Assembly (NCBI RefSeq): GCF_003122325.1
Contig: NZ_QFBC01000008.1
Span: 62,001-126,000 of the forward strand
DNA length: 64,000 nucleotides
Origin: Rhizobium album
GTDB lineage: Bacteria > Pseudomonadota > Alphaproteobacteria > Rhizobiales > Rhizobiaceae
Reading direction: 5' to 3'
Part shown: piece after piece, positions 1 through 64,000 of the stretch
Layout: each line of letters opens with the position of its first letter
Position numbering within the stretch: the stretch's first letter is position 1
Program-made: the position numbers and the translations under genes
The notes under the pieces: generated by a model
Database searches by the model: none
What the model saw: the letters and a program-made list of their open reading frames with translations, nothing else
Told to the model about the DNA's origin: nothing

Positions 1-1913
1 GCGATCAGATCAAGGCGCAAAACAGCAAGACGCTTGGCGAAAGCGTGCAGTATACGCCGGGCGTGGTCGTCCAGCAGGGCTTTAACCGCACCGACGATCC
101 GTTCATGATCCGGGGTTACGACGTGCGGACCAACCCTGGTGTCATGTACCGGGACGGGCTGAAAGTTCCCCTGCCGCATTACAGTGTCGTCGCAGAGCCC
201 TATGGACTCGAGCGGGTTGAAATCCTCAAGGGGCCGGCCTCGGTTCTTTACGGCCAGGCCGCTGCGGGCGGTGTCGTCAACACGATCTCCAAGCGGCCGA
301 CGAAGGAAACATTTCGCGAGGTCAATACGACATTCGGCAGCAATGCGCACAAGCAGGTCAGCGCGGATGTCGGCGGAGCTCTGGACGATGAGGGCGTCTG
401 GTCGTACCGGTTGACCGGGCTTGCCCGCGACAGCGGCACGATGATCGACCGGATACCGGACGACCGGTTCTATCTCGCGCCTTCTCTGACGTTCGCACCG
501 TCAGCGGAGACGGAACTGACGATCCTCGGCAGCTTCATGAGAAACGAGACCATCAACAATGCCGGTTATCCGTTCTCTGGCACCGTTGCGGAGAACCCGA
601 ACGGCCGGATCCCAAGCGATCTGTTCACGGGGGAACCGGACTGGAGCAAATGGCAACAGAACGTCGGAACGATCGGCTATCAGTTCTCGCATCGATTTGC
701 CGAAACATGGAAGTTCCAGCAGAATGTGATAGCCGGAAAATCCTCGACCGATATCCATCATATCTATCCCTGGAGCTGGGTAGCGGGAAGCAATCAATCC
801 CTTCTGGAGCGCGGTGCCTATACCCGTCAGGACGATGCTTGGGGCGTGACGATCGACAACAATCTCAGCACGGAGTTTTCGACGCTGGGGCTGGAGCACG
901 GGCTTCTCTTCGGCTTCGACTACACGAAGGCTTCCCTCGAAAGACGGCAGGCGGCGGGATACAACAATCTGGCTCCTTTGAACCCGTTCGATCCGGTCTA
1001 TGGATCGCCAGTCGTCATTCCGGGCGCACTCAATACCCATACCGTCGAGGACCGCTCGCAGCTCGGCCTCTACCTTCAGGATCAGATCAAGCTGGACAAC
1101 TGGGTCCTTCTTCTGGGCGGCCGCTATGACATTGCGCGACAGGACACGACCAACCGGTTGACGGGAACGGTCACCGAAATGGATGACACTGCCTTCACGG
1201 GGCGCGTCGGACTTGTCTATCTCTTCGACAACGGCCTTGCCCCCTATGCCAGCTATTCGACGTCGTTCCAGCCGCAGAGCGGCACCGACCGGTTCGGCAA
1301 CACCTTCGACCCGACGACCGGCGAGCAGCTGGAAGCAGGCATCAAGTACCAGCCGGCCGGCTGGAATTCGTTCCTGACGCTCTCGGCTTTCGAAATCACG
1401 CGTCAGAATCTGCTGACGACGGATCTTGCAAACCCGGCTTTCAACATTCAGCAGGGTGAGGTGCGGTCGCGGGGTATCGAGGTGTCGGCAGTGGCCGAAC
1501 TGAACGACAACTGGAATCTCGTCGCGAGCTATACCTATACCGATGCGGAAGTGACCAGGAGCAACGGGGCTGATCTCGGCCGCGTGCCTGCCGCCGTTCC
1601 GGAGCACATGGCTTCGCTCTGGCTCGACTACACCGTTGGCAGCGGCCCGCTCGAAGGTTTGAAGGCAGGGGGCGGTATTCGCTACATGGGTGAGACCCGC
1701 GACACGACAAATGTCTATCGTGTTCCCGATTTCACGCTCGTCGACGCCGCCATCAGCTACGATTTCGGGATCAAGAACGAAGATCTCAAGGGGTTGAGCC
1801 TGTCTGTCTCGGCAAAGAACCTGTTCGACAAGGACTATGTCTCGTCCTGCACCTATGCGTGCTTCTACGGCGACCGCCGTTCGGTCTTCGGGACCTTGAG
1901 CTACAAGTGGTAG
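1..1913 (+). CDS. TonB-dependent siderophore receptor (5' end outside window)
   Basis: Outer-membrane receptor that would take up a ferric siderophore with TonB energy. The reading frame is already open at base 3 and shows plug-domain features: an IRGYD-type motif near base 110 and the ILKGPASVLYGQAAAGGVVN segment near 220-275. A long beta-barrel region follows, ending in the aromatic C-terminus SYKW typical of outer-membrane proteins. About 636 residues are visible; the signal peptide and TonB box lie upstream of the window. The genes after it (fhuD-like, fhuB) suggest a hydroxamate-type ligand such as ferrichrome or ferrioxamine. The ligand itself cannot be read from the sequence. Confidence 0.93.
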   Translation, partial: DQIKAQNSKTLGESVQYTPGVVVQQGFNRTDDPFMIRGYDVRTNPGVMYRDGLKVPLPHYSVVAEPYGLERVEILKGPASVLYGQAAAGGVVNTISKRPTKETFREVNTTFGSNAHKQVSADVGGALDDEGVWSYRLTGLARDSGTMIDRIPDDRFYLAPSLTFAPSAETELTILGSFMRNETINNAGYPFSGTVAENPNGRIPSDLFTGEPDWSKWQQNVGTIGYQFSHRFAETWKFQQNVIAGKSSTDIHHIYPWSWVAGSNQSLLERGAYTRQDDAWGVTIDNNLSTEFSTLGLEHGLLFGFDYTKASLERRQAAGYNNLAPLNPFDPVYGSPVVIPGALNTHTVEDRSQLGLYLQDQIKLDNWVLLLGGRYDIARQDTTNRLTGTVTEMDDTAFTGRVGLVYLFDNGLAPYASYSTSFQPQSGTDRFGNTFDPTTGEQLEAGIKYQPAGWNSFLTLSAFEITRQNLLTTDLANPAFNIQQGEVRSRGIEVSAVAELNDNWNLVASYTYTDAEVTRSNGADLGRVPAAVPEHMASLWLDYTVGSGPLEGLKAGGGIRYMGETRDTTNVYRVPDFTLVDAAISYDFGIKNEDLKGLSLSVSAKNLFDKDYVSSCTYACFYGDRRSVFGTLSYKW

Positions 1914-2806
1914 GCGAGCAGGCGGCGCGGCGCCCAGGCCGGCTTTCGCGAAGGGCCTTTTGCGGGGGCCTGGCCATCGCACTGGCGGGCGATGGGCCGG
2001 CGACGGCGCAGGTCGCCGTCCCTCGTCGCATCGCGGCGCTTGATTGGGCAGCATGTGAAATGCTCGTCGCTCTGGGCATCGAGCCGGTTGCGATTGCGGA
2101 TGCCAAGGGTTTTTCTCAGCAATTTCCGCACAGTGTCCTGTCTCCCGGCACTGTCGACCTCGGCGCCCGATGGGAGCCCAACCTCGAACTGCTGAAACAA
2201 CTGGCACCCGATGCCGTTCTCGTCGGTGGCCTGGGCATATTTCCGATTGCGGAGAGCATCGCTCCGCCTCTTGTCGTTCAGCTTTACGACGGAAAGGCAC
2301 CGCCACTGGCGACCGCCACACGGTCTCTGCTTGAGCTTGGCAAAGCACTGTCGCTGGAGATGCGCGCAGAGCGGTATGTCGCCCAGGTGCAAGCGACATT
2401 CGAAAGGGTGCGCGAGCGGTTGACGGAGCAGAGAAAAGCCGTCCTGATCGTGACGATGGAGCCGGACGGGCTCGACGTCGTGATCCACGGCAGAAACGGA
2501 CTCATCGGCAATTGTCTCGAACGGGTGGGATTGCAAAACGCCTGGGCCGGCGAGGAGAACAGGTGGGGCTTCCGCAAATCGGGCGTGGAGCAATTGCTGC
2601 GCTTCGTCGATGCGGATGTGCGCCTGCTGGTGATCGATCAGGGTGCCCGCACGGACAGGGCATTGAGATCGCTTGCAGGCAACGACATCTGGAAGATGGT
2701 CCTGCCCCGTCCCGAGGCCCTGGTTCGTCTTCCCCCGCTTTTTCCCTTCGGGGCCTTGCCGACCGCCTGGCATTTCGTGCTGGGGCTTGAAACAGCTGTG
2801 GCATAG
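1907..2806 (+). CDS. fhuD: Ferric-hydroxamate periplasmic binding protein, FhuD-like
   Basis: Periplasmic component that hands the ferric siderophore to the FhuB permease. The preferred start is the GTG at 1907, which overlaps the receptor stop codon and leaves an N-terminus with a twin-arginine motif (SRRAF) before a hydrophobic stretch, so Tat export is likely. This gives about 299 residues, normal for FhuD. The class III binding-protein pattern is seen: a segment ending RRIAALDWAACEMLVALGI near the N-terminus, then a GARWEPNLELLKQLAPDAVL region. It sits between the receptor and fhuB with an 8-base gap to fhuB. An earlier start at 1859 inside the receptor gene is possible but less likely. 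Confidence 0.85.
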   Translation: MVGEQAARRPGRLSRRAFCGGLAIALAGDGPATAQVAVPRRIAALDWAACEMLVALGIEPVAIADAKGFSQQFPHSVLSPGTVDLGARWEPNLELLKQLAPDAVLVGGLGIFPIAESIAPPLVVQLYDGKAPPLATATRSLLELGKALSLEMRAERYVAQVQATFERVRERLTEQRKAVLIVTMEPDGLDVVIHGRNGLIGNCLERVGLQNAWAGEENRWGFRKSGVEQLLRFVDADVRLLVIDQGARTDRALRSLAGNDIWKMVLPRPEALVRLPPLFPFGALPTAWHFVLGLETAVA

Positions 2807-2814
2807 CCGGCAGC

Positions 2815-4767
2815 ATGGGCGTTCCATATTTCCCTAACCGCAGAAGCATGGCCAACCCGGCCATCGTGTTTCTGGGCATCACGACCGGGACAATGCTGCT
2901 GACGACCGGGCTTTCTCCAGTCGTTGGCGACGTTCCCGCCGAAACCTTGCGCATCGCCTACAGCGTCCTTCCAAGGGCGGCGATCAGTCTTGTCGCGGGC
3001 GCTGTTCTGGCCCTGTCGGGAATGCTGTATCAGCAGCTCCTGCGCAATCCTCTTGCCGAGCCGGCCACGCTGGGTGTCACTGCAGGCAGCCACCTGGCGC
3101 TGGTCGGCGCGAGCCTGTTCCTGCCGGTACTGCTCGATGGCGGGCGCCTGTGGGTTGCGGGCATCGGAGGCATCGCCGCCACAGGGACCGTGGCACTCGT
3201 TGTCGGTCGCAGGCAGTTGGAGCCGGTCACCCTGATCGTTGCCGGCATGCTGATATCGCTCTTTTGCAGCGGCCTCACGTCGGCGCTGACGATCTTCAAT
3301 CATGAGTACCTGTCGGACATCTATGTCTGGCAAAGCGGCAATCTGCGGCAGATGGGCTGGCACAACACGGCGATCCTGCTGACTGTCCTTTCGGGATGCT
3401 GGTTTTTCGCCTGGCTCCTGCGCCGGCCGCTTGCTGCCGCCGCACTCGGCGACGAAATCCTGAGCGTCATCGGTGTCAATGTGTTCCTGCTGCGCACCAC
3501 CGTCCTCTTTCTGGCAACACTCCTGGGGGTTGCGGCTGTGTCCACGGTCGGGGTGATTGCGTTTCTGGGTTTCCTGGCGCCGGCACTTGCCCGGCTCTGT
3601 GGTGCAAGGACGGTACCGGCCCTGCTGCTATGGGCGCCGTTGCAGGGAGCGGCACTGCTGTTTCTTGCGGATGCCGCCGTGCAGCGCTTGCCCCTTGGCG
3701 GGGAGGTGCCGACGGGGACTGCACTGGCGATAATCGGCGCACCCTTTCTGACGCTTCTGCTCTGGCGGCGGTCGGGGTTTGCCGGCCGGCCAACGCAGCT
3801 TACCATCCCGTCCGGCAGAAGGGCTGGCTGGCCACTGACTGCCGGAAGTATCGCCTTTGCGGCAATCACATTGCTGGCCGTCACTCTGATAGGCCGCTCA
3901 ACCGACGGCTCGTATGGTCTGGGCGGCGCAATCGATCCCGGAGTGATCTGGCAGATGAGAACCCCGCGCACCATGGCGGTCCTGGCAGCCGGCTCCGTTC
4001 TCGCGATCGGCGGCGTGATCTTGCAACGCGCTACGGGCAACGACATGGCCTCGCCGGAAATCCTCGGCATTTCTTCCGCCGCGGCATTGGGCGTGCTGTG
4101 CATGCTGCTTTTTTTCCCGGAGCTTCCATGGAACGTGGCCCAGTACGGCGCAGCCATCGGTGCGTGCCTGGCGTCGGCGGTGATCATGGGAATGTGCCTG
4201 TATGGCGTGGAACCTCTCCGCCTGCTTTTGAGCGGAATGGCGCTGACAATCATCTGTTCGGGCCTGATGGCGTTCTTCCTTGCGGGTGGCGATCCCCGCG
4301 CGAGCGTCATCATCAGCTGGCTCTCCGGCTCGACATACAATGCAACGGTCGCAGGTGCGGCAGCCGGACTTGCAACGTCCTTCGTTCTCATGGTGCTCGC
4401 GCTTGGCCTCAGCCGGATCATCGGCGTGCTTCCGCTCGGCGACGCCGTTGCGAACGGGATCGGCATGCCGGTAGCACGAAGCCGCATGCTGGTTTTTCTT
4501 CTTGCCGCGATGGCAACGGCATGCGGTACGATGCTGATCGGCCCGCTCACCTTCATCGGCCTCGTCGCGCCGCATCTGGCACGTCGGCTTGGCAGCAGCG
4601 GGCCGCGACAGGAATTCCTCGTCGCCGCCGCCTTGGGGGCCACGACGCTCATGCTCGCAGACTGGATCGGACGAAACATCATCCACCCATGGCAATTGCC
4701 GGCCGGGATCGTGGCTGCCATTATCTCCGGCCCATTCGTTCTCTTGCTGTTGAGGAGAGCTGGGTGA
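2815..4767 (+). CDS. fhuB: Fused ferric-hydroxamate ABC permease FhuB
   Basis: Inner-membrane permease for ferric hydroxamates. At 650 residues it is about twice the length of a BtuC/FecD-type subunit, and the two halves are homologous. The first has SGMLYQQLLRNPLAEPATLG near residue 65 and the second has the equivalent GGVILQRATGNDMASPEILG near residue 400, as expected for FhuB fusions. Each half is a series of hydrophobic helices. ATG 2815 is taken as the start; ATG 2848 is an alternative. The stop overlaps the ATG (4767) of the following, broken ATPase gene, so the pair was once translationally coupled. Confidence 0.92.
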   Translation: MGVPYFPNRRSMANPAIVFLGITTGTMLLTTGLSPVVGDVPAETLRIAYSVLPRAAISLVAGAVLALSGMLYQQLLRNPLAEPATLGVTAGSHLALVGASLFLPVLLDGGRLWVAGIGGIAATGTVALVVGRRQLEPVTLIVAGMLISLFCSGLTSALTIFNHEYLSDIYVWQSGNLRQMGWHNTAILLTVLSGCWFFAWLLRRPLAAAALGDEILSVIGVNVFLLRTTVLFLATLLGVAAVSTVGVIAFLGFLAPALARLCGARTVPALLLWAPLQGAALLFLADAAVQRLPLGGEVPTGTALAIIGAPFLTLLLWRRSGFAGRPTQLTIPSGRRAGWPLTAGSIAFAAITLLAVTLIGRSTDGSYGLGGAIDPGVIWQMRTPRTMAVLAAGSVLAIGGVILQRATGNDMASPEILGISSAAALGVLCMLLFFPELPWNVAQYGAAIGACLASAVIMGMCLYGVEPLRLLLSGMALTIICSGLMAFFLAGGDPRASVIISWLSGSTYNATVAGAAAGLATSFVLMVLALGLSRIIGVLPLGDAVANGIGMPVARSRMLVFLLAAMATACGTMLIGPLTFIGLVAPHLARRLGSSGPRQEFLVAAALGATTLMLADWIGRNIIHPWQLPAGIVAAIISGPFVLLLLRRAG

Positions 4768-5631
4768 TGAAGACGAGCGGATCGAGGGGAAGCATGGCAG
4801 TGTGGCGATCGATGACACGGCCCTGCCCGATGAGATCTGTGCGCGGGTGGTCGTAGACGGCTGAAAATCTTTGTATTTTGGCAAATTGCGTGATTGTTCT
4901 CGGGCCCGAAAGCATCGGGTATGGCAGCGGCAACTTTGAAGCCGCTGCAGTGAGAATATTCATACTGCGCTTCAGGTTGTCGGCGATGGCGGGAACGTCG
5001 AGCGGTTTAGGTCCTGCCGGCACGTCGTCCTGTGCGTCCTCATCACGATCGCCAATCCGAATTTCATCGAGCCGCGCAATCTCGTGCGCGTGGTCAATTC
5101 CGCCGCCGTGCCGCTGACGCTCGCCATGGGCATGACCTTCATCGCCGCCGGACGATTGCCCAGCGGGTCGCCTTCATCGAGCAACATGCAACGACGAATG
5201 CGAATCTCAAGGTCCAGGCAACGGTAACGGCTGCGATGGAGCGCACGCAGATGACGTCAAAGCGCAACGACGCCTGGCAAAGCCACTCCGGAGGAGAAAA
5301 GCAGCGTGTCCACCTTGCCCGAGCGCTTGCTCAGTCTCCGAAGGAGCTTATTCTGGATGAGCCGACCAACCATCTCGATGTCCATCATCAGATCAGCCTC
5401 TTGCGGCTCGTTTCCAACCTGCCGGTCACCAGCATCATCGCGCTCCATGACCTGAACCACGCGCCGATGTTTTGCGACCGACCACTCGTGCTGCAATCCG
5501 GTAAGATCGTGGCATCCGGCGCACCCGAGGAGGTGTTCACGCGCGAATTGCTGCGCGACGTTTTTTCCGTCGAGGCCCATGTCGAAGCCTCCGCCTACCA
5601 TTCACGACCGCACATTCACTTCGTGCTTTGA
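4767..5631 (+). pseudogene. fhuC: Disrupted ferric-hydroxamate ABC ATPase (fhuC)
   Basis: The ATPase expected after fhuB is present only in pieces. The ATG at 4767 overlaps the fhuB stop but the frame closes at 4856. A shifted frame carries an FhuC-like N-terminus (VAIDDTALPDEICARVVVDG) and then stops at 4861-4863. Homology resumes near 5150 with TIAQRVAFIEQHATTNANLK and runs to 5631, with the ABC signature SGGEKQRVHLARAL and Walker B ELILDEPTNHLD. No Walker A motif is found, and part of the helical region between 5215 and 5280 looks shortened. The material between the pieces is foreign. FhuB here would need an ATPase supplied from elsewhere. Confidence 0.85.
5017..5148 (+). pseudogene. Fragment of a ribose-type ABC permease gene (RbsC family)
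   Basis: Within the broken fhuC gene the plus strand encodes ITIANPNFIEPRNLVRVVNS followed by AAVPLTLAMGMTFI. This matches the region just after the first membrane helix of RbsC-family sugar permeases; the intact paralogue encoded from 22225 has the equivalent FFTALNPMFFSLRNF ... GVTFIIV. The frame ends abruptly in FhuC sequence near 5150, with no start codon and no C-terminus. It looks like captured DNA left by recombination. About 135 bases to its left (4880-5016) match nothing I recognise; an open minus-strand frame there (to 5023) is unassigned. Confidence 0.6.
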
Positions 5632-5777
5632 CTAAACCGGATTCCAGACTCGTCACCGCGACCGGATGACGGCAGGGGCGATGCTGAATGCACCTATCGA
5701 GTGCTTAATGTTGCGGTCGGCAGCCACCAACCTTGGTGTTTCGTAGGCCATCTCGCGATCGAAATGGCTGAGGCGGA

Positions 5778-5806
5778 CCGGGCGCCGGCAATGGGCCGGC
5801 GCCCGG
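5778..5806 (-). terminator. GC-rich hairpin after the chemoreceptor gene
   Basis: A perfect 12-bp inverted repeat (CCGGGCGCCGGC and its complement) with a 5-base loop lies 11 bases beyond the stop of the minus-strand chemoreceptor gene. No T-run follows on either strand, so it is a possible terminator or mRNA 3'-end stabiliser, not a classical intrinsic terminator. Confidence 0.5.
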
Positions 5807-5816
5807 GGTGGCTTTC

Positions 5817-7706
5817 TCAGGCAGCGCGTTGATCATACCGGCTGCGGCCCTGGGCCGGCCCGGACAGCGCGGCGGGGGAACCCGGCTCGCGAATGACTGC
5901 GCGGCGGTTCAGCTTGAAGCGGCCGACGAGCTCCGTGAGGGTCGTCGAACCCTCCGCCAGCGTGTGGCTGATCGTCGTCGTCCGCTCCACCATGCCGGCG
6001 TTCTGCTGGGTCATGCGGTCGATGTCGCCGACGGCGGCGTTGATCTGCTGCAGGCCGGCATTCTGTTCCTCGGCTGCCGCCGCGATTGCGTCAATATGCT
6101 GGTCGATGGCGTTGACGAAGTTGCCGATGCGGGCGAGCGCCTCGCCCGTCTCGCCGACGAGGCGCACGCCGGCGCCGACCTCGGCATTGGAGTTGCCGAT
6201 CAGCGCCTTGATCTCCTTGGCGGCCTTGGCCGAGCGTTGCGCCAGCTCACGCACTTCCGTGGCGACGACGGCGAAGCCCTTGCCGGCATCGCCGGCACGG
6301 GCGGCTTCTACCCCGGCGTTGAGCGCGAGCAGGTTGGTCTGGAAGGCGATCTCGTCGATGACGCCGATGATCGAGGAGATTTCCTGCGAGGCGCTTTCGA
6401 TGCGCTTCATCGCCGTGACCGTATCGCCGACGACAGTGCCGGAGGCGTCGGCGCAGTCGCGGGCCTGCTTCACCAGCTTGCGGGTCTCCTGAGTGCGGTC
6501 GGTCGAAAGACGTACCGTCACCGTGACCTCTTCCAGCGAGGCCGAGGTTTCCTCCAGCGAGGCGGCCTGTTTCCGGGTGCGTTCGGCGAGTTGCATGGCG
6601 GCCTCGCGCATTTCCACGCCGTTCTCGTAGATGGCGCGGGTGCGTTGCATGACCTGCGACAGCGTTTCCTGGAAGGTGGCGATGGAGCCGTTGAAGTCAC
6701 GGCGCAGGCCGTCGAAGGGCTCGGAGAAAGGCTCGTCGATCGTCATGCGGATATTGCATTGCGCCAGGCGTTCCAGTCCTGCGCCGAGCTTGTCGACCAC
6801 CTCGGCGACGATCTTCTCCTCACCCTCGCGGCGCGCGTGCTCCATTTCCCGCTGGTTGATTTCATTTGCCGCGCGGGCGGCTTCCGCCTGCCGGTCGGCA
6901 TTGGCGAGAATCGCCGAGCGCACTTCCTCGACCGCCTTGGCGAGGCTGCCGATCTCGTCGCGCCGCTGGCCGAGAGCGAGGTCGGCATCCATTTCGCCCC
7001 CGGCCATGCGCACCAGCATCGCCTGGAGACGGGCAATCGGCAGGGTGACGGAACGGCTGACGATATAGGCGGCGACGGCGGCGAGCACCAGCGCGATCGA
7101 CAGGCCGGTCAGCGACAGGCGCTGGAAGTTGTTGGCCGAACTCGAGACCTTCGCGCCGAGCGTCTTGTTCAGGCTCTCCTCATGGTCGATGAACTTGTTG
7201 ATGGCAGCGAGCCAGTCGACGAAGAGCGGGCGCGCGGAGGTGAGCAGGATGGCCTCCGACACGTCGGTCCTGCCGGCGCGCGCCAGCGTCACGATCTCGG
7301 CGACGAGCGGGTTGGCCTTCGCCTGTACGTCGGCGATCTCGGCGGCGATGTCGCGCTCGATCTGCGACCCGCCGCCGGGGGCTGCCAGCATGGCCTTGAG
7401 CTTCACCTCGTTTTCGGCATAGGCGGCGGCAAGCGTTTCGATCAGCGTGACGGACGCCTCGCGGCCGGCGTCGTTGTCGGCCAGCACCACGTCGCGGATG
7501 GCGATCGCGCGGTCGTGGACACTGCCGCGGAAATTGATGGCGAGGCGCTGCTTGACGCTGTTCACCTCGTTGGTGATCTGCAGGTTGCCGTTGATATGGT
7601 TGACCTCGACGATCGACTGGATGGTCAGGCCCAGCATCAGGAGGAGGACGAAGCCGAAGCCGAGGCCGAGGCGGGTCATAATTTTCAAACCGGTTGCGCT
7701 AGCCAT
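5817..7706 (-). CDS. Methyl-accepting chemotaxis protein
   Basis: Transmembrane chemoreceptor signalling to CheA/CheW. The start at 7706 puts a membrane helix ([17 protein letters not shown]) directly at the N-terminus; longer forms add about 40 unlikely residues. A periplasmic sensor of about 160 residues follows, then a second helix ([16 protein letters not shown]), a HAMP segment and the cytoplasmic signalling hairpin. The hairpin tip reads [22 protein letters not shown], with GVEAARAG where AVEAARAG is usual. No C-terminal CheR/CheB-docking pentapeptide (NWETF type) is seen. About 629 residues. The gene stands alone with no chemotaxis genes nearby, so the ligand is unknown. Confidence 0.93.
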
Positions 7707-8085
7707 GCGATGATTCCCGTGGCGTTTCTTGGAGAGGGCGGGGACGTTCCTCGGTGGTGGTGCCGCGGCGCGGAGGGCCGCCGTCATGCCGCGCATCCTA
7801 AGGACAGGGAGCGCGGTGACGGTCATCGCACCGGTGTCGGCGGACGCAAACGATCTGGTTCACGATAGGCCTCATGAGAGTACGAAAGGAACGGCAGCCG
7901 AACGCGGCCTCATGCCGGAATGGAAAGTGAAACACGTCGTTCGGATACCCCAATTTTGGGGTGGAAACGTTTACGATTTCTGAAGATATGCCTGGGAAAC
8001 GCTGATTTCTTGTTGGTTTATCGCAATTTCAGGTTCGGCCGTAGTTCACCCCTGAATGAGATGCGCTTTACGCCTTATTAAGCTT
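7707..8085. other. Non-coding stretch between chemoreceptor and transposase remnant
   Basis: About 380 bases without a convincing gene. The part next to the chemoreceptor must carry its promoter, but no clear -35/-10 pair can be named. From about 7940 the DNA becomes more AT-rich and runs into mobile-element debris at 8086. Confidence 0.4.
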
Positions 8086-8310
8086 TTAAAGTCCGAGGAG
8101 GCGCGCCAGTAGATCGTGCTGCTCATCGACGGCCCGATCGCCACTGAAGCCGAAGCCCTTTCTGAGCCGGAGCATCGCTTCGAAACCCGCAATCGCTCGG
8201 CGCGCCCTGTTGAAAGATTGGAAGCCGCCGATCTTCGGTATGTTCTTCTTCACTCGAATGCAGTCACTTTCGATGCCCCGCTGGAGGTGCTTGGTCACGT
8301 AGTGAAAGGA
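8086..8310 (-). mobile_element. C-terminal fragment of an IS6-family transposase
   Basis: The minus strand encodes YVTKHLQRGIESDCIRVKKN, IPKIGGFQSFNRARRAIAGF and EAMLRLRKGFGF, followed by a short tail and a stop at 8086. This fits the last third of the DDE domain of IS6-family transposases, where the third catalytic acidic residue lies in a motif like IESDxxRVK. The two upstream Asp motifs and the helix-turn-helix are missing. The frame loses homology upstream of about 8310. No terminal inverted repeats or target duplication could be found, so this is a dead remnant. Confidence 0.72.
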
Positions 8311-8341
8311 TCGTCGCCCACAACGACGAGGACCGCGAAAG

Positions 8342-8539
8342 CTTCCTTCGCCGTCGCGGGTTCAGCAAGGCGAAACCGGCAAGATCATCGAAACCGTGGT
8401 GCAGGAGAAAGCTCGGACCCCGGAAAGCATCTTTGACTTTGTGCAGGGCATGACCGCCCATGCCCGCACCAGGAGCAATCAGGACACCCGCCTTGAACTG
8501 GACGGGAAGGCGAGGGCAGTGCTTGAACAGGCAGCGTAG
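8342..8539 (+). pseudogene. Unidentified C-terminal gene fragment
   Basis: A plus-strand frame without a start codon encodes GKIIETVVQEKARTPESIFD followed by FVQGMTAHARTRSNQDTRLE and LDGKARAVLEQAA, then a TAG at 8537. The composition and the clean ending look like a genuine protein C-terminus rather than a shadow frame. It faintly recalls the ends of large plasmid- or phage-encoded DUF932-type proteins, but I cannot assign it. It abuts the transposase remnant, which fits a recombination junction. Confidence 0.4.
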
Positions 8540-8571
8540 CAGCGAGGGCCGCACCGTCAAATCATGCCGGT

Positions 8572-9345
8572 TCAGCTGGATATGAATGCACGGAAACGTT
8601 TACTCTTCGGGTTGCCGAAGACCTCGGCCGGTGAGCCGTCTTCGAGGATCTGGCCGCGATCGACGAAGACGACGCGGCTGGAGACGTCGCGGGCGAAGGC
8701 CATTTCATGGGTGACGACCAGCATGGTGCGGCCTTCCTCGGCCAGCGCCCGCATGACCTTCAGCACCTCGCCGACGAGTTCCGGATCAAGCGCGGAGGTC
8801 GGTTCGTCGAACAGCATGACATCCGGCTTCATCGCGAGCGCGCGGGCGATGGCGGCGCGCTGCTGCTGGCCGCCGGAGAGACGAGCGGGATAGGCGTGGC
8901 GCTTGTCGGCAAGCCCCACGCGCTCCAGAAGGCTTTCGGCCTCCGCGATGCATTCGCCGCGCGGGCGCCCGTGCACATGGACGGGGCCTTCGATCAGGTT
9001 TTCGAGAATGGTCATATGGCTCCACAGGTTGAAGCTCTGGAACACCATGGCGACCTTGCCGCGGATGCGGGTGATCTGCCGGCGGTCGGCCGGCACGAGG
9101 CCGGCCTTGCCGGGCTTGAGGCGGATGGTCTCGCCGTTGACGGCGATCTCGCCGGCAGTCGGCGCTTCCAGCATGTTGATGCAGCGCAGCAGCGTCGACT
9201 TGCCCGAGCCCGACGAGCCGAGGATCGAGATCACCTCGCCCTCGTGGGCGCTGAGCGAGATGCCTTTCAGCACCTCCACCGGCCCGAAGCTCTTGTGCAG
9301 GGCGCGGATTTCGATGGCCGGGGTCTTGGTCTGCAAAGCTGTCAT
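8572..9345 (-). CDS. Polar amino-acid ABC transporter ATPase (HisP/GlnQ family)
   Basis: Energises the importer encoded by the three genes upstream on the same strand. 257 residues with Walker [11 protein letters not shown]-loop [11 protein letters not shown], signature LSGGQQQR and Walker [13 protein letters not shown], all intact. ATG 9345 is preferred because an AGGA site lies about 7 bases upstream; an open frame 23 codons longer lacks one. It is the last gene of the set, 113 bases after the HisM-like permease. Basic amino acids, opines or amidated compounds are typical substrates of this family; the substrate here is not defined by sequence. Confidence 0.93.
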
Positions 9346-9458
9346 GGACTGTTTCCTGGAACATTTCCAGCCGAAGCGGAATCGATTGGGCGTCGGATAA
9401 TGTGGCAAAAACAAAAGGATAGAGCGTGACCCGTGAACCGGTGTTCACAGGAGATGCT

Positions 9459-10148
9459 CTAGCGGGCGAGGTGCCGCATAAGGCGGCGTTCGAGAAGGCC
9501 GAGCGCCTGGACGAGCACGACGTTGAGCACAAGGTAGAGCGCGCCGGCGACGAGGAAGACCTCGATGGCGCGGTAGGATTGCGAGATCGCCTTGGCGGCA
9601 AGCCCGGTGATCTCCATCAGCGTCACGGTGGAGGCGAGCGAGGTTGCCTTGACCATCAGCACCAGTTCGTTGCCGTAGCCGGGCAGGGCCTGGCGCAACG
9701 CGATGGGAAAGACGATGCGGCGGAAGAGGAGGAATCCGGAGAAGCCGGCGGCGCGCGCTGCCTCCACCTGTCCCGCCGGCACCGCCTGCAGCCCGCCGCG
9801 GAAGATTTCCGCGCAATAGGCCGCGGTGTTGAACATCAGCGCCAGCACGGCGCACCAGTAGGGATCGCGCAACAGCCCCCAGAGGCCGAGCGCCGACAGC
9901 GTCGGGCGGAACTGGCTGAGGCCGTAATAGATCAGGAAGAGCTGCACCAAGAGCGGCGTGCCGCGGAAGGCGAAGATGTAGAAGCGCGCCACCCGGCCGA
10001 GCGTCGATGGCAGTGCGACTTGCGCCCAGACGAGGAGAAGGGCGAAGATGGCGCCGAGAAGGCTCGACAGGGCGGCGAGCTGCAGCGTCAGCGGAACGCC
10101 GGAAACGAGGGTGGCGAAGGTTTCGCGCAGGAAGGCGAGGTCGATCAT
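9459..10148 (-). CDS. Polar amino-acid ABC permease, HisM/OccM type
   Basis: Inner-membrane subunit of the importer, 229 residues. It has several hydrophobic helices and the family EAA-type loop (QVEAARAAGFSGFLLFRRIV). The start codon ATG 10148 overlaps the stop of the preceding permease gene in an ATGA arrangement, so the two permeases are translationally coupled and probably form a heterodimer. The conserved N-terminal segment GVPLTLQLAALSSLLGAIFA matches the HisMQ domain. Nothing unusual is seen. Confidence 0.93.
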   Translation of the reverse strand: MIDLAFLRETFATLVSGVPLTLQLAALSSLLGAIFALLLVWAQVALPSTLGRVARFYIFAFRGTPLLVQLFLIYYGLSQFRPTLSALGLWGLLRDPYWCAVLALMFNTAAYCAEIFRGGLQAVPAGQVEAARAAGFSGFLLFRRIVFPIALRQALPGYGNELVLMVKATSLASTVTLMEITGLAAKAISQSYRAIEVFLVAGALYLVLNVVLVQALGLLERRLMRHLAR

Positions 10149-10864
10149 ATGGCGATCCCCACGCCGCGCCGGCTGCGGCGCTCCATCAGCGCGAAGCCCC
10201 GGGTCGAGACCCAGCTTATCAGGAGATAAAGCGCGGCGGCGGTGAGGTAGAACTCGAAGGGGCGCCGAGTGGAGCCGGCGGCGATCTGCGCCTGGCGCAA
10301 AAGCTCGACGAGGCCGATCACCGATATGAGCGCCGATTCCTTCAGCACGAGCTGCCAGGTATTGCCGAGGCCGGGCAGGGCATAGCGCAGGATCAGCGGC
10401 ACCAGGATGCGGCGCAGGATCTGCGGTCTGCTCATGCCGATGGCAATGGCCGCCTCGATCTCGCCGCGAGCAACGGCGGCATGGGCGCCGCGGAACACCT
10501 CGCCCTGGTAGGCGGCCGAGACGACGGCGATGGCGAGCGCGCCGGTCAGGAACGCGGGAACGCCGATGAAGCCGGCATGGCCGAACAGCGCGGCGAGCCG
10601 GCCGAGCACGGCGCTGCCGCCGAAATAGAAAAGGTAGATCACGAGCAGGTCCGGAATGCCGCGCATGACTGTGGAATAGGCCTGCGCCAGCCCGCCGATC
10701 ACCGCGCCGCCGGCAATCCGCGCCCAGGCAAGCAGGCCGCCGAGAACGGCGCCGCCGGCAAAGCCGGCAAGCGCTACGGCAAGGGTAATGAACGTCGCGG
10801 TGGCAAGGGCTGGGCCCCACCCCTCGGGGCCGAAGCCGACGAGATCGAAATAGCTGGCTGTCAT
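10145..10864 (-). CDS. Polar amino-acid ABC permease, HisQ/OccQ type
   Basis: Partner permease, 239 residues, HisMQ family. It starts at ATG 10864, 74 bases after the binding-protein gene, from which it is separated by a hairpin. Hydrophobic helices alternate with the coupling-helix loop (EIEAAIAIGMSRPQILRRIL) that contacts the ATPase. It ends in the overlap with the HisM-like gene. Confidence 0.93.
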   Translation of the reverse strand: MTASYFDLVGFGPEGWGPALATATFITLAVALAGFAGGAVLGGLLAWARIAGGAVIGGLAQAYSTVMRGIPDLLVIYLFYFGGSAVLGRLAALFGHAGFIGVPAFLTGALAIAVVSAAYQGEVFRGAHAAVARGEIEAAIAIGMSRPQILRRILVPLILRYALPGLGNTWQLVLKESALISVIGLVELLRQAQIAAGSTRRPFEFYLTAAALYLLISWVSTRGFALMERRSRRGVGIAI

Positions 10865-10885
10865 GGTCCTACATCAAATCCCCGG

Positions 10886-10923
10886 GCCGGTCGGGCGCCG
10901 TCTTTTTCGCGTGCCCGACCGGC
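10886..10923 (-). promoter_or_regulatory. Intra-operon hairpin after the binding-protein gene
   Basis: GCCGGTCGGGC at 10886-10896 pairs perfectly with GCCCGACCGGC at 10913-10923, giving an 11-bp stem with a 16-base loop between the binding-protein gene and the permease genes. There is no terminating T-run on the transcribed strand. Partial attenuation or protection of the upstream mRNA is inferred. Confidence 0.55.
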
Positions 10924-10938
10924 TGTTCCTGGCTGCCG

Positions 10939-11781
10939 TCACTTCCATTCGGGGGTGAGGTCGATGCCGTACCACTTGACGAAGAGCTTCGACATGGTGC
11001 CGTCGGCGGCGGCCGCGCGGATCGCTTCGTTGAAGTCCGTCTTGAGCGCGTCATCGCCCTTGCGCACGGCAACGCCCGCGCCGCGGCCGAACATGGAGCC
11101 GCTCAGCGTGTATCCGGCGATTTTCACGCCCTTCATTTCCGGCTTGCTCAGCGAGGCGGCGAGGATCGGCGCGCCGGCGAATACCGCATCGACGCGGCCG
11201 GCGAGGAGATCGAGGTCGGATTGTTCGGCGCTCTTGTATTCGTTGAGCGTGATGTCGCCGCCGAAGGCCTTGGTCAGGTAGTCGACGCCGACCGTCGCGG
11301 TCTGCGCGCCGATGGTCTTGCCCTTGAGCGCCTCGTGCAGCGCGGCGATGGCCGGGCCGGCGGCCGCCTCGTCATCGAGGTTGACGACCGTGCCGGTGCC
11401 CGGCAGGTCGGCGAGCGGACCGTCGCCCATCGTGGCGAAGGCGAGCGAAACGCGGATGTAGGGGATCGAGAAGTCGACGACCTCGAGGCGCTTGTCGGTG
11501 ATCGACATGCTGGCCATGATCGCGTCATACTTGCCGGCATTCAGCGACGGGATCAGGCCGTCCCAGTCCTGCGCGGCGATCTCGCACGTCACCTTCATGC
11601 GCGTGCACAGGTCCTTCGCAAGTTCGATCTCGAAACCATCGAGGCTGCCGTCGGGCTTGGTGAAGTTGCCGGGATAAAAGGCGCCTTCCGTGGCGATGCG
11701 CAGGACCTTGTCTTCGGCATGCGCGGCCGTGGCCATGGTCAGGCCGAAGAGGATGGGGGTGATGAGATGCAGGACTTTCAT
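10939..11781 (-). CDS. Amino-acid ABC transporter periplasmic binding protein
   Basis: Captures the solute in the periplasm. 280 residues with a Sec signal peptide (MKVLHLITPILFGLTMATAAHA), then the family-3 fold: LRIATEGAFYPGNF, GFEIELAKDLCTRM and QDWDGLIPSLNAGKYDAIMA. A strong GGGAGGAAG ribosome site precedes ATG 11781. It resembles histidine/lysine/arginine/ornithine and opine-binding proteins. It lies directly downstream of the M20 amidohydrolase gene (38-base gap), suggesting that the imported compound may be an amide or N-acyl amino acid that the hydrolase cleaves. Confidence 0.92.
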   Translation of the reverse strand: MKVLHLITPILFGLTMATAAHAEDKVLRIATEGAFYPGNFTKPDGSLDGFEIELAKDLCTRMKVTCEIAAQDWDGLIPSLNAGKYDAIMASMSITDKRLEVVDFSIPYIRVSLAFATMGDGPLADLPGTGTVVNLDDEAAAGPAIAALHEALKGKTIGAQTATVGVDYLTKAFGGDITLNEYKSAEQSDLDLLAGRVDAVFAGAPILAASLSKPEMKGVKIAGYTLSGSMFGRGAGVAVRKGDDALKTDFNEAIRAAAADGTMSKLFVKWYGIDLTPEWK

Positions 11782-11819
11782 TGCTTCCTCCCTGAAAGCG
11801 TCGTGGATATGGATGGAGT

Positions 11820-13229
11820 TCAGGCCGGCAGCGCCGGGCCAGTTTCCGGCGGCAGCAGGCTGCGATAGGCGCGTCCGCCGCGGCGCTCGGCAAGTTCAGC
11901 CTTGGCTCTGGCGATAAGGTCGGGGTCGGCGAGGCATTCGGCGGCCGTCGCCGCCATCGCCTTGGCGGCGAGCGCAAGGCCGGCATGGGCCTGGGCGCGC
12001 TTGCCCTGGGCCACCATCTGCCAGGTATGGAAAAGCGTGCCTATGGCGTAGCAGGCGGTGTGGCACTGCACAGTCGGCACGACCCAGCTCACGTCGCCCA
12101 CATCGGTGGAAACGAAGGCCAGACGGTCGTCCGCGGGTAGGGGCAGGACGGCGGTGTGGTACGGCGCGGCCCGTAGCGCCTGAGGCCGCCCGCCGAGCGA
12201 ACCGGCGATATCGGCCTCGCTGATCGCCTTGCCGCGCAGTTCGGCGGCGAAGGCAAGGTCCTCCGGCGTCGGCGCGGGCGCGCCGGCGGCAAGAAGATGC
12301 CGCTCCATCGCCTGCATCAGCGCACGGCTGAGAAGGATGTTCTGCCCTGCATCCGTGATGGCATGGGCGACGGTGGTGCCGGTCATCAGCCCCGCGCCCC
12401 TGGCGATGTCGCAGACGCGCGCAAAGACGTCCTCGCAATCGGCCGAGGCGGGCGAGCGGATCAGCCACACGACCTCGGCCGTCGCCTGCACAACGTTAGG
12501 CGCGTTTCCGCCGGTATCGGTGATGGCCGAGTGTACGCGGGCATCGGGCGGCATGTGTTCACGCAGATAGTTGACGCCGACGCTCATCAGTTCCACCGCG
12601 TCGAGCGCCGAACGTCCCAGATGCGGCGTGGCGGCGGCATGGGCGGCGCGGCCGGTGAAGCGGAAGCGCGCCTCGACGAACGCAAGCGACGTTTCTGCGT
12701 CCACCTCGTTGACGATATGCGGATGCCAGGTGAAGGCGGCGTCGACGTCATCGAAAGCCCCGGAGCGCACCAGAAACACCTTGCCCGAGCCCGCTTCTTC
12801 CGCCGGGCAGCCGTAGAAGCGCACGCGGCCGGGCCGGCCCTCGCGATTCAGCGTTTCTGCCAGCGCCACGGCTGCGAGGGCCGAGGCCGCGCCGAGCAGG
12901 TGGTGCCCGCAGCCATGGCCGGGCGTGCCCGGCCATGCGGCCACCTGCGCACTGAGATCGGCCGTCTGCGCTAGGCCGGGCAGAGCGTCGTATTCGCCGA
13001 GGAAGGCCACGGTATGCGGCGCATCGGCGGCGGAGGCCCATTCGGCGAGGAAGGCCGTCGGCATGCCGGCAATCCCGCGCGTCACGGCAAAACCGTGGGC
13101 GGCGAGAAGACGGCTCAGCCGGTCGGCCGCCGTTTTTTCGCCGAAGGCCAGTTCCGGTTCATCCCAGATGGCGTCACTGCAGTGGGAAAACTGCGGCGTA
13201 TGGGCCTCGACGGCGGCGAAGATGGACAT
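11820..13229 (-). CDS. M20-family amidohydrolase (AbgB/aminoacylase-like)
   Basis: Metal-dependent amidase of the M20/AbgB group, 469 residues. Visible motifs are GEYDALPG, the metal-binding HGCGHHLLG, PAEEAGSGK with the catalytic Glu pair, and FRFTGRAAHAAATPHLGRSA in the dimerisation domain. The closest characterised relatives cleave p-aminobenzoyl-glutamate or N-acyl amino acids in the cytoplasm. It is the first gene of the minus-strand operon with the amino-acid-type importer, so it probably hydrolyses what that importer brings in. The divergent dihydroxy-aromatic cleavage operon suggests that an aromatic acid is released; that link is inference. Confidence 0.88.
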   Translation of the reverse strand: MSIFAAVEAHTPQFSHCSDAIWDEPELAFGEKTAADRLSRLLAAHGFAVTRGIAGMPTAFLAEWASAADAPHTVAFLGEYDALPGLAQTADLSAQVAAWPGTPGHGCGHHLLGAASALAAVALAETLNREGRPGRVRFYGCPAEEAGSGKVFLVRSGAFDDVDAAFTWHPHIVNEVDAETSLAFVEARFRFTGRAAHAAATPHLGRSALDAVELMSVGVNYLREHMPPDARVHSAITDTGGNAPNVVQATAEVVWLIRSPASADCEDVFARVCDIARGAGLMTGTTVAHAITDAGQNILLSRALMQAMERHLLAAGAPAPTPEDLAFAAELRGKAISEADIAGSLGGRPQALRAAPYHTAVLPLPADDRLAFVSTDVGDVSWVVPTVQCHTACYAIGTLFHTWQMVAQGKRAQAHAGLALAAKAMAATAAECLADPDLIARAKAELAERRGGRAYRSLLPPETGPALPA

Positions 13230-13293
13230 GGAAACCTCATCTGGAGCGATCCGCTCCTAAAGTTTATCAATATTATTTCTCATAAAGCAAAAA

Positions 13294-13301
13294 TATCGAT
13301 A
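13294..13301. promoter_or_regulatory. Candidate GntR operator (TATCGATA), importer-operon side
   Basis: An 8-base palindrome TATCGATA inside an AT-rich block (AAATATCGATAATTT, 13291-13305) lies 65 bases upstream of the amidohydrolase start. The same palindrome occurs at 14251 on the other side of the GntR gene. The rest of the 242-base gap 13230-13472 shows no gene. Confidence 0.4.
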
Positions 13302-13472
13302 ATTTGTCAAGAGTGCAAATTTTGCCGAGTTTCGTCTCTGTGTTTTTCGGTGAAATGGTGTGGTTCGCTGCTAGGGCGCGTCGCGATCCTGCAGATCCGC
13401 TCTCACGCTTTAGCTCCTTGTTTCCGCGTGTCGTTTCCGCAAAACCGCTGCGCAGTTTTTGCGCGACCTGCG

Positions 13473-14180
13473 TCAGGCGACAATGCGCTCCAGTGCTTCG
13501 GTCACCGCATTGGTGGTGCGTTCGATATGGCTGCGGATAACGTCGATGGCGCGCTCGACGTCACGGTCGAGCGCCGCGTCGAGCAGAGCGCGGTGTTCCA
13601 GATGGATATCGCGGGTGAACAGGGTCTTGATCCGGGACAGCCGGCGATAGCGCTCGTGGTGGCGGAACATCATCTCGCGCATGCGCAGCACCCAGACGGA
13701 GGGACAGGCCGACACCAACGCCTCGTGGAAGTCGTTGTTCAGCCGTTCCCACTCCTTCAGCCGGTCAGCGCCCTGCTTGTCGGAGAGCTCGATCCGCTCC
13801 AGCCGGTGATAGGTGGTGATCACGCGCTCCTCCCACTGCCGGTCGCCGGCGGGTATGGACTGCGATAGCGCGTCCGCCTCGAAGATCTTGCGCAGATGGC
13901 CGATTTCCCGGGCATCGGACACCGACATCGGCGCGACGACGAAGCCGCGCTGGCCGACCAGAGTGGCGAGATGCTCGCCCGAAAGGCGGGCCAGCGCCTC
14001 GCGGAGCGGGCCGGCGCCGATATCGTAGCGGTCGCGCAGGAAATCGATTTTCAGCTTCATGTCGGGCGCAAGCGCGCCGGTGATGATGTCTTCCCGGACC
14101 AGTCTGTAAGCCTTTTCAGCCTGGGTCTTTTCATCCCCGGTTTCCAGAATGTCCTGTTGCGTTTTCGACAACGATGCCAA
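13473..14180 (-). CDS. GntR-family regulator with FCD domain
   Basis: Probable repressor of the flanking operons. 235 residues: a winged helix-turn-helix at about residues 18-85 (AYRLVREDIITGALAPDMKL, then DIGAGPLREALARLSGEHLA) and an all-helical FCD effector domain with the metal/acid-binding residues typical of the FadR subfamily (LNNDFHEALVSAC and LEHRALLDAALDRD). It sits between the minus-strand importer/amidohydrolase operon and the plus-strand meta-cleavage operon, so it may control both. The effector may be a carboxylic-acid intermediate, as for other FCD proteins. Confidence 0.9.
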   Translation of the reverse strand: MASLSKTQQDILETGDEKTQAEKAYRLVREDIITGALAPDMKLKIDFLRDRYDIGAGPLREALARLSGEHLATLVGQRGFVVAPMSVSDAREIGHLRKIFEADALSQSIPAGDRQWEERVITTYHRLERIELSDKQGADRLKEWERLNNDFHEALVSACPSVWVLRMREMMFRHHERYRRLSRIKTLFTRDIHLEHRALLDAALDRDVERAIDVIRSHIERTTNAVTEALERIVA

Positions 14181-14248
14181 CCCCTGTTATGATTTTCGAG
14201 ATTATGACATTTTCGGAAAAACATCAATTTAGAATTTGACTTCGGCAT

Positions 14249-14260
14249 AATATCGATATT
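14249..14260. promoter_or_regulatory. Candidate GntR operator AATATCGATATT
   Basis: Perfect 12-base palindrome in the AT-rich gap between the GntR gene and the meta-cleavage operon. Its core TATCGATA is repeated at 13294. The position, 115-126 bases before the first catabolic start codon and 70-80 bases before the GntR start, fits an operator serving both directions. Confidence 0.45.
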
Positions 14261-14374
14261 TTATGTGTTCACCAAAGAAATGTCGATGATCGATGCTGCC
14301 CCTTGCGCGACGGCATCGGATGCTTCATGCGCGGCGAGGAAAGGGTGTGTGGGAGCGCGCCCGGGGAGACGGAA

Positions 14375-15233
14375 ATGACTGCATTCTATCGCGACCTCAG
14401 GTATCTGCGCCTGCCGGTGCCGGATCTGGCTGTCGCTGCGTCCTTTGCAACGGACGTCTTCGGTCTCCAGGCTGGCGACAGCGACGACGACAACCGCCGC
14501 TTCCGTTCCGATGCTCGCAATTATGCGCTCTGCTATACGCGCAACGACGGCCCGGCCGTCGCGCTGACGGTGGCGCGGCCAGGATCTCGATGCGGCCGAG
14601 GGCCGGCTTGCCGAGTGGTCGCCGGCTCGCCTCGACGCGGAGGAATGCCGGATACGACAGGTCAAGAGCGGGCTTGCCGTCACCGCGCCGAACGGCGTGA
14701 CGGTCGAACTGGTCTGGCGGCCGCTGACGTCGGGTTGGCGCTATCATGGCCCGCGCGATGCCGGCATCACCGGTTTCGAGGCCGTACAGCTTGCCTGCAC
14801 GGATATCGCCGCCAACGAGGTTTTCTGGACCCGCGGCATCGGCCTTGCGGTTTCCGACTGGATTGGTGAAGCCGCCTTCCTGCGGCTCGACGAGGCCCAT
14901 CACCGCATCGCGCTCTACCCGTCCGAGCGCGACGGCATCCTGGGCGCGAGCTGGGCGGTCGAGGGCATCAACAATGTCATGCAGGGCTGGTACTTCCTGC
15001 AGTCGCGTCAGGTCCCGGTCATGCACGGCCCCGGCCGGCAGGCGGCGTCGAACGCCGTCTTCGTCACCGCCAGGGGCCCCGGCGACATCTATTATTCCTA
15101 CGTGGCCGAGACCGAGGCGGGGCCGCAGGTCGCCGCGCGCGGGGCTCGCCAGTTCTCCGATACCGCACGCTCGCATTGCGCCTGGGGCTCGCCCTGCCTT
15201 GCCCCGGAATTCCAGGGAGGAGAAGAGCGATGA
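14375..15233 (+). pseudogene. Extradiol-dioxygenase-like (VOC) paralogue, frameshifted and without metal ligands
   Basis: Two frames make one protein of about 285 residues. The first runs from ATG 14375 (good GGAG site) and the second from about 14580 to 15233; removing one base near 14581 joins them smoothly (LTVARP-DLDAAEGRLAEW). The product is colinear with the next gene, sharing YHG-RDAGITGF and MHGPGRQ/FGPGRH. However, the three iron/manganese ligands are replaced: His to Ala in GFEAV, His to Asn in GINN, Glu to Tyr in IYYSY. It is either a decaying copy, a non-catalytic partner or the victim of a sequencing error. Its stop overlaps the next start (ATGA). Confidence 0.75.
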
Positions 15234-16087
15234 TCGAACTCAAGGACGTGGTCTACTGCCGGCTTGGCACAATCGACCTTGCCGGCGCGGAATGGTTCGC
15301 CGTCAACATTCTCGGCCTCGAAGTGTCGGAACGCCGCCGCGGCGCGACCTATTTCAAGTCGGATGCCCGTGAACATACGCTCTGCTATTTCGAAGGGGAC
15401 CCGCAGGACCAGGTGACGGCCTTCGAGATCGGCTCCTCGGACGACCTCCAGCGCGCCGCTGCCACGCTGGAAGGCCTCGGCCATCGCGTGCATTACGGCT
15501 CGGCGCAGGAATGCGACGCGCGCCATGTCCGCGAGTTCATCCGCTTCAACGATCCGACCGGCAACGGCATCGAGTTCGTCGTCCGGCCCGAAATGTCGGG
15601 CAGGCGCTATCACGGCACGCGCGATGCCGGCATCACCGGCTTCTCGCATGTCGGGCTGTGCACCACGGATGCCGAGCGCGACGAATCCTTCTGGACACAG
15701 GTCTGCAATGCCCGCGTTTCCGACCGCATCGGCGATGCGCCGCTGATGCGGCTCGGCACGATCCATCATTCCATCGCGCTGTTCCCCTATCACAAGGCGG
15801 GTATCCAGCACATCAACCATCAGGTCGAAAGCGCCGACGACATTCAGCGCTCCTTCGGCCATGTGCGGGAAAACCAGGTCAACATCACCTTCGGCCCCGG
15901 CCGCCATCCGACTTCTTCGGCCCAGTTTCTTTATTTCACCGGCCCGGAGGGCATGACGTTCGAATATTCCACCGGCGTTTGCGAGATCCATGACGAGCCG
16001 CTGTGGCGCGACCGGCAGTTCCATTTCGAGCCGAAGGGTTTTTGCCACTGGGGCGCCAAGCCCAATATCGCGGCTTTCAAGGGCTGA
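15230..16087 (+). CDS. Extradiol ring-cleavage dioxygenase, type I (VOC family)
   Basis: Probably opens a catechol-type ring next to the hydroxyl groups using Fe(II). 285 residues in two VOC modules. The catalytic C-terminal module has candidate ligands His140 (FSHVGLC), His194 (GIQHINHQ) and Glu245 (TFEYSTG), in the order found in BphC/CmtC-type enzymes. ATG 15230 has a GGAGGAGAAG ribosome site and overlaps the stop of the preceding paralogue. The following decarboxylase-like, dehydrogenase, hydratase and aldolase genes fit meta-cleavage of a catecholic acid. The exact substrate is not known. Confidence 0.82.
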   Translation: MIELKDVVYCRLGTIDLAGAEWFAVNILGLEVSERRRGATYFKSDAREHTLCYFEGDPQDQVTAFEIGSSDDLQRAAATLEGLGHRVHYGSAQECDARHVREFIRFNDPTGNGIEFVVRPEMSGRRYHGTRDAGITGFSHVGLCTTDAERDESFWTQVCNARVSDRIGDAPLMRLGTIHHSIALFPYHKAGIQHINHQVESADDIQRSFGHVRENQVNITFGPGRHPTSSAQFLYFTGPEGMTFEYSTGVCEIHDEPLWRDRQFHFEPKGFCHWGAKPNIAAFKG

Positions 16088-16091
16088 CATC

Positions 16092-16760
16092 ATGACCAAG
16101 GACCTTTCGACCGCGGTGCGTGTCGCCGCGCGCGCCCTTGGGCGCGCCGGCCTGGTACACGCCTATGGCCATTGCTCGGCACGCATCGACGCGGAGCGTT
16201 TCCTCGTCTGCCCGCCGCGCCCGCCGGGATTGGTCGCGCCGGGAGAGCCGTGCGTGACGGTTCCCGTCAGCGGCGGCCTGCCGGACGGGGTGCTGGGCGA
16301 AGTCCGCATCCACCAGCAGATCTATGCGGCAAGGCCGTCAGCCGGTGCCGTCATCCGCTTCATGTCGCCGAGCGTCATGGCGCTCGCCGCGCTCGGCCGT
16401 CCGCCGGAGATGCGGCACGGCTTCGGCACCTATTTCGCCCCGCGCGTCGGCTTCTGGAACGACATCCAGCTCGTCCGCGACGATGCGCGCGCCGCCGGCG
16501 TCGCCGCGGCCATGGGAGACAGCACGGGCGTATTGATGCGCGGCAACGGCGCGGTCGTCTGCGGCGGGTCGATCGAGGAGGCGCTGATGCGCGCCTGGTA
16601 CCTGGAGGACATGTGCCGCATCGAGCTTGCGGTGATTGGCGTGCCCGGCGCGCCGGTCATCGGCGCGCAAGAGGCGGCGGAGCGGGAGACGCTTGCCGGC
16701 GGCATCGTGGAACGCATGTGGGACTACCTGACGGCGGGCGACCCTGAACGGAAATCGTGA
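16092..16760 (+). CDS. Class II aldolase/adducin-family protein (possible decarboxylase)
   Basis: 222 residues of the AraD/FucA/adducin fold. In related meta-cleavage pathways (CmtD of p-cumate, dihydroxyphthalate decarboxylases) this family removes a carboxylate around the ring-cleavage step, and that is the best guess here. The N-terminal motif is YGHCSAR in place of GNxSxR. The usual zinc-binding HxH is replaced by IRFMSP and the distal His by Asn in MRGNGAVV, so metal binding as in fuculose aldolase is doubtful. ATG 16092 lies 4 bases after the dioxygenase gene, and its last codons overlap the alternative GTG start of the next gene. Confidence 0.78.
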   Translation: MTKDLSTAVRVAARALGRAGLVHAYGHCSARIDAERFLVCPPRPPGLVAPGEPCVTVPVSGGLPDGVLGEVRIHQQIYAARPSAGAVIRFMSPSVMALAALGRPPEMRHGFGTYFAPRVGFWNDIQLVRDDARAAGVAAAMGDSTGVLMRGNGAVVCGGSIEEALMRAWYLEDMCRIELAVIGVPGAPVIGAQEAAERETLAGGIVERMWDYLTAGDPERKS

Positions 16761-16786
16761 CCGGCGGTCACGCGAAAGGACGAGAC

Positions 16787-18241
16787 GTGGCAACCTATCT
16801 GAATTTCATCGACGGCAATTTCGTGCGCGGCAGCGGCGAAGTCTTCGCCAATCATTTCCCGAGCACCGGCGCGGTGATCGGCGATGTTTCCGCCGCCGGG
16901 CGCTCCGAGGTGGACGCCGCCGTCGGCGCTGCGCGGGCGGCGCTCAAGGGACCGTGGGGCCGCATGCCGCTCGCCGAGCGCGTCGCGCTGCTGCGCAAGG
17001 TGGCCGACGGCATCAATGCCCGCTTCGACGAATTCCTTGCCGCCGAGATCCGCGATACCGGCAAGCCGCGCTCCATCGCCTCCCATATCGACATTCCGCG
17101 CGGCGCGGCCAATTTCAACGTCTTCGCCGACCAGATCCTCACCGCCTCGACCGAAACCTTCGAGATGGCGACGCCGGACGGGGCGGGCGCGCTCAATTAT
17201 GCCCTGAGGGTGCCGCGCGGCGTCATCGCCGTCGTCTGCCCGTGGAACCTGCCGCTGCTGCTGATGACGTGGAAGGTTGCCCCGGCGCTTGCCTGCGGCA
17301 ACACGGTCGTGGTGAAACCCTCCGAGGAGACGCCGGCGACGGCGACCCTGCTCGGCGAGGTGATGAATGCGGCGGGCATTCCGCGCGGCGTCTACAATGT
17401 CGTGCACGGCAACGGTCCCGGCGCGGCCGGCGAATTCCTCACCAGTCATCCCGATGTCGACGGCATCACCTTTACCGGCGAGACGCGCACGGGCGAGGCG
17501 ATCATGCGGGCGGCGGCCGGCGGCATCCGCCCCGTCTCGCTGGAGCTCGGCGGCAAGAATGCCGGCATCATCTTCGACGATGCCGATCTCGACGCCACGC
17601 TGGAAGGCATCGGGCGCGCCTGTTTCGCCAATACCGGGCAGGTCTGCCTCGGCACGGAGCGGCTTTATGTCCAGCGCGGCATTTTCGAACGGCTGGCCGA
17701 AGGGCTGGCGCAGAAGGCCCGCAGCTACCGCTTCGGCGATCCTTTCGACCCGGCGACGACGATGGGCGCGCTGATCAGCGCCGAGCACCGCCGCAAGGTG
17801 CTCTCCTATTATGAGAAGGCGAAGGCGGAAGGCGCGACGATCCTTGCCGGCGGCGGCGTGCCTGACCTTCCGGGCTACGAGGGCGGCTACTGGATCCAAC
17901 CGACCGTGTGGACCGGTCTGCCGCAGCATGCGCCCGTCATCACCGAGGAGATCTTCGGTCCCTGTACGCACATCACTCCCTTCGACAGCGAGGAGGAAGC
18001 GGTCGCGCTGGCCAACGACAGTCCTTATGGGCTGGCCACGTCGATCTGGACGACCAATCTTTCCCGCGCCCACCGTATCTCGCGGCAGATCGAGGTGGGC
18101 ATCGCCTGGGTCAACTGCTGGTTCCTGCGCGACCTCAGGACTCCGTTCGGCGGCTCCAAGGCCTCCGGCATCGGCCGCGAAGGTGGCGTCCATTCGCTCG
18201 AGTTCTATACCGAGCTGCGCAACGTCTGCATCAAACTCTGA
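16787..18241 (+). CDS. 2-hydroxymuconic-semialdehyde-type aldehyde dehydrogenase
   Basis: NAD-dependent oxidation of a ring-cleavage semialdehyde to the dioic acid. 484 residues, the normal length of the XylG/DmpC/HpaE group. Visible are the oxyanion Asn in VCPWNLP, the catalytic Glu in LELGGKNAG, the catalytic Cys in NTGQVCLGTERLYV and the C-terminal PFGGSKASGIGREGG. GTG 16787 is preferred to GTG 16757 because AAAGGA lies just upstream. In the operon it acts after the dioxygenase and the putative decarboxylase. Confidence 0.9.
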   Translation: MATYLNFIDGNFVRGSGEVFANHFPSTGAVIGDVSAAGRSEVDAAVGAARAALKGPWGRMPLAERVALLRKVADGINARFDEFLAAEIRDTGKPRSIASHIDIPRGAANFNVFADQILTASTETFEMATPDGAGALNYALRVPRGVIAVVCPWNLPLLLMTWKVAPALACGNTVVVKPSEETPATATLLGEVMNAAGIPRGVYNVVHGNGPGAAGEFLTSHPDVDGITFTGETRTGEAIMRAAAGGIRPVSLELGGKNAGIIFDDADLDATLEGIGRACFANTGQVCLGTERLYVQRGIFERLAEGLAQKARSYRFGDPFDPATTMGALISAEHRRKVLSYYEKAKAEGATILAGGGVPDLPGYEGGYWIQPTVWTGLPQHAPVITEEIFGPCTHITPFDSEEEAVALANDSPYGLATSIWTTNLSRAHRISRQIEVGIAWVNCWFLRDLRTPFGGSKASGIGREGGVHSLEFYTELRNVCIKL

Positions 18242-18255
18242 AAGGCCCGCCAAGA

Positions 18256-19038
18256 ATGTTGAATGACGAACAGCGCGCCGAATGCGCGGCAAGCCTCCTA
18301 GAAAGCCACCGGACCAAGGTGCAGGGCCGCCGCCCCTCGGAAATGTTCCCTGAGATCGAGATCGCCGACAGCTACGCCATCTCCTCGGCCGTTGCCGCCG
18401 AAAGGGTGAAGGCGGGCGCGAAGATCATCGGCCACAAGATCGGCCTTACCTCCAAGGCCATGCAGGCCGCCTCCAAGATCGACGAGCCGGACTACGGCTA
18501 CATGTTCGACGATCTCGTGCTTGCAGACGGCGCGAAGGTGCGGTTCGAGGATTTCTGCGTGCCGCGCGTCGAGCCGGAGCTGACTTTCGTGTTGAAGGAG
18601 CCGCTGAAGGGACCAAATGTCGGCCTCGTCGATGTGCTGCGCGCCACGGAATGGGTCATCCCCTCCATCGAGATCATCGATGCGCGTGTCACCGAGCCGC
18701 GCAGGATCTTCGACACCGTGGCCGACAACGGCGCGGCGGCGGGCCTCGTGCTCGGCGGCCGGCCTGTCCGGCCCACCGACATCGATCTGCGCTGGGCCGG
18801 CGCCATCTTCTACCGCAACTCGGAAATCGAGGAGACCGGCCTTGCCGCCGGCGTGCTCGGCCATCCGGCCATGGCGGTCGCCTGGCTCGCCAACAAGCTC
18901 GCCCCCTTCGGCGTCACGCTGGAGCCCGGCCACATGCTGCTCTCCGGCAGCTTCACCCGGCCCGTCTGGGCGAGGAAGGGCGATACGCTGCATGCCGATT
19001 TCGGCCCGCTCGGCGCCGTCGCCGTCCAGTTCGTGTGA
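18256..19038 (+). CDS. 2-oxo-dienoate hydratase / 4-oxalocrotonate decarboxylase family
   Basis: 260 residues of the fumarylacetoacetase-related MhpD/HpaH/DmpE-DmpH family. It would add water to a 2-oxopent-4-enoate or 2-oxohept-4-ene-dioate, or decarboxylate 4-oxalocrotonate; sequence alone does not separate these. The motifs include GHKIGLTSKAMQ, the metal-binding RVEPELTFVL and SIEIIDARV. No tautomerase or second hydratase-family gene is present, so either this protein does double duty or the pathway bypasses those steps. It starts 14 bases after the dehydrogenase gene. Confidence 0.88.
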   Translation: MLNDEQRAECAASLLESHRTKVQGRRPSEMFPEIEIADSYAISSAVAAERVKAGAKIIGHKIGLTSKAMQAASKIDEPDYGYMFDDLVLADGAKVRFEDFCVPRVEPELTFVLKEPLKGPNVGLVDVLRATEWVIPSIEIIDARVTEPRRIFDTVADNGAAAGLVLGGRPVRPTDIDLRWAGAIFYRNSEIEETGLAAGVLGHPAMAVAWLANKLAPFGVTLEPGHMLLSGSFTRPVWARKGDTLHADFGPLGAVAVQFV

Positions 19039-19045
19039 GGCGGCG

Positions 19046-19828
19046 ATGCAGGCGCCCCGCAACAGCTTCAAGCGCCGGCTGCTGGCCGGCGAAACCCAGA
19101 ACGGCCTCTGGCTGACGCTCGGCAGCCCGATCTCCTCGGAGGCCCTGTCGCTCGTCGGCTTCGACTGGCTGCTGTTCGACACGGAACATTCCCCGGTCGA
19201 TCTCGCCGCCGTCCAGCCCCTGCTGCAGGCTGCCGCGATCGGTACGGCGCAGGCGGTCGTCCGCCCGGCCTGGAACGACAAGGTACTGATCAAGCGCGTC
19301 CTCGACATGGGCGCCCAGACACTGCTGGTGCCCTTCATCGAGAGCCCGGAAGAAGCGGCGGCCGCCGTCGCGGCAACCCGCTATCCGCCGAGGGGACTGC
19401 GGGGCGTCGCCGGTGCGACGCGGGCCAGCCGCTTTGGGCTGACGTCGGATTATTTCACGGTCGCGGACGATGAGGTCGCCGTCCTCGTGCAGATCGAGAC
19501 GGTCGGCGCGCTCGCGCGGCTGGAGGAGATCGCCGCCGTGCCGGGTGTCGACGGCGTCTTCATCGGCCCCTCCGATCTTTCAGCCTCGATGGGCTTTCTC
19601 GGTCGGGCGGGCGCCGGGGAGGTGCAGGTCGTGCTCGAGGAGGCTGCCGCGCGTATACGTGCTGCGGGCAAGGCGCCTGGTATCCTCGCCACCAATGCTG
19701 CCGACGCATTGCGCTACCGCGGCTGGGGCTACCGCTTCATTGCCGGGGCGGTCGATCTCGGCCTGCTGCTTGCCGGAGCACGGGCCGTTCTCACGGAAAT
19801 GAAAGGCAGCGCGCCGCAGCATGCCTAG
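19046..19828 (+). CDS. HpcH/HpaI-family 4-hydroxy-2-oxo-acid aldolase
   Basis: Metal-dependent class II aldolase that would split the hydrated pathway intermediate into pyruvate and an aldehyde or semialdehyde. 260 residues with GLWLTLGSP, FDWLLFDTEHSP (acid/base His), QIETVGALARLEEI (metal Glu) and VFIGPSDLSASMG (metal Asp). It is the last gene of the meta-cleavage operon, 7 bases after the hydratase gene. No partner CoA-acylating aldehyde dehydrogenase (MhpF/DmpF) is present, as is usual for HpaI-type aldolases. Confidence 0.9.
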   Translation: MQAPRNSFKRRLLAGETQNGLWLTLGSPISSEALSLVGFDWLLFDTEHSPVDLAAVQPLLQAAAIGTAQAVVRPAWNDKVLIKRVLDMGAQTLLVPFIESPEEAAAAVAATRYPPRGLRGVAGATRASRFGLTSDYFTVADDEVAVLVQIETVGALARLEEIAAVPGVDGVFIGPSDLSASMGFLGRAGAGEVQVVLEEAAARIRAAGKAPGILATNAADALRYRGWGYRFIAGAVDLGLLLAGARAVLTEMKGSAPQHA

Positions 19829-20122
19829 ATGGCGTGGTTGTCGTTCGATTGTTCCACGGTGGCTTGCCGGCTGGACGCGTCTGGAAAGCGGATCGCTATT
19901 TTGCCTGCGGGCAGGGGTTCAATCCCGCGCTCTCGGCGCTCGGCCCCATCATGGCCCTGCCTTCGGCATTGCAATTGATATAAGTCTCTTCCCAAACCGG
20001 TCGGGTATGGACCGTTGAAGTCTTCACCGGGACGGTCCTGGCGACTCAAGCCGGAACGGCACGGAATCGGCCGCCCGGATTACGGCGGGGCAACTTCGCC
20101 CCGCCGGTTCAAGCCCCCGGCG

Positions 20123-20782
20123 TCATATGCATACCAGGTGCATGATGGTTTTGATGTTGAACTGGATTCTGTCCTCGAGAGCGTCCTTGGCCATGAGATC
20201 CCGCTCGTAGATGATCGAGCCGGTAAAGCGGTTCGTCAGGTAATAATAGCCGACGGCGGCGATCGTGATGTTGAGCTGCACCGGGTCGATGCCGCTGCGG
20301 AACACGCCTGCCGCCACGCCACGTTCAAGGATCTCCGAGACCATGCCGACAAGCTTGCGGCTGGAGGACTTGACGATGTCCGATTTTTTCAAATGCTTTG
20401 CGCGGTGCAGGTTCTCGCTATTGACGAGAGTCAGGAATTCCGGGTTCTTCAGATAATATTCCCAGGTGAAGCGAACGAGCTGTTCCAGCGCGGCCTTCGG
20501 ATCGAGATCCTCGAGATGGAGTTTCTGTTCTGCGCTGCGGATGTCGAGATACGCTTCTTCGAGAACGGTCTGGAACAACCCCTCCTTGCTCTCGAAATAG
20601 TGGTAGATCATACGTTTGTTGGCCTTGGCCTTCTCGGCGATGTCATCCACGCGCGCGCCACCTAAGCCATTCTTCGCAAACTCCTTTTTCGCAGCCTCAA
20701 GGATGCGGGTCTTGGTGGCCTCCGCGTCGCGGATACGTGGCTTGCGGCCGGGTTTTTCCTGCTGGTCGCTGGTCGCGTTCAA
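20123..20782 (-). CDS. TetR-family transcriptional regulator
   Basis: 219 residues: an N-terminal helix-turn-helix at about 20-66 (TKTRILEAAKKEFAKNGLGG, then ANKRMIYHYFESKEGLFQTV) and a C-terminal TetR_C effector domain. It is divergent from the sugar-importer operon at 21038. Three copies of a GTAACTAGWTAGTTAC-type palindrome lie in divergent promoters of the cluster (20918, 30766, 34725), and this protein is the obvious candidate to bind them. The effector is unknown; an acyl-CoA or sugar-derived intermediate would fit the cluster. Confidence 0.9.
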   Translation of the reverse strand: MNATSDQQEKPGRKPRIRDAEATKTRILEAAKKEFAKNGLGGARVDDIAEKAKANKRMIYHYFESKEGLFQTVLEEAYLDIRSAEQKLHLEDLDPKAALEQLVRFTWEYYLKNPEFLTLVNSENLHRAKHLKKSDIVKSSSRKLVGMVSEILERGVAAGVFRSGIDPVQLNITIAAVGYYYLTNRFTGSIIYERDLMAKDALEDRIQFNIKTIMHLVCI

Positions 20783-20917
20783 AATTGCTCTCCGCCGCGG
20801 TCGGGGTTTCTACTGTTCCGGTCATATATGCACGAATCGGCCATCGTCAAAAACATCCGAACCGCACGACATGCTCAAGGCCAGTGTAGCCCACTTGACG
20901 GCGATGGCAATAGTGCA

Positions 20918-20933
20918 GTAACTAGTTAGTGCG
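20918..20933. promoter_or_regulatory. Candidate TetR operator 1
   Basis: GTAACTAGTTAGTGCG, containing the 12-base core TAACTAGTTAGT shared with the sites at 30766 and 34725; the right arm is imperfect. It lies 105 bases upstream of the binding-protein start and about 135 bases from the TetR gene start. Confidence 0.65.
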
Positions 20934-21037
20934 TTATTGGAGTGGCGCGCATTGCCGGGAGTGGGTTTCCGATTGTCGCGGGAGCCGGATTCGCCGCCAT
21001 GCAGCAATGTTTTTTCAAACGGGAACCGGAGGAGCCA

Positions 21038-22153
21038 ATGTCGACCTTTATCAAGGATTTCATCGAGCGGGAAACGATCAGCCGCCGCAACTTTCTCTTC
21101 GCCACGGCAGCCGGCCTCGGTGTAGCCGCAGTGCCGGGCGTTTTCGGACGGGGTACGGCTGCGGCTGCGCTGACGGATCCGGCGATCGCCTGGAGCTATC
21201 GTGACCGCGCATCGGCCTACTGGAACTCGGTCGTTTCCGGCGGCGAGGCCTTCGTGGAATCGCTCGGCAAGCCGAAAGGCGCGCTGGTCAGCCTGATCAA
21301 CGAGGGCTCGACGGAAAAGTCGCTCGCCGACATCAAGGCCTTCCTCGCCAAGAACAACGGCAATTGCGCCATTGCCTGCGACCCGAACGACAGCCCCAAT
21401 GCCCGGCCCGTCGTCGAGGCGGTGCAGGCGGCCGGCGCCTATATTTCGACGATCTGGAACAAGACCGACGATCTCCATCCCTGGGATTTCGGCGACAACT
21501 ACGTCTCGCACATGACCTGGTCGGACGAGAAGCCGGCGGAAGAGACCGCCCGCATCCTCTTCGAAGCCATGGGCGGCGAAGGCGGTGTCGTGCATCTCGG
21601 CGGCATCGCGGCCAACAACCCGGCCGTCGAGCGTCTTGCCGGCCTCAAGAACGCGCTGAAGGATTTCCCGAAGATCGAGTTGCTCGACGCCCAGCCGGCG
21701 GACTGGGACACCCAGAAGGGCGCCGCGCTGATGTCCTCGTTCCTGACCCGCTACGGCGACAAGATCAAGGGCGTGCATTGCGCCAACGACAACATCGCCT
21801 ACGGTGTCATCGAGGCGCTGCGCGCCGAGGGCATCGAAAATATGCCGATCGTCGCCTATGACGGCAATCCGGAAGCTGTGCAGATGGTTATGGACGGCCA
21901 GCTTCTCGCCACTGTTTTCACCAACCCGCATTGGGGCGGCGGCATCAGCGCGGCGCTCGCCTACCACGCGGCCATCGGCACCTTCAAGCCGTCCGAAGAG
22001 CCGAAGGAACACCGCGAATTCTATGGCCCGACGATCCTCGTCACGGCCAAGGACGCCGCCGAGTTCAAGGCGAAATATCTCGACTCGGTTCCGGCCTACG
22101 ACTGGAAGGACTTCTGGGGGCCGTCGAACGGCCAGATCCAGTACAAGTCCTGA
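21038..22153 (+). CDS. Ribose-type sugar ABC transporter binding protein, Tat-exported
   Basis: Periplasmic binding protein of the LacI/RbsB fold, 371 residues. ATG 21038 has a CGGAGGAG site. The N-terminus carries a twin-arginine signal (ISRRNFLFATAAGLGVAAVPG), unusual for this family and suggesting export in folded form. Later motifs include VHCANDNIAYGVIEAL and MPIVAYDGNPEAVQMV, the equivalents of the RbsB hinge and ligand loop. It opens a run of nine closely spaced genes ending at a terminator at 29836. The solute is unknown; the downstream enzymes suggest a polyol or sugar derivative. Confidence 0.9.
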   Translation: MSTFIKDFIERETISRRNFLFATAAGLGVAAVPGVFGRGTAAAALTDPAIAWSYRDRASAYWNSVVSGGEAFVESLGKPKGALVSLINEGSTEKSLADIKAFLAKNNGNCAIACDPNDSPNARPVVEAVQAAGAYISTIWNKTDDLHPWDFGDNYVSHMTWSDEKPAEETARILFEAMGGEGGVVHLGGIAANNPAVERLAGLKNALKDFPKIELLDAQPADWDTQKGAALMSSFLTRYGDKIKGVHCANDNIAYGVIEALRAEGIENMPIVAYDGNPEAVQMVMDGQLLATVFTNPHWGGGISAALAYHAAIGTFKPSEEPKEHREFYGPTILVTAKDAAEFKAKYLDSVPAYDWKDFWGPSNGQIQYKS

Positions 22154-22161
22154 ACCGGCCG

Positions 22162-22186
22162 GGCGGCAGCGCCCGCCGCTGCCGCC
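22162..22186 (+). promoter_or_regulatory. Intra-operon hairpin after the binding-protein gene
   Basis: GGCGGCAGCG and CGCTGCCGCC form a perfect 10-bp stem around a 5-base loop, 9 bases after the binding-protein stop and before the permease start. There is no T-run. It probably limits transcription into, or stabilises mRNA upstream of, the membrane genes. Confidence 0.55.
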
Positions 22187-22224
22187 AGTTCCCCCTATGT
22201 TTTCCTGGAAGAGGGGTGTCTGAC

Positions 22225-23190
22225 GTGACACGTCGTCTATCGCGCGAAACCTTGATCAAATGGGCGCCGCTGCTGGTGCTGATCGCGCTGGTGATCTTTT
22301 TCACCGCGCTCAATCCGATGTTCTTCTCGCTGCGGAATTTCGCCCGCATCGCGATTGCGGCGGCCCCGGCGCTTATGGTTGCGGTCGGCGTCACGTTCAT
22401 CATCGTCATGGGGTCGATCGACCTTTCCATGGAAGGAACGGTTTCGCTTACCGCGGTTTCCTTCGCCTTCATCTTCGCCCAGCTCGGCGGCTCGCTCGCC
22501 GGTCTGGGCTGGATCGCCATTCCGATTGTGCTCGTCCTCGGCGGATTGATCGGGCTTCTCAACGGGCTGGTGCACGTGAAGCTGAAGGTTCCATCCTTCA
22601 TGGCGAGCCTTGCCATGGGCTTCGTCGGCACGGGCGCCGCGGTCCTGCTGACCGGCGGCGATATCGTGAAGGTTGGCGATGCCGCGTTTCGCGGACTGCT
22701 CACGGTGCGCTGGCTCGGTTTCCCGCTGATGGTCTATGTCGCCGGCTTCTTCCTGCTCGTCGGCTGGTTCATCCAGACGCATACGACGCTCGGCCGTAAT
22801 TTCTACGCGGTCGGCGGCGGCGAGGATCTGGCCCATGCCTCGGGCCTCAACGTCACCCGCGTCCGTATGGCGGGCTTTGCACTTGCCGGTGTCTTCTACG
22901 CTATCGCCGCGATCCTCGTCGTCGCTCGCATCGGACAGGCGGAATCCGTTACGGGCGCCAACTTCATGTTCGTGTCGATCACCTCGGTGGTCGTGGGCGG
23001 GGTGGCCCTCTGGGGCGGCATCGGCGGCGTGTGGAACGCGCTGGTCGGCGTGCTGATCGTCGGCGTCATCGACAACGGCATGGTCGTCATCGGCCTGCCC
23101 GATTTCCTCCAGGCCGGCGTGCTCGGCTTGCTCGTCATTCTTGCCGTCGTGCTTTCGACCGACCGCAAGATGGTTTCCTTCGTGAAGTGA
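22225..23190 (+). CDS. Ribose-type ABC permease (RbsC family) 1
   Basis: Inner-membrane permease, 321 residues. It has about eight to ten hydrophobic helices and the RbsC signature region VGVTFIIVMGSIDLSMEG, followed by LGLLNGLVHVKLKVPSFMAS-like and GRNFYAVGGGEDLAHASGLN segments. GTG 22225 is chosen because GAGGGG lies 8-9 bases upstream; GTG 22216 in the same frame is possible. It is followed 8 bases later by the ATPase gene. A second permease encoded from 24713 would complete a heterodimer. Confidence 0.9.
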   Translation: MTRRLSRETLIKWAPLLVLIALVIFFTALNPMFFSLRNFARIAIAAAPALMVAVGVTFIIVMGSIDLSMEGTVSLTAVSFAFIFAQLGGSLAGLGWIAIPIVLVLGGLIGLLNGLVHVKLKVPSFMASLAMGFVGTGAAVLLTGGDIVKVGDAAFRGLLTVRWLGFPLMVYVAGFFLLVGWFIQTHTTLGRNFYAVGGGEDLAHASGLNVTRVRMAGFALAGVFYAIAAILVVARIGQAESVTGANFMFVSITSVVVGGVALWGGIGGVWNALVGVLIVGVIDNGMVVIGLPDFLQAGVLGLLVILAVVLSTDRKMVSFVK

Positions 23191-23198
23191 GGCGCGCC

Positions 23199-24704
23199 AT
23201 GTACGAGCTCAAAGCCGTCGACAAGAAATTTCCCGGCGTCCATGCGCTGAAAGCCATCGACTTTCATATCAAGCGCGGCGAGATCGTCGGCCTCGTCGGC
23301 GAGAACGGCGCCGGCAAATCGACCCTGATGAAGGTCATCTACGGCGCGTACCAGCCGGACGGCGGCCAGATCTTGATCAATGGATCGTCCGTGCGTTTCG
23401 CCAATCCACGGCAGGCGATGGAAAAGGGCATCGGGATGGTGTTCCAGGAACAGTCCCTGATCCCGAACCTGACCGTCATGGAGAACATCTTCCTCGGCTA
23501 CGAGCGCCAGTTCGTCCGCTTCGGCGTGGTCGACTGGAAGGCCATGGCCAGGGCGGCGAAGGCCCAGCTCGCCAAGGTGAAGCTCGATATCGATCCGGCG
23601 ACGGTGACGTCGAAGCTCTCCTTCGCCCAGCGCCAACTCGTGGAACTTGCCAAGGTGCTGACGCTGGAGGAGCGGGTGAAGGGCGATCTCGTCATCCTGC
23701 TCGACGAGCCGACCTCGGTCCTTTCGAAGGAGGAGGTCGAGCTTCTCTTCAAGCTTGTCCGCGAACTGACGACCCGTGCCTCCTTCATCTTCGTCTCGCA
23801 CCGCATGGACGAGGTGATGGCGCTCTCGGATCGCATCTATGTGATGAAGGACGGCGAAGTGGTCGACGTCGTCGAGCGCGGCGGGGCAACGGCGGATGCC
23901 ATCCAGCACAAGATGGTCGGCCGCAACGTCGACAAGCAATATTACCGCGAGCACCTGCAAAAGCCGTTCGATCCGTCCAAGGTGCTGGTCGAGATGGCGG
24001 GCGTCGGTCTCCCGGGGCGTATCCAGGACATCTCCCTGAAACTGCATGCCGGGGAGGTCCTGTGCCTCGTCGGCACGGAGGGGGCAGGTCGCGAGGCGAT
24101 CCTGCGCACCATCTACGGCATGCTGACACCGGCGACTGGGCGCCTCGTCATCAAGGGCGCGGATGCCAACGGCTATTCTCCCCGCAATACGGTGGCCCAC
24201 GGCGTCGGCTATGTGCCGCGCGAGCGCAAGATCGAGGGTATCGTCGCCGGCATGAACGTCTATGAGAACATGACGCTCTCGCAGATGAAGAACCATTCGC
24301 GCGGCGGCGTTCTGCGTGTTGCCGAGGAGCGGGCGCTGGCGCGCGACTGGATCAGGAAGCTGTCGATCAAGGCGCATTCCGAATTCGCCGATTGCGGCAA
24401 TCTTTCTGGCGGCAACCAGCAGAAGGTCGTGCTTGCCAAGTGGCGCTCCGCCGGCTCAGACATCATGCTGCTCGATCACCCGACGCGCGGTCTCGACATC
24501 GGCGCCAAGGAAGACGTCTACGACATGGTCCGGGCGATGAGCGAGGCGGGCGTCGGCATCGTTCTGGTCGCCGATACCCTGGAAGAGGCCATCGGCCTTT
24601 CGCATACCATCATCGTCGTCAAGGACGGTCGCATCCAGACGCAATTCACCTGCGAGCCGGGCGCCAAGCCGACGCCCTACGACCTGCTGCACTACATGAT
24701 CTGA
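23199..24704 (+). CDS. Ribose-type ABC transporter ATPase (two nucleotide-binding domains)
   Basis: 501 residues with tandem ABC domains, as in RbsA/MglA. The first has Walker [10 protein letters not shown], signature SFAQRQLVELAKVL and Walker B VILLDEPTS. The second has a degenerate Walker A (GTEGAGREAILR), signature [14 protein letters not shown] and an altered Walker B, LLDHPTRGLDIGAK, where His replaces the catalytic-base Glu. The second site is therefore predicted to hydrolyse ATP poorly, leaving one active site. ATG 23199 follows the permease stop by 8 bases. Confidence 0.92.
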   Translation: MYELKAVDKKFPGVHALKAIDFHIKRGEIVGLVGENGAGKSTLMKVIYGAYQPDGGQILINGSSVRFANPRQAMEKGIGMVFQEQSLIPNLTVMENIFLGYERQFVRFGVVDWKAMARAAKAQLAKVKLDIDPATVTSKLSFAQRQLVELAKVLTLEERVKGDLVILLDEPTSVLSKEEVELLFKLVRELTTRASFIFVSHRMDEVMALSDRIYVMKDGEVVDVVERGGATADAIQHKMVGRNVDKQYYREHLQKPFDPSKVLVEMAGVGLPGRIQDISLKLHAGEVLCLVGTEGAGREAILRTIYGMLTPATGRLVIKGADANGYSPRNTVAHGVGYVPRERKIEGIVAGMNVYENMTLSQMKNHSRGGVLRVAEERALARDWIRKLSIKAHSEFADCGNLSGGNQQKVVLAKWRSAGSDIMLLDHPTRGLDIGAKEDVYDMVRAMSEAGVGIVLVADTLEEAIGLSHTIIVVKDGRIQTQFTCEPGAKPTPYDLLHYMI

Positions 24705-24712
24705 GGGACAAG

Positions 24713-25654
24713 ATGGACATTCAACGCTTCAAGCCGCACCTGCCCTGGATCACGCTTGTCGTGCTCGTCGCAATTGTCGGCATCAACGATCCGGGCTTCC
24801 TGCGCCCTTCGAACCTGCTCGGCATTGCCGGAGACATCGTGCCGCTGTTCATCATGGCGCTCGGGCTCACCTTCGCCATCTATATCGGCGGCATCGACCT
24901 TTCGGCGCAGTCCATGGCCAATATGGTGACGGTCATCGCCTCCGTCTACCTGGCGTCGATGGGGGCGTGGGTGGCGGTAGTCTGCGTGCTTGCGGGCTTT
25001 CTGCTCGGCGGTCTTTCCGGCTTCGTGACCACGCGGCTCTATGTGCCGTCGTTCATCTCGACGCTTGCCGTCGGCGGCATCGCCTTCTCGATAGCGCAAT
25101 GGCTGTCCGGCCAGCGTGCGCTCAATATGGATGCGACGCAGCGCAACGAGACCTTCGGCTGGATGATCGGCCGTATCTGGGGCGTGCCGAACGAGTTGCT
25201 CATTGCTGCCGTTCTTGTTCTGGCCTGCCTCTTCATCGAGCGCCGCACGACGCTCGGCCGCGCCCTGAAGGCAGTCGGCGCGGGGGAGCTTGCCGCCGCC
25301 GCGTCTGGACTGAATGTCGCGCGTTACAAGATTCTCGCCTTCGCGATATCCGGCGCACTCGCTGCCATCGCCGGCCTGCTGTTCGCCGTCAAACTCTCCG
25401 GCGGAGCGCCGACGATCGCCAACGGCTTCCTGCTGCCGGCCATCGTCGCGGTGCTGGTCGGCGGCACGCCGCTGACGGGTGGGGTCGGAGGCGTCGTCAA
25501 TACGGTGGTCGGCACGCTCATCGTCGCCGTCATCCGCGCCTCGATGCTCTATTTCGAGATCGATGCGACACGCCAGCAGATCGTTTTCGGCGTCGTGCTG
25601 ATCGTCGCTATCGCTCTGACGATCGACCGCGCCAAGTTGCGCACCGTGAAGTGA
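24713..25654 (+). CDS. Ribose-type ABC permease (RbsC family) 2
   Basis: Second permease subunit, 313 residues. It has the family signature GLTFAIYIGGIDLSAQS near residue 55, GRALKAVGAGELAAAASGLN in the coupling region and a C-terminal glycine-rich helix block (GGTPLTGGVGGVVNTVVG). It starts 8 bases after the ATPase gene. Together with the permease encoded from 22225 it probably forms a heterodimeric channel, an arrangement seen in several rhizobial sugar importers. Confidence 0.91.
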   Translation: MDIQRFKPHLPWITLVVLVAIVGINDPGFLRPSNLLGIAGDIVPLFIMALGLTFAIYIGGIDLSAQSMANMVTVIASVYLASMGAWVAVVCVLAGFLLGGLSGFVTTRLYVPSFISTLAVGGIAFSIAQWLSGQRALNMDATQRNETFGWMIGRIWGVPNELLIAAVLVLACLFIERRTTLGRALKAVGAGELAAAASGLNVARYKILAFAISGALAAIAGLLFAVKLSGGAPTIANGFLLPAIVAVLVGGTPLTGGVGGVVNTVVGTLIVAVIRASMLYFEIDATRQQIVFGVVLIVAIALTIDRAKLRTVK

Positions 25655-25664
25655 GGGCGGGACC

Positions 25665-26699
25665 ATGAACACCATGCGCGCCGCCGTCCTGACTGCACCG
25701 AAACGCTTCGAGATCCGTCAGGTTCCTGTGCCGGCCATCGGTCCGGAAGACGTTCTGGTGCAGGTGGCGCGCACGGGCATTTGCGGTACGGACATTCATA
25801 TCTTCAACGGCCACTATGCCGCCGATCGGCTGCCGCTGGTTCCCGGCCATGAATTCTGCGGGACGATTGCAGAATGGGGGTGCAACGTGCGGCATCCGGC
25901 AGTCGGCGCCCGCGTCGTCGTCGACATCAATATCGGCTGTGGAACGTGCTTCTGGTGCCGGCGCAACGAAGTGCTGAATTGCGCCGAAGTCACCCAGGTC
26001 GGTATCGGCCGCGACGGCGCCTTCGCCGAATTCGTTGCAGTTCCCGCCCGCTTGGCGATCCCCGTCGTCGCCGATATCGCCGACGACGTGCTTGCACTCA
26101 CCGAGCCGGTCGCCTGCGTGGTTCGCGCGGCGCGCAAGGCGCAGGTCGGGTTTGGCCAATCCGTGGTTATTTTCGGCGCCGGCCCGATCGGCAACCTGCA
26201 TGTGCAGATGATGCGGCTTGTCGGCGCCGCGCCGATCATCGTCGCCGATCTTTCCGCCGATCGCTGCCGGATGGCCATCGAAGCAGGAGCGGACGCGGCG
26301 GTGTCCGTCCCTGCCGAACTCGAACCGACCGTGCGGAGAATGACCGGCGGGCGCGGGGCCGATCTCGTCATCGAGAGCGTCGGCAATCGAAAGCTCTACG
26401 GGCAGGCATTCGGCCTGGCGCGTCGCGGCGGCCATGTCGCCTTCTTCGGCATCACGCCGCCGGGCGAGACCGTGCCTGTCGATATCCTCAAGACGGTGCT
26501 GGAGGAGGGAAGCCTCAAAGGGTCCGTCGCCGGCATGGGCGAGGACATGCACGACGCCCTGACCCTGCTTTCGCACGGCCGTTTCCGCACGGCCGATTTC
26601 ACCAAGGCAAGCTATTGCCTGGAAAATATCCAGGACGCTTTCGAAACCCTCGGCGACCGGCCGCGGGACCTGAAGACACAAATCGCCATCGCGGCGTAA
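25665..26699 (+). CDS. Zinc-dependent alcohol/polyol dehydrogenase (MDR family)
   Basis: NAD(P)-dependent oxidation of a secondary alcohol, 344 residues. Catalytic-zinc ligands are visible in GICGTDIH and GHEFCG. The four structural-zinc cysteines are in GCGTCFWCRRNEVLNC and the nucleotide-binding motif is FGAGPIGNLH. The profile resembles sorbitol, threonine and related polyol dehydrogenases. Placed directly after the importer genes (10-base gap), it likely performs the first or an early oxidation of the imported compound. Confidence 0.92.
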   Translation: MNTMRAAVLTAPKRFEIRQVPVPAIGPEDVLVQVARTGICGTDIHIFNGHYAADRLPLVPGHEFCGTIAEWGCNVRHPAVGARVVVDINIGCGTCFWCRRNEVLNCAEVTQVGIGRDGAFAEFVAVPARLAIPVVADIADDVLALTEPVACVVRAARKAQVGFGQSVVIFGAGPIGNLHVQMMRLVGAAPIIVADLSADRCRMAIEAGADAAVSVPAELEPTVRRMTGGRGADLVIESVGNRKLYGQAFGLARRGGHVAFFGITPPGETVPVDILKTVLEEGSLKGSVAGMGEDMHDALTLLSHGRFRTADFTKASYCLENIQDAFETLGDRPRDLKTQIAIAA

Positions 26700-26721
26700 A
26701 TACTCGAAGTGGAGGTATCAG

Positions 26722-28218
26722 ATGGACCAGAACAACCCGTTCCTTTCGCCCCCGACCGCGGCGCGCACCTTCGGCTTCTTCGTCGACGGACAATGGCGGG
26801 AGGGAGGCGAGCACTTCGAGCGCGCTTCGCCCGGTCACGGCACGCCCGTCACGCGCACCGTGCGATGCTCCGTCGATGATCTCAACGCCGCCGTCTGCGC
26901 CGCGCGGAATGCCTTCGAGGATCGCCGCTGGTCCGGTCTCTCCGGCGCGGGGCGTGGCGGCGTCCTGCTGCGTGCAGCCGAGATCCTGCGCCGCCGCCGC
27001 GACGAGATCGCCTATTGGGAGGCGCTGGAAAACGGCAAGCCGATCGCCCAGGCGCGCGGCGAGATCGATCATTGCATCGCCTGCTTCGAGGTCGGCGCCG
27101 GTGCGGCGCGCATGCTGCACGGCGACAGCTTCAACTCGCTCGGCGACGATCTCTTCGGCATGGTGCTGCGCGAGCCGATCGGCGTCGTCGGTCTCATCAC
27201 GCCCTGGAACTTCCCGTTCCTGATCCTGTGCGAGCGCGTGCCGTTCATTCTGGCGTCCGGCTGCACGATGGTGGTGAAGCCGTCGGAAGTGACCTCCGCC
27301 ACGACGTTGCTTCTCGCCGAGGTGCTGACGGAAGCGGGGCTTCCGGCCGGCGTCTATAACGTCATCACCGGCTCCGGCCGCGTGATCGGCCAGGCGCTTT
27401 CGGAACATCCCGATGTCGACATGCTCTCCTTCACCGGCTCGACGGCGGTCGGCCGCTCCTGCGTCCACGCCGCCGCCGACAGCAATTTCAAGAAACTCGG
27501 ACTGGAACTCGGCGGCAAGAATCCGATCATCGTGTTTGCCGATTCCGACCTGGAGGACGCGGCCGACGGCGCGGCCTTTGGTATCAGCTTCAATACAGGA
27601 CAGTGCTGCGTCTCGTCTTCGCGCCTGATCGTCGAGCGCTCCGTCGCCGCGGAATTCGAAAAGCTGCTGGTCGAGAAGATGAAGAAGATCCGCGTCGGCG
27701 ACCCGCTCGATGGGGCAACGCAGGTCGGGGCAATCACCACCGAAGCGCAGAACGCCACGATCCTTGACTACATTGCCAGAGGCAAGGCGGACGGCGCGAC
27801 GTTGCTGACCGGCGGCGGGGCGGTCGATCTCGGCCGTGGCCAGTATATCGCGCCGACGCTGTTTTCCGGCGTTTCCCGCGATATGGCGATCGCCCGCGAC
27901 GAGATTTTCGGCCCCGTCCTGTGCTCGATGCATTTCGATACGGTGGAAGACGCCATCCAACTGGCCAATGACACCGTCTACGGTCTTGCGGCGAGCGTCT
28001 GGACGAAGAATATCGACAAGGCGTTGACGGTGAGTCGCCGGGTCCGGGCCGGGCGCTTCTGGGTCAACACGATCATGGCGGGTGGCCCCGAAATGCCGCT
28101 CGGCGGCTTCAAGCAGTCCGGCTGGGGGCGTGAGGCGGGCATCTACGGCGTGGAGGAATACACGCAGGTGAAATCCGTTCACGTCGAGATCGGCAAACGC
28201 ACGCATTGGATCGCATGA
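26722..28218 (+). CDS. Aldehyde dehydrogenase
   Basis: NAD(P)-dependent ALDH, 498 residues. Motifs: oxyanion Asn in ITPWNFPF, catalytic Glu in LELGGKNPI, catalytic Cys in NTGQCCVSSSRLIV, and the C-terminal PLGGFKQSGWGREAG. A GTGGAGGTATC ribosome site precedes ATG 26722. Within the operon it would oxidise the aldehyde formed by the Zn dehydrogenase or the GMC enzyme. Its stop overlaps the GMC start. Confidence 0.92.
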   Translation: MDQNNPFLSPPTAARTFGFFVDGQWREGGEHFERASPGHGTPVTRTVRCSVDDLNAAVCAARNAFEDRRWSGLSGAGRGGVLLRAAEILRRRRDEIAYWEALENGKPIAQARGEIDHCIACFEVGAGAARMLHGDSFNSLGDDLFGMVLREPIGVVGLITPWNFPFLILCERVPFILASGCTMVVKPSEVTSATTLLLAEVLTEAGLPAGVYNVITGSGRVIGQALSEHPDVDMLSFTGSTAVGRSCVHAAADSNFKKLGLELGGKNPIIVFADSDLEDAADGAAFGISFNTGQCCVSSSRLIVERSVAAEFEKLLVEKMKKIRVGDPLDGATQVGAITTEAQNATILDYIARGKADGATLLTGGGAVDLGRGQYIAPTLFSGVSRDMAIARDEIFGPVLCSMHFDTVEDAIQLANDTVYGLAASVWTKNIDKALTVSRRVRAGRFWVNTIMAGGPEMPLGGFKQSGWGREAGIYGVEEYTQVKSVHVEIGKRTHWIA

Positions 28219-29813
28219 TGTCGACGAGCTATGATTATGTGATCGTCGGCGGCGGCTCCGCCGGATGCGTGCTCGCGGCGCGGCTGTCGGAGAACCCGGC
28301 CGCCCGGGTCTGCCTTATCGAGGCGGGCGGACGCGACAGCCATCCGCTCATCCACATGCCCGTCGGCTTCGCCAAGATGACGACGGGTCCGCTGACCTGG
28401 GGCCTGAAGACCGTACCCCAGAAGCATGCGAACAATCGCGAGATCCTCTATGCGCAGGCCAAGGTGCTCGGTGGCGGGTCGTCGATCAATGCGGAGATTT
28501 TCACGCGCGGTGTTCCGGGCGATTATGACCGATGGGTCGAGGAAGGCGCGGAAGGCTGGGGCTTCAACGACGTCCGGAAATATTTCCTGCGCTCGGAGGG
28601 AAACTCGATCCTTTCCGGCGACTGGCACGGGACGGATGGGCCGCTTGGCGTCTCGAACATCCCGGAGCCCCAGCGCACGACGCGGGCCTTCGTGCAGAGC
28701 TGCCAGGAGGCCGGAATCCCCTATAATCCCGACTTCAACGGGTCCGTGCAGGAGGGGGCAGGCGTCTACCAGACGACGACGCGCGACAACCGGCGTTGCT
28801 CGGCCGCCGTCGGTTATCTGCGTCCGGCTCTGAAGCGGTCGAACCTGACGGTCGTTACCGGCGCGCTTGTGCTCCGCGTCGTCTTTCAGGGGCGCCGAGC
28901 GGTGGGCGTCGACTATCAGGTCGGCGGGCAGCGCAAGACAGCGCGGGCGGAAAGCGAGGTGCTTCTGACCTCCGGCGCGATCGGGACGCCGAAGCTGATG
29001 ATGCTCTCCGGCGTCGGGCCGGCTGACGTACTGCGGAGCCACGGCATCGAGGTGGTGCAGGACATGGCCGGCGTCGGCCGGAACCTCCAGGACCATTTCG
29101 GCGTCGACATCGTCGCCGAACTGAAGCACCACGACAGCCTCGACAAATACAACCGGCTGCACTGGTCCGTCTGGGCGGGCATCCAGTATGCGCTTTTCCG
29201 ATCCGGTCCGATCACCTCCAACGTCGTGGAGGGCGGAGCGTTCTGGTACGGCGACAGGACGAGCCCGACGCCCGACCTGCAATTCCACTTCCTGGCGGGC
29301 GCGGGAGCGGAGGCGGGCGTGCCGAGCGTGCCGAAGAGGGCGTCCGGCATCACGCTCAACTCCTACACGCTCCGGCCGAAGTCGCGCGGGACCGTGACCT
29401 TGCGCTCGGCCGATCCGCGCGACCTGCCGGTCATCGACCCGAACTTCCTCGCAGACCCCGAGGACGTGCGGATATCCGCCGAAGGCGTGAAGATCAGCCA
29501 GGAAATCTTCAGCCAGCCGTCCCTGCAGAAATACATCAAGACGCTGCGCTTTCCCGATCGCGATGTGCGCACGCACGAAGACTACGTCGCCTATACGCGC
29601 CAGTACGGTCGCACATCCTATCATCCGACCTGCACCTGCAAGATGGGCCGGGACGAGATGTCGGTGGTCGATCCGCAACTGCGCGTCCGCGGCCTGGACG
29701 GCATCCGGATCTGCGACAGTTCCACGATGCCGAGCCTCGTCGGATCCAACACCAATGCGGCGACGATCATGATCGGGGAGAAGGCTTCGGATATGATCCG
29801 CGGCAATGCCTGA
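28215..29813 (+). CDS. GMC-family FAD oxidoreductase (choline dehydrogenase-like)
   Basis: FAD-dependent alcohol dehydrogenase, 532 residues. It has the N-terminal FAD-binding VIVGGGSAGCVLAARLSENP, the GMC signature around AKVLGGGSSINAEIF and GAIGTPKLMMLSGVG, and the C-terminal active-site His in RTSYHPTCTCKMG. ATG 28215 overlaps the aldehyde dehydrogenase stop. Relatives oxidise choline, polyethylene glycol, pyridoxine or aliphatic alcohols; the substrate here is unknown. It is the last gene before a strong terminator. Confidence 0.92.
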   Translation: MMSTSYDYVIVGGGSAGCVLAARLSENPAARVCLIEAGGRDSHPLIHMPVGFAKMTTGPLTWGLKTVPQKHANNREILYAQAKVLGGGSSINAEIFTRGVPGDYDRWVEEGAEGWGFNDVRKYFLRSEGNSILSGDWHGTDGPLGVSNIPEPQRTTRAFVQSCQEAGIPYNPDFNGSVQEGAGVYQTTTRDNRRCSAAVGYLRPALKRSNLTVVTGALVLRVVFQGRRAVGVDYQVGGQRKTARAESEVLLTSGAIGTPKLMMLSGVGPADVLRSHGIEVVQDMAGVGRNLQDHFGVDIVAELKHHDSLDKYNRLHWSVWAGIQYALFRSGPITSNVVEGGAFWYGDRTSPTPDLQFHFLAGAGAEAGVPSVPKRASGITLNSYTLRPKSRGTVTLRSADPRDLPVIDPNFLADPEDVRISAEGVKISQEIFSQPSLQKYIKTLRFPDRDVRTHEDYVAYTRQYGRTSYHPTCTCKMGRDEMSVVDPQLRVRGLDGIRICDSSTMPSLVGSNTNAATIMIGEKASDMIRGNA

Positions 29814-29835
29814 CCGCCACGGATGCGAATATGAC

Positions 29836-29861
29836 AAGGGCGGCTCTCGGGCCGCCCTTTT
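29836..29861 (+). terminator. Rho-independent terminator
   Basis: The stem GGGCGGC/GCCGCCC, extended by AA-TT pairs, has a short loop and is followed by TTTT, 22 bases after the GMC stop. It ends the importer/dehydrogenase operon that starts at 21038 and separates it from the convergent aldo/keto reductase gene. Confidence 0.85.
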
Positions 29862-29864
29862 GCG

Positions 29865-30683
29865 TCAATCCCATTCGGGAGCCCAGGGCAGTTGGCCCGC
29901 CTTGATGATGCGATAGCCGGTGGCGTTCAGGGCGTCGATCCTCTCCATGTCGATGGAGGACAGCGTGAAATCCATGATGTCGAAATTCGCGCGGATATTC
30001 TCCGGTTTCGTCGACATGGTGTTGAGCGGCACGCCTTTCTGCAGGATCCAGCGCAGCACCACCTGCGCGGCGGACTTGCCGTAGGTTCGGCCGATTTCGG
30101 CGAACAGGCCATGCTTGAACACTTCGCCGCGGGCGATGGATGCGTAGGAGGAGAGCGGGATTCCCGTCTCCGACGCCGCGGCGAGGAGTTTGCGCTGGTC
30201 CACCAAGGGGTGGAACTCCACCTGGTTGGTGACGAGCGGTTCATCGATCACGGCGCGCGCCACATGCATCATGCGCGCGGTATAGTTGGAGACGCCGATG
30301 GCGTCCGCAAGGCCTTTTTCCCTGGCCGATTGCAGCAGGCGCAGGGAGGGCGCGACATCCCCGTCCGCCGGTGGCCAGTGCAGCAGAAGCGCATCGACAC
30401 GATCGACCTGGAGTGCCTTCAGGCTGGCTTCGACGGAGGGCAGGAATTTTTCCTCGCAATAATTGTCCGGATGCACCTTGGTGGTGATGCAGAGATCGTT
30501 GCGTGCGATGCCGCTCGACGCGAGCGCGGCGCCCGTTTCCGCTTCGTTGCCATACATCTGCGCCGTGTCGAAGGCCCGATAGCCGGCCTCGATCGCTGTG
30601 AGGGCAGCCGCGCGGAGCGCGTCGCCCTTGAGCGGATAGGTGCCGAAGCCACGCTGGAAACTCCCTTGGAAATAGATGGTCAT
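29865..30683 (-). CDS. Aldo/keto reductase (2,5-diketogluconate reductase-like)
   Basis: NAD(P)H-linked carbonyl reductase, 272 residues, (beta/alpha)8 barrel. Visible are the signature GYRAFDTAQMYGNEAETG with the catalytic Asp and Tyr, the Lys in CITTKVHPDNY, the His in ALLLHWPP, and the cofactor loop near the C-terminus (TKPENIRANFDIMDF). It is convergent with the GMC gene and divergent from the CoA-transferase gene, sharing the promoter region with TetR operator 2. Confidence 0.9.
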   Translation of the reverse strand: MTIYFQGSFQRGFGTYPLKGDALRAAALTAIEAGYRAFDTAQMYGNEAETGAALASSGIARNDLCITTKVHPDNYCEEKFLPSVEASLKALQVDRVDALLLHWPPADGDVAPSLRLLQSAREKGLADAIGVSNYTARMMHVARAVIDEPLVTNQVEFHPLVDQRKLLAAASETGIPLSSYASIARGEVFKHGLFAEIGRTYGKSAAQVVLRWILQKGVPLNTMSTKPENIRANFDIMDFTLSSIDMERIDALNATGYRIIKAGQLPWAPEWD

Positions 30684-30765
30684 GCGCCCTCCTGGGTGGG
30701 TGGTGCGAGCGTTGCACGAGCGATGAATATCGCACTTGCCTGATCGCTCCGTTCGTGTTTAATGT

Positions 30766-30781
30766 ATAACTAGTTAGTTAC
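30766..30781. promoter_or_regulatory. Candidate TetR operator 2
   Basis: ATAACTAGTTAGTTAC, with arms TAACTA/TAGTTA, lies between the divergent aldo/keto reductase and CoA-transferase genes. It ends 27 bases before the CoA-transferase ATG (30809), so a bound protein would cover the promoter. Confidence 0.7.
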
Positions 30782-30808
30782 TTAATGCAATGGGAAACGG
30801 AGATCGAG

Positions 30809-32380
30809 ATGCGCAAGGTGAAGACTGCGGAGGAAGCGGCCAGGCTCGTCGGAGATGGGGCGGTCGTGGCGGTCAATTCGTCGTCCGGGCTCTGCTGCCC
30901 CGACGCGGTGCTGAAGGCGCTCGGCGAGCGCTTCGATCGCGAGGGCCATCCGCGCGGCCTCACATCCGTCCATCCCATTGCGGCGGGCGATTTCTTCGGC
31001 ACGCGCGGGGTCGATCATATTGCCAAGCCCGGCATGCTGGTGAAGATCATCGGTGGCTCCTATCCCTCCGGGCCGAGCAATGCCGAGCCGCCGCTCGTCT
31101 GGCAGATGATTTTGAAGGAGGAGCTTGCCGCCTGGAACGTGCCTTCCGGCATCGTCTTCGACATGCTGCGGGAAGGGGCGGCAAAACGTCCCGGCGTGCT
31201 GACCAAGGTAGGCATGGAAACCTTTGTCGATCCGGACCAGGACGGCTGCGCCATGAACGCCAGCGCCCGGGCCGTGCCGCTTGTCAAGCGCGTGGAGTTC
31301 GAAGGCGAGGACTGGCTGCACTTCCCGGCCATCCGCCCCGATGTCGCGATCATCCGGGCAACCACCGCAGACCAGAACGGCAACCTGACCTTCGAACACG
31401 AGGGCGCGACGCTGGGCGCGATGGAGATGGCTCTTGCCGCGCGCAATTCCGGCGGGCTGGTGATCGCACAGGTCAAGCGGGTGGCGGCCAACGGCACCTT
31501 CCGGCCGCATGACGTGCGCGTTCCCGGCATTCTCGTCGATGTCATCGTCGAGGCGCCCGACCAGTTGCAGACGACGGCGACGCAATACGATCCGGCGATT
31601 TCGGGAGAGTTGTTCCGGCCGCTCGAAACCTTCCGCCTGCCGGCGCTCGACATCGGCAAGGTGATCGCACGCCGGGTTGCGCGGGAACTGAAGGCGGACT
31701 GGGCCGTCAATATCGGCTTCGGCATCTCGGCCAACGTGCCGCGCATCCTCATCGAGGAAGGGCTGCACGGCAAGATCACCTGGGTTATTGAACAGGGCGC
31801 CGTCGGCGGTGTGCCGCTGCTCGATTTCAAGTTCGGCTGCGCCTCCAATGCCGAGGCCTTCGTCGCCTCGCCGCACCAGTTCTGTTATTTCCAGGCCGGC
31901 GCGTTCGATTGCTCCCTGCTGTCCTTCCTCGAGATCGATGCCGAGGGCTCGGTCAATGTCAGTCGGCTGGCGGCGACGCCACACCGTACCGCCGGCGCCG
32001 GCGGCTTCGTGGATATCACCTCGCGCGCCAAGAAGATCGTCTTCTCCGGCAATTTTAATGCCGGTGCGAAAATGCGCATCGAAGACGGCCGGCTGGTGAT
32101 CGACAAGGAAGGCCGCATCGCCAAGTTCGTGCCGAAGGTGGATCAGGTCAGCTTTTCCGGCAAGCGCGCCCGCGCGCAGGGGCAGGATATCACCTATGTC
32201 ACCGAGCGCTGCGTCATCCGGCTGGAGGAGGACGGGCTGGTCATCACCGAAATCGCCCCCGGCCTGGATCTCCAGCGCGACGTTCTCGATCAGGCGGCAA
32301 CGCCGCTGCGGGTTTCCGGTTCGTTGAAGACGATGGACGAAGCGCTTTTCCGCGCCGAGCTGATGGGGCTCGTGCTTTGA
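30809..32380 (+). CDS. Acetate/propionate-type CoA-transferase
   Basis: Family I CoA-transferase, 523 residues, with the alpha and beta domains fused. It would move CoA from an acyl-CoA donor onto a carboxylic acid via a glutamyl-CoA thioester. The catalytic Glu is residue 328 in WVIEQGAVGG. ATG 30809 has a GGAG site; ATG 30785 upstream is in frame but lies right at the operator. Together with the hydratase and acyl-CoA dehydrogenase genes nearby it suggests that the pathway activates its acid product and then runs a beta-oxidation-like sequence. The true substrate is unknown. Confidence 0.88.
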   Translation: MRKVKTAEEAARLVGDGAVVAVNSSSGLCCPDAVLKALGERFDREGHPRGLTSVHPIAAGDFFGTRGVDHIAKPGMLVKIIGGSYPSGPSNAEPPLVWQMILKEELAAWNVPSGIVFDMLREGAAKRPGVLTKVGMETFVDPDQDGCAMNASARAVPLVKRVEFEGEDWLHFPAIRPDVAIIRATTADQNGNLTFEHEGATLGAMEMALAARNSGGLVIAQVKRVAANGTFRPHDVRVPGILVDVIVEAPDQLQTTATQYDPAISGELFRPLETFRLPALDIGKVIARRVARELKADWAVNIGFGISANVPRILIEEGLHGKITWVIEQGAVGGVPLLDFKFGCASNAEAFVASPHQFCYFQAGAFDCSLLSFLEIDAEGSVNVSRLAATPHRTAGAGGFVDITSRAKKIVFSGNFNAGAKMRIEDGRLVIDKEGRIAKFVPKVDQVSFSGKRARAQGQDITYVTERCVIRLEEDGLVITEIAPGLDLQRDVLDQAATPLRVSGSLKTMDEALFRAELMGLVL

Positions 32381-33150
32381 GCGATGCGCGCATCGAGCTT
32401 CGCGTCGAGGAGCGGATCGCGCATCTCACTCTTCGCCGCACGGAAAAGCTGAACGCGCTCGACGACGCCATGGTGGACGCATTGTTCGACGCCTGCCGCG
32501 CCATCGAGCGTTCGCAGGCGCGCGTGGCCATCCTGACGGGCGAGGGCAGCAGGTCCTTCTGTGCCGGCGGCGATATCGAGGCGTGGAGCCGGCTTGACGC
32601 TGAGGGCTTCTCCCGCCGCTGGCTGCGGGACGGTCATGACGCCTTCGATGCCCTGGCGCGGCTATCCGTGCCGCTGATTGCGGTGCTGAACGGCCATGCG
32701 CTCGGCGGCGGGCTGGAACTTGCGGCGTGCGCGGATCTCCGCATCGCCGAGGCGCATGTGACGATCGGCCAGCCGGAACCCGGTCTCGGCATCATTCCCG
32801 GCTGGTCGGGCACGCAACGGGCTTCGCGGCGTTTTGGCACGCAGCTTGTCCGGCGCATGGCACTGTTCGGCGAGGTGTTTTCCTCCGAAGAGGCGCTCGC
32901 GCTCGGGCTGGTGGATCGGATCGTCGCGACAGGCGAAGGCGCGGCGGCAGCGCAAGTTGCCGCGGCGCGCGTGTTGCAGCGGTCTCCCCGTGCGACGGAA
33001 CTCACCAAGATGCTGGTCAACGCCGCCGAAGGCGAAGAAAGGGAGCGGGTGGTCGAAGCTCTTGCAGGCGCCGCAGCGGTCTCTTCCGAGGATCTGGCGG
33101 AGGGGCTTGCGGCCTATCGGCAAAAGCGCCCGGCGCGTTTCGGGCAATGA
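32377..33150 (+). CDS. Enoyl-CoA hydratase/isomerase family protein
   Basis: Crotonase-fold enzyme, 257 residues. It starts at TTG 32377, overlapping the CoA-transferase stop. Oxyanion-hole segments (SFCAGGDIEAW and HALGGGLELAACADLRIAEA) and both catalytic Glu positions of true hydratases are kept (GGGLEL and GQPEPGLGIIPG), so water addition to a 2-enoyl-CoA is likely. It lies in the operon of the CoA-transferase. Confidence 0.88.
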   Translation: MSDARIELRVEERIAHLTLRRTEKLNALDDAMVDALFDACRAIERSQARVAILTGEGSRSFCAGGDIEAWSRLDAEGFSRRWLRDGHDAFDALARLSVPLIAVLNGHALGGGLELAACADLRIAEAHVTIGQPEPGLGIIPGWSGTQRASRRFGTQLVRRMALFGEVFSSEEALALGLVDRIVATGEGAAAAQVAAARVLQRSPRATELTKMLVNAAEGEERERVVEALAGAAAVSSEDLAEGLAAYRQKRPARFGQ

Positions 33151-33181
33151 TTGAGCCCGTCGGACGTGGGATACAAAACCA

Positions 33182-33492
33182 GGCGGCAAAGAATTCGTAG
33201 CCGATCTTTTCGATGCGGCAGTCGAGGTTGCGGGGCCGGGGACGGCGCTCCGCGCTTGTCTTGCGGCCCGACCGCGCGGGTGGACCGTCGTTATCGGTGC
33301 AGGCAAGGGGCCGCGCCACTCGCGGCAGCCTTCGTCGAGGGCGGGAGCATGCAGCGTTTGCGGGAATTGGGCTCGGACCATCTGCCTTGCCGGCCGGCAC
33401 CGATGGCTGGACAGCTTTCCAGCGGCTGGGAGACCCTGTTGTCGCCGGTCCAACGGGAATGCCAACGACTCCGGGCCATTCTGATCCGATAG
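33182..33492 (+). pseudogene. ttuD: Remnant of a glycerate 2-kinase (TtuD/MOFRL-type) gene
   Basis: The 438-base gap between the hydratase and the aldo/keto reductase holds decayed coding sequence. From 33182 the frame reads KEFVADLFDAAVEVAGPG and RGWTVVIGAGKG, the N-terminus of TtuD-like glycerate kinases; it continues after a frameshift as AAPLAAAFVEG. About 80 bases on, DGWTAFQRLGDPVVAGPTG and, after another shift, LRAILIR followed by TAG at 33490-33492 match the C-terminus. Some 300 central residues are missing. The gene was deleted internally and then frameshifted. Confidence 0.65.
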
Positions 33493-33588
33493 AGCATGTC
33501 CGGAAAATGTGCGCGACGGCTTTGCTGGAAATGCGCAGGACAGGAATCTCCACCCGCGCCGCTTCCGGCGGCGCGGGTGGACGGAGCT

Positions 33589-34605
33589 TCAGGCCGGGAC
33601 GGGTGCGTCCTCGCGCAGCAGGCCGTTCTTCTTGAGATCCGCCCAGAAATCGGCCGGGATCGGCTGCGAGAACCATGCAAGGTTCTGGTCGAGCTGTTCC
33701 ATTGTGCGCGTACCCGCCATGAAGGAGGGGACGGCCGGATGGGCGACGACGAACTGCAGGGCCGCGGCGGCAAGCGGCACGCCATGGTCTGCGCAGACGG
33801 TCTCGATCTTCGCCACCTTTTCCATGATTTCGCGCGGGGCCGGCGCATAGTTGTACTTCGCGCCCTCCCTTGCTCCGGTGGCGAGGATGCCCGAATTGAA
33901 ACCGCCGCCCACGACGACGGCAGCGCCCCGCGCCTCGCAGAGTGGAAGAAAGCTGTCAAGCGCCTCCTGTTCCAGCAGGGTGTAGCGGCCAGCCAGCAGG
34001 AAGCAGTCGAAGTCACGCCGCGTGAGAGCTTCATGGCAGACTTCCCATTCATTGACCCCGACGCCGATCGCCTTCACCACCTTTTCCGACCGCAGCCGCT
34101 CCAGCGCCCGCCATGCGCCGTCCATTGCCTGCTCGAACACTTCCGGCTGTTCACTTCCGCGCGTGAAGACGTCGATGTCGTGAATGAAACACATGTCCAT
34201 GCGCTCCAGCCCCAGTCGCTGCAGGCTATCCTCGAAAGCGCGCATGGTGCCATCGTAGCTGTAGTCGAAATGCGTGGTGAAGGGGGCCGCGTTCGTCCAT
34301 GGCGAGAAGTCGATGGTCTCGCGCTTTGCCGGGCGCAGCAGCCTGCCCACCTTGGAGGCGAGAACGAAATCGTCCCGCTTCTTCCAGCGAAGCGCATGGC
34401 CGGTGCGCAACTCGGCAAGGCCATGGCCGTACATCGGCGCGCTGTCGACGAAACGGACGCCCGCCTCCCAGGCGCGCGTAAACATCGCTTCCGACGTCGC
34501 CTCGTCTATCTCGCGGAAGATATTGCCGAGGGGCGCGGTTCCGAAACCGAAGGCGGTCACCTCCAGATCCGTCCGCCCGAATTTGCGCTTTTGCCCTGGC
34601 TGCAT
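33589..34605 (-). CDS. Aldo/keto reductase (D-threo-aldose / pyridoxal dehydrogenase-like)
   Basis: 338 residues of the AKR fold in the group that oxidises sugars such as L-fucose or D-arabinose, or pyridoxal, rather than reducing carbonyls. Visible motifs are FGFGTAPLGNIF, VRFVDSAPMYGHGLAE with the catalytic Asp/Tyr, VLASKVGRLL and MCFIHDIDVFTRG. ATG 34605 has an excellent GGAGGAGAAAC site, which rules out the longer frame to 34710. It is divergent from the acyl-CoA dehydrogenase gene and faces TetR operator 3. An aldose-dehydrogenase role would fit a sugar importer. Confidence 0.88.
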   Translation of the reverse strand: MQPGQKRKFGRTDLEVTAFGFGTAPLGNIFREIDEATSEAMFTRAWEAGVRFVDSAPMYGHGLAELRTGHALRWKKRDDFVLASKVGRLLRPAKRETIDFSPWTNAAPFTTHFDYSYDGTMRAFEDSLQRLGLERMDMCFIHDIDVFTRGSEQPEVFEQAMDGAWRALERLRSEKVVKAIGVGVNEWEVCHEALTRRDFDCFLLAGRYTLLEQEALDSFLPLCEARGAAVVVGGGFNSGILATGAREGAKYNYAPAPREIMEKVAKIETVCADHGVPLAAAALQFVVAHPAVPSFMAGTRTMEQLDQNLAWFSQPIPADFWADLKKNGLLREDAPVPA

Positions 34606-34724
34606 GTTTCTCCTCCATAAGTAACCATTTGGTGCATAATATGCATGCGGGAAGCCCCTGCGCAAGCGCCTCCGCATCTCCTCGATATTTTTCCATCTTG
34701 ACGGCCGCATAATTCGGCATGTAT

Positions 34725-34740
34725 GTAACTAGATAGTTAC
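34725..34740. promoter_or_regulatory. Candidate TetR operator 3 (perfect palindrome)
   Basis: GTAACTAGATAGTTAC is a fully symmetric pair of 7-base arms around GA. It ends 18 bases before the acyl-CoA dehydrogenase start (34759) and lies 120 bases from the divergent reductase start. It is the best of the three copies and defines the consensus. Confidence 0.75.
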
Positions 34741-34758
34741 TATATTGGAGGATTGCCG

Positions 34759-35901
34759 GTGTATCTCACACAAACCCAAGAACAGGTGCGCGATATGGCG
34801 CGCACCTTTGCCGATGAAATGATCCGTCCGATTGCCGAAGAGCTGGACCGTGAAGAAAGCTTCCCGGCCGATCTCTATGCGGAGATGGGCAAGCTCGGGC
34901 TCTTCGGGATCGGAGTGCCGGAAGCGCTCGGCGGCCCCGGCTTCGATACGCTGACCTATGCCGTCGTCATGGAGGAGGTGAGCCGCGGTTATGCTTCCGT
35001 TGCCGACCAGTGCGGCCTGATCGAACTCATCTCGTCGCTGCTGGTGCGGCACGGCACGGAACGTCAGCAGGCCATGCTGCCCGACATCCTCTCTACGCGA
35101 TCGAAAGTGGCCTATTGCATCACGGAACCGGAGGCAGGAACTGACGTTTCCGGCATCCGCACCACGGCGGAGCGCGACGGAGACGGTTGGCGTCTGAACG
35201 GCGGCAAGATCTGGATCCATAATGCACCGGTGGCCGATTTCGGCTTCGTGCTGGCGCGCACCGACAGGGAAGCCGGAAACCGCGGCATGTCGATCTTCAT
35301 CGTCGACCTGCATGCGACAGGCATCGAGCGCGGCCCCAAGGAGCACAAGATGGGTCAGCGGGCCAGCCAGGTCGGCGCGCTGAACTTCAACGATGTGCGC
35401 CTTTCCGCCGATGCCCTGCTCGGCACGGAAGGGCGCGGCTTCCATATGATGATGTCGGTGCTCGACAAGGGCCGTGTGGGGATCGCCTCGCTGGCCGTCG
35501 GTATCGCACAGGCTGGCCTTGAAGCCGCACTTGAATATGCCGGCACGCGAAAACAGTTCGGCAAGGCCATCGCCGATTTCCAGGGTGTGCAATGGCTGCT
35601 CGCCGACATGGCGAAGGATATCGAGGCCGCCCGCCTGCTGGTCCACTCCGCCGCCTCGAAGATCGACAGCGGTGCGGATGCGACGAAAGCCTGCTCCATC
35701 GCAAAATGCTTCGCCGGCGACATGGCGGTGCAGCGCACGGCCGATGCCGTGCAGGTCTTCGGCGGTTCCGGTTATATCCGCGGCTTCGAGGTCGAACGGC
35801 TCTATCGCGACGCCAAGATCACGCAGATCTACGAGGGTACGAACCAGATCCAGCGCATGATCATCGCTCGCGAACTTCTGAAGAAGGGCGCACGGGCATG
35901 A
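34759..35901 (+). CDS. Acyl-CoA dehydrogenase
   Basis: FAD enzyme that introduces a 2,3-double bond into an acyl-CoA and passes electrons to ETF. 380 residues. GTG 34759 is preferred to TTG 34753 because GGAGGA (34747-34752) then has a 6-base spacing. Motifs: YCITEPEAGTDVSGI for FAD binding, RKQFGKAIADFQGVQW, and the catalytic Glu in QIYEGTNQIQRM near the C-terminus. It probably works just before the enoyl-CoA hydratase of this cluster. A truncated etfB lies downstream at 38712. Confidence 0.92.
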   Translation: MYLTQTQEQVRDMARTFADEMIRPIAEELDREESFPADLYAEMGKLGLFGIGVPEALGGPGFDTLTYAVVMEEVSRGYASVADQCGLIELISSLLVRHGTERQQAMLPDILSTRSKVAYCITEPEAGTDVSGIRTTAERDGDGWRLNGGKIWIHNAPVADFGFVLARTDREAGNRGMSIFIVDLHATGIERGPKEHKMGQRASQVGALNFNDVRLSADALLGTEGRGFHMMMSVLDKGRVGIASLAVGIAQAGLEAALEYAGTRKQFGKAIADFQGVQWLLADMAKDIEAARLLVHSAASKIDSGADATKACSIAKCFAGDMAVQRTADAVQVFGGSGYIRGFEVERLYRDAKITQIYEGTNQIQRMIIARELLKKGARA

Positions 35902-36677
35902 GCGCCACGCCCGTCCGCCCGGTCGCGCTCGTCACCGGCTCCTCGCGCGGCATCGGTCTTGCCGCCGCAGAGGCTCTGGCACGGCAGGGTTTCGCCGTCG
36001 CGGTCAACGGACCGGCGGAGGATGCGGAACTGTCGGCGGCCGTCGCGCGCATCGCGGCCCTCGGCGTTCCGGCCGCGGCCGCGCCGTTCGACGTGGCCCG
36101 GATCGACGGGCATGACGCCGCCCTTGCCGGCATCGAGGCAAGGCTGGGGCCGCTGACGACGCTCGTCAACAATGCCGGCGTCGGCGTTCTCAGGCGCGGC
36201 GACATGTTGGACGTCTCGGAAGAAAGCTGGGATCGCTGCTTCGATGTCAACGCGAAAGCCGTGTTCTTCCTCAGCCAGGCCTTTGCCCGTCGCCTGCTGT
36301 CACGGCAGCGCGCGCCGCTGTTCCATTCCATCGTCAACGTCACCTCGTCGAACGCCGTTGCGGTCGCCGAGCAGCGCACGGAATATTGCGCCTCGAAAGC
36401 CGCCGCCGCGATGGTTTCCAAGGCGCTCGCCGTCCGCCTCGGGCGCGAGGAGATCGCGGTCTACGACGTCCAGCCCGGTCTCATCGCGACGGAGATGACC
36501 GCGCCGGTCATCGATACCTATCGCGAACGGGCGGAGCAGGGCCTGACCCTTTTCCCGCGTGTCGGATCGGCAGACGATGTGGGCACGCTGATCGCCTCCC
36601 TCGCTTCAGGGCGGCTTCCCTACACAACCGGTCTGTCGATCCCGGCCGATGCCGGCATGCTCGTCCCGCGCTTCTGA
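35898..36677 (+). CDS. Short-chain dehydrogenase/reductase
   Basis: NAD(P)-dependent SDR, 259 residues. Its ATG overlaps the acyl-CoA dehydrogenase stop. Motifs are TGSSRGIGLA (cofactor), NNAG, the catalytic Ser in VNVTSSNAV and Tyr/Lys in EYCASKAA. It resembles FabG-type 3-oxoacyl reductases and sugar dehydrogenases. As a 3-hydroxyacyl-CoA or sugar dehydrogenase it could complete a beta-oxidation-like sequence. Confidence 0.9.
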   Translation: MSATPVRPVALVTGSSRGIGLAAAEALARQGFAVAVNGPAEDAELSAAVARIAALGVPAAAAPFDVARIDGHDAALAGIEARLGPLTTLVNNAGVGVLRRGDMLDVSEESWDRCFDVNAKAVFFLSQAFARRLLSRQRAPLFHSIVNVTSSNAVAVAEQRTEYCASKAAAAMVSKALAVRLGREEIAVYDVQPGLIATEMTAPVIDTYRERAEQGLTLFPRVGSADDVGTLIASLASGRLPYTTGLSIPADAGMLVPRF

Positions 36678-36686
36678 GGTTTTCCC

Positions 36687-37835
36687 ATGAAAATTGCCCT
36701 GCCCGATACCGTAGGCCGCCTTGCCGATTACACGCTGACCGGAACGCCGATCGCGGCGGCGACGCTCGGCGCCAACCCGGCGCGGGTCGTCTATTCCGCC
36801 GCCCATGTCGTCGCCGATCCTTTCACGGCCAGCGATCCCTCCGGCCGTGCCGCGGTCGACTGGGGGAAAACGATGGAATTCCGCCGCTATCTCGCCGGCC
36901 TCGGCCTCGGCATCGCCGAAGCCATGGATACGGCGCAGCGCGGCATGGGGCTCGACTGGCCAGGCGCGCTGGAACTGATCCGCCGTACCCGCGAGGAACT
37001 GCCCGATGCGCTGGTTGCCAATGGCTGCGGCACGGATCATCTCGATCCCGCGACCGTCACGAGCCTGGACGATGTTCGCCGTGCCTATCTGGAGCAGGCA
37101 GCGGCCATCCAGAAGCTTGGCGGCCGCATCATCCTCATGGCCTCGCGCGCGCTGGTGCGGGTCGCCAAGCGGCCTGAAGATTACATCGGCATCTACTCCG
37201 ACGTGCTTGCCGCCTGCGACGAGCCGGTGATCCTGCACTGGCTGGGGGACATGTTCGATCCGCAGCTTGCCGGCTATTGGGGCAATACCGATTTCGACCC
37301 GGCCATGCAGACGGCGCTCGCGGTCATTGAGGCGAATGCGGCCAGGGTGGACGGGATCAAGATCTCCCTTCTCGACAAGGACAAGGAAATCGTCATGCGT
37401 CGTCGCCTGCCGGCGGGCGTGAAAATGTATACGGGTGACGACTTCAACTACCCCGAACTCATCGAAGGCGACAGCGCAGGGTTTTCGCACGCGCTGCTCG
37501 GCATCTTCGACCCGCTCGCGCCGGCTGCGGCCTATGCGCTCGAACGGCTGGGTGAGGGCGACAAGGCCGGCTTCCGCGCCACGCTCGATCCGACCGTGCC
37601 GCTCGCCCGGCTGATTTTCCGCGCGCCGACCCAGTATTACAAGACCGGTGTCGTGTTCCTCGCCTGGTTGAACGGTTTCCAGGATCATTTCGTCATGCTG
37701 AACGGCGCGCAGGCCATGCGCCCGCTGCCCTATTTCGTCGAGACCTTCCGCCTGGCCGACCAGTGCGGCCTGCTGCGTTATCCCGAACGGGCGATCGAGC
37801 GCATGAAGAGGCTGCTCGCCCTCCATGGGGCATAG
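36687..37835 (+). CDS. Dihydrodipicolinate synthase-like barrel protein, DUF993 type
   Basis: 382 residues. It resembles the DUF993 family annotated next to sugar-catabolic genes in rhizobia and actinobacteria, distantly related to DapA/aldolase barrels. Segments include PDALVANGCGTDHLDP, EPVILHWLGDMFDP, and the likely Schiff-base Lys region RVDGIKISLLDKDKE, with KMYTGDDFNYPEL after it. A class I aldolase or dehydratase activity is inferred from the fold, not shown. It starts 9 bases after the SDR gene and overlaps nothing. The next gene encodes an isomerase/epimerase often found with DUF993. Confidence 0.75.
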   Translation: MKIALPDTVGRLADYTLTGTPIAAATLGANPARVVYSAAHVVADPFTASDPSGRAAVDWGKTMEFRRYLAGLGLGIAEAMDTAQRGMGLDWPGALELIRRTREELPDALVANGCGTDHLDPATVTSLDDVRRAYLEQAAAIQKLGGRIILMASRALVRVAKRPEDYIGIYSDVLAACDEPVILHWLGDMFDPQLAGYWGNTDFDPAMQTALAVIEANAARVDGIKISLLDKDKEIVMRRRLPAGVKMYTGDDFNYPELIEGDSAGFSHALLGIFDPLAPAAAYALERLGEGDKAGFRATLDPTVPLARLIFRAPTQYYKTGVVFLAWLNGFQDHFVMLNGAQAMRPLPYFVETFRLADQCGLLRYPERAIERMKRLLALHGA

Positions 37836-37838
37836 GCG

Positions 37839-38693
37839 ATGCGCGACTTATCGACGGACCATTCTTCGCTCGCACTCAACACCGCGAGCCTCGGACACAA
37901 TCTGGACGGCCACGGCGCAGGCTGGTCGCCGGAGCGGATCGTCGACGCCTGCGCGGCGCGGGGCTTCGGCTCCATCGTCTTCTGGCGGCGGGAGATCGGT
38001 TCGCGGGCGGTGGAGATCGGCGAGCGGGTGAAGGCGGCGGGCCTTTCCGTCGCCGGCCTGTGCCGGACACCGTTCCTCGTCGGGACCGAGGCAACGAACA
38101 GGCATACTGTCATCGATGGTGCGAAAGCCTCGATCGACATGGCGGCAGGTCTCGGCGCCGCCGTGCTGACCATCGTCGTCGGCGGCGTGCACCCCGATAT
38201 GAAGGGCACGTCCGAAAGCCTGAAGATCGTCGCCGACCGCGCCGCCGAGATCGCGCCTTACGCGGCCGAACGCAATGTCAGGCTGGCGCTCGAGCCGCTG
38301 AACCCCGTCTATGCCGGGAACCGCTCATGCCTGACGACGCTGCGGGACGCCGTCGATATCTGCGAGGCGATCGGGGCAACGAACCTCGGCGTTGCTGTCG
38401 ATGTCTACCATATCTGGTGGGACAGCGACCTCGATGCCCAGTTGCAGCGCGCCGGAAACCGGATCTTCGGCTACCACCTCTGCGACTGGCTTGCCGACAC
38501 GCACGACGTGCTGCTTGACCGTGGCATGATGGGGGACGGCGTCGCCGATCTCAAGGCGATCCGCGCCGGCGTCGAAGGTGCCGGTTATGCCGGCCCCTGC
38601 GAGGTCGAGATATTCTCGGCAAATAACTGGTGGAAGCGTGATCCCGGCGAGGTTCTCGACGTGATGGTCGAGCGTTTCCGCACACTCTGTTGA
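37839..38693 (+). CDS. Sugar phosphate isomerase/epimerase family protein
   Basis: 284-residue xylose-isomerase-like TIM barrel (AP endonuclease 2 family). Metal-binding acidic and His positions are in VRLALEPLNPVYAG, GVAVDVYHIWWD, FGYHLCDWL and GPCEVEIFSANNWW. It likely isomerises or epimerises a keto-sugar or polyol intermediate, and follows the DUF993 gene by 3 bases. It is the last intact gene of the TetR cluster; the etfB remnant begins 18 bases later. Confidence 0.85.
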   Translation: MRDLSTDHSSLALNTASLGHNLDGHGAGWSPERIVDACAARGFGSIVFWRREIGSRAVEIGERVKAAGLSVAGLCRTPFLVGTEATNRHTVIDGAKASIDMAAGLGAAVLTIVVGGVHPDMKGTSESLKIVADRAAEIAPYAAERNVRLALEPLNPVYAGNRSCLTTLRDAVDICEAIGATNLGVAVDVYHIWWDSDLDAQLQRAGNRIFGYHLCDWLADTHDVLLDRGMMGDGVADLKAIRAGVEGAGYAGPCEVEIFSANNWWKRDPGEVLDVMVERFRTLC

Positions 38694-38711
38694 TCATTCC
38701 AGGAGAAGGCG

Positions 38712-39014
38712 AGGAAACTACTGGTCCCCGTCAAGCGCGTTGTCGATTACAACGTCAAGATCCGCGTCAAGGCGGATGGCTCCGGCGTCGAGCTTGCGAA
38801 CGTGAAGATGTCGATGAATCCGTTCGACGAAATCTCGGTCGAGGAAGCGCTGCGGCTGAAGGAAGCCGGCAAGGCTTCGGAAGTCGTGGTGGTGTCGATC
38901 GGGCCGGCCAAGGCCGAAGAAACCCTGCGCACCGCGCTCATAACCGCCGCGCGGCAATTCTTGTCCAAGCTTCGGTTTGCCTGGCACCGCCTTGCCGGAT
39001 TGATGCAAGGTTGA
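38712..39014 (+). pseudogene. etfB: Truncated electron-transfer flavoprotein beta-subunit gene
   Basis: The frame encodes [20 protein letters not shown], then [20 protein letters not shown] and [20 protein letters not shown], which is the first 75 or so residues of EtfB. The start codon is missing (AGG in its place, though AGGAGAAGGCG lies upstream), and after about 38940 the homology ends and the frame stops at 39014. EtfB would accept electrons from the acyl-CoA dehydrogenase of this cluster. The rest of etfB and etfA are absent. The following bases to 39108 hold nothing recognisable. Confidence 0.8.
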
Positions 39015-39108
39015 TTTGCGATACTGGCGGCGCCTTTTGTCGAGCGGCGGGACATGCAAGCGCCGCTCGATGTGCCTGCTTTACGTCGCCGGGACAATGC
39101 GACCCATA

Positions 39109-40617
39109 TCACAAGCGACCCCAGACAGGATCCAGTTGCTCGCGCAGAAGCGCGTAAACGTCTTTCCTGCGTGAAAACACATCAACAAGGCTGGCGTCCG
39201 GATGAATAACCTTCTCCACGCGGGTCATTGCGCGTGTGGCGGCTTTGAGATCCGGAAACAGGCCAGCCCCGGTTGCGGCAACGATGGCGGCGCCCAGGGC
39301 GCCGAGTTCTTTCGCTTCCGAAAGTTCGATCGGCAAGTTGAAAACGCTTGCGAATATATCGAGCCAGACAGGACTACGGGCTGCGCCGCCGGCGAAACGG
39401 ATCGCCTCGGGCGCTTTGGATTGATTGGCCAAGAGCTTCGTCGTGTGATGCCAGTGCTCGATGGCGACGCCTTCAAAGACCGCGCGCACCATATGCGGCA
39501 AGCTGTGCCACGAAGAGAGGCCGATGAAACAAGCCCGGGCGTCAGCCCGGTCGAGCCGTCCATTCAGCCAGGGCAGGAAATAGACCGCAGGGTCATCCGG
39601 CGGAAGCGCGGCGGCGACATTGTTGCACCATTCGTAAATATCCCCAGGCGGCTGCTTTTTCGTCGGACCTGCGACGATCTCCCTTGCGAACCACTCGAAC
39701 ATGCTTGCCGACGTCGAACCGCCGTCCACGAGCACATATTCGCCAGGGCGCGGTCCGAGAAGGCTGGCAAGGATGGACCCGTCGGCCATGGGCCGGTCGA
39801 CCATCAACTGGTTCAGCCCCCAGGTGCCGGCGATGATGTTGAGGCGCGTATCGTCGACGATGCCCAGTGCCAGAAGCATGGCAGGCCCGTCGGCATAACC
39901 GGCGCTGACCGGCGTGCCTTCGAGCAGGCCCGTTTCCCGGGCGGCTGCAGCGCTCACCTTGCCGGCGATCGACAGCGGCTCATGGAACTCGCCGCCGAAC
40001 AGATGGCTCAAATGCGAAAGTTCCGTCAGTTGCAGGACGGCGGGCGTAAAGCTGCGACCGGACTGGTCGATCAGGCTGCCGGAGGACGCGTCGCTTACCT
40101 CCAGCCCCGCCTTTCCCGTCAGACGAAGTCGCAGAAAATCCTTGCAAAGCAGGACATTGCGCGCCCGAGCCATGGTTTCGGGCTCGTTCCGCTCCAGCCA
40201 TGCGAGAAGCGGCAGCGGTTTGCCCGCCCACAGCCGCTGATGCGTCAGGGCTATATGTTCATACCCCTTGCCGGCTTTCATCCACTCCGTGACGATGCCG
40301 GCGGCGCGCTGGTCGGACGAGAGGATCGCGGGCCGAACGGCGTTGCCATTTCCATCGGTGAGGAAAAGGCCGTTGCCAAAGCCCGTGAGGCCGACGACGG
40401 CAACGTCGCGCGGATTGATCCCGCCGCGCGCGAGGACGGTTTTAACGCCCGAGCGAAGCACCTGCCACATGGCGTCCGCATCGCGTTCGCAATAACCCGC
40501 CTTCGGGCGCGATGGCGTTATGATCTCACCGGCGCTCGCCAGTTCTCTTCCCCGCAAATCGTAGGCGGCGACTTTGACGGCGGTTCCGCCTGCGTCGAGA
40601 GCGATGATCGTTTGCAT
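39109..40617 (-). CDS. FGGY-family carbohydrate kinase
   Basis: Phosphorylates a sugar or polyol with ATP. 502 residues from ATG 40617, which has a GGAGGAGCAGAA site. It has the FGGY pattern: IIALDAGGTAVKVAAYDLRG, the phosphate-binding GTWGLNQL and the C-terminal FAGGAARSPVWLDIFASVF. Closest in character to xylulose, L-xylulose and erythritol kinases. It is divergent from the ugp-type importer operon, with which it shares a promoter region containing TTTCGAAAG-type sites, so DeoR control and a joint pathway are likely. Confidence 0.9.
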   Translation of the reverse strand: MQTIIALDAGGTAVKVAAYDLRGRELASAGEIITPSRPKAGYCERDADAMWQVLRSGVKTVLARGGINPRDVAVVGLTGFGNGLFLTDGNGNAVRPAILSSDQRAAGIVTEWMKAGKGYEHIALTHQRLWAGKPLPLLAWLERNEPETMARARNVLLCKDFLRLRLTGKAGLEVSDASSGSLIDQSGRSFTPAVLQLTELSHLSHLFGGEFHEPLSIAGKVSAAAARETGLLEGTPVSAGYADGPAMLLALGIVDDTRLNIIAGTWGLNQLMVDRPMADGSILASLLGPRPGEYVLVDGGSTSASMFEWFAREIVAGPTKKQPPGDIYEWCNNVAAALPPDDPAVYFLPWLNGRLDRADARACFIGLSSWHSLPHMVRAVFEGVAIEHWHHTTKLLANQSKAPEAIRFAGGAARSPVWLDIFASVFNLPIELSEAKELGALGAAIVAATGAGLFPDLKAATRAMTRVEKVIHPDASLVDVFSRRKDVYALLREQLDPVWGRL

Positions 40618-40919
40618 TTCTGCTCCTCCGTTCAACGTAAAATTATCTTTCTTTTTCGAAAGTTACAACCACTCTCATGCGAAAGGGCATTTTTCTTTTC
40701 CGAACGATCATCGGAAGATGATATTATCTAAATATCTGTATATGAATGAAAATTAAGAAATTATCACTTTCATTGGTGCCGGTTCTCTCCAAGCTTGCTT
40801 TTGAATTGAAAAGATATAGACTTTCGAATAGGAAGGCTTCCGAGGCGGAAACGATGGGTAGGATCGGCGCCTTGCGCGGGCGCCGACGGCCCGTTCGAAC
40901 GTTCCAGGGAGGAAAGTCT
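40618..40919. promoter_or_regulatory. Divergent promoter region with DeoR-type TTTCGAA motifs
   Basis: 302 AT-rich bases between the kinase and importer genes. CTTTTTCGAAAG (40651-40662), TTTTCTTTTCCGAA (40691-40704) and CTTTCGAATAG (40821-40831) resemble each other and the perfect palindrome CTTTCGAAAG in front of the DeoR gene (49936). An in-frame ATG at 40746 extends the binding-protein frame but lacks a ribosome site. Confidence 0.5.
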
Positions 40920-42299
40920 ATGCAGAGAAGGCATTTTACGCGCCGCGCGACATTGAAGTCGCTGCTGGCGGCGACGGCACTGGTGGCGTGTGTTCCGTCT
41001 GCGGGCGCGCTTGCGGCGGAATTCGACTGGCGCCAGAAGCAGGGTACGGAAATCAATATCGGCTTCTCGGCGCATTCGATGTCGGATGCGCTGATCGCCA
41101 TGTTGCCGGAATTCGAAAGCGCGACAGGCATCAAGGTCAATTATGAAGTTGCGCCGGAGAATGATTTCCGCGTGAAACTGAACGCGCAGCTTGCCTCCGG
41201 CGACGGCTCGGTCGACATTTTCATGACCGGTCCTTCCACCAACTGGGAATATGCCGCCGGCAAGTGGATCGAGGATCTCCAGCCTTTCGTGGACGATCCG
41301 GCGCTGACGGACCCGGCATGGGATTTCTCGGATTTCTTCGGCAACGCGGTCGACGTCAACCGCTGGACGGGCGAGGAGTTCGGCGGCCTCGGCAAGGGGC
41401 CGCTCTACGCCATCCCGATGAACGAGGAAGGCTATTCGCTGACCTATCGCAAGGACGTGCTCGAGAAGGAGGGAATCAAGGTTCCCGAGACGTTGGACGA
41501 ATTGATCGCCGCCGCGCAGAAGCTCAAGGGCGTCGAATTCGACGGCAAGGTGCTGGACGGCATCGTGGTGCGCGGTCAGGAATTCTGGCCGACGCTGATT
41601 ACCGGTTATGGCAGCGTGCTGGCCGCCTATGGTGCGACGGACCTGAGGGCGGACGGCACTTCCGCTGCCGACAGCCCGGAAGCGATCGAGGCGACGCGCA
41701 AGTGGATCGAACTGCTGAAGGCCGGGCCGGCCGACATCGCCTCCTATGGCTGGGAACAGGCGCAGGCGCATTTTGCCGCCGGCAATTCCGTTTTCCTGCT
41801 CGATGCCGACCATATGGCCGAAGTGTTTGAAAACCCGCAGAAGAGCCAGGTGGCCGGCAAGGTCGGTTATGCGCTTGCCCCCTCCGGTCCTGCTGGCCGC
41901 GGCTCGGGCATCTGGCTCTGGTCGCTCGGCATCAATGCCTTCTCGGATAACAAGGAAGGCGCGTGGCTGTTTATCCAGTGGGCCTCGTCAAAGGCGATCA
42001 TGGCGCGCACAGTGCCTTACGGCAATATCAACCCGACGCGCCGTTCGGTTGCCGAGGGGCCGGAGATGACGAAATACGTCGCTACCTGGGGCAACTATAA
42101 CAAGGTCTGGACGGAAAACCTCGAGAAATATGCCAAGTGGCGCTGGAACCCGTCGACCAGCTTCTCGGAAGCCGGGAACCGGTGGGCGCTTGCCGCGCAG
42201 AAATCCTTCACCCTCGGCACGGATCCGGCCGAGACCCTGAAGGCGGCCGCCACCGATATCAATGCCGTGATGGAACGGGTTCGCGCCGCGGCGCAATAA
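40920..42299 (+). CDS. Sugar ABC transporter binding protein (family 1, UgpB/MalE type)
   Basis: Periplasmic solute-binding protein, 459 residues. ATG 40920 has a GGGAGGAAAG site. The signal peptide has paired arginines (MQRRHFTRRATLKSLLAATA) and may be Tat-dependent. The mature protein shows the family-1 pattern: GTEINIGFSAHSMSDALIAM, IKVNYEVAPENDFRVKLNAQ and YAIPMNEEGYSLTYRKDVLE. It heads an operon with two permeases, three enzymes and an ATPase. The enzymes suggest a polyol or aldonic-type solute. Confidence 0.92.
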   Translation: MQRRHFTRRATLKSLLAATALVACVPSAGALAAEFDWRQKQGTEINIGFSAHSMSDALIAMLPEFESATGIKVNYEVAPENDFRVKLNAQLASGDGSVDIFMTGPSTNWEYAAGKWIEDLQPFVDDPALTDPAWDFSDFFGNAVDVNRWTGEEFGGLGKGPLYAIPMNEEGYSLTYRKDVLEKEGIKVPETLDELIAAAQKLKGVEFDGKVLDGIVVRGQEFWPTLITGYGSVLAAYGATDLRADGTSAADSPEAIEATRKWIELLKAGPADIASYGWEQAQAHFAAGNSVFLLDADHMAEVFENPQKSQVAGKVGYALAPSGPAGRGSGIWLWSLGINAFSDNKEGAWLFIQWASSKAIMARTVPYGNINPTRRSVAEGPEMTKYVATWGNYNKVWTENLEKYAKWRWNPSTSFSEAGNRWALAAQKSFTLGTDPAETLKAAATDINAVMERVRAAAQ

Positions 42300-42323
42300 T
42301 CGCTGCGCTCCTTTCCAAGCATC

Positions 42324-42346
42324 GCCCCGCCGCATCTCGGCGGGGC
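42324..42346 (+). promoter_or_regulatory. Intra-operon hairpin after the binding-protein gene
   Basis: GCCCCGCCG and CGGCGGGGC form a perfect 9-bp stem around CATCT, 24 bases after the binding-protein stop and 53 bases before the first permease start. No T-run follows. It matches hairpins at the same position in the other importer operons of the window. Confidence 0.55.
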
Positions 42347-42398
42347 CTTAGAGGCGCCTTCGCCTTGACCGTCATCTTCAATTGAACTGGATCGACCC

Positions 42399-43295
42399 AT
42401 GCAGCCCACGCGGAAGGACCGACGAAGCCTGTTTTGGACGGAAAGCCGGCTTGCGCTGCTCTTCGTCCTGCCGGGGCTGCTGCTGATGGCCGGCGTGATG
42501 TGGCCTTTCCTGCAGGGTGTGCGCTGGTCCTTCAGCGACTTCACGCTGACCCGCCCGGATGCCTTGCGTTTCAACCGCGGGGCCAACGTCGCCGCCGTCT
42601 TCAAACCCGGTACGCCAGAGTTCGCGGCGCTTGTCGTCACCCTCAAATTCGCGGTGAGCTGCGTCGCCGTTCAGACGGTCGTCGGCTTTGCCGTGGCGCT
42701 GCTCCTCAACTGGCCGGCGCGCTGGACCAAGGTGTTCCGGGTTCTGGTCATCATGCCCATGCTCGTACCGCCGATCGCCGCCACGATCATGTGGAAGGTC
42801 ATGCTGATCGAGCGCGGGGTCATCAACTACCTCCTGCAATCGATCGGCCTGGGCAGCGTCAACTGGTTCGGCAACCCGACCATGGCCTTCTGGTCGATTG
42901 TGCTGATCGACACCTGGATCTTCACGCCATTCGTCATCCTCATCATGCTGGCGGGCCTGCAGTCGGTTCCCAAGGAAATCCTCGAGGCGTCCCATGTCGA
43001 CGGGGCAGGGTTCTTCGCGAGGCTGACGCGCATCTACATCCCGATGATGAAGCCCTTCATCGTGCTCGTGGTGCTCTTCCGCGGCATCGATTGCCTCAAG
43101 ATGTTCGACGCGATCTGGTCCTCCACCAAGGGCGGGCCGGTCGGTTCTACCAAGAACCTGCACGTCTTCGCCTATGAGCAGGGCATCAACTATCTCAATT
43201 TCGGCCGGTCCATGGCGGCGCTCTTCATTCTCTGGGTGCTCTGCTACGGACTTTCCATGGCCCTCCTGTCGATGCGCCGCGCGAGGAACGCCTGA
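42399..43295 (+). CDS. Sugar ABC permease 1 (UgpA/MalF type)
   Basis: Inner-membrane subunit, 298 residues, six predicted helices. The first is LALLFVLPGLLLMAGVMWPF, and the EAA loop KEILEASHVDGAGFFARLTR contacts the ATPase. It starts at ATG 42399 about 100 bases after the binding-protein gene, and its stop overlaps the next permease start. Confidence 0.93.
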   Translation: MQPTRKDRRSLFWTESRLALLFVLPGLLLMAGVMWPFLQGVRWSFSDFTLTRPDALRFNRGANVAAVFKPGTPEFAALVVTLKFAVSCVAVQTVVGFAVALLLNWPARWTKVFRVLVIMPMLVPPIAATIMWKVMLIERGVINYLLQSIGLGSVNWFGNPTMAFWSIVLIDTWIFTPFVILIMLAGLQSVPKEILEASHVDGAGFFARLTRIYIPMMKPFIVLVVLFRGIDCLKMFDAIWSSTKGGPVGSTKNLHVFAYEQGINYLNFGRSMAALFILWVLCYGLSMALLSMRRARNA

Positions 43296-44149
43296 TGACC
43301 GCCACCTCTCCCATTCGCATCGTCAACCGGCGTGAGCGCCTGCGCGGTGCTGCGGTCTTCGCGGCGCTGGCGCTCTGGACGTCGTTCGCGCTGGCGCCGA
43401 TCGCCTGGATCGTCCTGATGAGCTTCAAGCAGGGCAGCGACATCATCGCCTGGCCGCCGAAATTCATCGACTTCACGCCGACGCTCGATAATTTTCGTGC
43501 CGTGCTGACGCTGCCGGACTTTCTGGCACCCTTCCGCAACACGCTGATCGTGACGCTCGGTTCGGTCGCTCTCAGCCTGCTGATCGGCTTGCCGGCAGCC
43601 TATGCCATCGCCCGGATGCGCCTTCCGGCGCGCGAGCATATCGCCTTCTCCTTCGTCAGCCTGCGCTTTGCGCCAGAGCTGTTCGTGGTGTTGCCGCTCT
43701 TCGTGCTCTATCGCACGCTTCAGCTCAACAATACCTATCTCGGCCTGATCATTGCCTACCAGCTCGTATGCTTCCCGCTGATCGTCTGGCTGATGCGCTC
43801 CTTCTACGAGGAGATCCCGCGCGAGATCGAGGAGGCGGTCGCGGTCGATGGCGGCTCGATCTGGACGAAGTTCCGCATCGCCACGCGCATGTCTCTGACC
43901 GGTATCCTCGCCAGCGCCGTACTCGCTTTCATCTTCTCGTGGAACAGCTACGCGCTTCCGCTGGTCCTGGCCGGAAAGAATACGCAGGTCATCACCGGCG
44001 CCATCCTCGGCTTCATGAAATTCGCCGACGTCCAGTGGGGCCAGATGGCGGCGGGCACCATCATCGCCATCGTGCCCAGTCTCGTTTTCACCGCGCTTCT
44101 CGTCGGCCGCATGGTCGATGGCATGACTGCCGGCGCGGTCAAGGGGTGA
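43295..44149 (+). CDS. Sugar ABC permease 2 (UgpE/MalG type)
   Basis: Partner permease, 284 residues. ATG 43295 overlaps the preceding stop. Six helices are predicted and the EAA loop (REIEEAVAVDGGSIWTKFRI) is clear. The matching ATPase gene is not next to it but at 47956, after three enzyme genes. Confidence 0.93.
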   Translation: MTATSPIRIVNRRERLRGAAVFAALALWTSFALAPIAWIVLMSFKQGSDIIAWPPKFIDFTPTLDNFRAVLTLPDFLAPFRNTLIVTLGSVALSLLIGLPAAYAIARMRLPAREHIAFSFVSLRFAPELFVVLPLFVLYRTLQLNNTYLGLIIAYQLVCFPLIVWLMRSFYEEIPREIEEAVAVDGGSIWTKFRIATRMSLTGILASAVLAFIFSWNSYALPLVLAGKNTQVITGAILGFMKFADVQWGQMAAGTIIAIVPSLVFTALLVGRMVDGMTAGAVKG

Positions 44150-44159
44150 GGAAACCGAT

Positions 44160-45158
44160 ATGAAAGCACTTGTCTTCAAAAGCATCGGTCATTCCGCCAT
44201 TGAGGATATCGCCGATCCGAAGCCCGGCCCGAACGACGTTCTCATCGCAGTGGCGGCGACCGGTGTCTGCCATACCGATCTCGATATCCTGCATGGTCGC
44301 TATCTCGGCGCCTATCCGGTGGTACCCGGCCATGAGATCGCCGGCACGGTGGTGGACGTCGGCGCGGCTGTCACGTCGATTGTCGTCGGCGCCCGCGTCG
44401 CCGTCGATCCGCTGATCACCTGCGGTCGGTGTGACGCCTGCCGTAAAGGGCGTCCAAGCCTCTGCACCGATCTCAAGGCTTACGGCGCCACGTCGAACGG
44501 CGGCTTTGCGCCGCTGGTCGCCGTCGATGCCCGCAATGTCCATCCGATCGGCGACCTGCCGTTCCATATCGCCGCGCTCGCCGAACCTTTCGCCTGCGTC
44601 ATGCATGGCATCGACCGGACGCGCACCACGCCGGGCGCCAGCGCTATCATCTTCGGCGCGGGACCGATCGGCCTCATGATGATGATGGGGCTCAATGCCC
44701 GGGGTGTGACCGACGTTACCATGGTTGACCTCGAGGAAAGCCGCCGCCGGCGGGCGGTCGAACTCGGCGCGGCCATGGCTGTCGGCCCGGATGGTGCGGA
44801 GAAAGTCCGGCAGAGCCGGCGCTCCGACATCGTCATCGACTGCACCGGTGTCGTGTCCGTCTGCGAGCGTATGCCGGTATTTGCCGCCGACGGGGCGACA
44901 CTTCTGTTCTTCGGCGTCTGCCCGCCGGGTGTGAAGGCGGGTTTTGCTCCTTTCGAGATTTTCCGGCGGGAACTTACGCTCGTCGGCAGCCATTCGCTCT
45001 CCGGCAACATTCCCGACGCGCTCTCCGTGCTCCAGGGCCTCGGCGCACGCGCAGAATCGCTCGTGTCGCACCGCCTGCCGCTGGAAGCGATTGCCCGCCA
45101 CATGCTCTCACCCGTCAAGGAAGGCACCATGAAGATCCAGTTCTCGGCGGAGGCCTGA
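44160..45158 (+). CDS. Zinc-dependent alcohol/polyol dehydrogenase
   Basis: 332-residue medium-chain dehydrogenase. Catalytic-zinc ligands are in GVCHTDLD and GHEIAG, the structural-zinc cysteines in CGRCDACRKGRPSLC, and the Rossmann motif is FGAGPIGLMM. It would oxidise a polyol to a ketose using NAD(P). It lies 10 bases after the permease genes and just before the GlpD-like gene. Confidence 0.92.
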   Translation: MKALVFKSIGHSAIEDIADPKPGPNDVLIAVAATGVCHTDLDILHGRYLGAYPVVPGHEIAGTVVDVGAAVTSIVVGARVAVDPLITCGRCDACRKGRPSLCTDLKAYGATSNGGFAPLVAVDARNVHPIGDLPFHIAALAEPFACVMHGIDRTRTTPGASAIIFGAGPIGLMMMMGLNARGVTDVTMVDLEESRRRRAVELGAAMAVGPDGAEKVRQSRRSDIVIDCTGVVSVCERMPVFAADGATLLFFGVCPPGVKAGFAPFEIFRRELTLVGSHSLSGNIPDALSVLQGLGARAESLVSHRLPLEAIARHMLSPVKEGTMKIQFSAEA

Positions 45159-45163
45159 TCGCC

Positions 45164-46936
45164 ATGTCCGCGGCTCGCTCCTTCGCAACCAATCTGCCGC
45201 CCCGGGCGACCGCGCTTGCCGCCGTGCAAGCGATGCGCGACATCGACGTGCTGGTGGTGGGCGGCGGCATCAACGGCGCGGGCACGTTCCGCGATCTCGC
45301 CTTGCAGGACGTCGGCGTCCTGGCCGTCGATCGGGTCGACTGGGGCGCCGGTGCCTCCATGGCCTCCTCGCGCATGGCGCATGGCGGCCTGCGGTATCTG
45401 GAAAACGGTGAATTCCGGCTGACCGCGGAAGCGACGCGGGAGCGGAACCGGCTGTTGCGAGCCGCCGGCCACATGATCCGGCCGCTTCCGATGGCCATTC
45501 CGTTCTTTTCCCATGGCGCCGGGCTGCTGACGTCGGTGAAGCGGGTCCTCGGGTTTTCCGCCTCATTGCGCGAACGCGGTTTCGTCATGGCGGAGATCGG
45601 TCTTCTTCTCTACGACTGGTTTGGCCGGTTCGACCGGTCGACGCCGCTCCATCGCGCGATGCTTTCGCGCGGCGTGCGCCGTCTCTTCCCCGCGCTGCAC
45701 CCTGCGGTGCGCGCCGCTTCGGTCTATTACGACGCGGTGATCGACGCTCCCGAGCGTATCGCCGTGGAAATGATCGCCGAAGGTCTTGACGCATCGCCGC
45801 GCAGCATGGCGCTCAATCATTGCGCCCTCGTCGCGATCCAGGGAAGCGACGTGGTGCTTCGCGACGAAATTTCGGGGCGCTGCTTCACGCTGCGGCCGAA
45901 AGTCGTCGTCAACGCCGCCGGCGCCTGGATCGATCTTGCCAACGGCGCGCTCGGCATCGATCGCCCGCTGATGGGCGGCACCAAGGGCTCGCATATCGTC
46001 ATCGACCATCCCGGACTGTTCAAGGCTCTATCCGGCCATGGCATGATCTTCGACGATGGTGCAGGACGGGTTTGCATCATCTACCCGATCCGCGGCAAGG
46101 TGCTGCTCGGCGCGACCGATATCCCGGTGGAAAACCCCGATCTCGCTCATTGCTCGGAGGACGAGGAGGATTATCTCCTCGCCGCCGCCCGTGTCATCTT
46201 CCCGAAGATCGATTTCGGCCGCGAGCATGTCGTTTTCCGTTTCTGCGGTGTCCGCCCCCTTCCAAAATCCGGCGCGACAACGCCCGGAGCGGTGAGCCGC
46301 GACCACGCGATCGCCATCTTCGAGCCGGAGGGTGATCGATCCTTCCCGATTCTCAATCTCGTCGGCGGCAAGTGGACGACCTTCCGGGCTTTTTCCGCAC
46401 AGGTCTGCGAGGCCGTCATGCAAAGGCTCGGCTCGGGCCGGAGCGTCGATACCGGCGACCGTGCCGTCGGCGGCGGGCAGGGCATGGCGCAGGCGCCGGC
46501 CCGTCAGGCGCTCGCCCGGTCGCTCGCCGATCGTCACGGCCTTTCACCGGAGCGAAGCGAGGTGCTCGTCAACCGCTACGGTGCGGGCGCACAAGCCGTC
46601 GCCGCCTTTCTCGCGGAGGGAACCGACGCGCCGCTGGCCGACGCGCCGTCCTACAGCGAGCGCGAAATCCTGCGGCTTGTGCGCTGCGAAATGGCAGCGA
46701 GCGTCGAGGACATCATCTTTCGCCGCACGACGCTCGCCATCGACGGCATGCTTTCGACGGCAATGCTCGAACGCATCTCGGCCATCCTTTGCGAGGAGAC
46801 CGGCGGCGATCCCGCGGACGGACTTCGCGACCTCTCCCATCTTATCGAGCGCCTTCGCATCCGCCATGCGGTGCAAAGGTTGCGAGACTGCCCACCACCC
46901 CCGTCACATCTCAATACATTGGAACAACGACCATGA
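45164..46936 (+). CDS. FAD-dependent glycerol-3-phosphate dehydrogenase-like protein
   Basis: 590 residues of the GlpD family. It has FAD-binding DVLVVGGGINGAGTFRDLAL, the substrate-region SSRMAHGGLRYLENGEFRLT and a C-terminal helical domain. GlpD oxidises glycerol-3-phosphate at the membrane and passes electrons to quinone. In an operon with an FGGY kinase and a polyol importer the true substrate may be another polyol phosphate, as with erythritol-phosphate dehydrogenase (EryB), a known GlpD relative in rhizobia. The stop overlaps the next start by a few bases. Confidence 0.88.
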   Translation: MSAARSFATNLPPRATALAAVQAMRDIDVLVVGGGINGAGTFRDLALQDVGVLAVDRVDWGAGASMASSRMAHGGLRYLENGEFRLTAEATRERNRLLRAAGHMIRPLPMAIPFFSHGAGLLTSVKRVLGFSASLRERGFVMAEIGLLLYDWFGRFDRSTPLHRAMLSRGVRRLFPALHPAVRAASVYYDAVIDAPERIAVEMIAEGLDASPRSMALNHCALVAIQGSDVVLRDEISGRCFTLRPKVVVNAAGAWIDLANGALGIDRPLMGGTKGSHIVIDHPGLFKALSGHGMIFDDGAGRVCIIYPIRGKVLLGATDIPVENPDLAHCSEDEEDYLLAAARVIFPKIDFGREHVVFRFCGVRPLPKSGATTPGAVSRDHAIAIFEPEGDRSFPILNLVGGKWTTFRAFSAQVCEAVMQRLGSGRSVDTGDRAVGGGQGMAQAPARQALARSLADRHGLSPERSEVLVNRYGAGAQAVAAFLAEGTDAPLADAPSYSEREILRLVRCEMAASVEDIIFRRTTLAIDGMLSTAMLERISAILCEETGGDPADGLRDLSHLIERLRIRHAVQRLRDCPPPPSHLNTLEQRP

Positions 46937-47934
46937 CACGCCTCGACGAAAAACTTGCCCGCATCGCCGCCGATCCCGCCGGTTCGAAGGAATTCATCAT
47001 CTGCGACGCCAAGGATTCCGACATGGGGTTCGGGCTTGCCCATGGCGGTGCGATGCGCGACCAGGACGGCAACGAGAACGGTCGTATGCGCAGCCGCGAG
47101 ATGTTTCTCGAACAGGTCCGGGCGATCGTCGAGCAGGATATCGTCGATCTCATCCTGCTCAGCGTCAGCAACATGGAGCAGCTTGCCACGCGCGAAAAGC
47201 TGTTCGACACGTCGGACATCGCCGTCGGCATCCGTGCCAACGACACGACCGACGCCTGGGCGTTGCGCAACGCTGCCTATCGCCAGGTGCCCTCCATGCC
47301 GTTCCGCACGGCCGAGATTGCCGACTGCGTGAGCAGCGAGGGTGCCCGGCGCGCCGACATCGGACTTTACTCCATCACTTTCAACAACGATGCGGAAGCG
47401 GATCGCGACTCCCTGGAGTCGTTCCGCGACTTCCGCAGGGAGGCGGTGGCTGCCGGCTTCCCCTATTTCCTGGAAGTGTTCAACCCCAATCTCGAACAGG
47501 GGCTGACGCCGGAGGGCATGCCGTCCTATGTCAACGACTGCATCATCCGCAGTCTCGCCGCAGTCCCGCAGAATGCCCGTCCGCGCTTCCTGAAGGTCGT
47601 CTATAACGGACCGCGCGCCATGGAGGAGCTGGCGGGCTACGATCCGAACCTTATCGTGGGTGTCCTCGGCGGTGGTTCCGGCACGACCTATGACTGCCTC
47701 AAGCTGCTGCACGACGCCAAGAAGTACGGTGCACGCATCGCCCTCTTCGGCCGCAAGATCAACCTTGCCGAAGATCCGCTCGGTATGATCCGCCAGATGC
47801 GGCTTGTCGCCGATGGCGAGGTTTCGCCGACCGAGGCCGTCAAGGCCTACCATGCCGGTCTTGCCAAGCTGAACACCACACCGTTCAGGTCGCTGGAAGA
47901 CGACCTTCGCACCACCGATCCCGTGCTGATGTAG
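46933..47934 (+). CDS. Class I aldolase-like TIM-barrel protein
   Basis: 333 residues. The pattern is that of a (beta/alpha)8 lyase: CDAKDSDMGFGLAHGG, SITFNNDAEADRD, FPYFLEVFNPN, the probable Schiff-base Lys in RFLKVVYNG and a phosphate-binding VGVLGGGSGTTYDCLKLL. I do not recognise a characterised close relative; LacD- and DeoC-type phosphosugar aldolases are the nearest functional idea. ATG 46933 overlaps the end of the GlpD-like gene. It would cleave the ketose phosphate produced by the kinase and dehydrogenase. Confidence 0.7.
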   Translation: MTRLDEKLARIAADPAGSKEFIICDAKDSDMGFGLAHGGAMRDQDGNENGRMRSREMFLEQVRAIVEQDIVDLILLSVSNMEQLATREKLFDTSDIAVGIRANDTTDAWALRNAAYRQVPSMPFRTAEIADCVSSEGARRADIGLYSITFNNDAEADRDSLESFRDFRREAVAAGFPYFLEVFNPNLEQGLTPEGMPSYVNDCIIRSLAAVPQNARPRFLKVVYNGPRAMEELAGYDPNLIVGVLGGGSGTTYDCLKLLHDAKKYGARIALFGRKINLAEDPLGMIRQMRLVADGEVSPTEAVKAYHAGLAKLNTTPFRSLEDDLRTTDPVLM

Positions 47935-47955
47935 GCCGGAGGCGAGAACCGTATC

Positions 47956-49029
47956 ATGACGCAACTGACGCTCGAATCCTGCACAAAGACGTTCGGTGCC
48001 CTGACGATCCTTCACGGCATCGACCTGGAAATCGAACCCGGCGAATTCATCGTCTTCGTCGGCCCGTCCGGCTGCGGCAAGTCGACACTGTTGCGCATGA
48101 TAGCCGGCCTTGAGGAGATCAGCACCGGCGTGATGCGGTTCGACGGCCGGATCGTCAACACCGAGACACCATCGGACCGGGGCATCGCCATGGTGTTCCA
48201 GTCCTATGCGCTCTATCCGCACATGAGCGTACGGGAGAATATCGGTTTCGGTCTGAAGCTTGCCGGCCAGCCGCGCGCGGCGATCGATGCGGCGGTGGAG
48301 AAGGTGGCAGTCATGCTGCAGCTGACCTCCTATCTGGACCGCCTTCCCAAGCAGCTATCCGGCGGGCAACGCCAGCGCGTGGCTATCGGCCGCGCCATCG
48401 TGCGCAATCCCTCGGTCTTCCTGTTCGACGAACCGCTCTCCAACCTCGACGCGGCGTTGCGCGTGGCGACCCGTGTCGAGATCGCGAAACTTCATGCGCG
48501 CATGCCGGGGACGACGATGATTTATGTCACCCATGATCAGGTGGAGGCGATGACGCTTGCCGACCGCATCGTCGTTCTCAATGGGGGACGGATAGAGCAG
48601 GTGGGCAAGCCGCTGGAGCTTTACGAAAAACCGGCCAATCTCTTCGTCGCCCGCTTTATCGGTTCCCCGGCGATGAACGTCCTGCCGTGCGCCATCGACG
48701 GAGAGGGCCGGGTTGCGTTGCCGTCGGGCGATCTGTTGACCGTCTGGCGTTACGGCCGGAGCGGCGCCGGCCATGCGGGCGTCCGGCCGGAGGACGTCGT
48801 CGTCCGGGACGACGCGCCCATCGCGGGGCGGGTCGAACTCGTCGAACAGCTCGGTGAGGTGCAGCTCCTGCATGTCGATGTCGGCACGGACGAGCCGATG
48901 ATCGCCAAGGTGGCGCGCGATGCCCGCTTCCTGGCCGGCGATACCATTCGCCTCGGGGCCGAGCCGCGGCATTGGCATGTCTTCGATGCGGATGGCCGCG
49001 CCATTGCACCGCAACAGGTCGCGCCGTGA
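47956..49029 (+). CDS. Sugar ABC transporter ATPase (UgpC/MalK type)
   Basis: 357 residues. Walker A GPSGCGKST, Q-loop VFQSYALYPHMS, signature LSGGQRQRVAIGRA, Walker B FLFDEPLSNLDAALR and a C-terminal TOBE regulatory domain (about residues 235-350) with GVRPEDVVV. It energises the permeases encoded at 42399-44149 and closes that operon, 24 bases before the end of the convergent DeoR gene. Confidence 0.93.
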   Translation: MTQLTLESCTKTFGALTILHGIDLEIEPGEFIVFVGPSGCGKSTLLRMIAGLEEISTGVMRFDGRIVNTETPSDRGIAMVFQSYALYPHMSVRENIGFGLKLAGQPRAAIDAAVEKVAVMLQLTSYLDRLPKQLSGGQRQRVAIGRAIVRNPSVFLFDEPLSNLDAALRVATRVEIAKLHARMPGTTMIYVTHDQVEAMTLADRIVVLNGGRIEQVGKPLELYEKPANLFVARFIGSPAMNVLPCAIDGEGRVALPSGDLLTVWRYGRSGAGHAGVRPEDVVVRDDAPIAGRVELVEQLGEVQLLHVDVGTDEPMIAKVARDARFLAGDTIRLGAEPRHWHVFDADGRAIAPQQVAP

Positions 49030-49052
49030 TACCTGCCAGCCGCGTCTCGACC

Positions 49053-49889
49053 CTACATTTCCGGCGCCTTGGTTGCAGGAAGGGCATTGCGGAAGGTCGC
49101 GCCGGCCTCGCGGATCTGCGTGATGAGGGCCTCGTCGACGAAGCCCGCCGTCAGGAAGCTATCGACATCCTCCAGTCCGCAAACATGGGCAAGCGTCCGA
49201 CGGCCGAACTTGCTGGCATCCGCCACGACGATGACCTGATGGGCAGCCTGCACGATGACCTGCTTGATCGACGCTTCCGGCAGGTTCGTCGTGCTGATAC
49301 CGAAGTCCGGATCGACGCCGTTGCAGCCGATGAACGCGATGTTGGCGGTGATGTTGCCAAGGATCAGCGTCGCCATCGGCTCGACGAGGGAATGCTGAAG
49401 CGGGCGCAGGCTGCCGCCCGTGACAACGGTCATGATGCGGGGATAGGCCCTCTCCAGCGTCAGTGCGATATTGATGCCGTTGGTGAAGGCGGTGACGTTG
49501 GTCAGGTCCGCTCGCTTCACCAGCGCCTCGGCGATCGCCATGGTGGTGGTGCCGACGTCCAGGATGATCGTATCGTTGCTCTGCACGATATCTGCGGCCG
49601 CCTCGCCGATCGCGCGCTTTCCGGCTTCCTCGCTGGTGCTGCGCGCCTCGTAGGGCGTTTCGGAATAGGGCACCTGGCCGCGCAGGATGCCGCCGCGCAC
49701 GCGGCGCAGGCCATGGTGTTCCTTGCTCAACGCGTCGATATCCGTGCGGATCGTCACCTGCGAAACGCCGAAAAGCTTGGCGAGTTGCTTTACCGAGGCG
49801 AACTGCTCGGTATCGACCATCTTCGCTATGCGCTCGCGGCGCGCTTCGATGTCCAGCGATTCCGCGTCGTTGTCTTGGGCCATCATCAT
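49053..49889 (-). CDS. DeoR-family transcriptional regulator
   Basis: 278 residues from ATG 49889 (ATG 49886 or 49883 are equally possible; no strong ribosome site is seen). N-terminal helix-turn-helix RRERIAKMVDTEQFASVKQL, then KLFGVSQVTIRTDIDALSKE, followed by the DeoR C-terminal sugar-phosphate sensor domain with IILDVGTTTMAIAEAL and FIGCNGVDPDFGIST. It lies between the two carbohydrate gene sets, and CTTTCGAAAG-like sites occur before its own gene and before the kinase/importer genes, so it is likely their repressor, released by a phosphorylated sugar. Confidence 0.91.
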   Translation of the reverse strand: MMMAQDNDAESLDIEARRERIAKMVDTEQFASVKQLAKLFGVSQVTIRTDIDALSKEHHGLRRVRGGILRGQVPYSETPYEARSTSEEAGKRAIGEAAADIVQSNDTIILDVGTTTMAIAEALVKRADLTNVTAFTNGINIALTLERAYPRIMTVVTGGSLRPLQHSLVEPMATLILGNITANIAFIGCNGVDPDFGISTTNLPEASIKQVIVQAAHQVIVVADASKFGRRTLAHVCGLEDVDSFLTAGFVDEALITQIREAGATFRNALPATKAPEM

Positions 49890-49921
49890 TCGTGCCGAAG
49901 CACGCTCCTTTTTAAACGGAA

Positions 49922-49950
49922 AGTGTCTTCTTTTTCTTTCGAAAGACACT
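49922..49950. promoter_or_regulatory. Candidate DeoR operator with nested palindromes
   Basis: AGTGTCTT (49922-49929) is inverted at 49943-49950 (AAGACACT), and the perfect palindrome CTTTCGAAAG sits at 49936-49945. It lies between the DeoR gene and the aldehyde dehydrogenase gene, so it could control both. Similar TTTCGAA cores occur at 40651 and 40821. Confidence 0.55.
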
Positions 49951-50009
49951 GATGCGCAAGCGCTCATCGCTTCGCACAGGCACATGTGAACAATTTAACG
50001 GAGGAAGCC

Positions 50010-51437
50010 ATGTCACATAATCTTCAGTTCTATATCGACGGCCAGTGGGTCGATCCGATAAAAGCCAATGCATTCGACGTCATCGATCCTTCCGACGAGC
50101 AGCCCTTCGCGCAAATCTCGATAGCTGGTCAGGCTGACGTCGACAAGGCGGTCGCTGCCGCCAAGCGCGCGTTCCGCACCTTCGGCCGTACCACGCCGCA
50201 GGAGCGCCTGGCGCTTCTCGAACGCGTTATCGCCGCCTACAAGCGCCGCCAGGACGATCTTGCCGAAGCGATTTCGCGGGAAATGGGTGCGCCACGCTCC
50301 TTTTCCCGCGATACGCAGGTCTGGATCGGGCTCGCCCATCTGGAAAAGATGGCAGAGGTGCTGAAGACCTATTCCTTCGAGGAGCGCAAGGGCACGGCTC
50401 TCATCACCAAGGAGCCGATCGGCGTCGTCGGCATGATCACGCCCTGGAACTGGCCGCTCAACCAGATCACCTGCAAGGTCGCGCCGGCGCTGGCGGCGGG
50501 CTGCACGATGGTGCTGAAGCCGAGCGAGATCGCGCCCCTCGATGCGATCATCTTCGCCGAAATCATGGACGAGGCCGGCGCTCCGGCCGGTGTTTTCAAT
50601 CTCGTCAACGGTGACGGAGCGACGGCCGGCCAGGCGCTCGCCAGTCACCCGGATGTGGATATGATGTCGTTCACCGGTTCCACGCGCGCCGGCATCCTCG
50701 TCGCCAAGGCCGCAGCCGACACGGTCAAGCGGGTGCATCAGGAGCTTGGCGGCAAATCCGCCAACATCCTCTTCCCGGATGTCGATTTCGAGGACGCCGT
50801 CACCAAGGGCGTGGCTGGCTGCTTCCTCAACAGCGGGCAATCCTGCAACGCGCCGACGCGCATGTTCGTGCCGCGCGACCGGCAGGAGGAGGTGATCGCG
50901 CATGCGCGTAAAGCTGCCGAGAGCTATGGGGTCGGGCCGGCCAGGCAGGATCCAAAGCTCGGCCCAGTCATCAGCCAGGTCCAGTTCGACAAGATCCAGG
51001 ACCTCATCGAAAGTGGCGTCCGCGAAGGTGCGACGCTGGTGGCCGGCGGTGCCGGCCGGCCCGATGGCCTCAACAGCGGCTACTTCGTCCGTCCCACGGT
51101 GTTTGCCGACGTGACGCCGGACATGCGCATCGCCCGCGAGGAGATCTTCGGGCCGGTCCTGTCGATCCTGCCCTACGATACGGTCGAGGAGGCGCTGGAG
51201 CGGGCCGACGACACGGTCTATGGGCTCGCCTCCTACATCCAGTCCCGCGACCTGGAGAAGGCGCGGCACGCGGCCCGGCAGATGCGGACCGGAAATGTCC
51301 ACATCAACTATCCCGCCTGGGACGCGGGGGTCGCCTTCGGCGGTTACAAACAGTCCGGCAACGGGCGCGAATATGCCGAGTTCGGCCTCGAGGACTTCCT
51401 CGAGATCAAGGGCATTCTCGGCTACGACGCCGCCTGA
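50010..51437 (+). CDS. Aldehyde dehydrogenase
   Basis: 475 residues; ATG 50010 has a GGAGGAAG site. Oxyanion Asn in ITPWNWPL, catalytic Glu in QELGGKSAN, catalytic Cys in NSGQSCNAPTRMFV and a C-terminal AFGGYKQSGNGREYAEF. It opens a second plus-strand gene set (kinase, enolase-like, ribose-type importer) and is divergent from DeoR. Its substrate is probably a sugar-derived aldehyde in the same pathway. Confidence 0.92.
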   Translation: MSHNLQFYIDGQWVDPIKANAFDVIDPSDEQPFAQISIAGQADVDKAVAAAKRAFRTFGRTTPQERLALLERVIAAYKRRQDDLAEAISREMGAPRSFSRDTQVWIGLAHLEKMAEVLKTYSFEERKGTALITKEPIGVVGMITPWNWPLNQITCKVAPALAAGCTMVLKPSEIAPLDAIIFAEIMDEAGAPAGVFNLVNGDGATAGQALASHPDVDMMSFTGSTRAGILVAKAAADTVKRVHQELGGKSANILFPDVDFEDAVTKGVAGCFLNSGQSCNAPTRMFVPRDRQEEVIAHARKAAESYGVGPARQDPKLGPVISQVQFDKIQDLIESGVREGATLVAGGAGRPDGLNSGYFVRPTVFADVTPDMRIAREEIFGPVLSILPYDTVEEALERADDTVYGLASYIQSRDLEKARHAARQMRTGNVHINYPAWDAGVAFGGYKQSGNGREYAEFGLEDFLEIKGILGYDAA

Positions 51438-51499
51438 TCTCCATCCGCCGGGCGCCGCCTGCCGGCGCCCGGCCATTTCCATCGCGTTGGGGAGAGGTC

Positions 51500-52492
51500 A
51501 TGGTCGACCCCGAATTTGCCGCCGTCCTGCAGAAAATGGGCCTCGTCACTCCGGGCACGCTGCTCATCATGCAGCCGCTGACCGGGGGCGTCGCCTCCGA
51601 TATCGTGCTTGTGGAAGCGCCGGGGCGCCGCTTCTGCGTGAAGAGAGCGCTCGCCCGGTTGAAGGTGGCCGCCGTCTGGGAGGCGCCGATCAGCCGCAAT
51701 GCCGCCGAAGCAGCCTGGCTTCGCCGCGCGAGCGGCTGGGTTCCTGGGGCCGCCCCGGCGATCCTCGGCGAGGACGTGGCATCGGGCACCTTCGCGATGG
51801 ATTACCTTCCCGCCGAAACGCATCCTGTCTGGAAGGAGCAACTGCTGGCGGGAAAGGTCAACCCAGCCTTTGCGGGCGCTGTCGGCCGGAGCCTTGCAAC
51901 CATTCACGGCCAGAGTGCCGCTGATCCCTCGGTTCCCGCCGCCTTTGCCAATGACGATACTTTCGAGGCAATCCGTATCGAACCGTATCTGCGGGCCACA
52001 GCCCGGGCACATACCGATCTTTCCGATGCCCTCGAACGTCTCGCGCTGCGGACACTCTCCACCAAGCGGGCGCTGGTGCATGGCGATGTCAGCCCCAAGA
52101 ATATCCTGTGCGGCCCTGATGGGCCGGTTTTCCTCGATGCCGAATGCGCCTGGTTCGGCGATCCTGCATTCGATGTCGCCTTCTGCCTCAACCATCTTCT
52201 CCTCAAGGGTGCGCGAGAGGGGGGCAACAAGACCGATCTTGCGTGCGCCTTCGACGCCTTTCTCGCCGCCTATTTTGCATGGGTCGACTGGGAGGATGGA
52301 GCGGAACTCGAAAGCCGTGCCGCCGCGCTCCTGCCGGCGCTCTTTCTTGCCCGTGTCGATGGCAAGTCGCCGGTCGAATATCTGCAAACCGATCGGGAGA
52401 AGGAGCGCGTGCGCACCTTCGCGCGGCCGCTCGTCGCCAGCCCGCTGCCCCGACTTTCCCAAATTTCCGACCTCTGGAGAACCACCGAATGA
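51500..52492 (+). CDS. APH/choline-kinase-fold phosphotransferase
   Basis: 330 residues of the aminoglycoside-phosphotransferase fold. Visible are a Lys in the ATP-binding sheet (RRFCVKRALA), the catalytic loop LVHGDVSPKNILCGP and the metal-binding DAECAWFGDPAFDVAFCLNH. Members phosphorylate small hydroxyl compounds, including methylthioribose and homoserine. It overlaps the start of the enolase-like gene (ATGA), so the two are translationally coupled. This suggests that its product, a phosphorylated sugar or sugar acid, feeds the enolase-like enzyme. Antibiotic resistance is unlikely from this context. Confidence 0.8.
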   Translation: MVDPEFAAVLQKMGLVTPGTLLIMQPLTGGVASDIVLVEAPGRRFCVKRALARLKVAAVWEAPISRNAAEAAWLRRASGWVPGAAPAILGEDVASGTFAMDYLPAETHPVWKEQLLAGKVNPAFAGAVGRSLATIHGQSAADPSVPAAFANDDTFEAIRIEPYLRATARAHTDLSDALERLALRTLSTKRALVHGDVSPKNILCGPDGPVFLDAECAWFGDPAFDVAFCLNHLLLKGAREGGNKTDLACAFDAFLAAYFAWVDWEDGAELESRAAALLPALFLARVDGKSPVEYLQTDREKERVRTFARPLVASPLPRLSQISDLWRTTE

Positions 52493-53766
52493 GCACTATC
52501 CGAAGCATACACGCCCGCCGTATCTGGGATTCGCGCGGCCGCCCGACGGTGGAAGCCGAGGTGACGCTGGCGGACGGGGCGACAGGCCGCGGCATTGCGC
52601 CCGCCGGCGCCTCCCGCGGCACGCGCGAGGCCATCGAACTGCGCGACGGCGGCGACCGGCTCGGCGGTCTCGATGTGTCGCAGGCGCTCGCGGGCATCCG
52701 CGATGAGATCGCGCCGGCCCTTCGGGGGATCGATGCGCTGAAGCAGGAAGAGGTCGACGAGCGGCTGATCGGGCTCGACGGAACGGTGAACAAGGCTCGC
52801 CTCGGCGGCAACGCCACCGTGGCCGTATCGCTGGCGGTGCTGCATGCGGCTGCGGCGAGCAGCGGAATGCCGCTCTGGCGCTATTGTGCCGGCGGGCAGC
52901 CTGTGAGCATTCCTCTGCCGGAGATCCAGATATTCGGTGGCGGCGCGCATGCCGGCCGGCGGACCGACGTCCAGGATTTCATGGTCGTTGCCCAGCGCGC
53001 GCAGAGCTTTGCCGAGGCGCTGGAGATCACGGCGGAGATCTACCGTGCGGCGGGTTCGCTGATGGCAGAGCGCGGCCGCCTGCAGGGTGTTGCCGACGAG
53101 GGCGGCTGGTGGCCCGCCTTCGACAGCAACGAAGAGGCGCTCGACGCCCTCGTTTCGGCCATAGAACGCGCTGGCTACACGCCGGGGCACGAAGCGGCAA
53201 TCTCCCTCGACATCGCCGCGTCCGAATTCGGACGCAACGGTCGCTATCGCCTCGCCATGGAAGACCGTGAACTCGACAGCGACGGCATGGCCGAATACCT
53301 GCTGCGCTGGTGTGAACGTTACCCCATCGTCTCCGTCGAAGATCCGCTGGCGGAGGATGATCCGGATGGTCTTGCCCGTTTCACCGCCTCTGTCGGCGAT
53401 CGCATGCAGGTGATCGGCGACGATTTCCTCGTCACCAACGCGAACCTCGTGGAACGGGCAGCCGCAAACGGCAATGTCAATGCCGTGCTCATCAAGGTCA
53501 ACCAGGCCGGAACCGTCAGCGAGGCGAAGGCAGCCTGCGCGGCGGCGAAACGCGCGGGTTTCGGCACGATCGTTTCGGCGCGGTCAGGCGAGACGGAGGA
53601 TGTGGCCATCGCCCACCTCGCCGTCGGCTGGGACAGCGGACAGCTCAAAGTCGGGTCCTTCGCCCGCTCCGAGCGCATGGCGAAGTGGAACGAAGTCCTG
53701 CGCATCGAAGAACAATTCGAGGCCGGAAGCGTCGGTATACGCGATGTCTTCGGGAGGGGGAAATGA
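52489..53766 (+). CDS. Enolase-like protein with altered active site
   Basis: 425 residues, homologous to phosphopyruvate hydratase over its whole length. Metal ligands Asp241, Glu284 and Asp311, the general base Lys336 (LIKVNQ), Glu204 (DEGG) and Lys387 are kept. Changes from E. coli enolase numbering: Glu168 becomes Asp163, and the substrate-binding His370 becomes Ala364 (SARSGETED in place of SHRSGETED). The mobile loop SGAST is AGASR, and the HADNNVD loop is HAGRRTD. It is unlikely to be the housekeeping enolase; a dehydratase for another 2-phospho acid is inferred. ATG 52489 overlaps the kinase stop. Confidence 0.85.
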   Translation: MSTIRSIHARRIWDSRGRPTVEAEVTLADGATGRGIAPAGASRGTREAIELRDGGDRLGGLDVSQALAGIRDEIAPALRGIDALKQEEVDERLIGLDGTVNKARLGGNATVAVSLAVLHAAAASSGMPLWRYCAGGQPVSIPLPEIQIFGGGAHAGRRTDVQDFMVVAQRAQSFAEALEITAEIYRAAGSLMAERGRLQGVADEGGWWPAFDSNEEALDALVSAIERAGYTPGHEAAISLDIAASEFGRNGRYRLAMEDRELDSDGMAEYLLRWCERYPIVSVEDPLAEDDPDGLARFTASVGDRMQVIGDDFLVTNANLVERAAANGNVNAVLIKVNQAGTVSEAKAACAAAKRAGFGTIVSARSGETEDVAIAHLAVGWDSGQLKVGSFARSERMAKWNEVLRIEEQFEAGSVGIRDVFGRGK

Positions 53767-53903
53767 CGGTTGACGCTTCGGCTTTGTCAACCGTGCAGAA
53801 AAGCACCGGCGCCGACCCGATGTGCCTAAGCCTCGGATCGGCCAGCCGGGAGCTGGAACAGGCGCGCATTCCGCGCACCTATCAACAAGGAGGAGTCAAA
53901 AGC

Positions 53904-54839
53904 ATGAAATCGAAATTGCTCGCCGCAGCCCTGTTCGGTGCGGTCGCCATCGCCTCACCGGTTCACGCCAAAATGCTGTCCAAGATCGGCGTTTCCGTCG
54001 GCTCATTGGGCAATCCATTCTTCACCGCGATTGCCCGCGGCGTCGAAACGGAAGCAAAGAAAATCAACCCGGACGTCAAGGTGACCGTCGTTGCCTCGGA
54101 CTACGATCTGTCGAAGCAGATGCAGCAAATCGACAGCTTTGTGGCCGCCGGCGTCGACGTCATCGTTCTTGACGCAGTCGACCCACGGGCACTGGGCGCG
54201 GCCATCAAGCGGGCTCAGGCGGCCGGAGTTTTCGTCGTCGGAGTTGATGAGGAAGCAGAGGGCGAGGACGCCATCTTCATGACGGATAACGTCGCTGCGG
54301 GCGAAATGTCCTGCCAGTATATCGTCGACCGTCTCAACGGACAAGGCAATGTGGTCATCATCAACGGCCCTCCGGTTTCCTCTGTCGTCGCGCGGGTCAA
54401 GGGATGCAATGCAGCGCTGGAAAAAGCGCCGGGCATCAAGATCCTGTCAAGCGACCAGGATGGCAAGGGATCTCGCGACGGCGGCCTCGCCGTGATGCAG
54501 GCGCTCATGGTGCGGTTTCCAAAGATTGACGCCGTTTTCGGTATCAACGATCCCTCGTCGATCGGCGCTTCGCTGGCCATGCGCCAGGCGAACCGTGACG
54601 ATTTCTTCATCACCAGCGTCGATGGCTCGCCCGATGTTGAAGAAGCAATCAAGGATCCCGCCACAAAAATTCATGCTTCAGCGTCTCAGGATCCATACGA
54701 GATGGCTGTCCGCGCGGTCAGGGCAGGCAACGATCTGTTGAACGGGAAGCGCCCCGAACGGGTGAAAACGCTGATCACGCCAACCTTGATCACGCCGGAA
54801 AATATTTCCGATTTTCATGGATGGAGCAGTTCCAGGTAG
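53904..54839 (+). CDS. Ribose-type sugar ABC transporter binding protein
   Basis: 311 residues with a Sec signal peptide (MKSKLLAAALFGAVAIASPVHA). RbsB pattern: KIGVSVGSLGNPFFTAIARG, VDVIVLDAVDPRALGAAIKR, a VFGINDPSSIGASLAM hinge and ITSVDGSPDVEEAI. AAGGAGGAG precedes ATG 53904. The in-frame codons from 53763 onward lie between the enolase-like stop and this start and are probably not translated as part of it. The nearby enzymes suggest a sugar or sugar-acid ligand. Confidence 0.92.
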   Translation: MKSKLLAAALFGAVAIASPVHAKMLSKIGVSVGSLGNPFFTAIARGVETEAKKINPDVKVTVVASDYDLSKQMQQIDSFVAAGVDVIVLDAVDPRALGAAIKRAQAAGVFVVGVDEEAEGEDAIFMTDNVAAGEMSCQYIVDRLNGQGNVVIINGPPVSSVVARVKGCNAALEKAPGIKILSSDQDGKGSRDGGLAVMQALMVRFPKIDAVFGINDPSSIGASLAMRQANRDDFFITSVDGSPDVEEAIKDPATKIHASASQDPYEMAVRAVRAGNDLLNGKRPERVKTLITPTLITPENISDFHGWSSSR

Positions 54840-54890
54840 TCGACTTCGCCGGCAGTGACATTTCCGCCGCCGGCGATTTCTGCTCAAACT

Positions 54891-54934
54891 CCTGAAGCGT
54901 TTCCGGTGAGTCCGGTCACCGGAAACGCTTCAGG
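54891..54934 (+). promoter_or_regulatory. Large perfect hairpin between binding-protein and ATPase genes
   Basis: CCTGAAGCGTTTCCGGTGA (54891-54909) is repeated in perfect inversion at 54916-54934 with a 6-base loop. At 19 bp it is the longest stem in the window. A TTTT run lies 9 bases downstream, so it may act as a partial terminator. The remaining 170 bases to the ATPase start show no gene. Confidence 0.65.
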
Positions 54935-55105
54935 GAATTGTTTTGACGGAATGATCCGGGGCGAGGCGATCTCGCCCGGCTGGAACTCCTCCAGCGCGAC
55001 GAAATGGCAATCCCACCATGCATGCATATCGAACGTTTTCTGCGACTTCGCCACCGAAGAACGGCAACCCGCTCCACAAAGTTCCTTTCCGACAAGGTGA
55101 CCTCG

Positions 55106-56611
55106 ATGACCATGGCAAGCAGTTCCTATCTGAGAATGGAGAACGTATCGAAGACATTCGGGCGAGCGCAGGCGCTGTCGAACGTCTCGCTCGATGTTCG
55201 CTTGGGCGAAATTCATGCCCTGATGGGTGAGAATGGTGCGGGCAAGTCCACACTCATGAAAATCCTGTCGGGCGCGTATCTTCCAGATGCAAACTCCGCG
55301 ATCTACATCGACCAGAAACGCGTCTGGATCTCCGGACCCCATGCGGCCCAGGCGCTGGGCATTTCCATCATTTACCAGGAGCTGTCGCTCGCGCCGAACC
55401 TTACCGTCGCCGAGAACATCTATTTGGGGCGGGAGATCTCGCGAAGCCGGTTCGTCAGCCGTTCGGCCATGGAGGAGGGCGCCCGGAACATCCTCAAGAG
55501 GCTGAATGCCAATTTTGGACCGCGTGACAAGGTGGGACAGCTCTCGATCGCCGAACGGCAGCTCGTTGAGATCGCCCGCGCGCTGAACTTCAAGTGCCGG
55601 ATACTGGTAATGGACGAGCCGACCACAACGCTTTCGGAACGGGAGACGGACAAGCTGTTCCAGCTCATGCGTCAGCTCCGGTCCGACGGGATGGCGATCG
55701 TGTATATCAGCCACCGGATGAACGAGGTCTACGAACTTGCGGACCGGGTTTCGGTGCTGCGAGACGGCACATATGTCGGAACCCTTGATCGCTCTGATAT
55801 GGTTCCTGAAACCGTCGTGCGGATGATGGTGGGCCGCGACGTCAGCTCTTTCTACAAGAAGGGCCATTCCCCCGAAGGTGAAATGGGGACCGTCGCCGTT
55901 CGAGTCCAGGGGGTCGGCGACGGGCGGCGTGTCCACGAATGCAGTTTCGATGTTCACCGGGGCGAGGTGTTGGGCATCGCGGGCCTCGTCGGCGCAGGCC
56001 GAACCGAACTGGCCCGCCTGGTATGCGGAGCCGACCGCAGAGCGAGCGGGACAATCGAACTCGACGGTCGCCGGATCGACATCCGCTCCCCGCTGGACGC
56101 GCAGCGATCCGGCATCGCCTACCTTACCGAGGACAGGAAGCAATTGGGCCTGTTCCTTGACATGAGTGTGTCGGAGAACCTCAACCTCGATGTGATCGAG
56201 AGGGATTCGAAATTTGGCTTTCTCAACCGGATCGCAGCGCGCCGGCGCAGCAGGAAGGCCACCGAGCTTCTAAGCATCAAGGCAGCGTCTTCCGACGTGG
56301 CCGTGGGCAGCCTGTCGGGGGGAAACCAGCAGAAAGTGCTTCTGGCGCGGCTGCTTGAGACGAACCCGCGTTTCCTGATCCTCGACGAACCGACGCGAGG
56401 CGTGGACATCGGCGCCAAATCCGAAATCTACAAGCTCATCGACGACCTCGCGAAATCAGGCATCGCGATCGTCGTCATTTCGTCTGAACTCCCGGAAATC
56501 GTGGGCATTTGCGACCGGGTGATCGTCATGCGCGGGGGGCGCATCGCCGGGTCGCTCAAAGGCCCCGAGATCACCCAGGAAAACATCATGGAGATTGCGA
56601 CCTCCGCCTGA
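55106..56611 (+). CDS. Ribose-type ABC transporter ATPase (two nucleotide-binding domains)
   Basis: 501 residues in two ABC domains. First: Walker [10 protein letters not shown], signature [15 protein letters not shown], Walker [16 protein letters not shown]. Second: degenerate Walker [10 protein letters not shown], signature [14 protein letters not shown], Walker [17 protein letters not shown], which keeps the Glu that is lost in the paralogue encoded at 23199. The start is ATG 55106 with AAGG upstream; ATG 55112 is possible. It lies 265 bases after the binding-protein gene, beyond the long hairpin. Confidence 0.92.
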
Positions 56612-56658
56612 TCTCGATGGTGAGGTCGGCTTGAACTTTGAATTTGATGGGAACGGAT

Positions 56659-57681
56659 ATGACATCGCCAGACACTTCGACACAACAAATGCAGATCCGG
56701 AATCGCTCGGTTGGAGCCACGATACGGGCAATGGGAATGCTTCCCGTCCTCATTCTGATCGCACTGCTCTTCCAGGTCCTTTCCTCATACGCGGAGACGG
56801 GCGAGTCCTTATGGACAGCCGGCCGGTTTCTGACCGTCGGCAACCTCTCGATCGTCGCCCAGCAGGCGTCGATCAACACGGTTCTCGCCGCAGGCATGAC
56901 GTTCGTCATTCTCACTGGCGGCATCGACCTTTCGGTCGGCTCCATCCTGGCCGCCTCGGCGATGTCCGCCCTGTTGGTCTCCCTCATGCCGGGTTTCGAG
57001 CACCTGGGCTTGCCTGCCTCCTTGCTGGTCGGCCTGGTCCTTGGGGCGATGAACGGCGCCCTCATCGCGTTCGCAAAACTCCCGCCCTTCATCGTTACGC
57101 TGGGGTCCATGACGGCGGTGCGTGGTTTTGCCCGCTTCCTGGGCAGCGACAATACGGTTTTCAACTCCGATCTCACTTTCGCATTCATAGGCAATGGTTC
57201 CCTTTTCGGCGTGCCATGGCTCATGATCATTGCTCTCGCGACGGTGCTGGTGTCCTGGGTCATTCTTCGCCGCACCGTTCTGGGCGTCCGAATTTATGCG
57301 GTAGGGGGCAACGCCGATGCCGCACGGCTGTCGGGGATCAAGGTCTGGTGGGTTCTTCTTTTCGTCTACGGCGTCTCCGGCCTCCTGGCCGGGCTCGGCG
57401 GGGCGATGTCGGCAGCCAGGCTGTATGCTGCAAACGGGCTTCAGTTGGGCCAATCTTATGAACTTGACGCAATCGCGGCCGTTATTCTCGGTGGGACCAG
57501 CTTCGTCGGAGGTGTCGGGTCGATCTGGGGCACCCTCATCGGTGCGATGATCATCGCGGTGCTGTCAAATGGCCTCATTCTGACGGGTGTAAGCGATATC
57601 TGGCAGTTCATAATCAAGGGGTTCGTCATCATCGGGGCCGTAGCGCTCGATCGTTACCGTGTTGCCGGTGCCCGCACCTGA
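56659..57681 (+). CDS. Ribose-type ABC permease (RbsC family)
   Basis: 340 residues; ATG 56659 has GGGAACGG just upstream, and ATG 56647 is an alternative. The family signature AGMTFVILTGGIDLSVGSIL is at about residues 80-100, with GVRIYAVGGNADAARLSGIK in the coupling region and GGTSFVGGVGSIWGTLIGAM near the end. The single permease would form a homodimer with the ATPase and binding protein encoded upstream. The 211 bases after it, to 57893, show no gene. Confidence 0.92.
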   Translation: MTSPDTSTQQMQIRNRSVGATIRAMGMLPVLILIALLFQVLSSYAETGESLWTAGRFLTVGNLSIVAQQASINTVLAAGMTFVILTGGIDLSVGSILAASAMSALLVSLMPGFEHLGLPASLLVGLVLGAMNGALIAFAKLPPFIVTLGSMTAVRGFARFLGSDNTVFNSDLTFAFIGNGSLFGVPWLMIIALATVLVSWVILRRTVLGVRIYAVGGNADAARLSGIKVWWVLLFVYGVSGLLAGLGGAMSAARLYAANGLQLGQSYELDAIAAVILGGTSFVGGVGSIWGTLIGAMIIAVLSNGLILTGVSDIWQFIIKGFVIIGAVALDRYRVAGART

Positions 57682-57893
57682 CGCCGGAATTCGGGTGGTT
57701 GCAGGGGGAATCCCAGGCTAAGGCATTTTCGGCGGCGTTCGCCGGGAATGCTGTTGATGTGTTAAGCATTCGGGTTCCGGCTCCGATGCTTTGCATGGAT
57801 TCCCAGGTCGCAGGCCTTCAGCCTGCGGCGTTGCAGGCGGCGAGGTGCCGGCCCTCCATCATGGCGACGGTTTGCCTGAGCGAAACCTTGGGC

Positions 57894-58769
57894 TTACGCC
57901 GATGCGGGCGCAAGTTTGCGGGCAATGTCGAAGAATGCGCTCACCAGCTTGCCGTTGGCGCGCTCGCGAAGGCAAATCAGGGCCTCGTCCATCAGCATTT
58001 CTGGCGCGTCTATCTCGATCGGGATGAGGCGATTGTCCTGCCCGAATTCGGCAGAAGAGACAAAGCCTATCCCGCCACCCGCCGCGACGATCTCCCGAAC
58101 GGCTTCGCGTCCTTCGGCTTCGATGAGAGGTGTAAGCGACGCGTTGCATTGCCGTGCCATCACCTCCAGTTTCTGGCGGGTCTTCGAACCCTGTTCACGC
58201 ATGACCAGGGGGTGCTTCAAAAGCTCGGAAAACGAGATCCGCTTGGTATCGGCGAGAGGATAGTCGCGGCTCGCGAAAGCGATGATGGGCGTGGAATTGA
58301 GTTTCAGGATTTCGAAGTCGCTGGATTGCGGGATTTCTCCGAGGACGCCGATGTCCGCTTCGTAGGCGTGCAGGCTGGTGATGACGGACTCCGTGTTGCC
58401 GGCATCGATCGAGACCTGTACCGAGGGGTAGGCGCGACGGAAGGCGGCGAGGATGTGCAGGAGGTGGTGGGCGGCGTCGGCGACGATGCGCAGCCTTCCC
58501 GCGCGCAGTGCGCGCGATTCCGACAGGAGGTCGAGCGCCTGCTGCTCGATATCGAACATGCGCCGGGTGACTTCGAGAAGCTGTTGGCCAGCCTGCGTCA
58601 GCGTCACCTGTTTCTTGTTGCGGTTGAAGAGCAGGACATCGTACTCTTCCTCCAGTTTGCGCACCTGGTCCGAAATGGCGGGCTGGGTGAGAAACAGCGC
58701 CTCCGCAGCGCGAGAAAAGCCGCCGTGGATCGCCACGTTGTGAAAGGCGCGGAGTTGCACATAGCGCAT
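57894..58769 (-). CDS. LysR-family regulator of the phosphonate genes
   Basis: 291 residues from ATG 58769, where the classic LysR N-terminus begins (MRYVQLRAFHNVAIHGGFSR, then AAEALFLTQPAISDQVRKLE); the longer frame to 58925 adds an unlikely extension. The C-terminal co-inducer domain has type 2 periplasmic-binding features. It is divergent from the Na/Pi transporter gene and next to phnWAY, matching regulators of 2-aminoethylphosphonate use in alphaproteobacteria. A similar 19-base sequence occurs in its promoter region and before phnW. Confidence 0.9.
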   Translation of the reverse strand: MRYVQLRAFHNVAIHGGFSRAAEALFLTQPAISDQVRKLEEEYDVLLFNRNKKQVTLTQAGQQLLEVTRRMFDIEQQALDLLSESRALRAGRLRIVADAAHHLLHILAAFRRAYPSVQVSIDAGNTESVITSLHAYEADIGVLGEIPQSSDFEILKLNSTPIIAFASRDYPLADTKRISFSELLKHPLVMREQGSKTRQKLEVMARQCNASLTPLIEAEGREAVREIVAAGGGIGFVSSAEFGQDNRLIPIEIDAPEMLMDEALICLRERANGKLVSAFFDIARKLAPASA

Positions 58770-58803
58770 GAAGGTCGGCTTTCTATAATATGAAGCTATG
58801 CGT

Positions 58804-58822
58804 TTATTAAAACTAACGATTT
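58804..58822. promoter_or_regulatory. Candidate LysR binding site 1
   Basis: TTATTAAAACTAACGATTT between the divergent LysR and transporter genes matches TTATACAAAAGAACGATTT at 60561-60579 before phnW at 15 of 19 positions. This lies 35-53 bases from the LysR start and 63-81 from the transporter start. Confidence 0.45.
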
Positions 58823-58884
58823 GATTTATGTAAAGCGGCAAAGGATAATTCGGAGATTTCCACTCTCTTTGCGGATCGCGCCCC

Positions 58885-60537
58885 ATGACCCTTCCGGCCG
58901 TCGCCCTCGAACTTGCCGCCGCCACCGTCCTTCTGCTCTATGCCGTCAGTCTTGTGAAGAAGGGTGTCGAGGCGGCCTCGGGCGATATGGTGGCGCGCAT
59001 CGTCGGCGGTGGCGGCGGGCGGTTGCGCGCCGCGTTCTACGGCTCTTTGGTGGCGATCGCCCTGCAAAGTTCGACGGCGGTCGCCATGCTCGCGGCCGGC
59101 TTTGCCGTCAGCGGTGCGCTGGCCCTCGATGCGGGGCTCGCGGTGCTGCTCGGCGCCGATCTCGGTTCGGCGCTGGTCGTCAAGATCCTCTCCTTCGACC
59201 TGCACTGGCTGGCGCCCCTCCTGATCGTCGGCGGTGGTCTCCTCCATCTGAAGGCGCGTTCGCGCAGGGCGGTGGAAGCGGGGCGCGGGTTGCTTGGCAT
59301 CGGCCTTCTGCTGCTGTCGCTGCAGATGATCGGCCATGCGACGCTGCCGCTGGCGCAAAGCCCGCTGCTGCCGTCGGCCATCGCTTTCCTCGGCAAGGAT
59401 GCGCTGACGGTCATGATCCTCGCCGTGGCCTTCACCTGGGCGTTGCATTCCAGCGTGGCGGCGATCCTGCTCATCCTGACCTTCGCAGCGAAAGGGATCG
59501 TGCCGCTCGATGTCGGCATTCCGCTGGTTCTCGGCGTCAATCTCGGCGGCGGGCTGATCGCCCTCTGGCTGACCCGTGGCCTGCCGGTCGAGGGGCGCCG
59601 CCTGCCATTGGGCAACCTCCTGTTTCGCGCATTGTTCAGTGCGGCGGCCTTCGCGCTGTTTTCGCTGCATGCGCCTTTCGACTGGCTGCCCGGCGATACG
59701 GTCGCCGGCAGGCTCGTCAACCTGCATGTCCTGTTCAACGCCGCGCTGGTTCTGATCGGGCTCGTCGGCTGCGGCCTGATGGGACGTCTCGTCCGGCTTC
59801 TCACGCCGGAGGCGGCAAGCGAAGGCGAACTGACGGCCCATGTCAGCGCCCTCGACCGCTCGCTGATCGACAAGCCGGCGCAGGCGCTCGCGGCGGCGGC
59901 GCGGGAGGTGCTGCATATGGGCAACCTCATCACCCGGATGCTGGAACCCGTCATGACGGTCATCCACTCGCCGACGCCGGAAGCGGTCGAAGCGCTGCGC
60001 CGCGTCGATGGCGATATCCACAGGGCTCACAGCGAGATCAAGCTCTATATCGCGGCCGTCAACCGCGGGGTGCTCACCGAGGCGCAGTCGCGCCGGGGCA
60101 TCGAACTCACCGAGGCGGCGATCCATCTCGAATATGCCGGCGACGTCGTCGCCAAGAGCCTGCTGCAGATGGCCCAGGAGCGCCTCGACGGCGCAGGGGG
60201 CTTTTCGCCGCAGGGCTGGCGGGAACTGACGCTGCTGCATGGCGCGGTTTTTTCCAACGTCCGGCTCGCCGCCAATCTGCTCGTCTCGCCCGACCCCGTC
60301 ATCGCCCGCGAGATGGTGCGGCAGAAGGAGCATGTGCGCAGCCTCGTGGAGGCGAGCAGCAAGAACCATCTGGAACGCCTGCGGCAGGGTCTCGCCGCTT
60401 CCATCCAGTCCAGCGACATGCACCTGGAGATCGTGCGCGCGCTGAAGGAGGTCAATTCTCTGGTCACCACCATGGCCTATCCGCGTCTGCGGGAGACTGG
60501 CGACCTGCTGGAAAGCCGTCTGGTGCCTGCAGTCTAG
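58885..60537 (+). CDS. Na/Pi cotransporter family protein
   Basis: 550 residues. The N-terminal 330 hold two Na/Pi-cotransporter repeats with the QSSTAV-type motif (ALQSSTAVAMLAAGFAVSGA) and its degenerate second copy (ALHSSVAAILLILTFAAKGI). The C-terminal 200 are a PhoU-like helical domain (LEYAGDVVAKSLLQMAQERL). Relatives move phosphate with sodium. Within the phosphonate cluster it could export or import the phosphate freed by PhnA, or carry a phosphonate. It starts at ATG 58885. Confidence 0.87.
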   Translation: MTLPAVALELAAATVLLLYAVSLVKKGVEAASGDMVARIVGGGGGRLRAAFYGSLVAIALQSSTAVAMLAAGFAVSGALALDAGLAVLLGADLGSALVVKILSFDLHWLAPLLIVGGGLLHLKARSRRAVEAGRGLLGIGLLLLSLQMIGHATLPLAQSPLLPSAIAFLGKDALTVMILAVAFTWALHSSVAAILLILTFAAKGIVPLDVGIPLVLGVNLGGGLIALWLTRGLPVEGRRLPLGNLLFRALFSAAAFALFSLHAPFDWLPGDTVAGRLVNLHVLFNAALVLIGLVGCGLMGRLVRLLTPEAASEGELTAHVSALDRSLIDKPAQALAAAAREVLHMGNLITRMLEPVMTVIHSPTPEAVEALRRVDGDIHRAHSEIKLYIAAVNRGVLTEAQSRRGIELTEAAIHLEYAGDVVAKSLLQMAQERLDGAGGFSPQGWRELTLLHGAVFSNVRLAANLLVSPDPVIAREMVRQKEHVRSLVEASSKNHLERLRQGLAASIQSSDMHLEIVRALKEVNSLVTTMAYPRLRETGDLLESRLVPAV

Positions 60538-60560
60538 GACCATAAATTAAATCGATAAAT

Positions 60561-60579
60561 TTATACAAAAGAACGATTT
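60561..60579. promoter_or_regulatory. Candidate LysR binding site 2, upstream of phnW
   Basis: TTATACAAAAGAACGATTT lies 60-78 bases before phnW in an AT-rich gap. It resembles the site at 58804. Just before it, ATAAATT (60542-60548) is inverted at 60558-60564. A separate promoter for phnWAY is therefore likely. Confidence 0.45.
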
Positions 60580-60638
60580 TACAGATATGTCTTTCCGCCG
60601 CATTGTCGTCTCCAGATCAGTAAACGTGAGGACGGACC

Positions 60639-61829
60639 ATGCCAAACACTGCTTCTGCCCCGCTTGAAACGCCCAGGCTCGGCGAGCCCTATCTGTTGAC
60701 GCCTGGCCCGCTGACGACGGCCTACGCCGTCAAGGAGGCCATGCTGCGAGACTGGGGTTCGTGGGATGGCGATTTCCGCGCCATGACCGCCGACCTGCGC
60801 CGCCAGCTTCTCGAAATCGCCGGCGACACCAAGGGCGAGTTCGATTGCGTGCCGATGCAAGGCAGCGGTTCCTTCTCGGTGGAGGCCATGCTCGGCAGCT
60901 TCGTGCCGAAGGACGGCAAGGTGCTGGTGCTGAGCAACGGCGCCTATGGCAAGCGCATCGCCCAGACGCTCACCTATCTCGGCCGCGACCATGTGGTGAT
61001 CGACAAGGGCGACTACATGCCGCCGCGCGGCCCCGAAGTCGCCGCCGCACTGGATGCCGATCCGGCGATCAGCCACGTTGTCGTCGTGCATTGCGAGACG
61101 AGTTCCGGCATCCTCAACCCGCTCAAGGAAATTTCCGACGCGGTTTATGCGCACGGCCGCAAGTTCCTGGTCGACTCGATGAGTGCCTTCGGCGCGGTGC
61201 CGGCCACCATCGACGAACTGCGTTATGAGGCGATCGTCTCTTCCGCCAACAAATGCATCGAAGGTGTGCCGGGCTTCGGCTTCGTCATCGCCCGCAAGAG
61301 CGAGCTGGAGGCCGCCAAGGGCCGCAGCCATTCGCTGGCGCTCGATGTGCATGCTCAGTGGGACTATATGAACAAGACCGGTCAGTGGCGGTTCACGCCG
61401 CCGACCCATGTCGTTGCCGCTTTCCTGGAGGCGTTGCGCATCCATCGCGAGGAAGGCGGCGTTGCCGCCCGCGGCGCACGTTATGCCCGCAACCGCGACG
61501 TCATGGTCTCCGGCATGCGCGAGGCCGGGTTCGAGACGCTGCTTGCCGACCGCTGGCTGTCGCCGATCATCGTCACCTTCTTCAGTCCGGCCCATCCGGC
61601 CTTTGCATTCGACCGCTTCTACGCCCTCATGAAGGACAAGGGCTTCATCATCTACCCCGGCAAGCTGACGGTGGTGGACAGTTTTCGCGTCGGCTGCATC
61701 GGCCGCATGGACGAGCATGTCATGCGCCGCGTCGTGGACGCTGCCCGCTCTTCGCTTGCCGAAATGGGTGTCGACGATGCCGCGCCCCCGGCCATCGCCC
61801 TTGAAGAACGCAGCCGTCTTGCGGCCTAA
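60639..61829 (+). CDS. phnW: 2-aminoethylphosphonate:pyruvate transaminase
   Basis: PLP enzyme that converts 2-aminoethylphosphonate and pyruvate to phosphonoacetaldehyde and alanine. 396 residues, class V fold. LLTPGPLTTAYAVKEAMLRD is the family N-terminal signature. The PLP Lys is residue 205 in SSANKCIEGVPGFGFVIA, and the PLP-binding Asp is in FLVDSMSAFGA. It is followed 18 bases later by phnA and then phnY, the arrangement of the phosphonoacetate route in Sinorhizobium. Confidence 0.95.
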   Translation: MPNTASAPLETPRLGEPYLLTPGPLTTAYAVKEAMLRDWGSWDGDFRAMTADLRRQLLEIAGDTKGEFDCVPMQGSGSFSVEAMLGSFVPKDGKVLVLSNGAYGKRIAQTLTYLGRDHVVIDKGDYMPPRGPEVAAALDADPAISHVVVVHCETSSGILNPLKEISDAVYAHGRKFLVDSMSAFGAVPATIDELRYEAIVSSANKCIEGVPGFGFVIARKSELEAAKGRSHSLALDVHAQWDYMNKTGQWRFTPPTHVVAAFLEALRIHREEGGVAARGARYARNRDVMVSGMREAGFETLLADRWLSPIIVTFFSPAHPAFAFDRFYALMKDKGFIIYPGKLTVVDSFRVGCIGRMDEHVMRRVVDAARSSLAEMGVDDAAPPAIALEERSRLAA

Positions 61830-61847
61830 CGAAGAATGGAACTCCCG

Positions 61848-63110
61848 ATGAACCAGATGTCCAAGATCACCGTTACCGCCAACCGGCGCACCTATCCCTG
61901 GCCGAACGTCCCGGCGATTGCCATCTGCCTCGACGGCTGCGAGCCGGCCTATCTCGACGAGGCCATCAAGGCCGGCCTGATGCCGACGCTGGAGCGCATC
62001 CGCAAGACCGGCACGGAGCGCACCGCGCTCAGCGTCATCCCGAGCTTCACCAACCCGAACAACCTGTCGATCGCCACCGGTCGCCCGCCGGCGATCCACG
62101 GCATCTGCGGCAACTATCTCTACGAGCCCGCGACCGGCAAGGAAGTGATGATGAACGACCCGCGTTTCCTGCGCGCGCCGACCGTCTTCAAGGCCTTCTA
62201 CGATGCCGGCGCCAAGGTCGCGGTGGTAACGGCGAAGGACAAGCTGCGCGCCCTTCTCGGCCACGGCCTGGCATTCGACGACGGCCGCGCGATCTGCTTC
62301 TCCTCGGAAAAGTCGGACACGTCGACCAAGGCGGAACACGGCATCGACAATGCTTCGGCCTGGCTCGGTCGTCCGGTGCCGGAAGTCTATTCCGCCGATC
62401 TCTCGGAATTCGTCTTCGCCGCCGGCGTGAAGCTCCTCAAGGAATTCCGTCCCGACGTCATGTACCTGACGACCACCGACTACGTGCAGCACAAATACGC
62501 GCCGGGCGTGCCGGAGGCCAACGCCTTCTACGAGATGTTCGACAACTACCTGACGGAACTCGACGCGCTGGGTGCGGCGATCATCGTCACGGCCGACCAC
62601 GGCATGAAGCCGAAGCACAAGGCGGACGGCAGGCCTGACGTCATCTACGTGCAGGACCTGCTCGACGAATGGCTCGGCAAGGACGCCGCCCGCGTCATCC
62701 TGCCGATCACCGATCCCTATGTCGTGCATCACGGCGCACTCGGCTCCTTCGCCACGGCCTACCTGCCCGAGATGGCGGACAAGGAAGAGATTATCGAGCG
62801 GCTGAAGGCGATCGACGGCATCGATGTCGTGCTTTCGCGGCCGGAAGCCTGCATGCGCTTCGAACTGCCGGACGACCGGATCGGCGACATCGTGCTGATC
62901 TCCTCGGAGAACAAGACGCTCGGCACCAGCGAACACCGGCACGATCTTGCCGCGCTGAACGAGCCATTGCGCTCCCACGGCGGTCTCACCGAGCAGGAGG
63001 TGCCGTTCATCGCCAATCGCACGCTGCCGGAGCTCTCTTCGGCCGGAACGCTGCGCAACTTCGACGCCCTCTATTACGCGCTCGTCGCGGCCGCGCAGCC
63101 GGCGCACTAG
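61848..63110 (+). CDS. phnA: Phosphonoacetate hydrolase
   Basis: Di-zinc enzyme of the alkaline-phosphatase superfamily that splits phosphonoacetate into acetate and phosphate. With ATG 61848 as start (420 residues), the nucleophile is Thr68 and the zinc ligands fall at Asp29, Asp211, His215, Asp250, His251 and His377. These are the numbers known for the Sinorhizobium meliloti enzyme, which supports this start over ATG 61836. It lies between phnW and phnY. Confidence 0.95.
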   Translation: MNQMSKITVTANRRTYPWPNVPAIAICLDGCEPAYLDEAIKAGLMPTLERIRKTGTERTALSVIPSFTNPNNLSIATGRPPAIHGICGNYLYEPATGKEVMMNDPRFLRAPTVFKAFYDAGAKVAVVTAKDKLRALLGHGLAFDDGRAICFSSEKSDTSTKAEHGIDNASAWLGRPVPEVYSADLSEFVFAAGVKLLKEFRPDVMYLTTTDYVQHKYAPGVPEANAFYEMFDNYLTELDALGAAIIVTADHGMKPKHKADGRPDVIYVQDLLDEWLGKDAARVILPITDPYVVHHGALGSFATAYLPEMADKEEIIERLKAIDGIDVVLSRPEACMRFELPDDRIGDIVLISSENKTLGTSEHRHDLAALNEPLRSHGGLTEQEVPFIANRTLPELSSAGTLRNFDALYYALVAAAQPAH

Positions 63111-63119
63111 GAGGAAGCC

Positions 63120-64000
63120 ATGACCAAGGTGGAAACGACATTCGCGATCCGCCACGAGCCCATGCGGATCGCCGGCAAGATGGTCGATACCGAAGGGGTG
63201 GTCGAGGTGTGCTACCCTTGGAACGATGCCGTCATCGGTACCGTTCCAGCCGGCAATGCCGAGCATGCCAGGAAGGCCTTCGAGATCGCCGCAAGCTATC
63301 AGCCGAAGCTGACGCGCTACGAGCGCCAGCGCATCCTGCTCAGGGCGGCCGAACTGCTGGTGGCCCGCAAGGAGGAGGTCTCCGACCTCATCACGCTGGA
63401 ACTCGGTATTTCCAAGCAGGACTCGCTTTACGAAGTGGGCCGCGCCTTCGACGTGCTGACCCTGTCCGGGCAGATGTGCATCCATGACGACGGGGAGATC
63501 TTCTCCTGCGACCTGACCCCGCACGGCAAGGCCCGCAAGATCTTCACGACGCGCGAACCGTTGACCGCCATTTCCGCGATCACGCCCTTCAACCATCCGC
63601 TCAACATGGTGGCGCATAAGGTGGCGCCGGCCATCGCCACCAACAATTGCGTGGTGCTGAAGCCGACGGAACTGACGCCGATGACGGCGCTCATCCTTGC
63701 CGACATCCTGTACGAGGCGGGCCTGCCGCCCGAAATGCTGTCCGTCGTCACCGGCTGGCCGGGCGATATCGGCATGGAGATGATCACCAACCCGAATTTC
63801 GACCTCATCACCTTCACCGGCTCCGTGCCGGTCGGTAAGCTGATCGCCACCCATGCCCACTACAAGCGCCAGATCCTGGAACTCGGCGGCAACGACCCGC
63901 TGATCATCCTCAACGACCTGTCGGACGACGACCTCGCCAGGGCCGCCGACCTTGCCGTGGCCGGTGCGACCAAGAATTCCGGCCAGCGCTGCACGGCGGT
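63120..64000 (+). CDS. phnY: Phosphonoacetaldehyde dehydrogenase (3' end outside window)
   Basis: NAD-dependent oxidation of phosphonoacetaldehyde to phosphonoacetate. The first 293 codons are present, from ATG 63120 with an AGGAGGAAG site. The ALDH active-site residues are already visible: Asn158 (TPFNHP), Glu254 (LELGGN) and Cys291 (NSGQRC), in agreement with the S. meliloti enzyme. The window ends two codons after the catalytic Cys. It takes the PhnW product and feeds PhnA. Confidence 0.94.

Follow-up and report, generated by a model that had tools for sequence, protein, structure and literature searches.

Organization of the locus

The 64,000-nucleotide stretch of Rhizobium album DNA analysed here (the window) contains a gene coding for an aldehyde dehydrogenase (ALDH; 50010..51437, + strand; PF00171) that ends 62 bp 5′ of a gene for an APH-fold kinase (51500..52492, +; Pfam PF01636, 61.8 bits), which is followed by a gene for a 425-residue enolase paralogue (52489..53766, +) with D163, A364, G150, A202 and W208 where enolase has E, H, N, G and A. 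The kinase stop codon shares bases with the paralogue start codon in an ATGA motif (52489..52492, +), and the local company of the pair further includes genes for an RbsB-like periplasmic binding protein (53904..54839, +), an RbsA-like ABC ATPase (55106..56611, +) and an RbsC-like permease (56662..57681, +). These coordinates bear out the first-pass annotation, which had placed an overlapping kinase and enolase paralogue between an ALDH and a ribose-type importer. In the R. album window the ALDH and kinase genes are probably on one transcript; for none of the 25 NCBIfam models shown does the ALDH reach the cut-off.

Transcribed divergently from the ALDH gene is a gene for a DeoR-family protein (49053..49985, −) that is likely to be the local regulator, and which has homologues (29%) in two Labrys loci among 99 related loci. 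Another gene (46933..47934, +) codes for a protein that looks aldolase-like by eye, with one weak NCBIfam match (20 bits), no Pfam family and no match at 1e-10; its homologues are in only two of the 99 loci, Labrys L003 and L004 (53–54%), 3–4 kb from the pair. We left aside a link to the downstream phosphonate genes, which sit behind a LysR regulator of their own.

The enolase paralogue and its partner kinase

The paralogue has the enolase fold. It scores 473.5 bits against the phosphopyruvate hydratase profile (TIGR01060; curated cut-off 300), the NCBI model names the family members tested phosphopyruvate hydratase, and its AF2 model (pLDDT 86.8) has a TM of 0.94 to Mycobacterium tuberculosis enolase with 2PG. 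The metal ligands D241, E284 and D311 and the base lysine K336 are retained in all 100 family members, where members and canonical enolases were separated at 55% identity to the query (the window paralogue). E204, K387, R365, S366, S42 and H154 are also kept in the paralogue, and the phosphate and carboxylate ligands in 100 of 100 members. However, D163, A364, G150, Q147, A202, W208 and V388 are present in every member and in none of 42 canonical enolases, and additional arginines occur in loop 2 (R157 in 96 members, R158 in 99). We take D163 to be Glu168 in yeast numbering and A364 to be yeast His373, the position that the first-pass annotation called His370; the replacements Glu168 to Asp, His373 to Ala and Asn155 to Gly are thus found in 100 of 100 members, with Glu, His and Asn in 42 of 42 canonical enolases. 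Its description of a kept metal site and general base with these two and further changes is therefore confirmed, and extends to the whole family. Judging from the aligned positions and the roles we assume for yeast Glu168, Glu211 and His373, the C3-side or leaving-group pocket appears to be altered in the paralogue. Glu163 of M. tuberculosis enolase is reported to be essential, as judged by its mutation to Ala (PMC10619443).

In a tree of 40 of the 100 members and the 42 canonical enolases, the paralogue clade stands apart with support of 100/100. The R. album genome has another enolase, on contig C56 (440 bits vs 293), with canonical residues, so that the paralogue is not the sole enolase gene, the circumstance in which the first-pass proposal would have failed; two enolase matches are present in each of the eight genomes seen with the paralogue.

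Membership of the kinase in the APH fold is supported by the HGDxxxxN and DxE/D motifs (here HGDVSPKN and DAECAWFGDP), the catalytic Lys and Glu and a fold search. Residues H194, G195, D196, N201, D213, E215, K48 and E70 are invariant in 29 sequences and present in at least 98% of 75, and the alignment shows many invariant basic residues. The nearest fold to the AF2 model (pLDDT 95.5) is methylthioribose (MTR) kinase (2pyw; 17% identity), and the NCBIfam MTR kinase model gives 53 against a cut-off of 275. The Pfam scan of the kinase returned APH only, with no GckA-type (PF13660) or GlxK-type glycerate kinase domain; a gene for a GckA-type glycerate kinase is located elsewhere in the R. album genome, on contig C45.

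Linkage of the kinase and the paralogue

The kinase is present in 95 of the 99 paralogue loci, less than 500 bases away in 62 of these and at least 3 kb away in 27; L144–L146, three loci that do not belong to the paralogue, are left out of the count. It is absent from all 42 loci of canonical enolases, but these span just ~4 kb. When the search starts from the kinase, the paralogue is 18–45 bases away in all 14 loci fetched, these being drawn from the 27 kinase-bearing genomes (R. album included) among 297. The synteny check proposed for adjacent APH-kinase and enolase-like genes thus shows a conserved pair. Genes in the related loci were called by codon score (high-GC DNA), and an identical ATGA overlap is seen in 34 of 86 gene-called pairs. 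Distances among kinases and among paralogues are correlated (r 0.89 over 75 loci; none of 500 permutations as high), to which shared descent contributes. The pair is found in Pseudomonadota and Actinomycetota, while Planctomycetota and Bacteroidota contribute one example each, and in Labrys (L003) it occurs by itself downstream of a TetR gene.

There are informative cases among more distant enolases. Three plasmid enolases of 48–50% identity that adjoin the kinase have D163, A364 and A202, whereas six others (45–49%) have E163, H364 and G202, with no kinase within the 300 bases of flank examined. Two of these three deep kinase-linked enolases (Sphingobium and M. nodulans) lack G150, Q147, W208 and W400, and most of the other changes are therefore dispensable for linkage. 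Taken together, the comparisons support the kinase and paralogue acting as a coupled unit.

Genomic context in related loci

The ALDH and importer do not recur with the pair as orthologues. The 99 related loci contain two homologues of the ALDH (35–37% identity), 8–9 kb away, and none of the binding protein at E 1e-15. In a wider comparison (E 1e-6, with 17 further loci; 116 in all) distant CUT2-type importer genes (26–45%) were found in three loci, L005, L091 and L194: the binding-protein homologues are at best 26–29% and the permease homologues 37–39% in three related loci, and the ATPase homologues are 45% in L005 and 38% in L091. In Persicobacter (L218) an ALDH of 32% is directly upstream of the kinase. 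Sugar importers of the CUT2 type thus recur occasionally near the pair, but an orthologous ALDH and importer set does not. The first-pass annotation had proposed a route of import, oxidation, phosphorylation and dehydration; its coupled kinase and paralogue stand, and the residues point to elimination on a phospho-acid other than 2PG, but this ALDH and importer, with no recurring orthologues, are not upheld as parts of the route.

Other neighbours are more frequent. In 51 of 99 loci a 2-hydroxyacid dehydrogenase (HADH) or PanE-like reductase lies no more than 3 kb away, and 37 have none of three dehydrogenase kinds nearby; no HADH was found among the R. album window proteins scanned. A PEP carboxylase (PEPC) gene, ppc, is adjacent to the pair in Rhizobium-type loci only, and HADH, kinase, paralogue and ppc are together in three Rhizobium plasmid records and the sampled genome G147. 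The Rhizobium-like genomes G147 and G083 each have a single PEPC match, located in the cluster with kinase and paralogue (that of G147 is partial, profile positions 251–919), and the R. album genome has no PEPC match. The dehydrogenase of the Rhizobium clusters resembles PGDH and glyoxylate/hydroxypyruvate-reductase models, with scores that fall short of the cut-offs.

Clusters with FAH and SDR genes are present in Paracoccus, Roseibium, Oceaniglobus (L064) and one sampled genome (L151); the sequence retrieved for these contains no obvious aldonate dehydratase gene. The FAH protein of L091 scores 368 bits (cut-off 500) with the 2,4-didehydro-3-deoxy-L-rhamnonate hydrolase model, and there is a UxuA-like gene in two clusters of this kind, L091 and L031. 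We do not take the latter as proof of an ordinary dehydratase, the model match being partial and below the NCBI cut-off (148.6 vs 191). In Paracoccus seriniphilus a UxaA-type pair, hydroxyacid and Ldh dehydrogenases and an exporter, which resemble genes of sulfolactate catabolism, lie ~14–21 kb from the pair; the UxaA-type genes may also represent a sugar-acid dehydratase. No recurring gene for phosphate removal was noticed near the pair. The settings, which include catechol-type dioxygenase, sugar, cyclitol and stand-alone, are so diverse that a single substrate for all loci is not obvious.

Possible functions of the pair

The conservation of the pair, the common residue changes and the second enolase gene were computed directly. 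We somewhat favour the explanation that the product of the kinase is a 2-phospho acid unsuitable for normal enolase, and that the paralogue converts it to PEP or a PEP analogue. The kinase would phosphorylate the hydroxyl group at C2 of a small acid resembling glycerate; K336 of the paralogue would then abstract the C2 proton, with carboxylate and phosphate gripped as in enolase, and the C3 group would be expelled to give phosphoenolpyruvate or PEP bearing an extra group. A 2-oxo acid may be converted to the 2-hydroxy acid by the HADH or PanE-like reductase near about half of the pairs, and in the R. album window the ALDH may supply the acid from an aldehyde. Phosphorylation at C2, this chemistry and a differing substrate are inferred. 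The paralogue probably acts on something other than 2-phospho-D-glycerate, since the residues facing C3 and the leaving group are replaced alike in every member, and since a product accepted by the house enolase would need no dedicated partner. Ordinary 2-PG activity is nonetheless conceivable, since Asp for Glu is a conservative change and the profile score is above its cut-off.

The Rhizobium-type clusters with HADH and ppc resemble a chain from hydroxypyruvate through glycerate, 2PG and PEP to oxaloacetate, and the paralogue could be an isozyme for D-2PG in such a module, composed of hydroxypyruvate reductase, a new-fold D-glycerate 2-kinase, enolase and PEPC. The position of the only PEPC matches of G147 and G083, the sub-cut-off matches of the dehydrogenase and the paralogue's score above the enolase cut-off all agree with it. 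However, we consider it unlikely, as the catalytic Glu and His are replaced in all 100 members, though the genomes seen hold another enolase, R. album has a GckA-type glycerate kinase and no PEPC, and the six plasmid enolases not seen beside the kinase in 300-base flanks retain Glu and His. The original sugar-acid form of the first-pass route, in which 2-phosphorylation and dehydration yield the enol phosphate of a 2-keto-3-deoxy acid, is quite unlikely. The ALDH and importer flank the pair in R. album, sugar-type importers recur in some loci, and the FAH/SDR clusters lack an obvious aldonate dehydratase in the stretch fetched, but the lack of conserved orthologues, the absence of a recurring phosphate-removing gene and the UxuA-like gene in L091 and L031 argue against it. 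A C3 acid converted to PEP fits the stand-alone pairs and the PEPC neighbour better than a 2-phospho sugar acid does.

The need for a special enolase and the stand-alone pairs would also be accounted for if the kinase made 2-phospho-L-glycerate and the paralogue were an enolase for this mirror-image substrate, yielding PEP. Some clusters (SDR, SGL, FAH) look like a sugar, lactone, diketo-acid and hydrolase route, which gives pyruvate and glycerate from hexose. This is very unlikely in our estimation: conservation of the base lysine in all 100 members favours the usual face of proton abstraction, the HADH and PanE families normally yield D acids, and no paper on such a kinase or phospho-acid route came up in the open-licence literature searched. 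Highly improbable is a phosphosulfolactate lyase, with the kinase phosphorylating 3-sulfolactate and the paralogue expelling sulfite to give PEP, the reverse of the archaeal ComA reaction. The loop 2 arginines and the P. seriniphilus genes are consistent with it, but homologues of the small UxaA protein and exporter are in none of 116 loci, which counts for little as most of these reach only 9–10 kb from the paralogue, less than the Paracoccus gene distance, and TauE-like exporters are in six loci only, all six being Ramlibacter records.

On balance, we lean towards a second enolase clade, annotated as phosphopyruvate hydratase, that uses a new phospho-substrate from its own kinase, in a module of two enzymes that would turn an acid into its 2-phospho form and this into PEP or a PEP analogue, plugged into sugar, cyclitol and catechol-type clusters. 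The recurrence of the altered enolase with its own kinase in many other bacteria suggests an undescribed route in which a small acid is phosphorylated and water or another group is then eliminated; no paper on such a kinase–enolase pair was found in the open-licence literature searched. Enolase is generally regarded as catalysing a single reaction; if the proposal is true, a diverged enolase tied to its own kinase would be a new conversion of acid to PEP, and the shift in specificity would be directly testable, the partner kinase together with two residue changes being a simple marker. Because automatic annotation labels the clade members checked as glycolytic enolase, a wrong reaction may have entered the metabolic models of many bacteria from soil, the sea and plants.

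Comparison with known systems

Several known systems share parts with the pair. The L-rhamnose and L-fucose diketo-acid hydrolase routes have SDR and FAH hydrolase components like the neighbours in some loci, but to our knowledge no counterpart of the kinase and paralogue. The serine-cycle segment of methylotrophs consists of hydroxypyruvate reductase, glycerate 2-kinase, enolase and PEP carboxylase, and the same enzyme types occur in the Rhizobium-type clusters; however, the kinase fold differs, the enolase is from the altered clade, ppc adjacency is restricted to Rhizobium-type loci and R. album is without PEPC. Methylthioribose kinase and other APH-fold small-molecule kinases have the fold and catalytic motifs in common with the partner kinase, which is separated from them by its low identity to the nearest solved structure (17%) and its MTR model score (53 vs 275). 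Phosphopyruvate hydratase (EC 4.2.1.11, TIGR01060) is like the paralogue in fold, metal ligands, base lysine, Glu211, phosphate and carboxylate ligands and a score over the cut-off, whereas the paralogue is on a separate side of the tree, has Glu168 to Asp, His373 to Ala and Asn155 to Gly, is linked to a kinase and is the second enolase gene of its genome.

Gene organization

Three consecutive forward-strand genes, encoding an aldehyde dehydrogenase (ALDH; 50010-51437), an APH-fold kinase (51500-52492) and an enolase paralogue (52489-53766), are followed by ribose-type ABC importer genes recognized by profile matches, and a DeoR-type regulator upstream is transcribed away from them. Rechecking of the coordinates confirmed the order ALDH, kinase, paralogue and importer described in the first-pass annotation, as well as the ATGA common to the kinase end and the paralogue start. 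The paralogue is not the only enolase of the genome, a case that would have refuted that annotation: a genome search places a canonical enolase on another contig. There is no second kinase copy in the genome (the sole other match is weak, at 28% over 79 residues) and no PEP carboxylase match; a GckA-type glycerate kinase and four IlvD/EDD-type dehydratases are present.

Upstream, the segment 40746-49029 contains sugar-type ABC importer genes, a Zn-alcohol dehydrogenase, a GlpD-like FAD dehydrogenase and an aldolase-like protein with no Pfam family, and is perhaps a sugar or polyol cluster controlled by the same DeoR gene. Two Labrys loci have homologues of the aldolase-like protein near the kinase-paralogue pair. 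Downstream is a phosphonate unit (57894-63110) with a LysR regulator of aminoethylphosphonate type (361 bits, cut-off 341), the PhnW transaminase (485 bits, cut-off 401), the PhnA phosphonoacetate hydrolase (542 bits, cut-off 408) and an ORF at 58885 that is Na/Pi transporter-like by eye.

The kinase and paralogue are conserved together

Scanning GTDB genomes with the paralogue gave at least 576 relatives, of which the best 80 were taken as loci; these range from Labrys (79%) to Burkholderiales, Streptomyces and one Phycisphaerales MAG. With 12 plasmid records and seven loci from genome samples this makes 99 loci, and the kinase is present in 95, at less than 500 bases from the paralogue in 62, 500-3000 in six and farther in 27. 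Among the four others, one record starts 42 bases upstream of the paralogue (L013), two have ~3.4 kb of upstream sequence each (L066 and L078), and one has no kinase despite 10 kb on either side (L079). The kinase is immediately 5′ of the paralogue in 46 of 86 gene-called pairs, 34 of them with the ATGA, and is found at none of 42 canonical enolase loci, which are only ~4 kb long.

The adjacency sought on the strength of the first reading also recurs when the kinase is the starting point. The kinase occurs in 27 of 297 genomes of the window's order, its own counted, and in all 14 loci fetched from these the paralogue is 18-45 bases away, measured between alignment ends; one of the 14 (L204) apparently repeats the contig of a locus already in the set (L043), the contigs being equal in length and the neighbours 100% identical. 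Kinase and paralogue distances are correlated (r 0.89 for 75 loci; none of 500 permutations reached this value), to which shared descent alone contributes. It is close to certain that the two form one functional unit; a search limited to open-licence literature found no published description of it.

Departures in the surrounding genes

The ALDH and importer had been read as members of the same unit, in a route of import, oxidation, phosphorylation and dehydration, and this is not borne out. At E 1e-15 the 99 loci contain no binding-protein homologues and two ALDH homologues (35-37%), 8-9 kb away. A looser limit with 17 more loci added distant CUT2 importer genes in three (L005, L091 and L194); in Persicobacter it also revealed an ALDH (32%) directly 5′ of the kinase. 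Both may still supply the pair in the window's organism.

Of the 99 loci, 39 have a hydroxyacid dehydrogenase no more than 3 kb from the kinase or the paralogue (seven of them without a dioxygenase), 12 a PanE-like reductase and 51 either, and 37 have none of the three dehydrogenase kinds counted. At the same range an HpaD-like dioxygenase is found in 36, a cupin in 33, CMD in 31 and an FAH-type hydrolase in 12, with FAH at greater distance in 31 more. These counts are not independent, because the clusters of Streptomyces, Variovorax, Paraburkholderia and Rhizobium are related to one another. The PanE, kinase and paralogue genes overlap in one sampled genome, and those for kinase, paralogue and hydroxyacid dehydrogenase in another. 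In a deep-branching cluster from Sphingobium, the genes for dehydrogenase, kinase, paralogue and FAH are consecutive, and next to them are a LacI regulator and genes for a dioxygenase, a cupin and an alcohol dehydrogenase; SDR, gluconolactonase and FAH2 occur in some other loci, what we would call inositol-catabolism-type genes in one (L153), and in a Labrys locus (L003) the unit is TetR, kinase and paralogue.

We note that two Burkholderiales loci encode a ~260-residue membrane protein without a Pfam match directly 5′ of the kinase (L035, 8192-8977; L070, 8231-9004). A Paracoccus seriniphilus plasmid (L219, 1035-14956) has sulfolactate- or sugar-acid-catabolism-like genes close to its kinase-enolase cluster: a UxaA-type pair, two dehydrogenases, an exporter, TTT transporters, an aldolase and a semialdehyde dehydrogenase.

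Active site of the paralogue

The family (100 relatives) and canonical enolases (42) were split in advance at 55% identity to the 425-residue query, and in a tree of 40 family members and the 42 canonical enolases a single branch (support 100/100) separates them. Residues S42, H154, Q162, E204, D241, E284, D311, K336, R365, S366 and K387 are retained throughout the 100 family members. Every member also differs from the 42 canonical enolases, whose residues are given in brackets, in having Q147 (N), G150 (N), D163 (E), A202 (G), W208 (A), P286 (G), A364 (H), V388 (T in 36, S in six), W400 (Y) and E402 (Q); R157 is found in 96 members and R158 in 99. In yeast enolase, Glu168 and His373 lie in the environment of C3 and of the C3 hydroxyl. 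Since these match replaced residues (D163 and A364) and the other ligands are kept, the changes are predicted from the alignment to alter the leaving-group side and to leave the phosphate, carboxylate and proton-abstracting sides intact. M. tuberculosis enolase is numbered as the paralogue to within one residue, and a study of it describes Ala mutants of Asp241, Glu163, Glu204 and Lys335 as non-functional and S42A as retaining ~5% activity (PMC10619443).

As a control, nine plasmid enolases of 45-50% identity were read out of 42 listed rows below 60%. Those of Sphingobium, Methylobacterium nodulans and Persicobacter adjoin the kinase and have D163, A202 and A364, whereas the same positions read E163, G202 and H364 in those of Cupriavidus taiwanensis, Arthrobacter, Methylocystis, Azospirillum, Listeria and Xanthomonas; five of these six have no kinase among annotated neighbours (300 bases of flank), the Arthrobacter record being unannotated. 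The Sphingobium and M. nodulans enolases are without Q147, G150, W208, W400 and E402, and D163, A202 and A364 are therefore the common core of the kinase-linked group. A single origin is possible, as one branch of a quick tree of 45 sets the kinase-linked enolases apart, although the placement of Persicobacter, a long row, is unsure.

Two of the canonical-type plasmid genes have neighbours of their own. The C. taiwanensis gene (L209), without the altered residues, follows ppc, and the Listeria gene (L214), with a canonical active site, adjoins the fluoride exporter gene crcB; fluoride inhibits enolase, so the latter is possibly a resistance duplicate.

Substrate and product

All eight genomes seen with the paralogue have two enolase matches, the second, where listed (three genomes), at 45-48% identity. 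This and the shared residue changes make a substrate other than 2-phospho-D-glycerate likely. Three family members run against the NCBI model all score as phosphopyruvate hydratase and five annotated plasmid records use that name, so public annotation of the family is probably misleading.

PEP carboxylase adjoins the dehydrogenase and kinase in three Rhizobium plasmid records. For two genomes sampled from the window's family (G147 and G083), the sole PEP carboxylase match, partial in G147, lies within the kinase cluster. The remaining five sampled genomes have it elsewhere or as a weak match (three) or have none (two). The clustering in these Rhizobium-type records and two genomes suggests that PEP is the product of the pair, which fits formation from D-2PG, as in the ordinary enolase reaction, from L-2PG, or from a lactate 2-phosphate that carries a substituent at position 3 and loses it.
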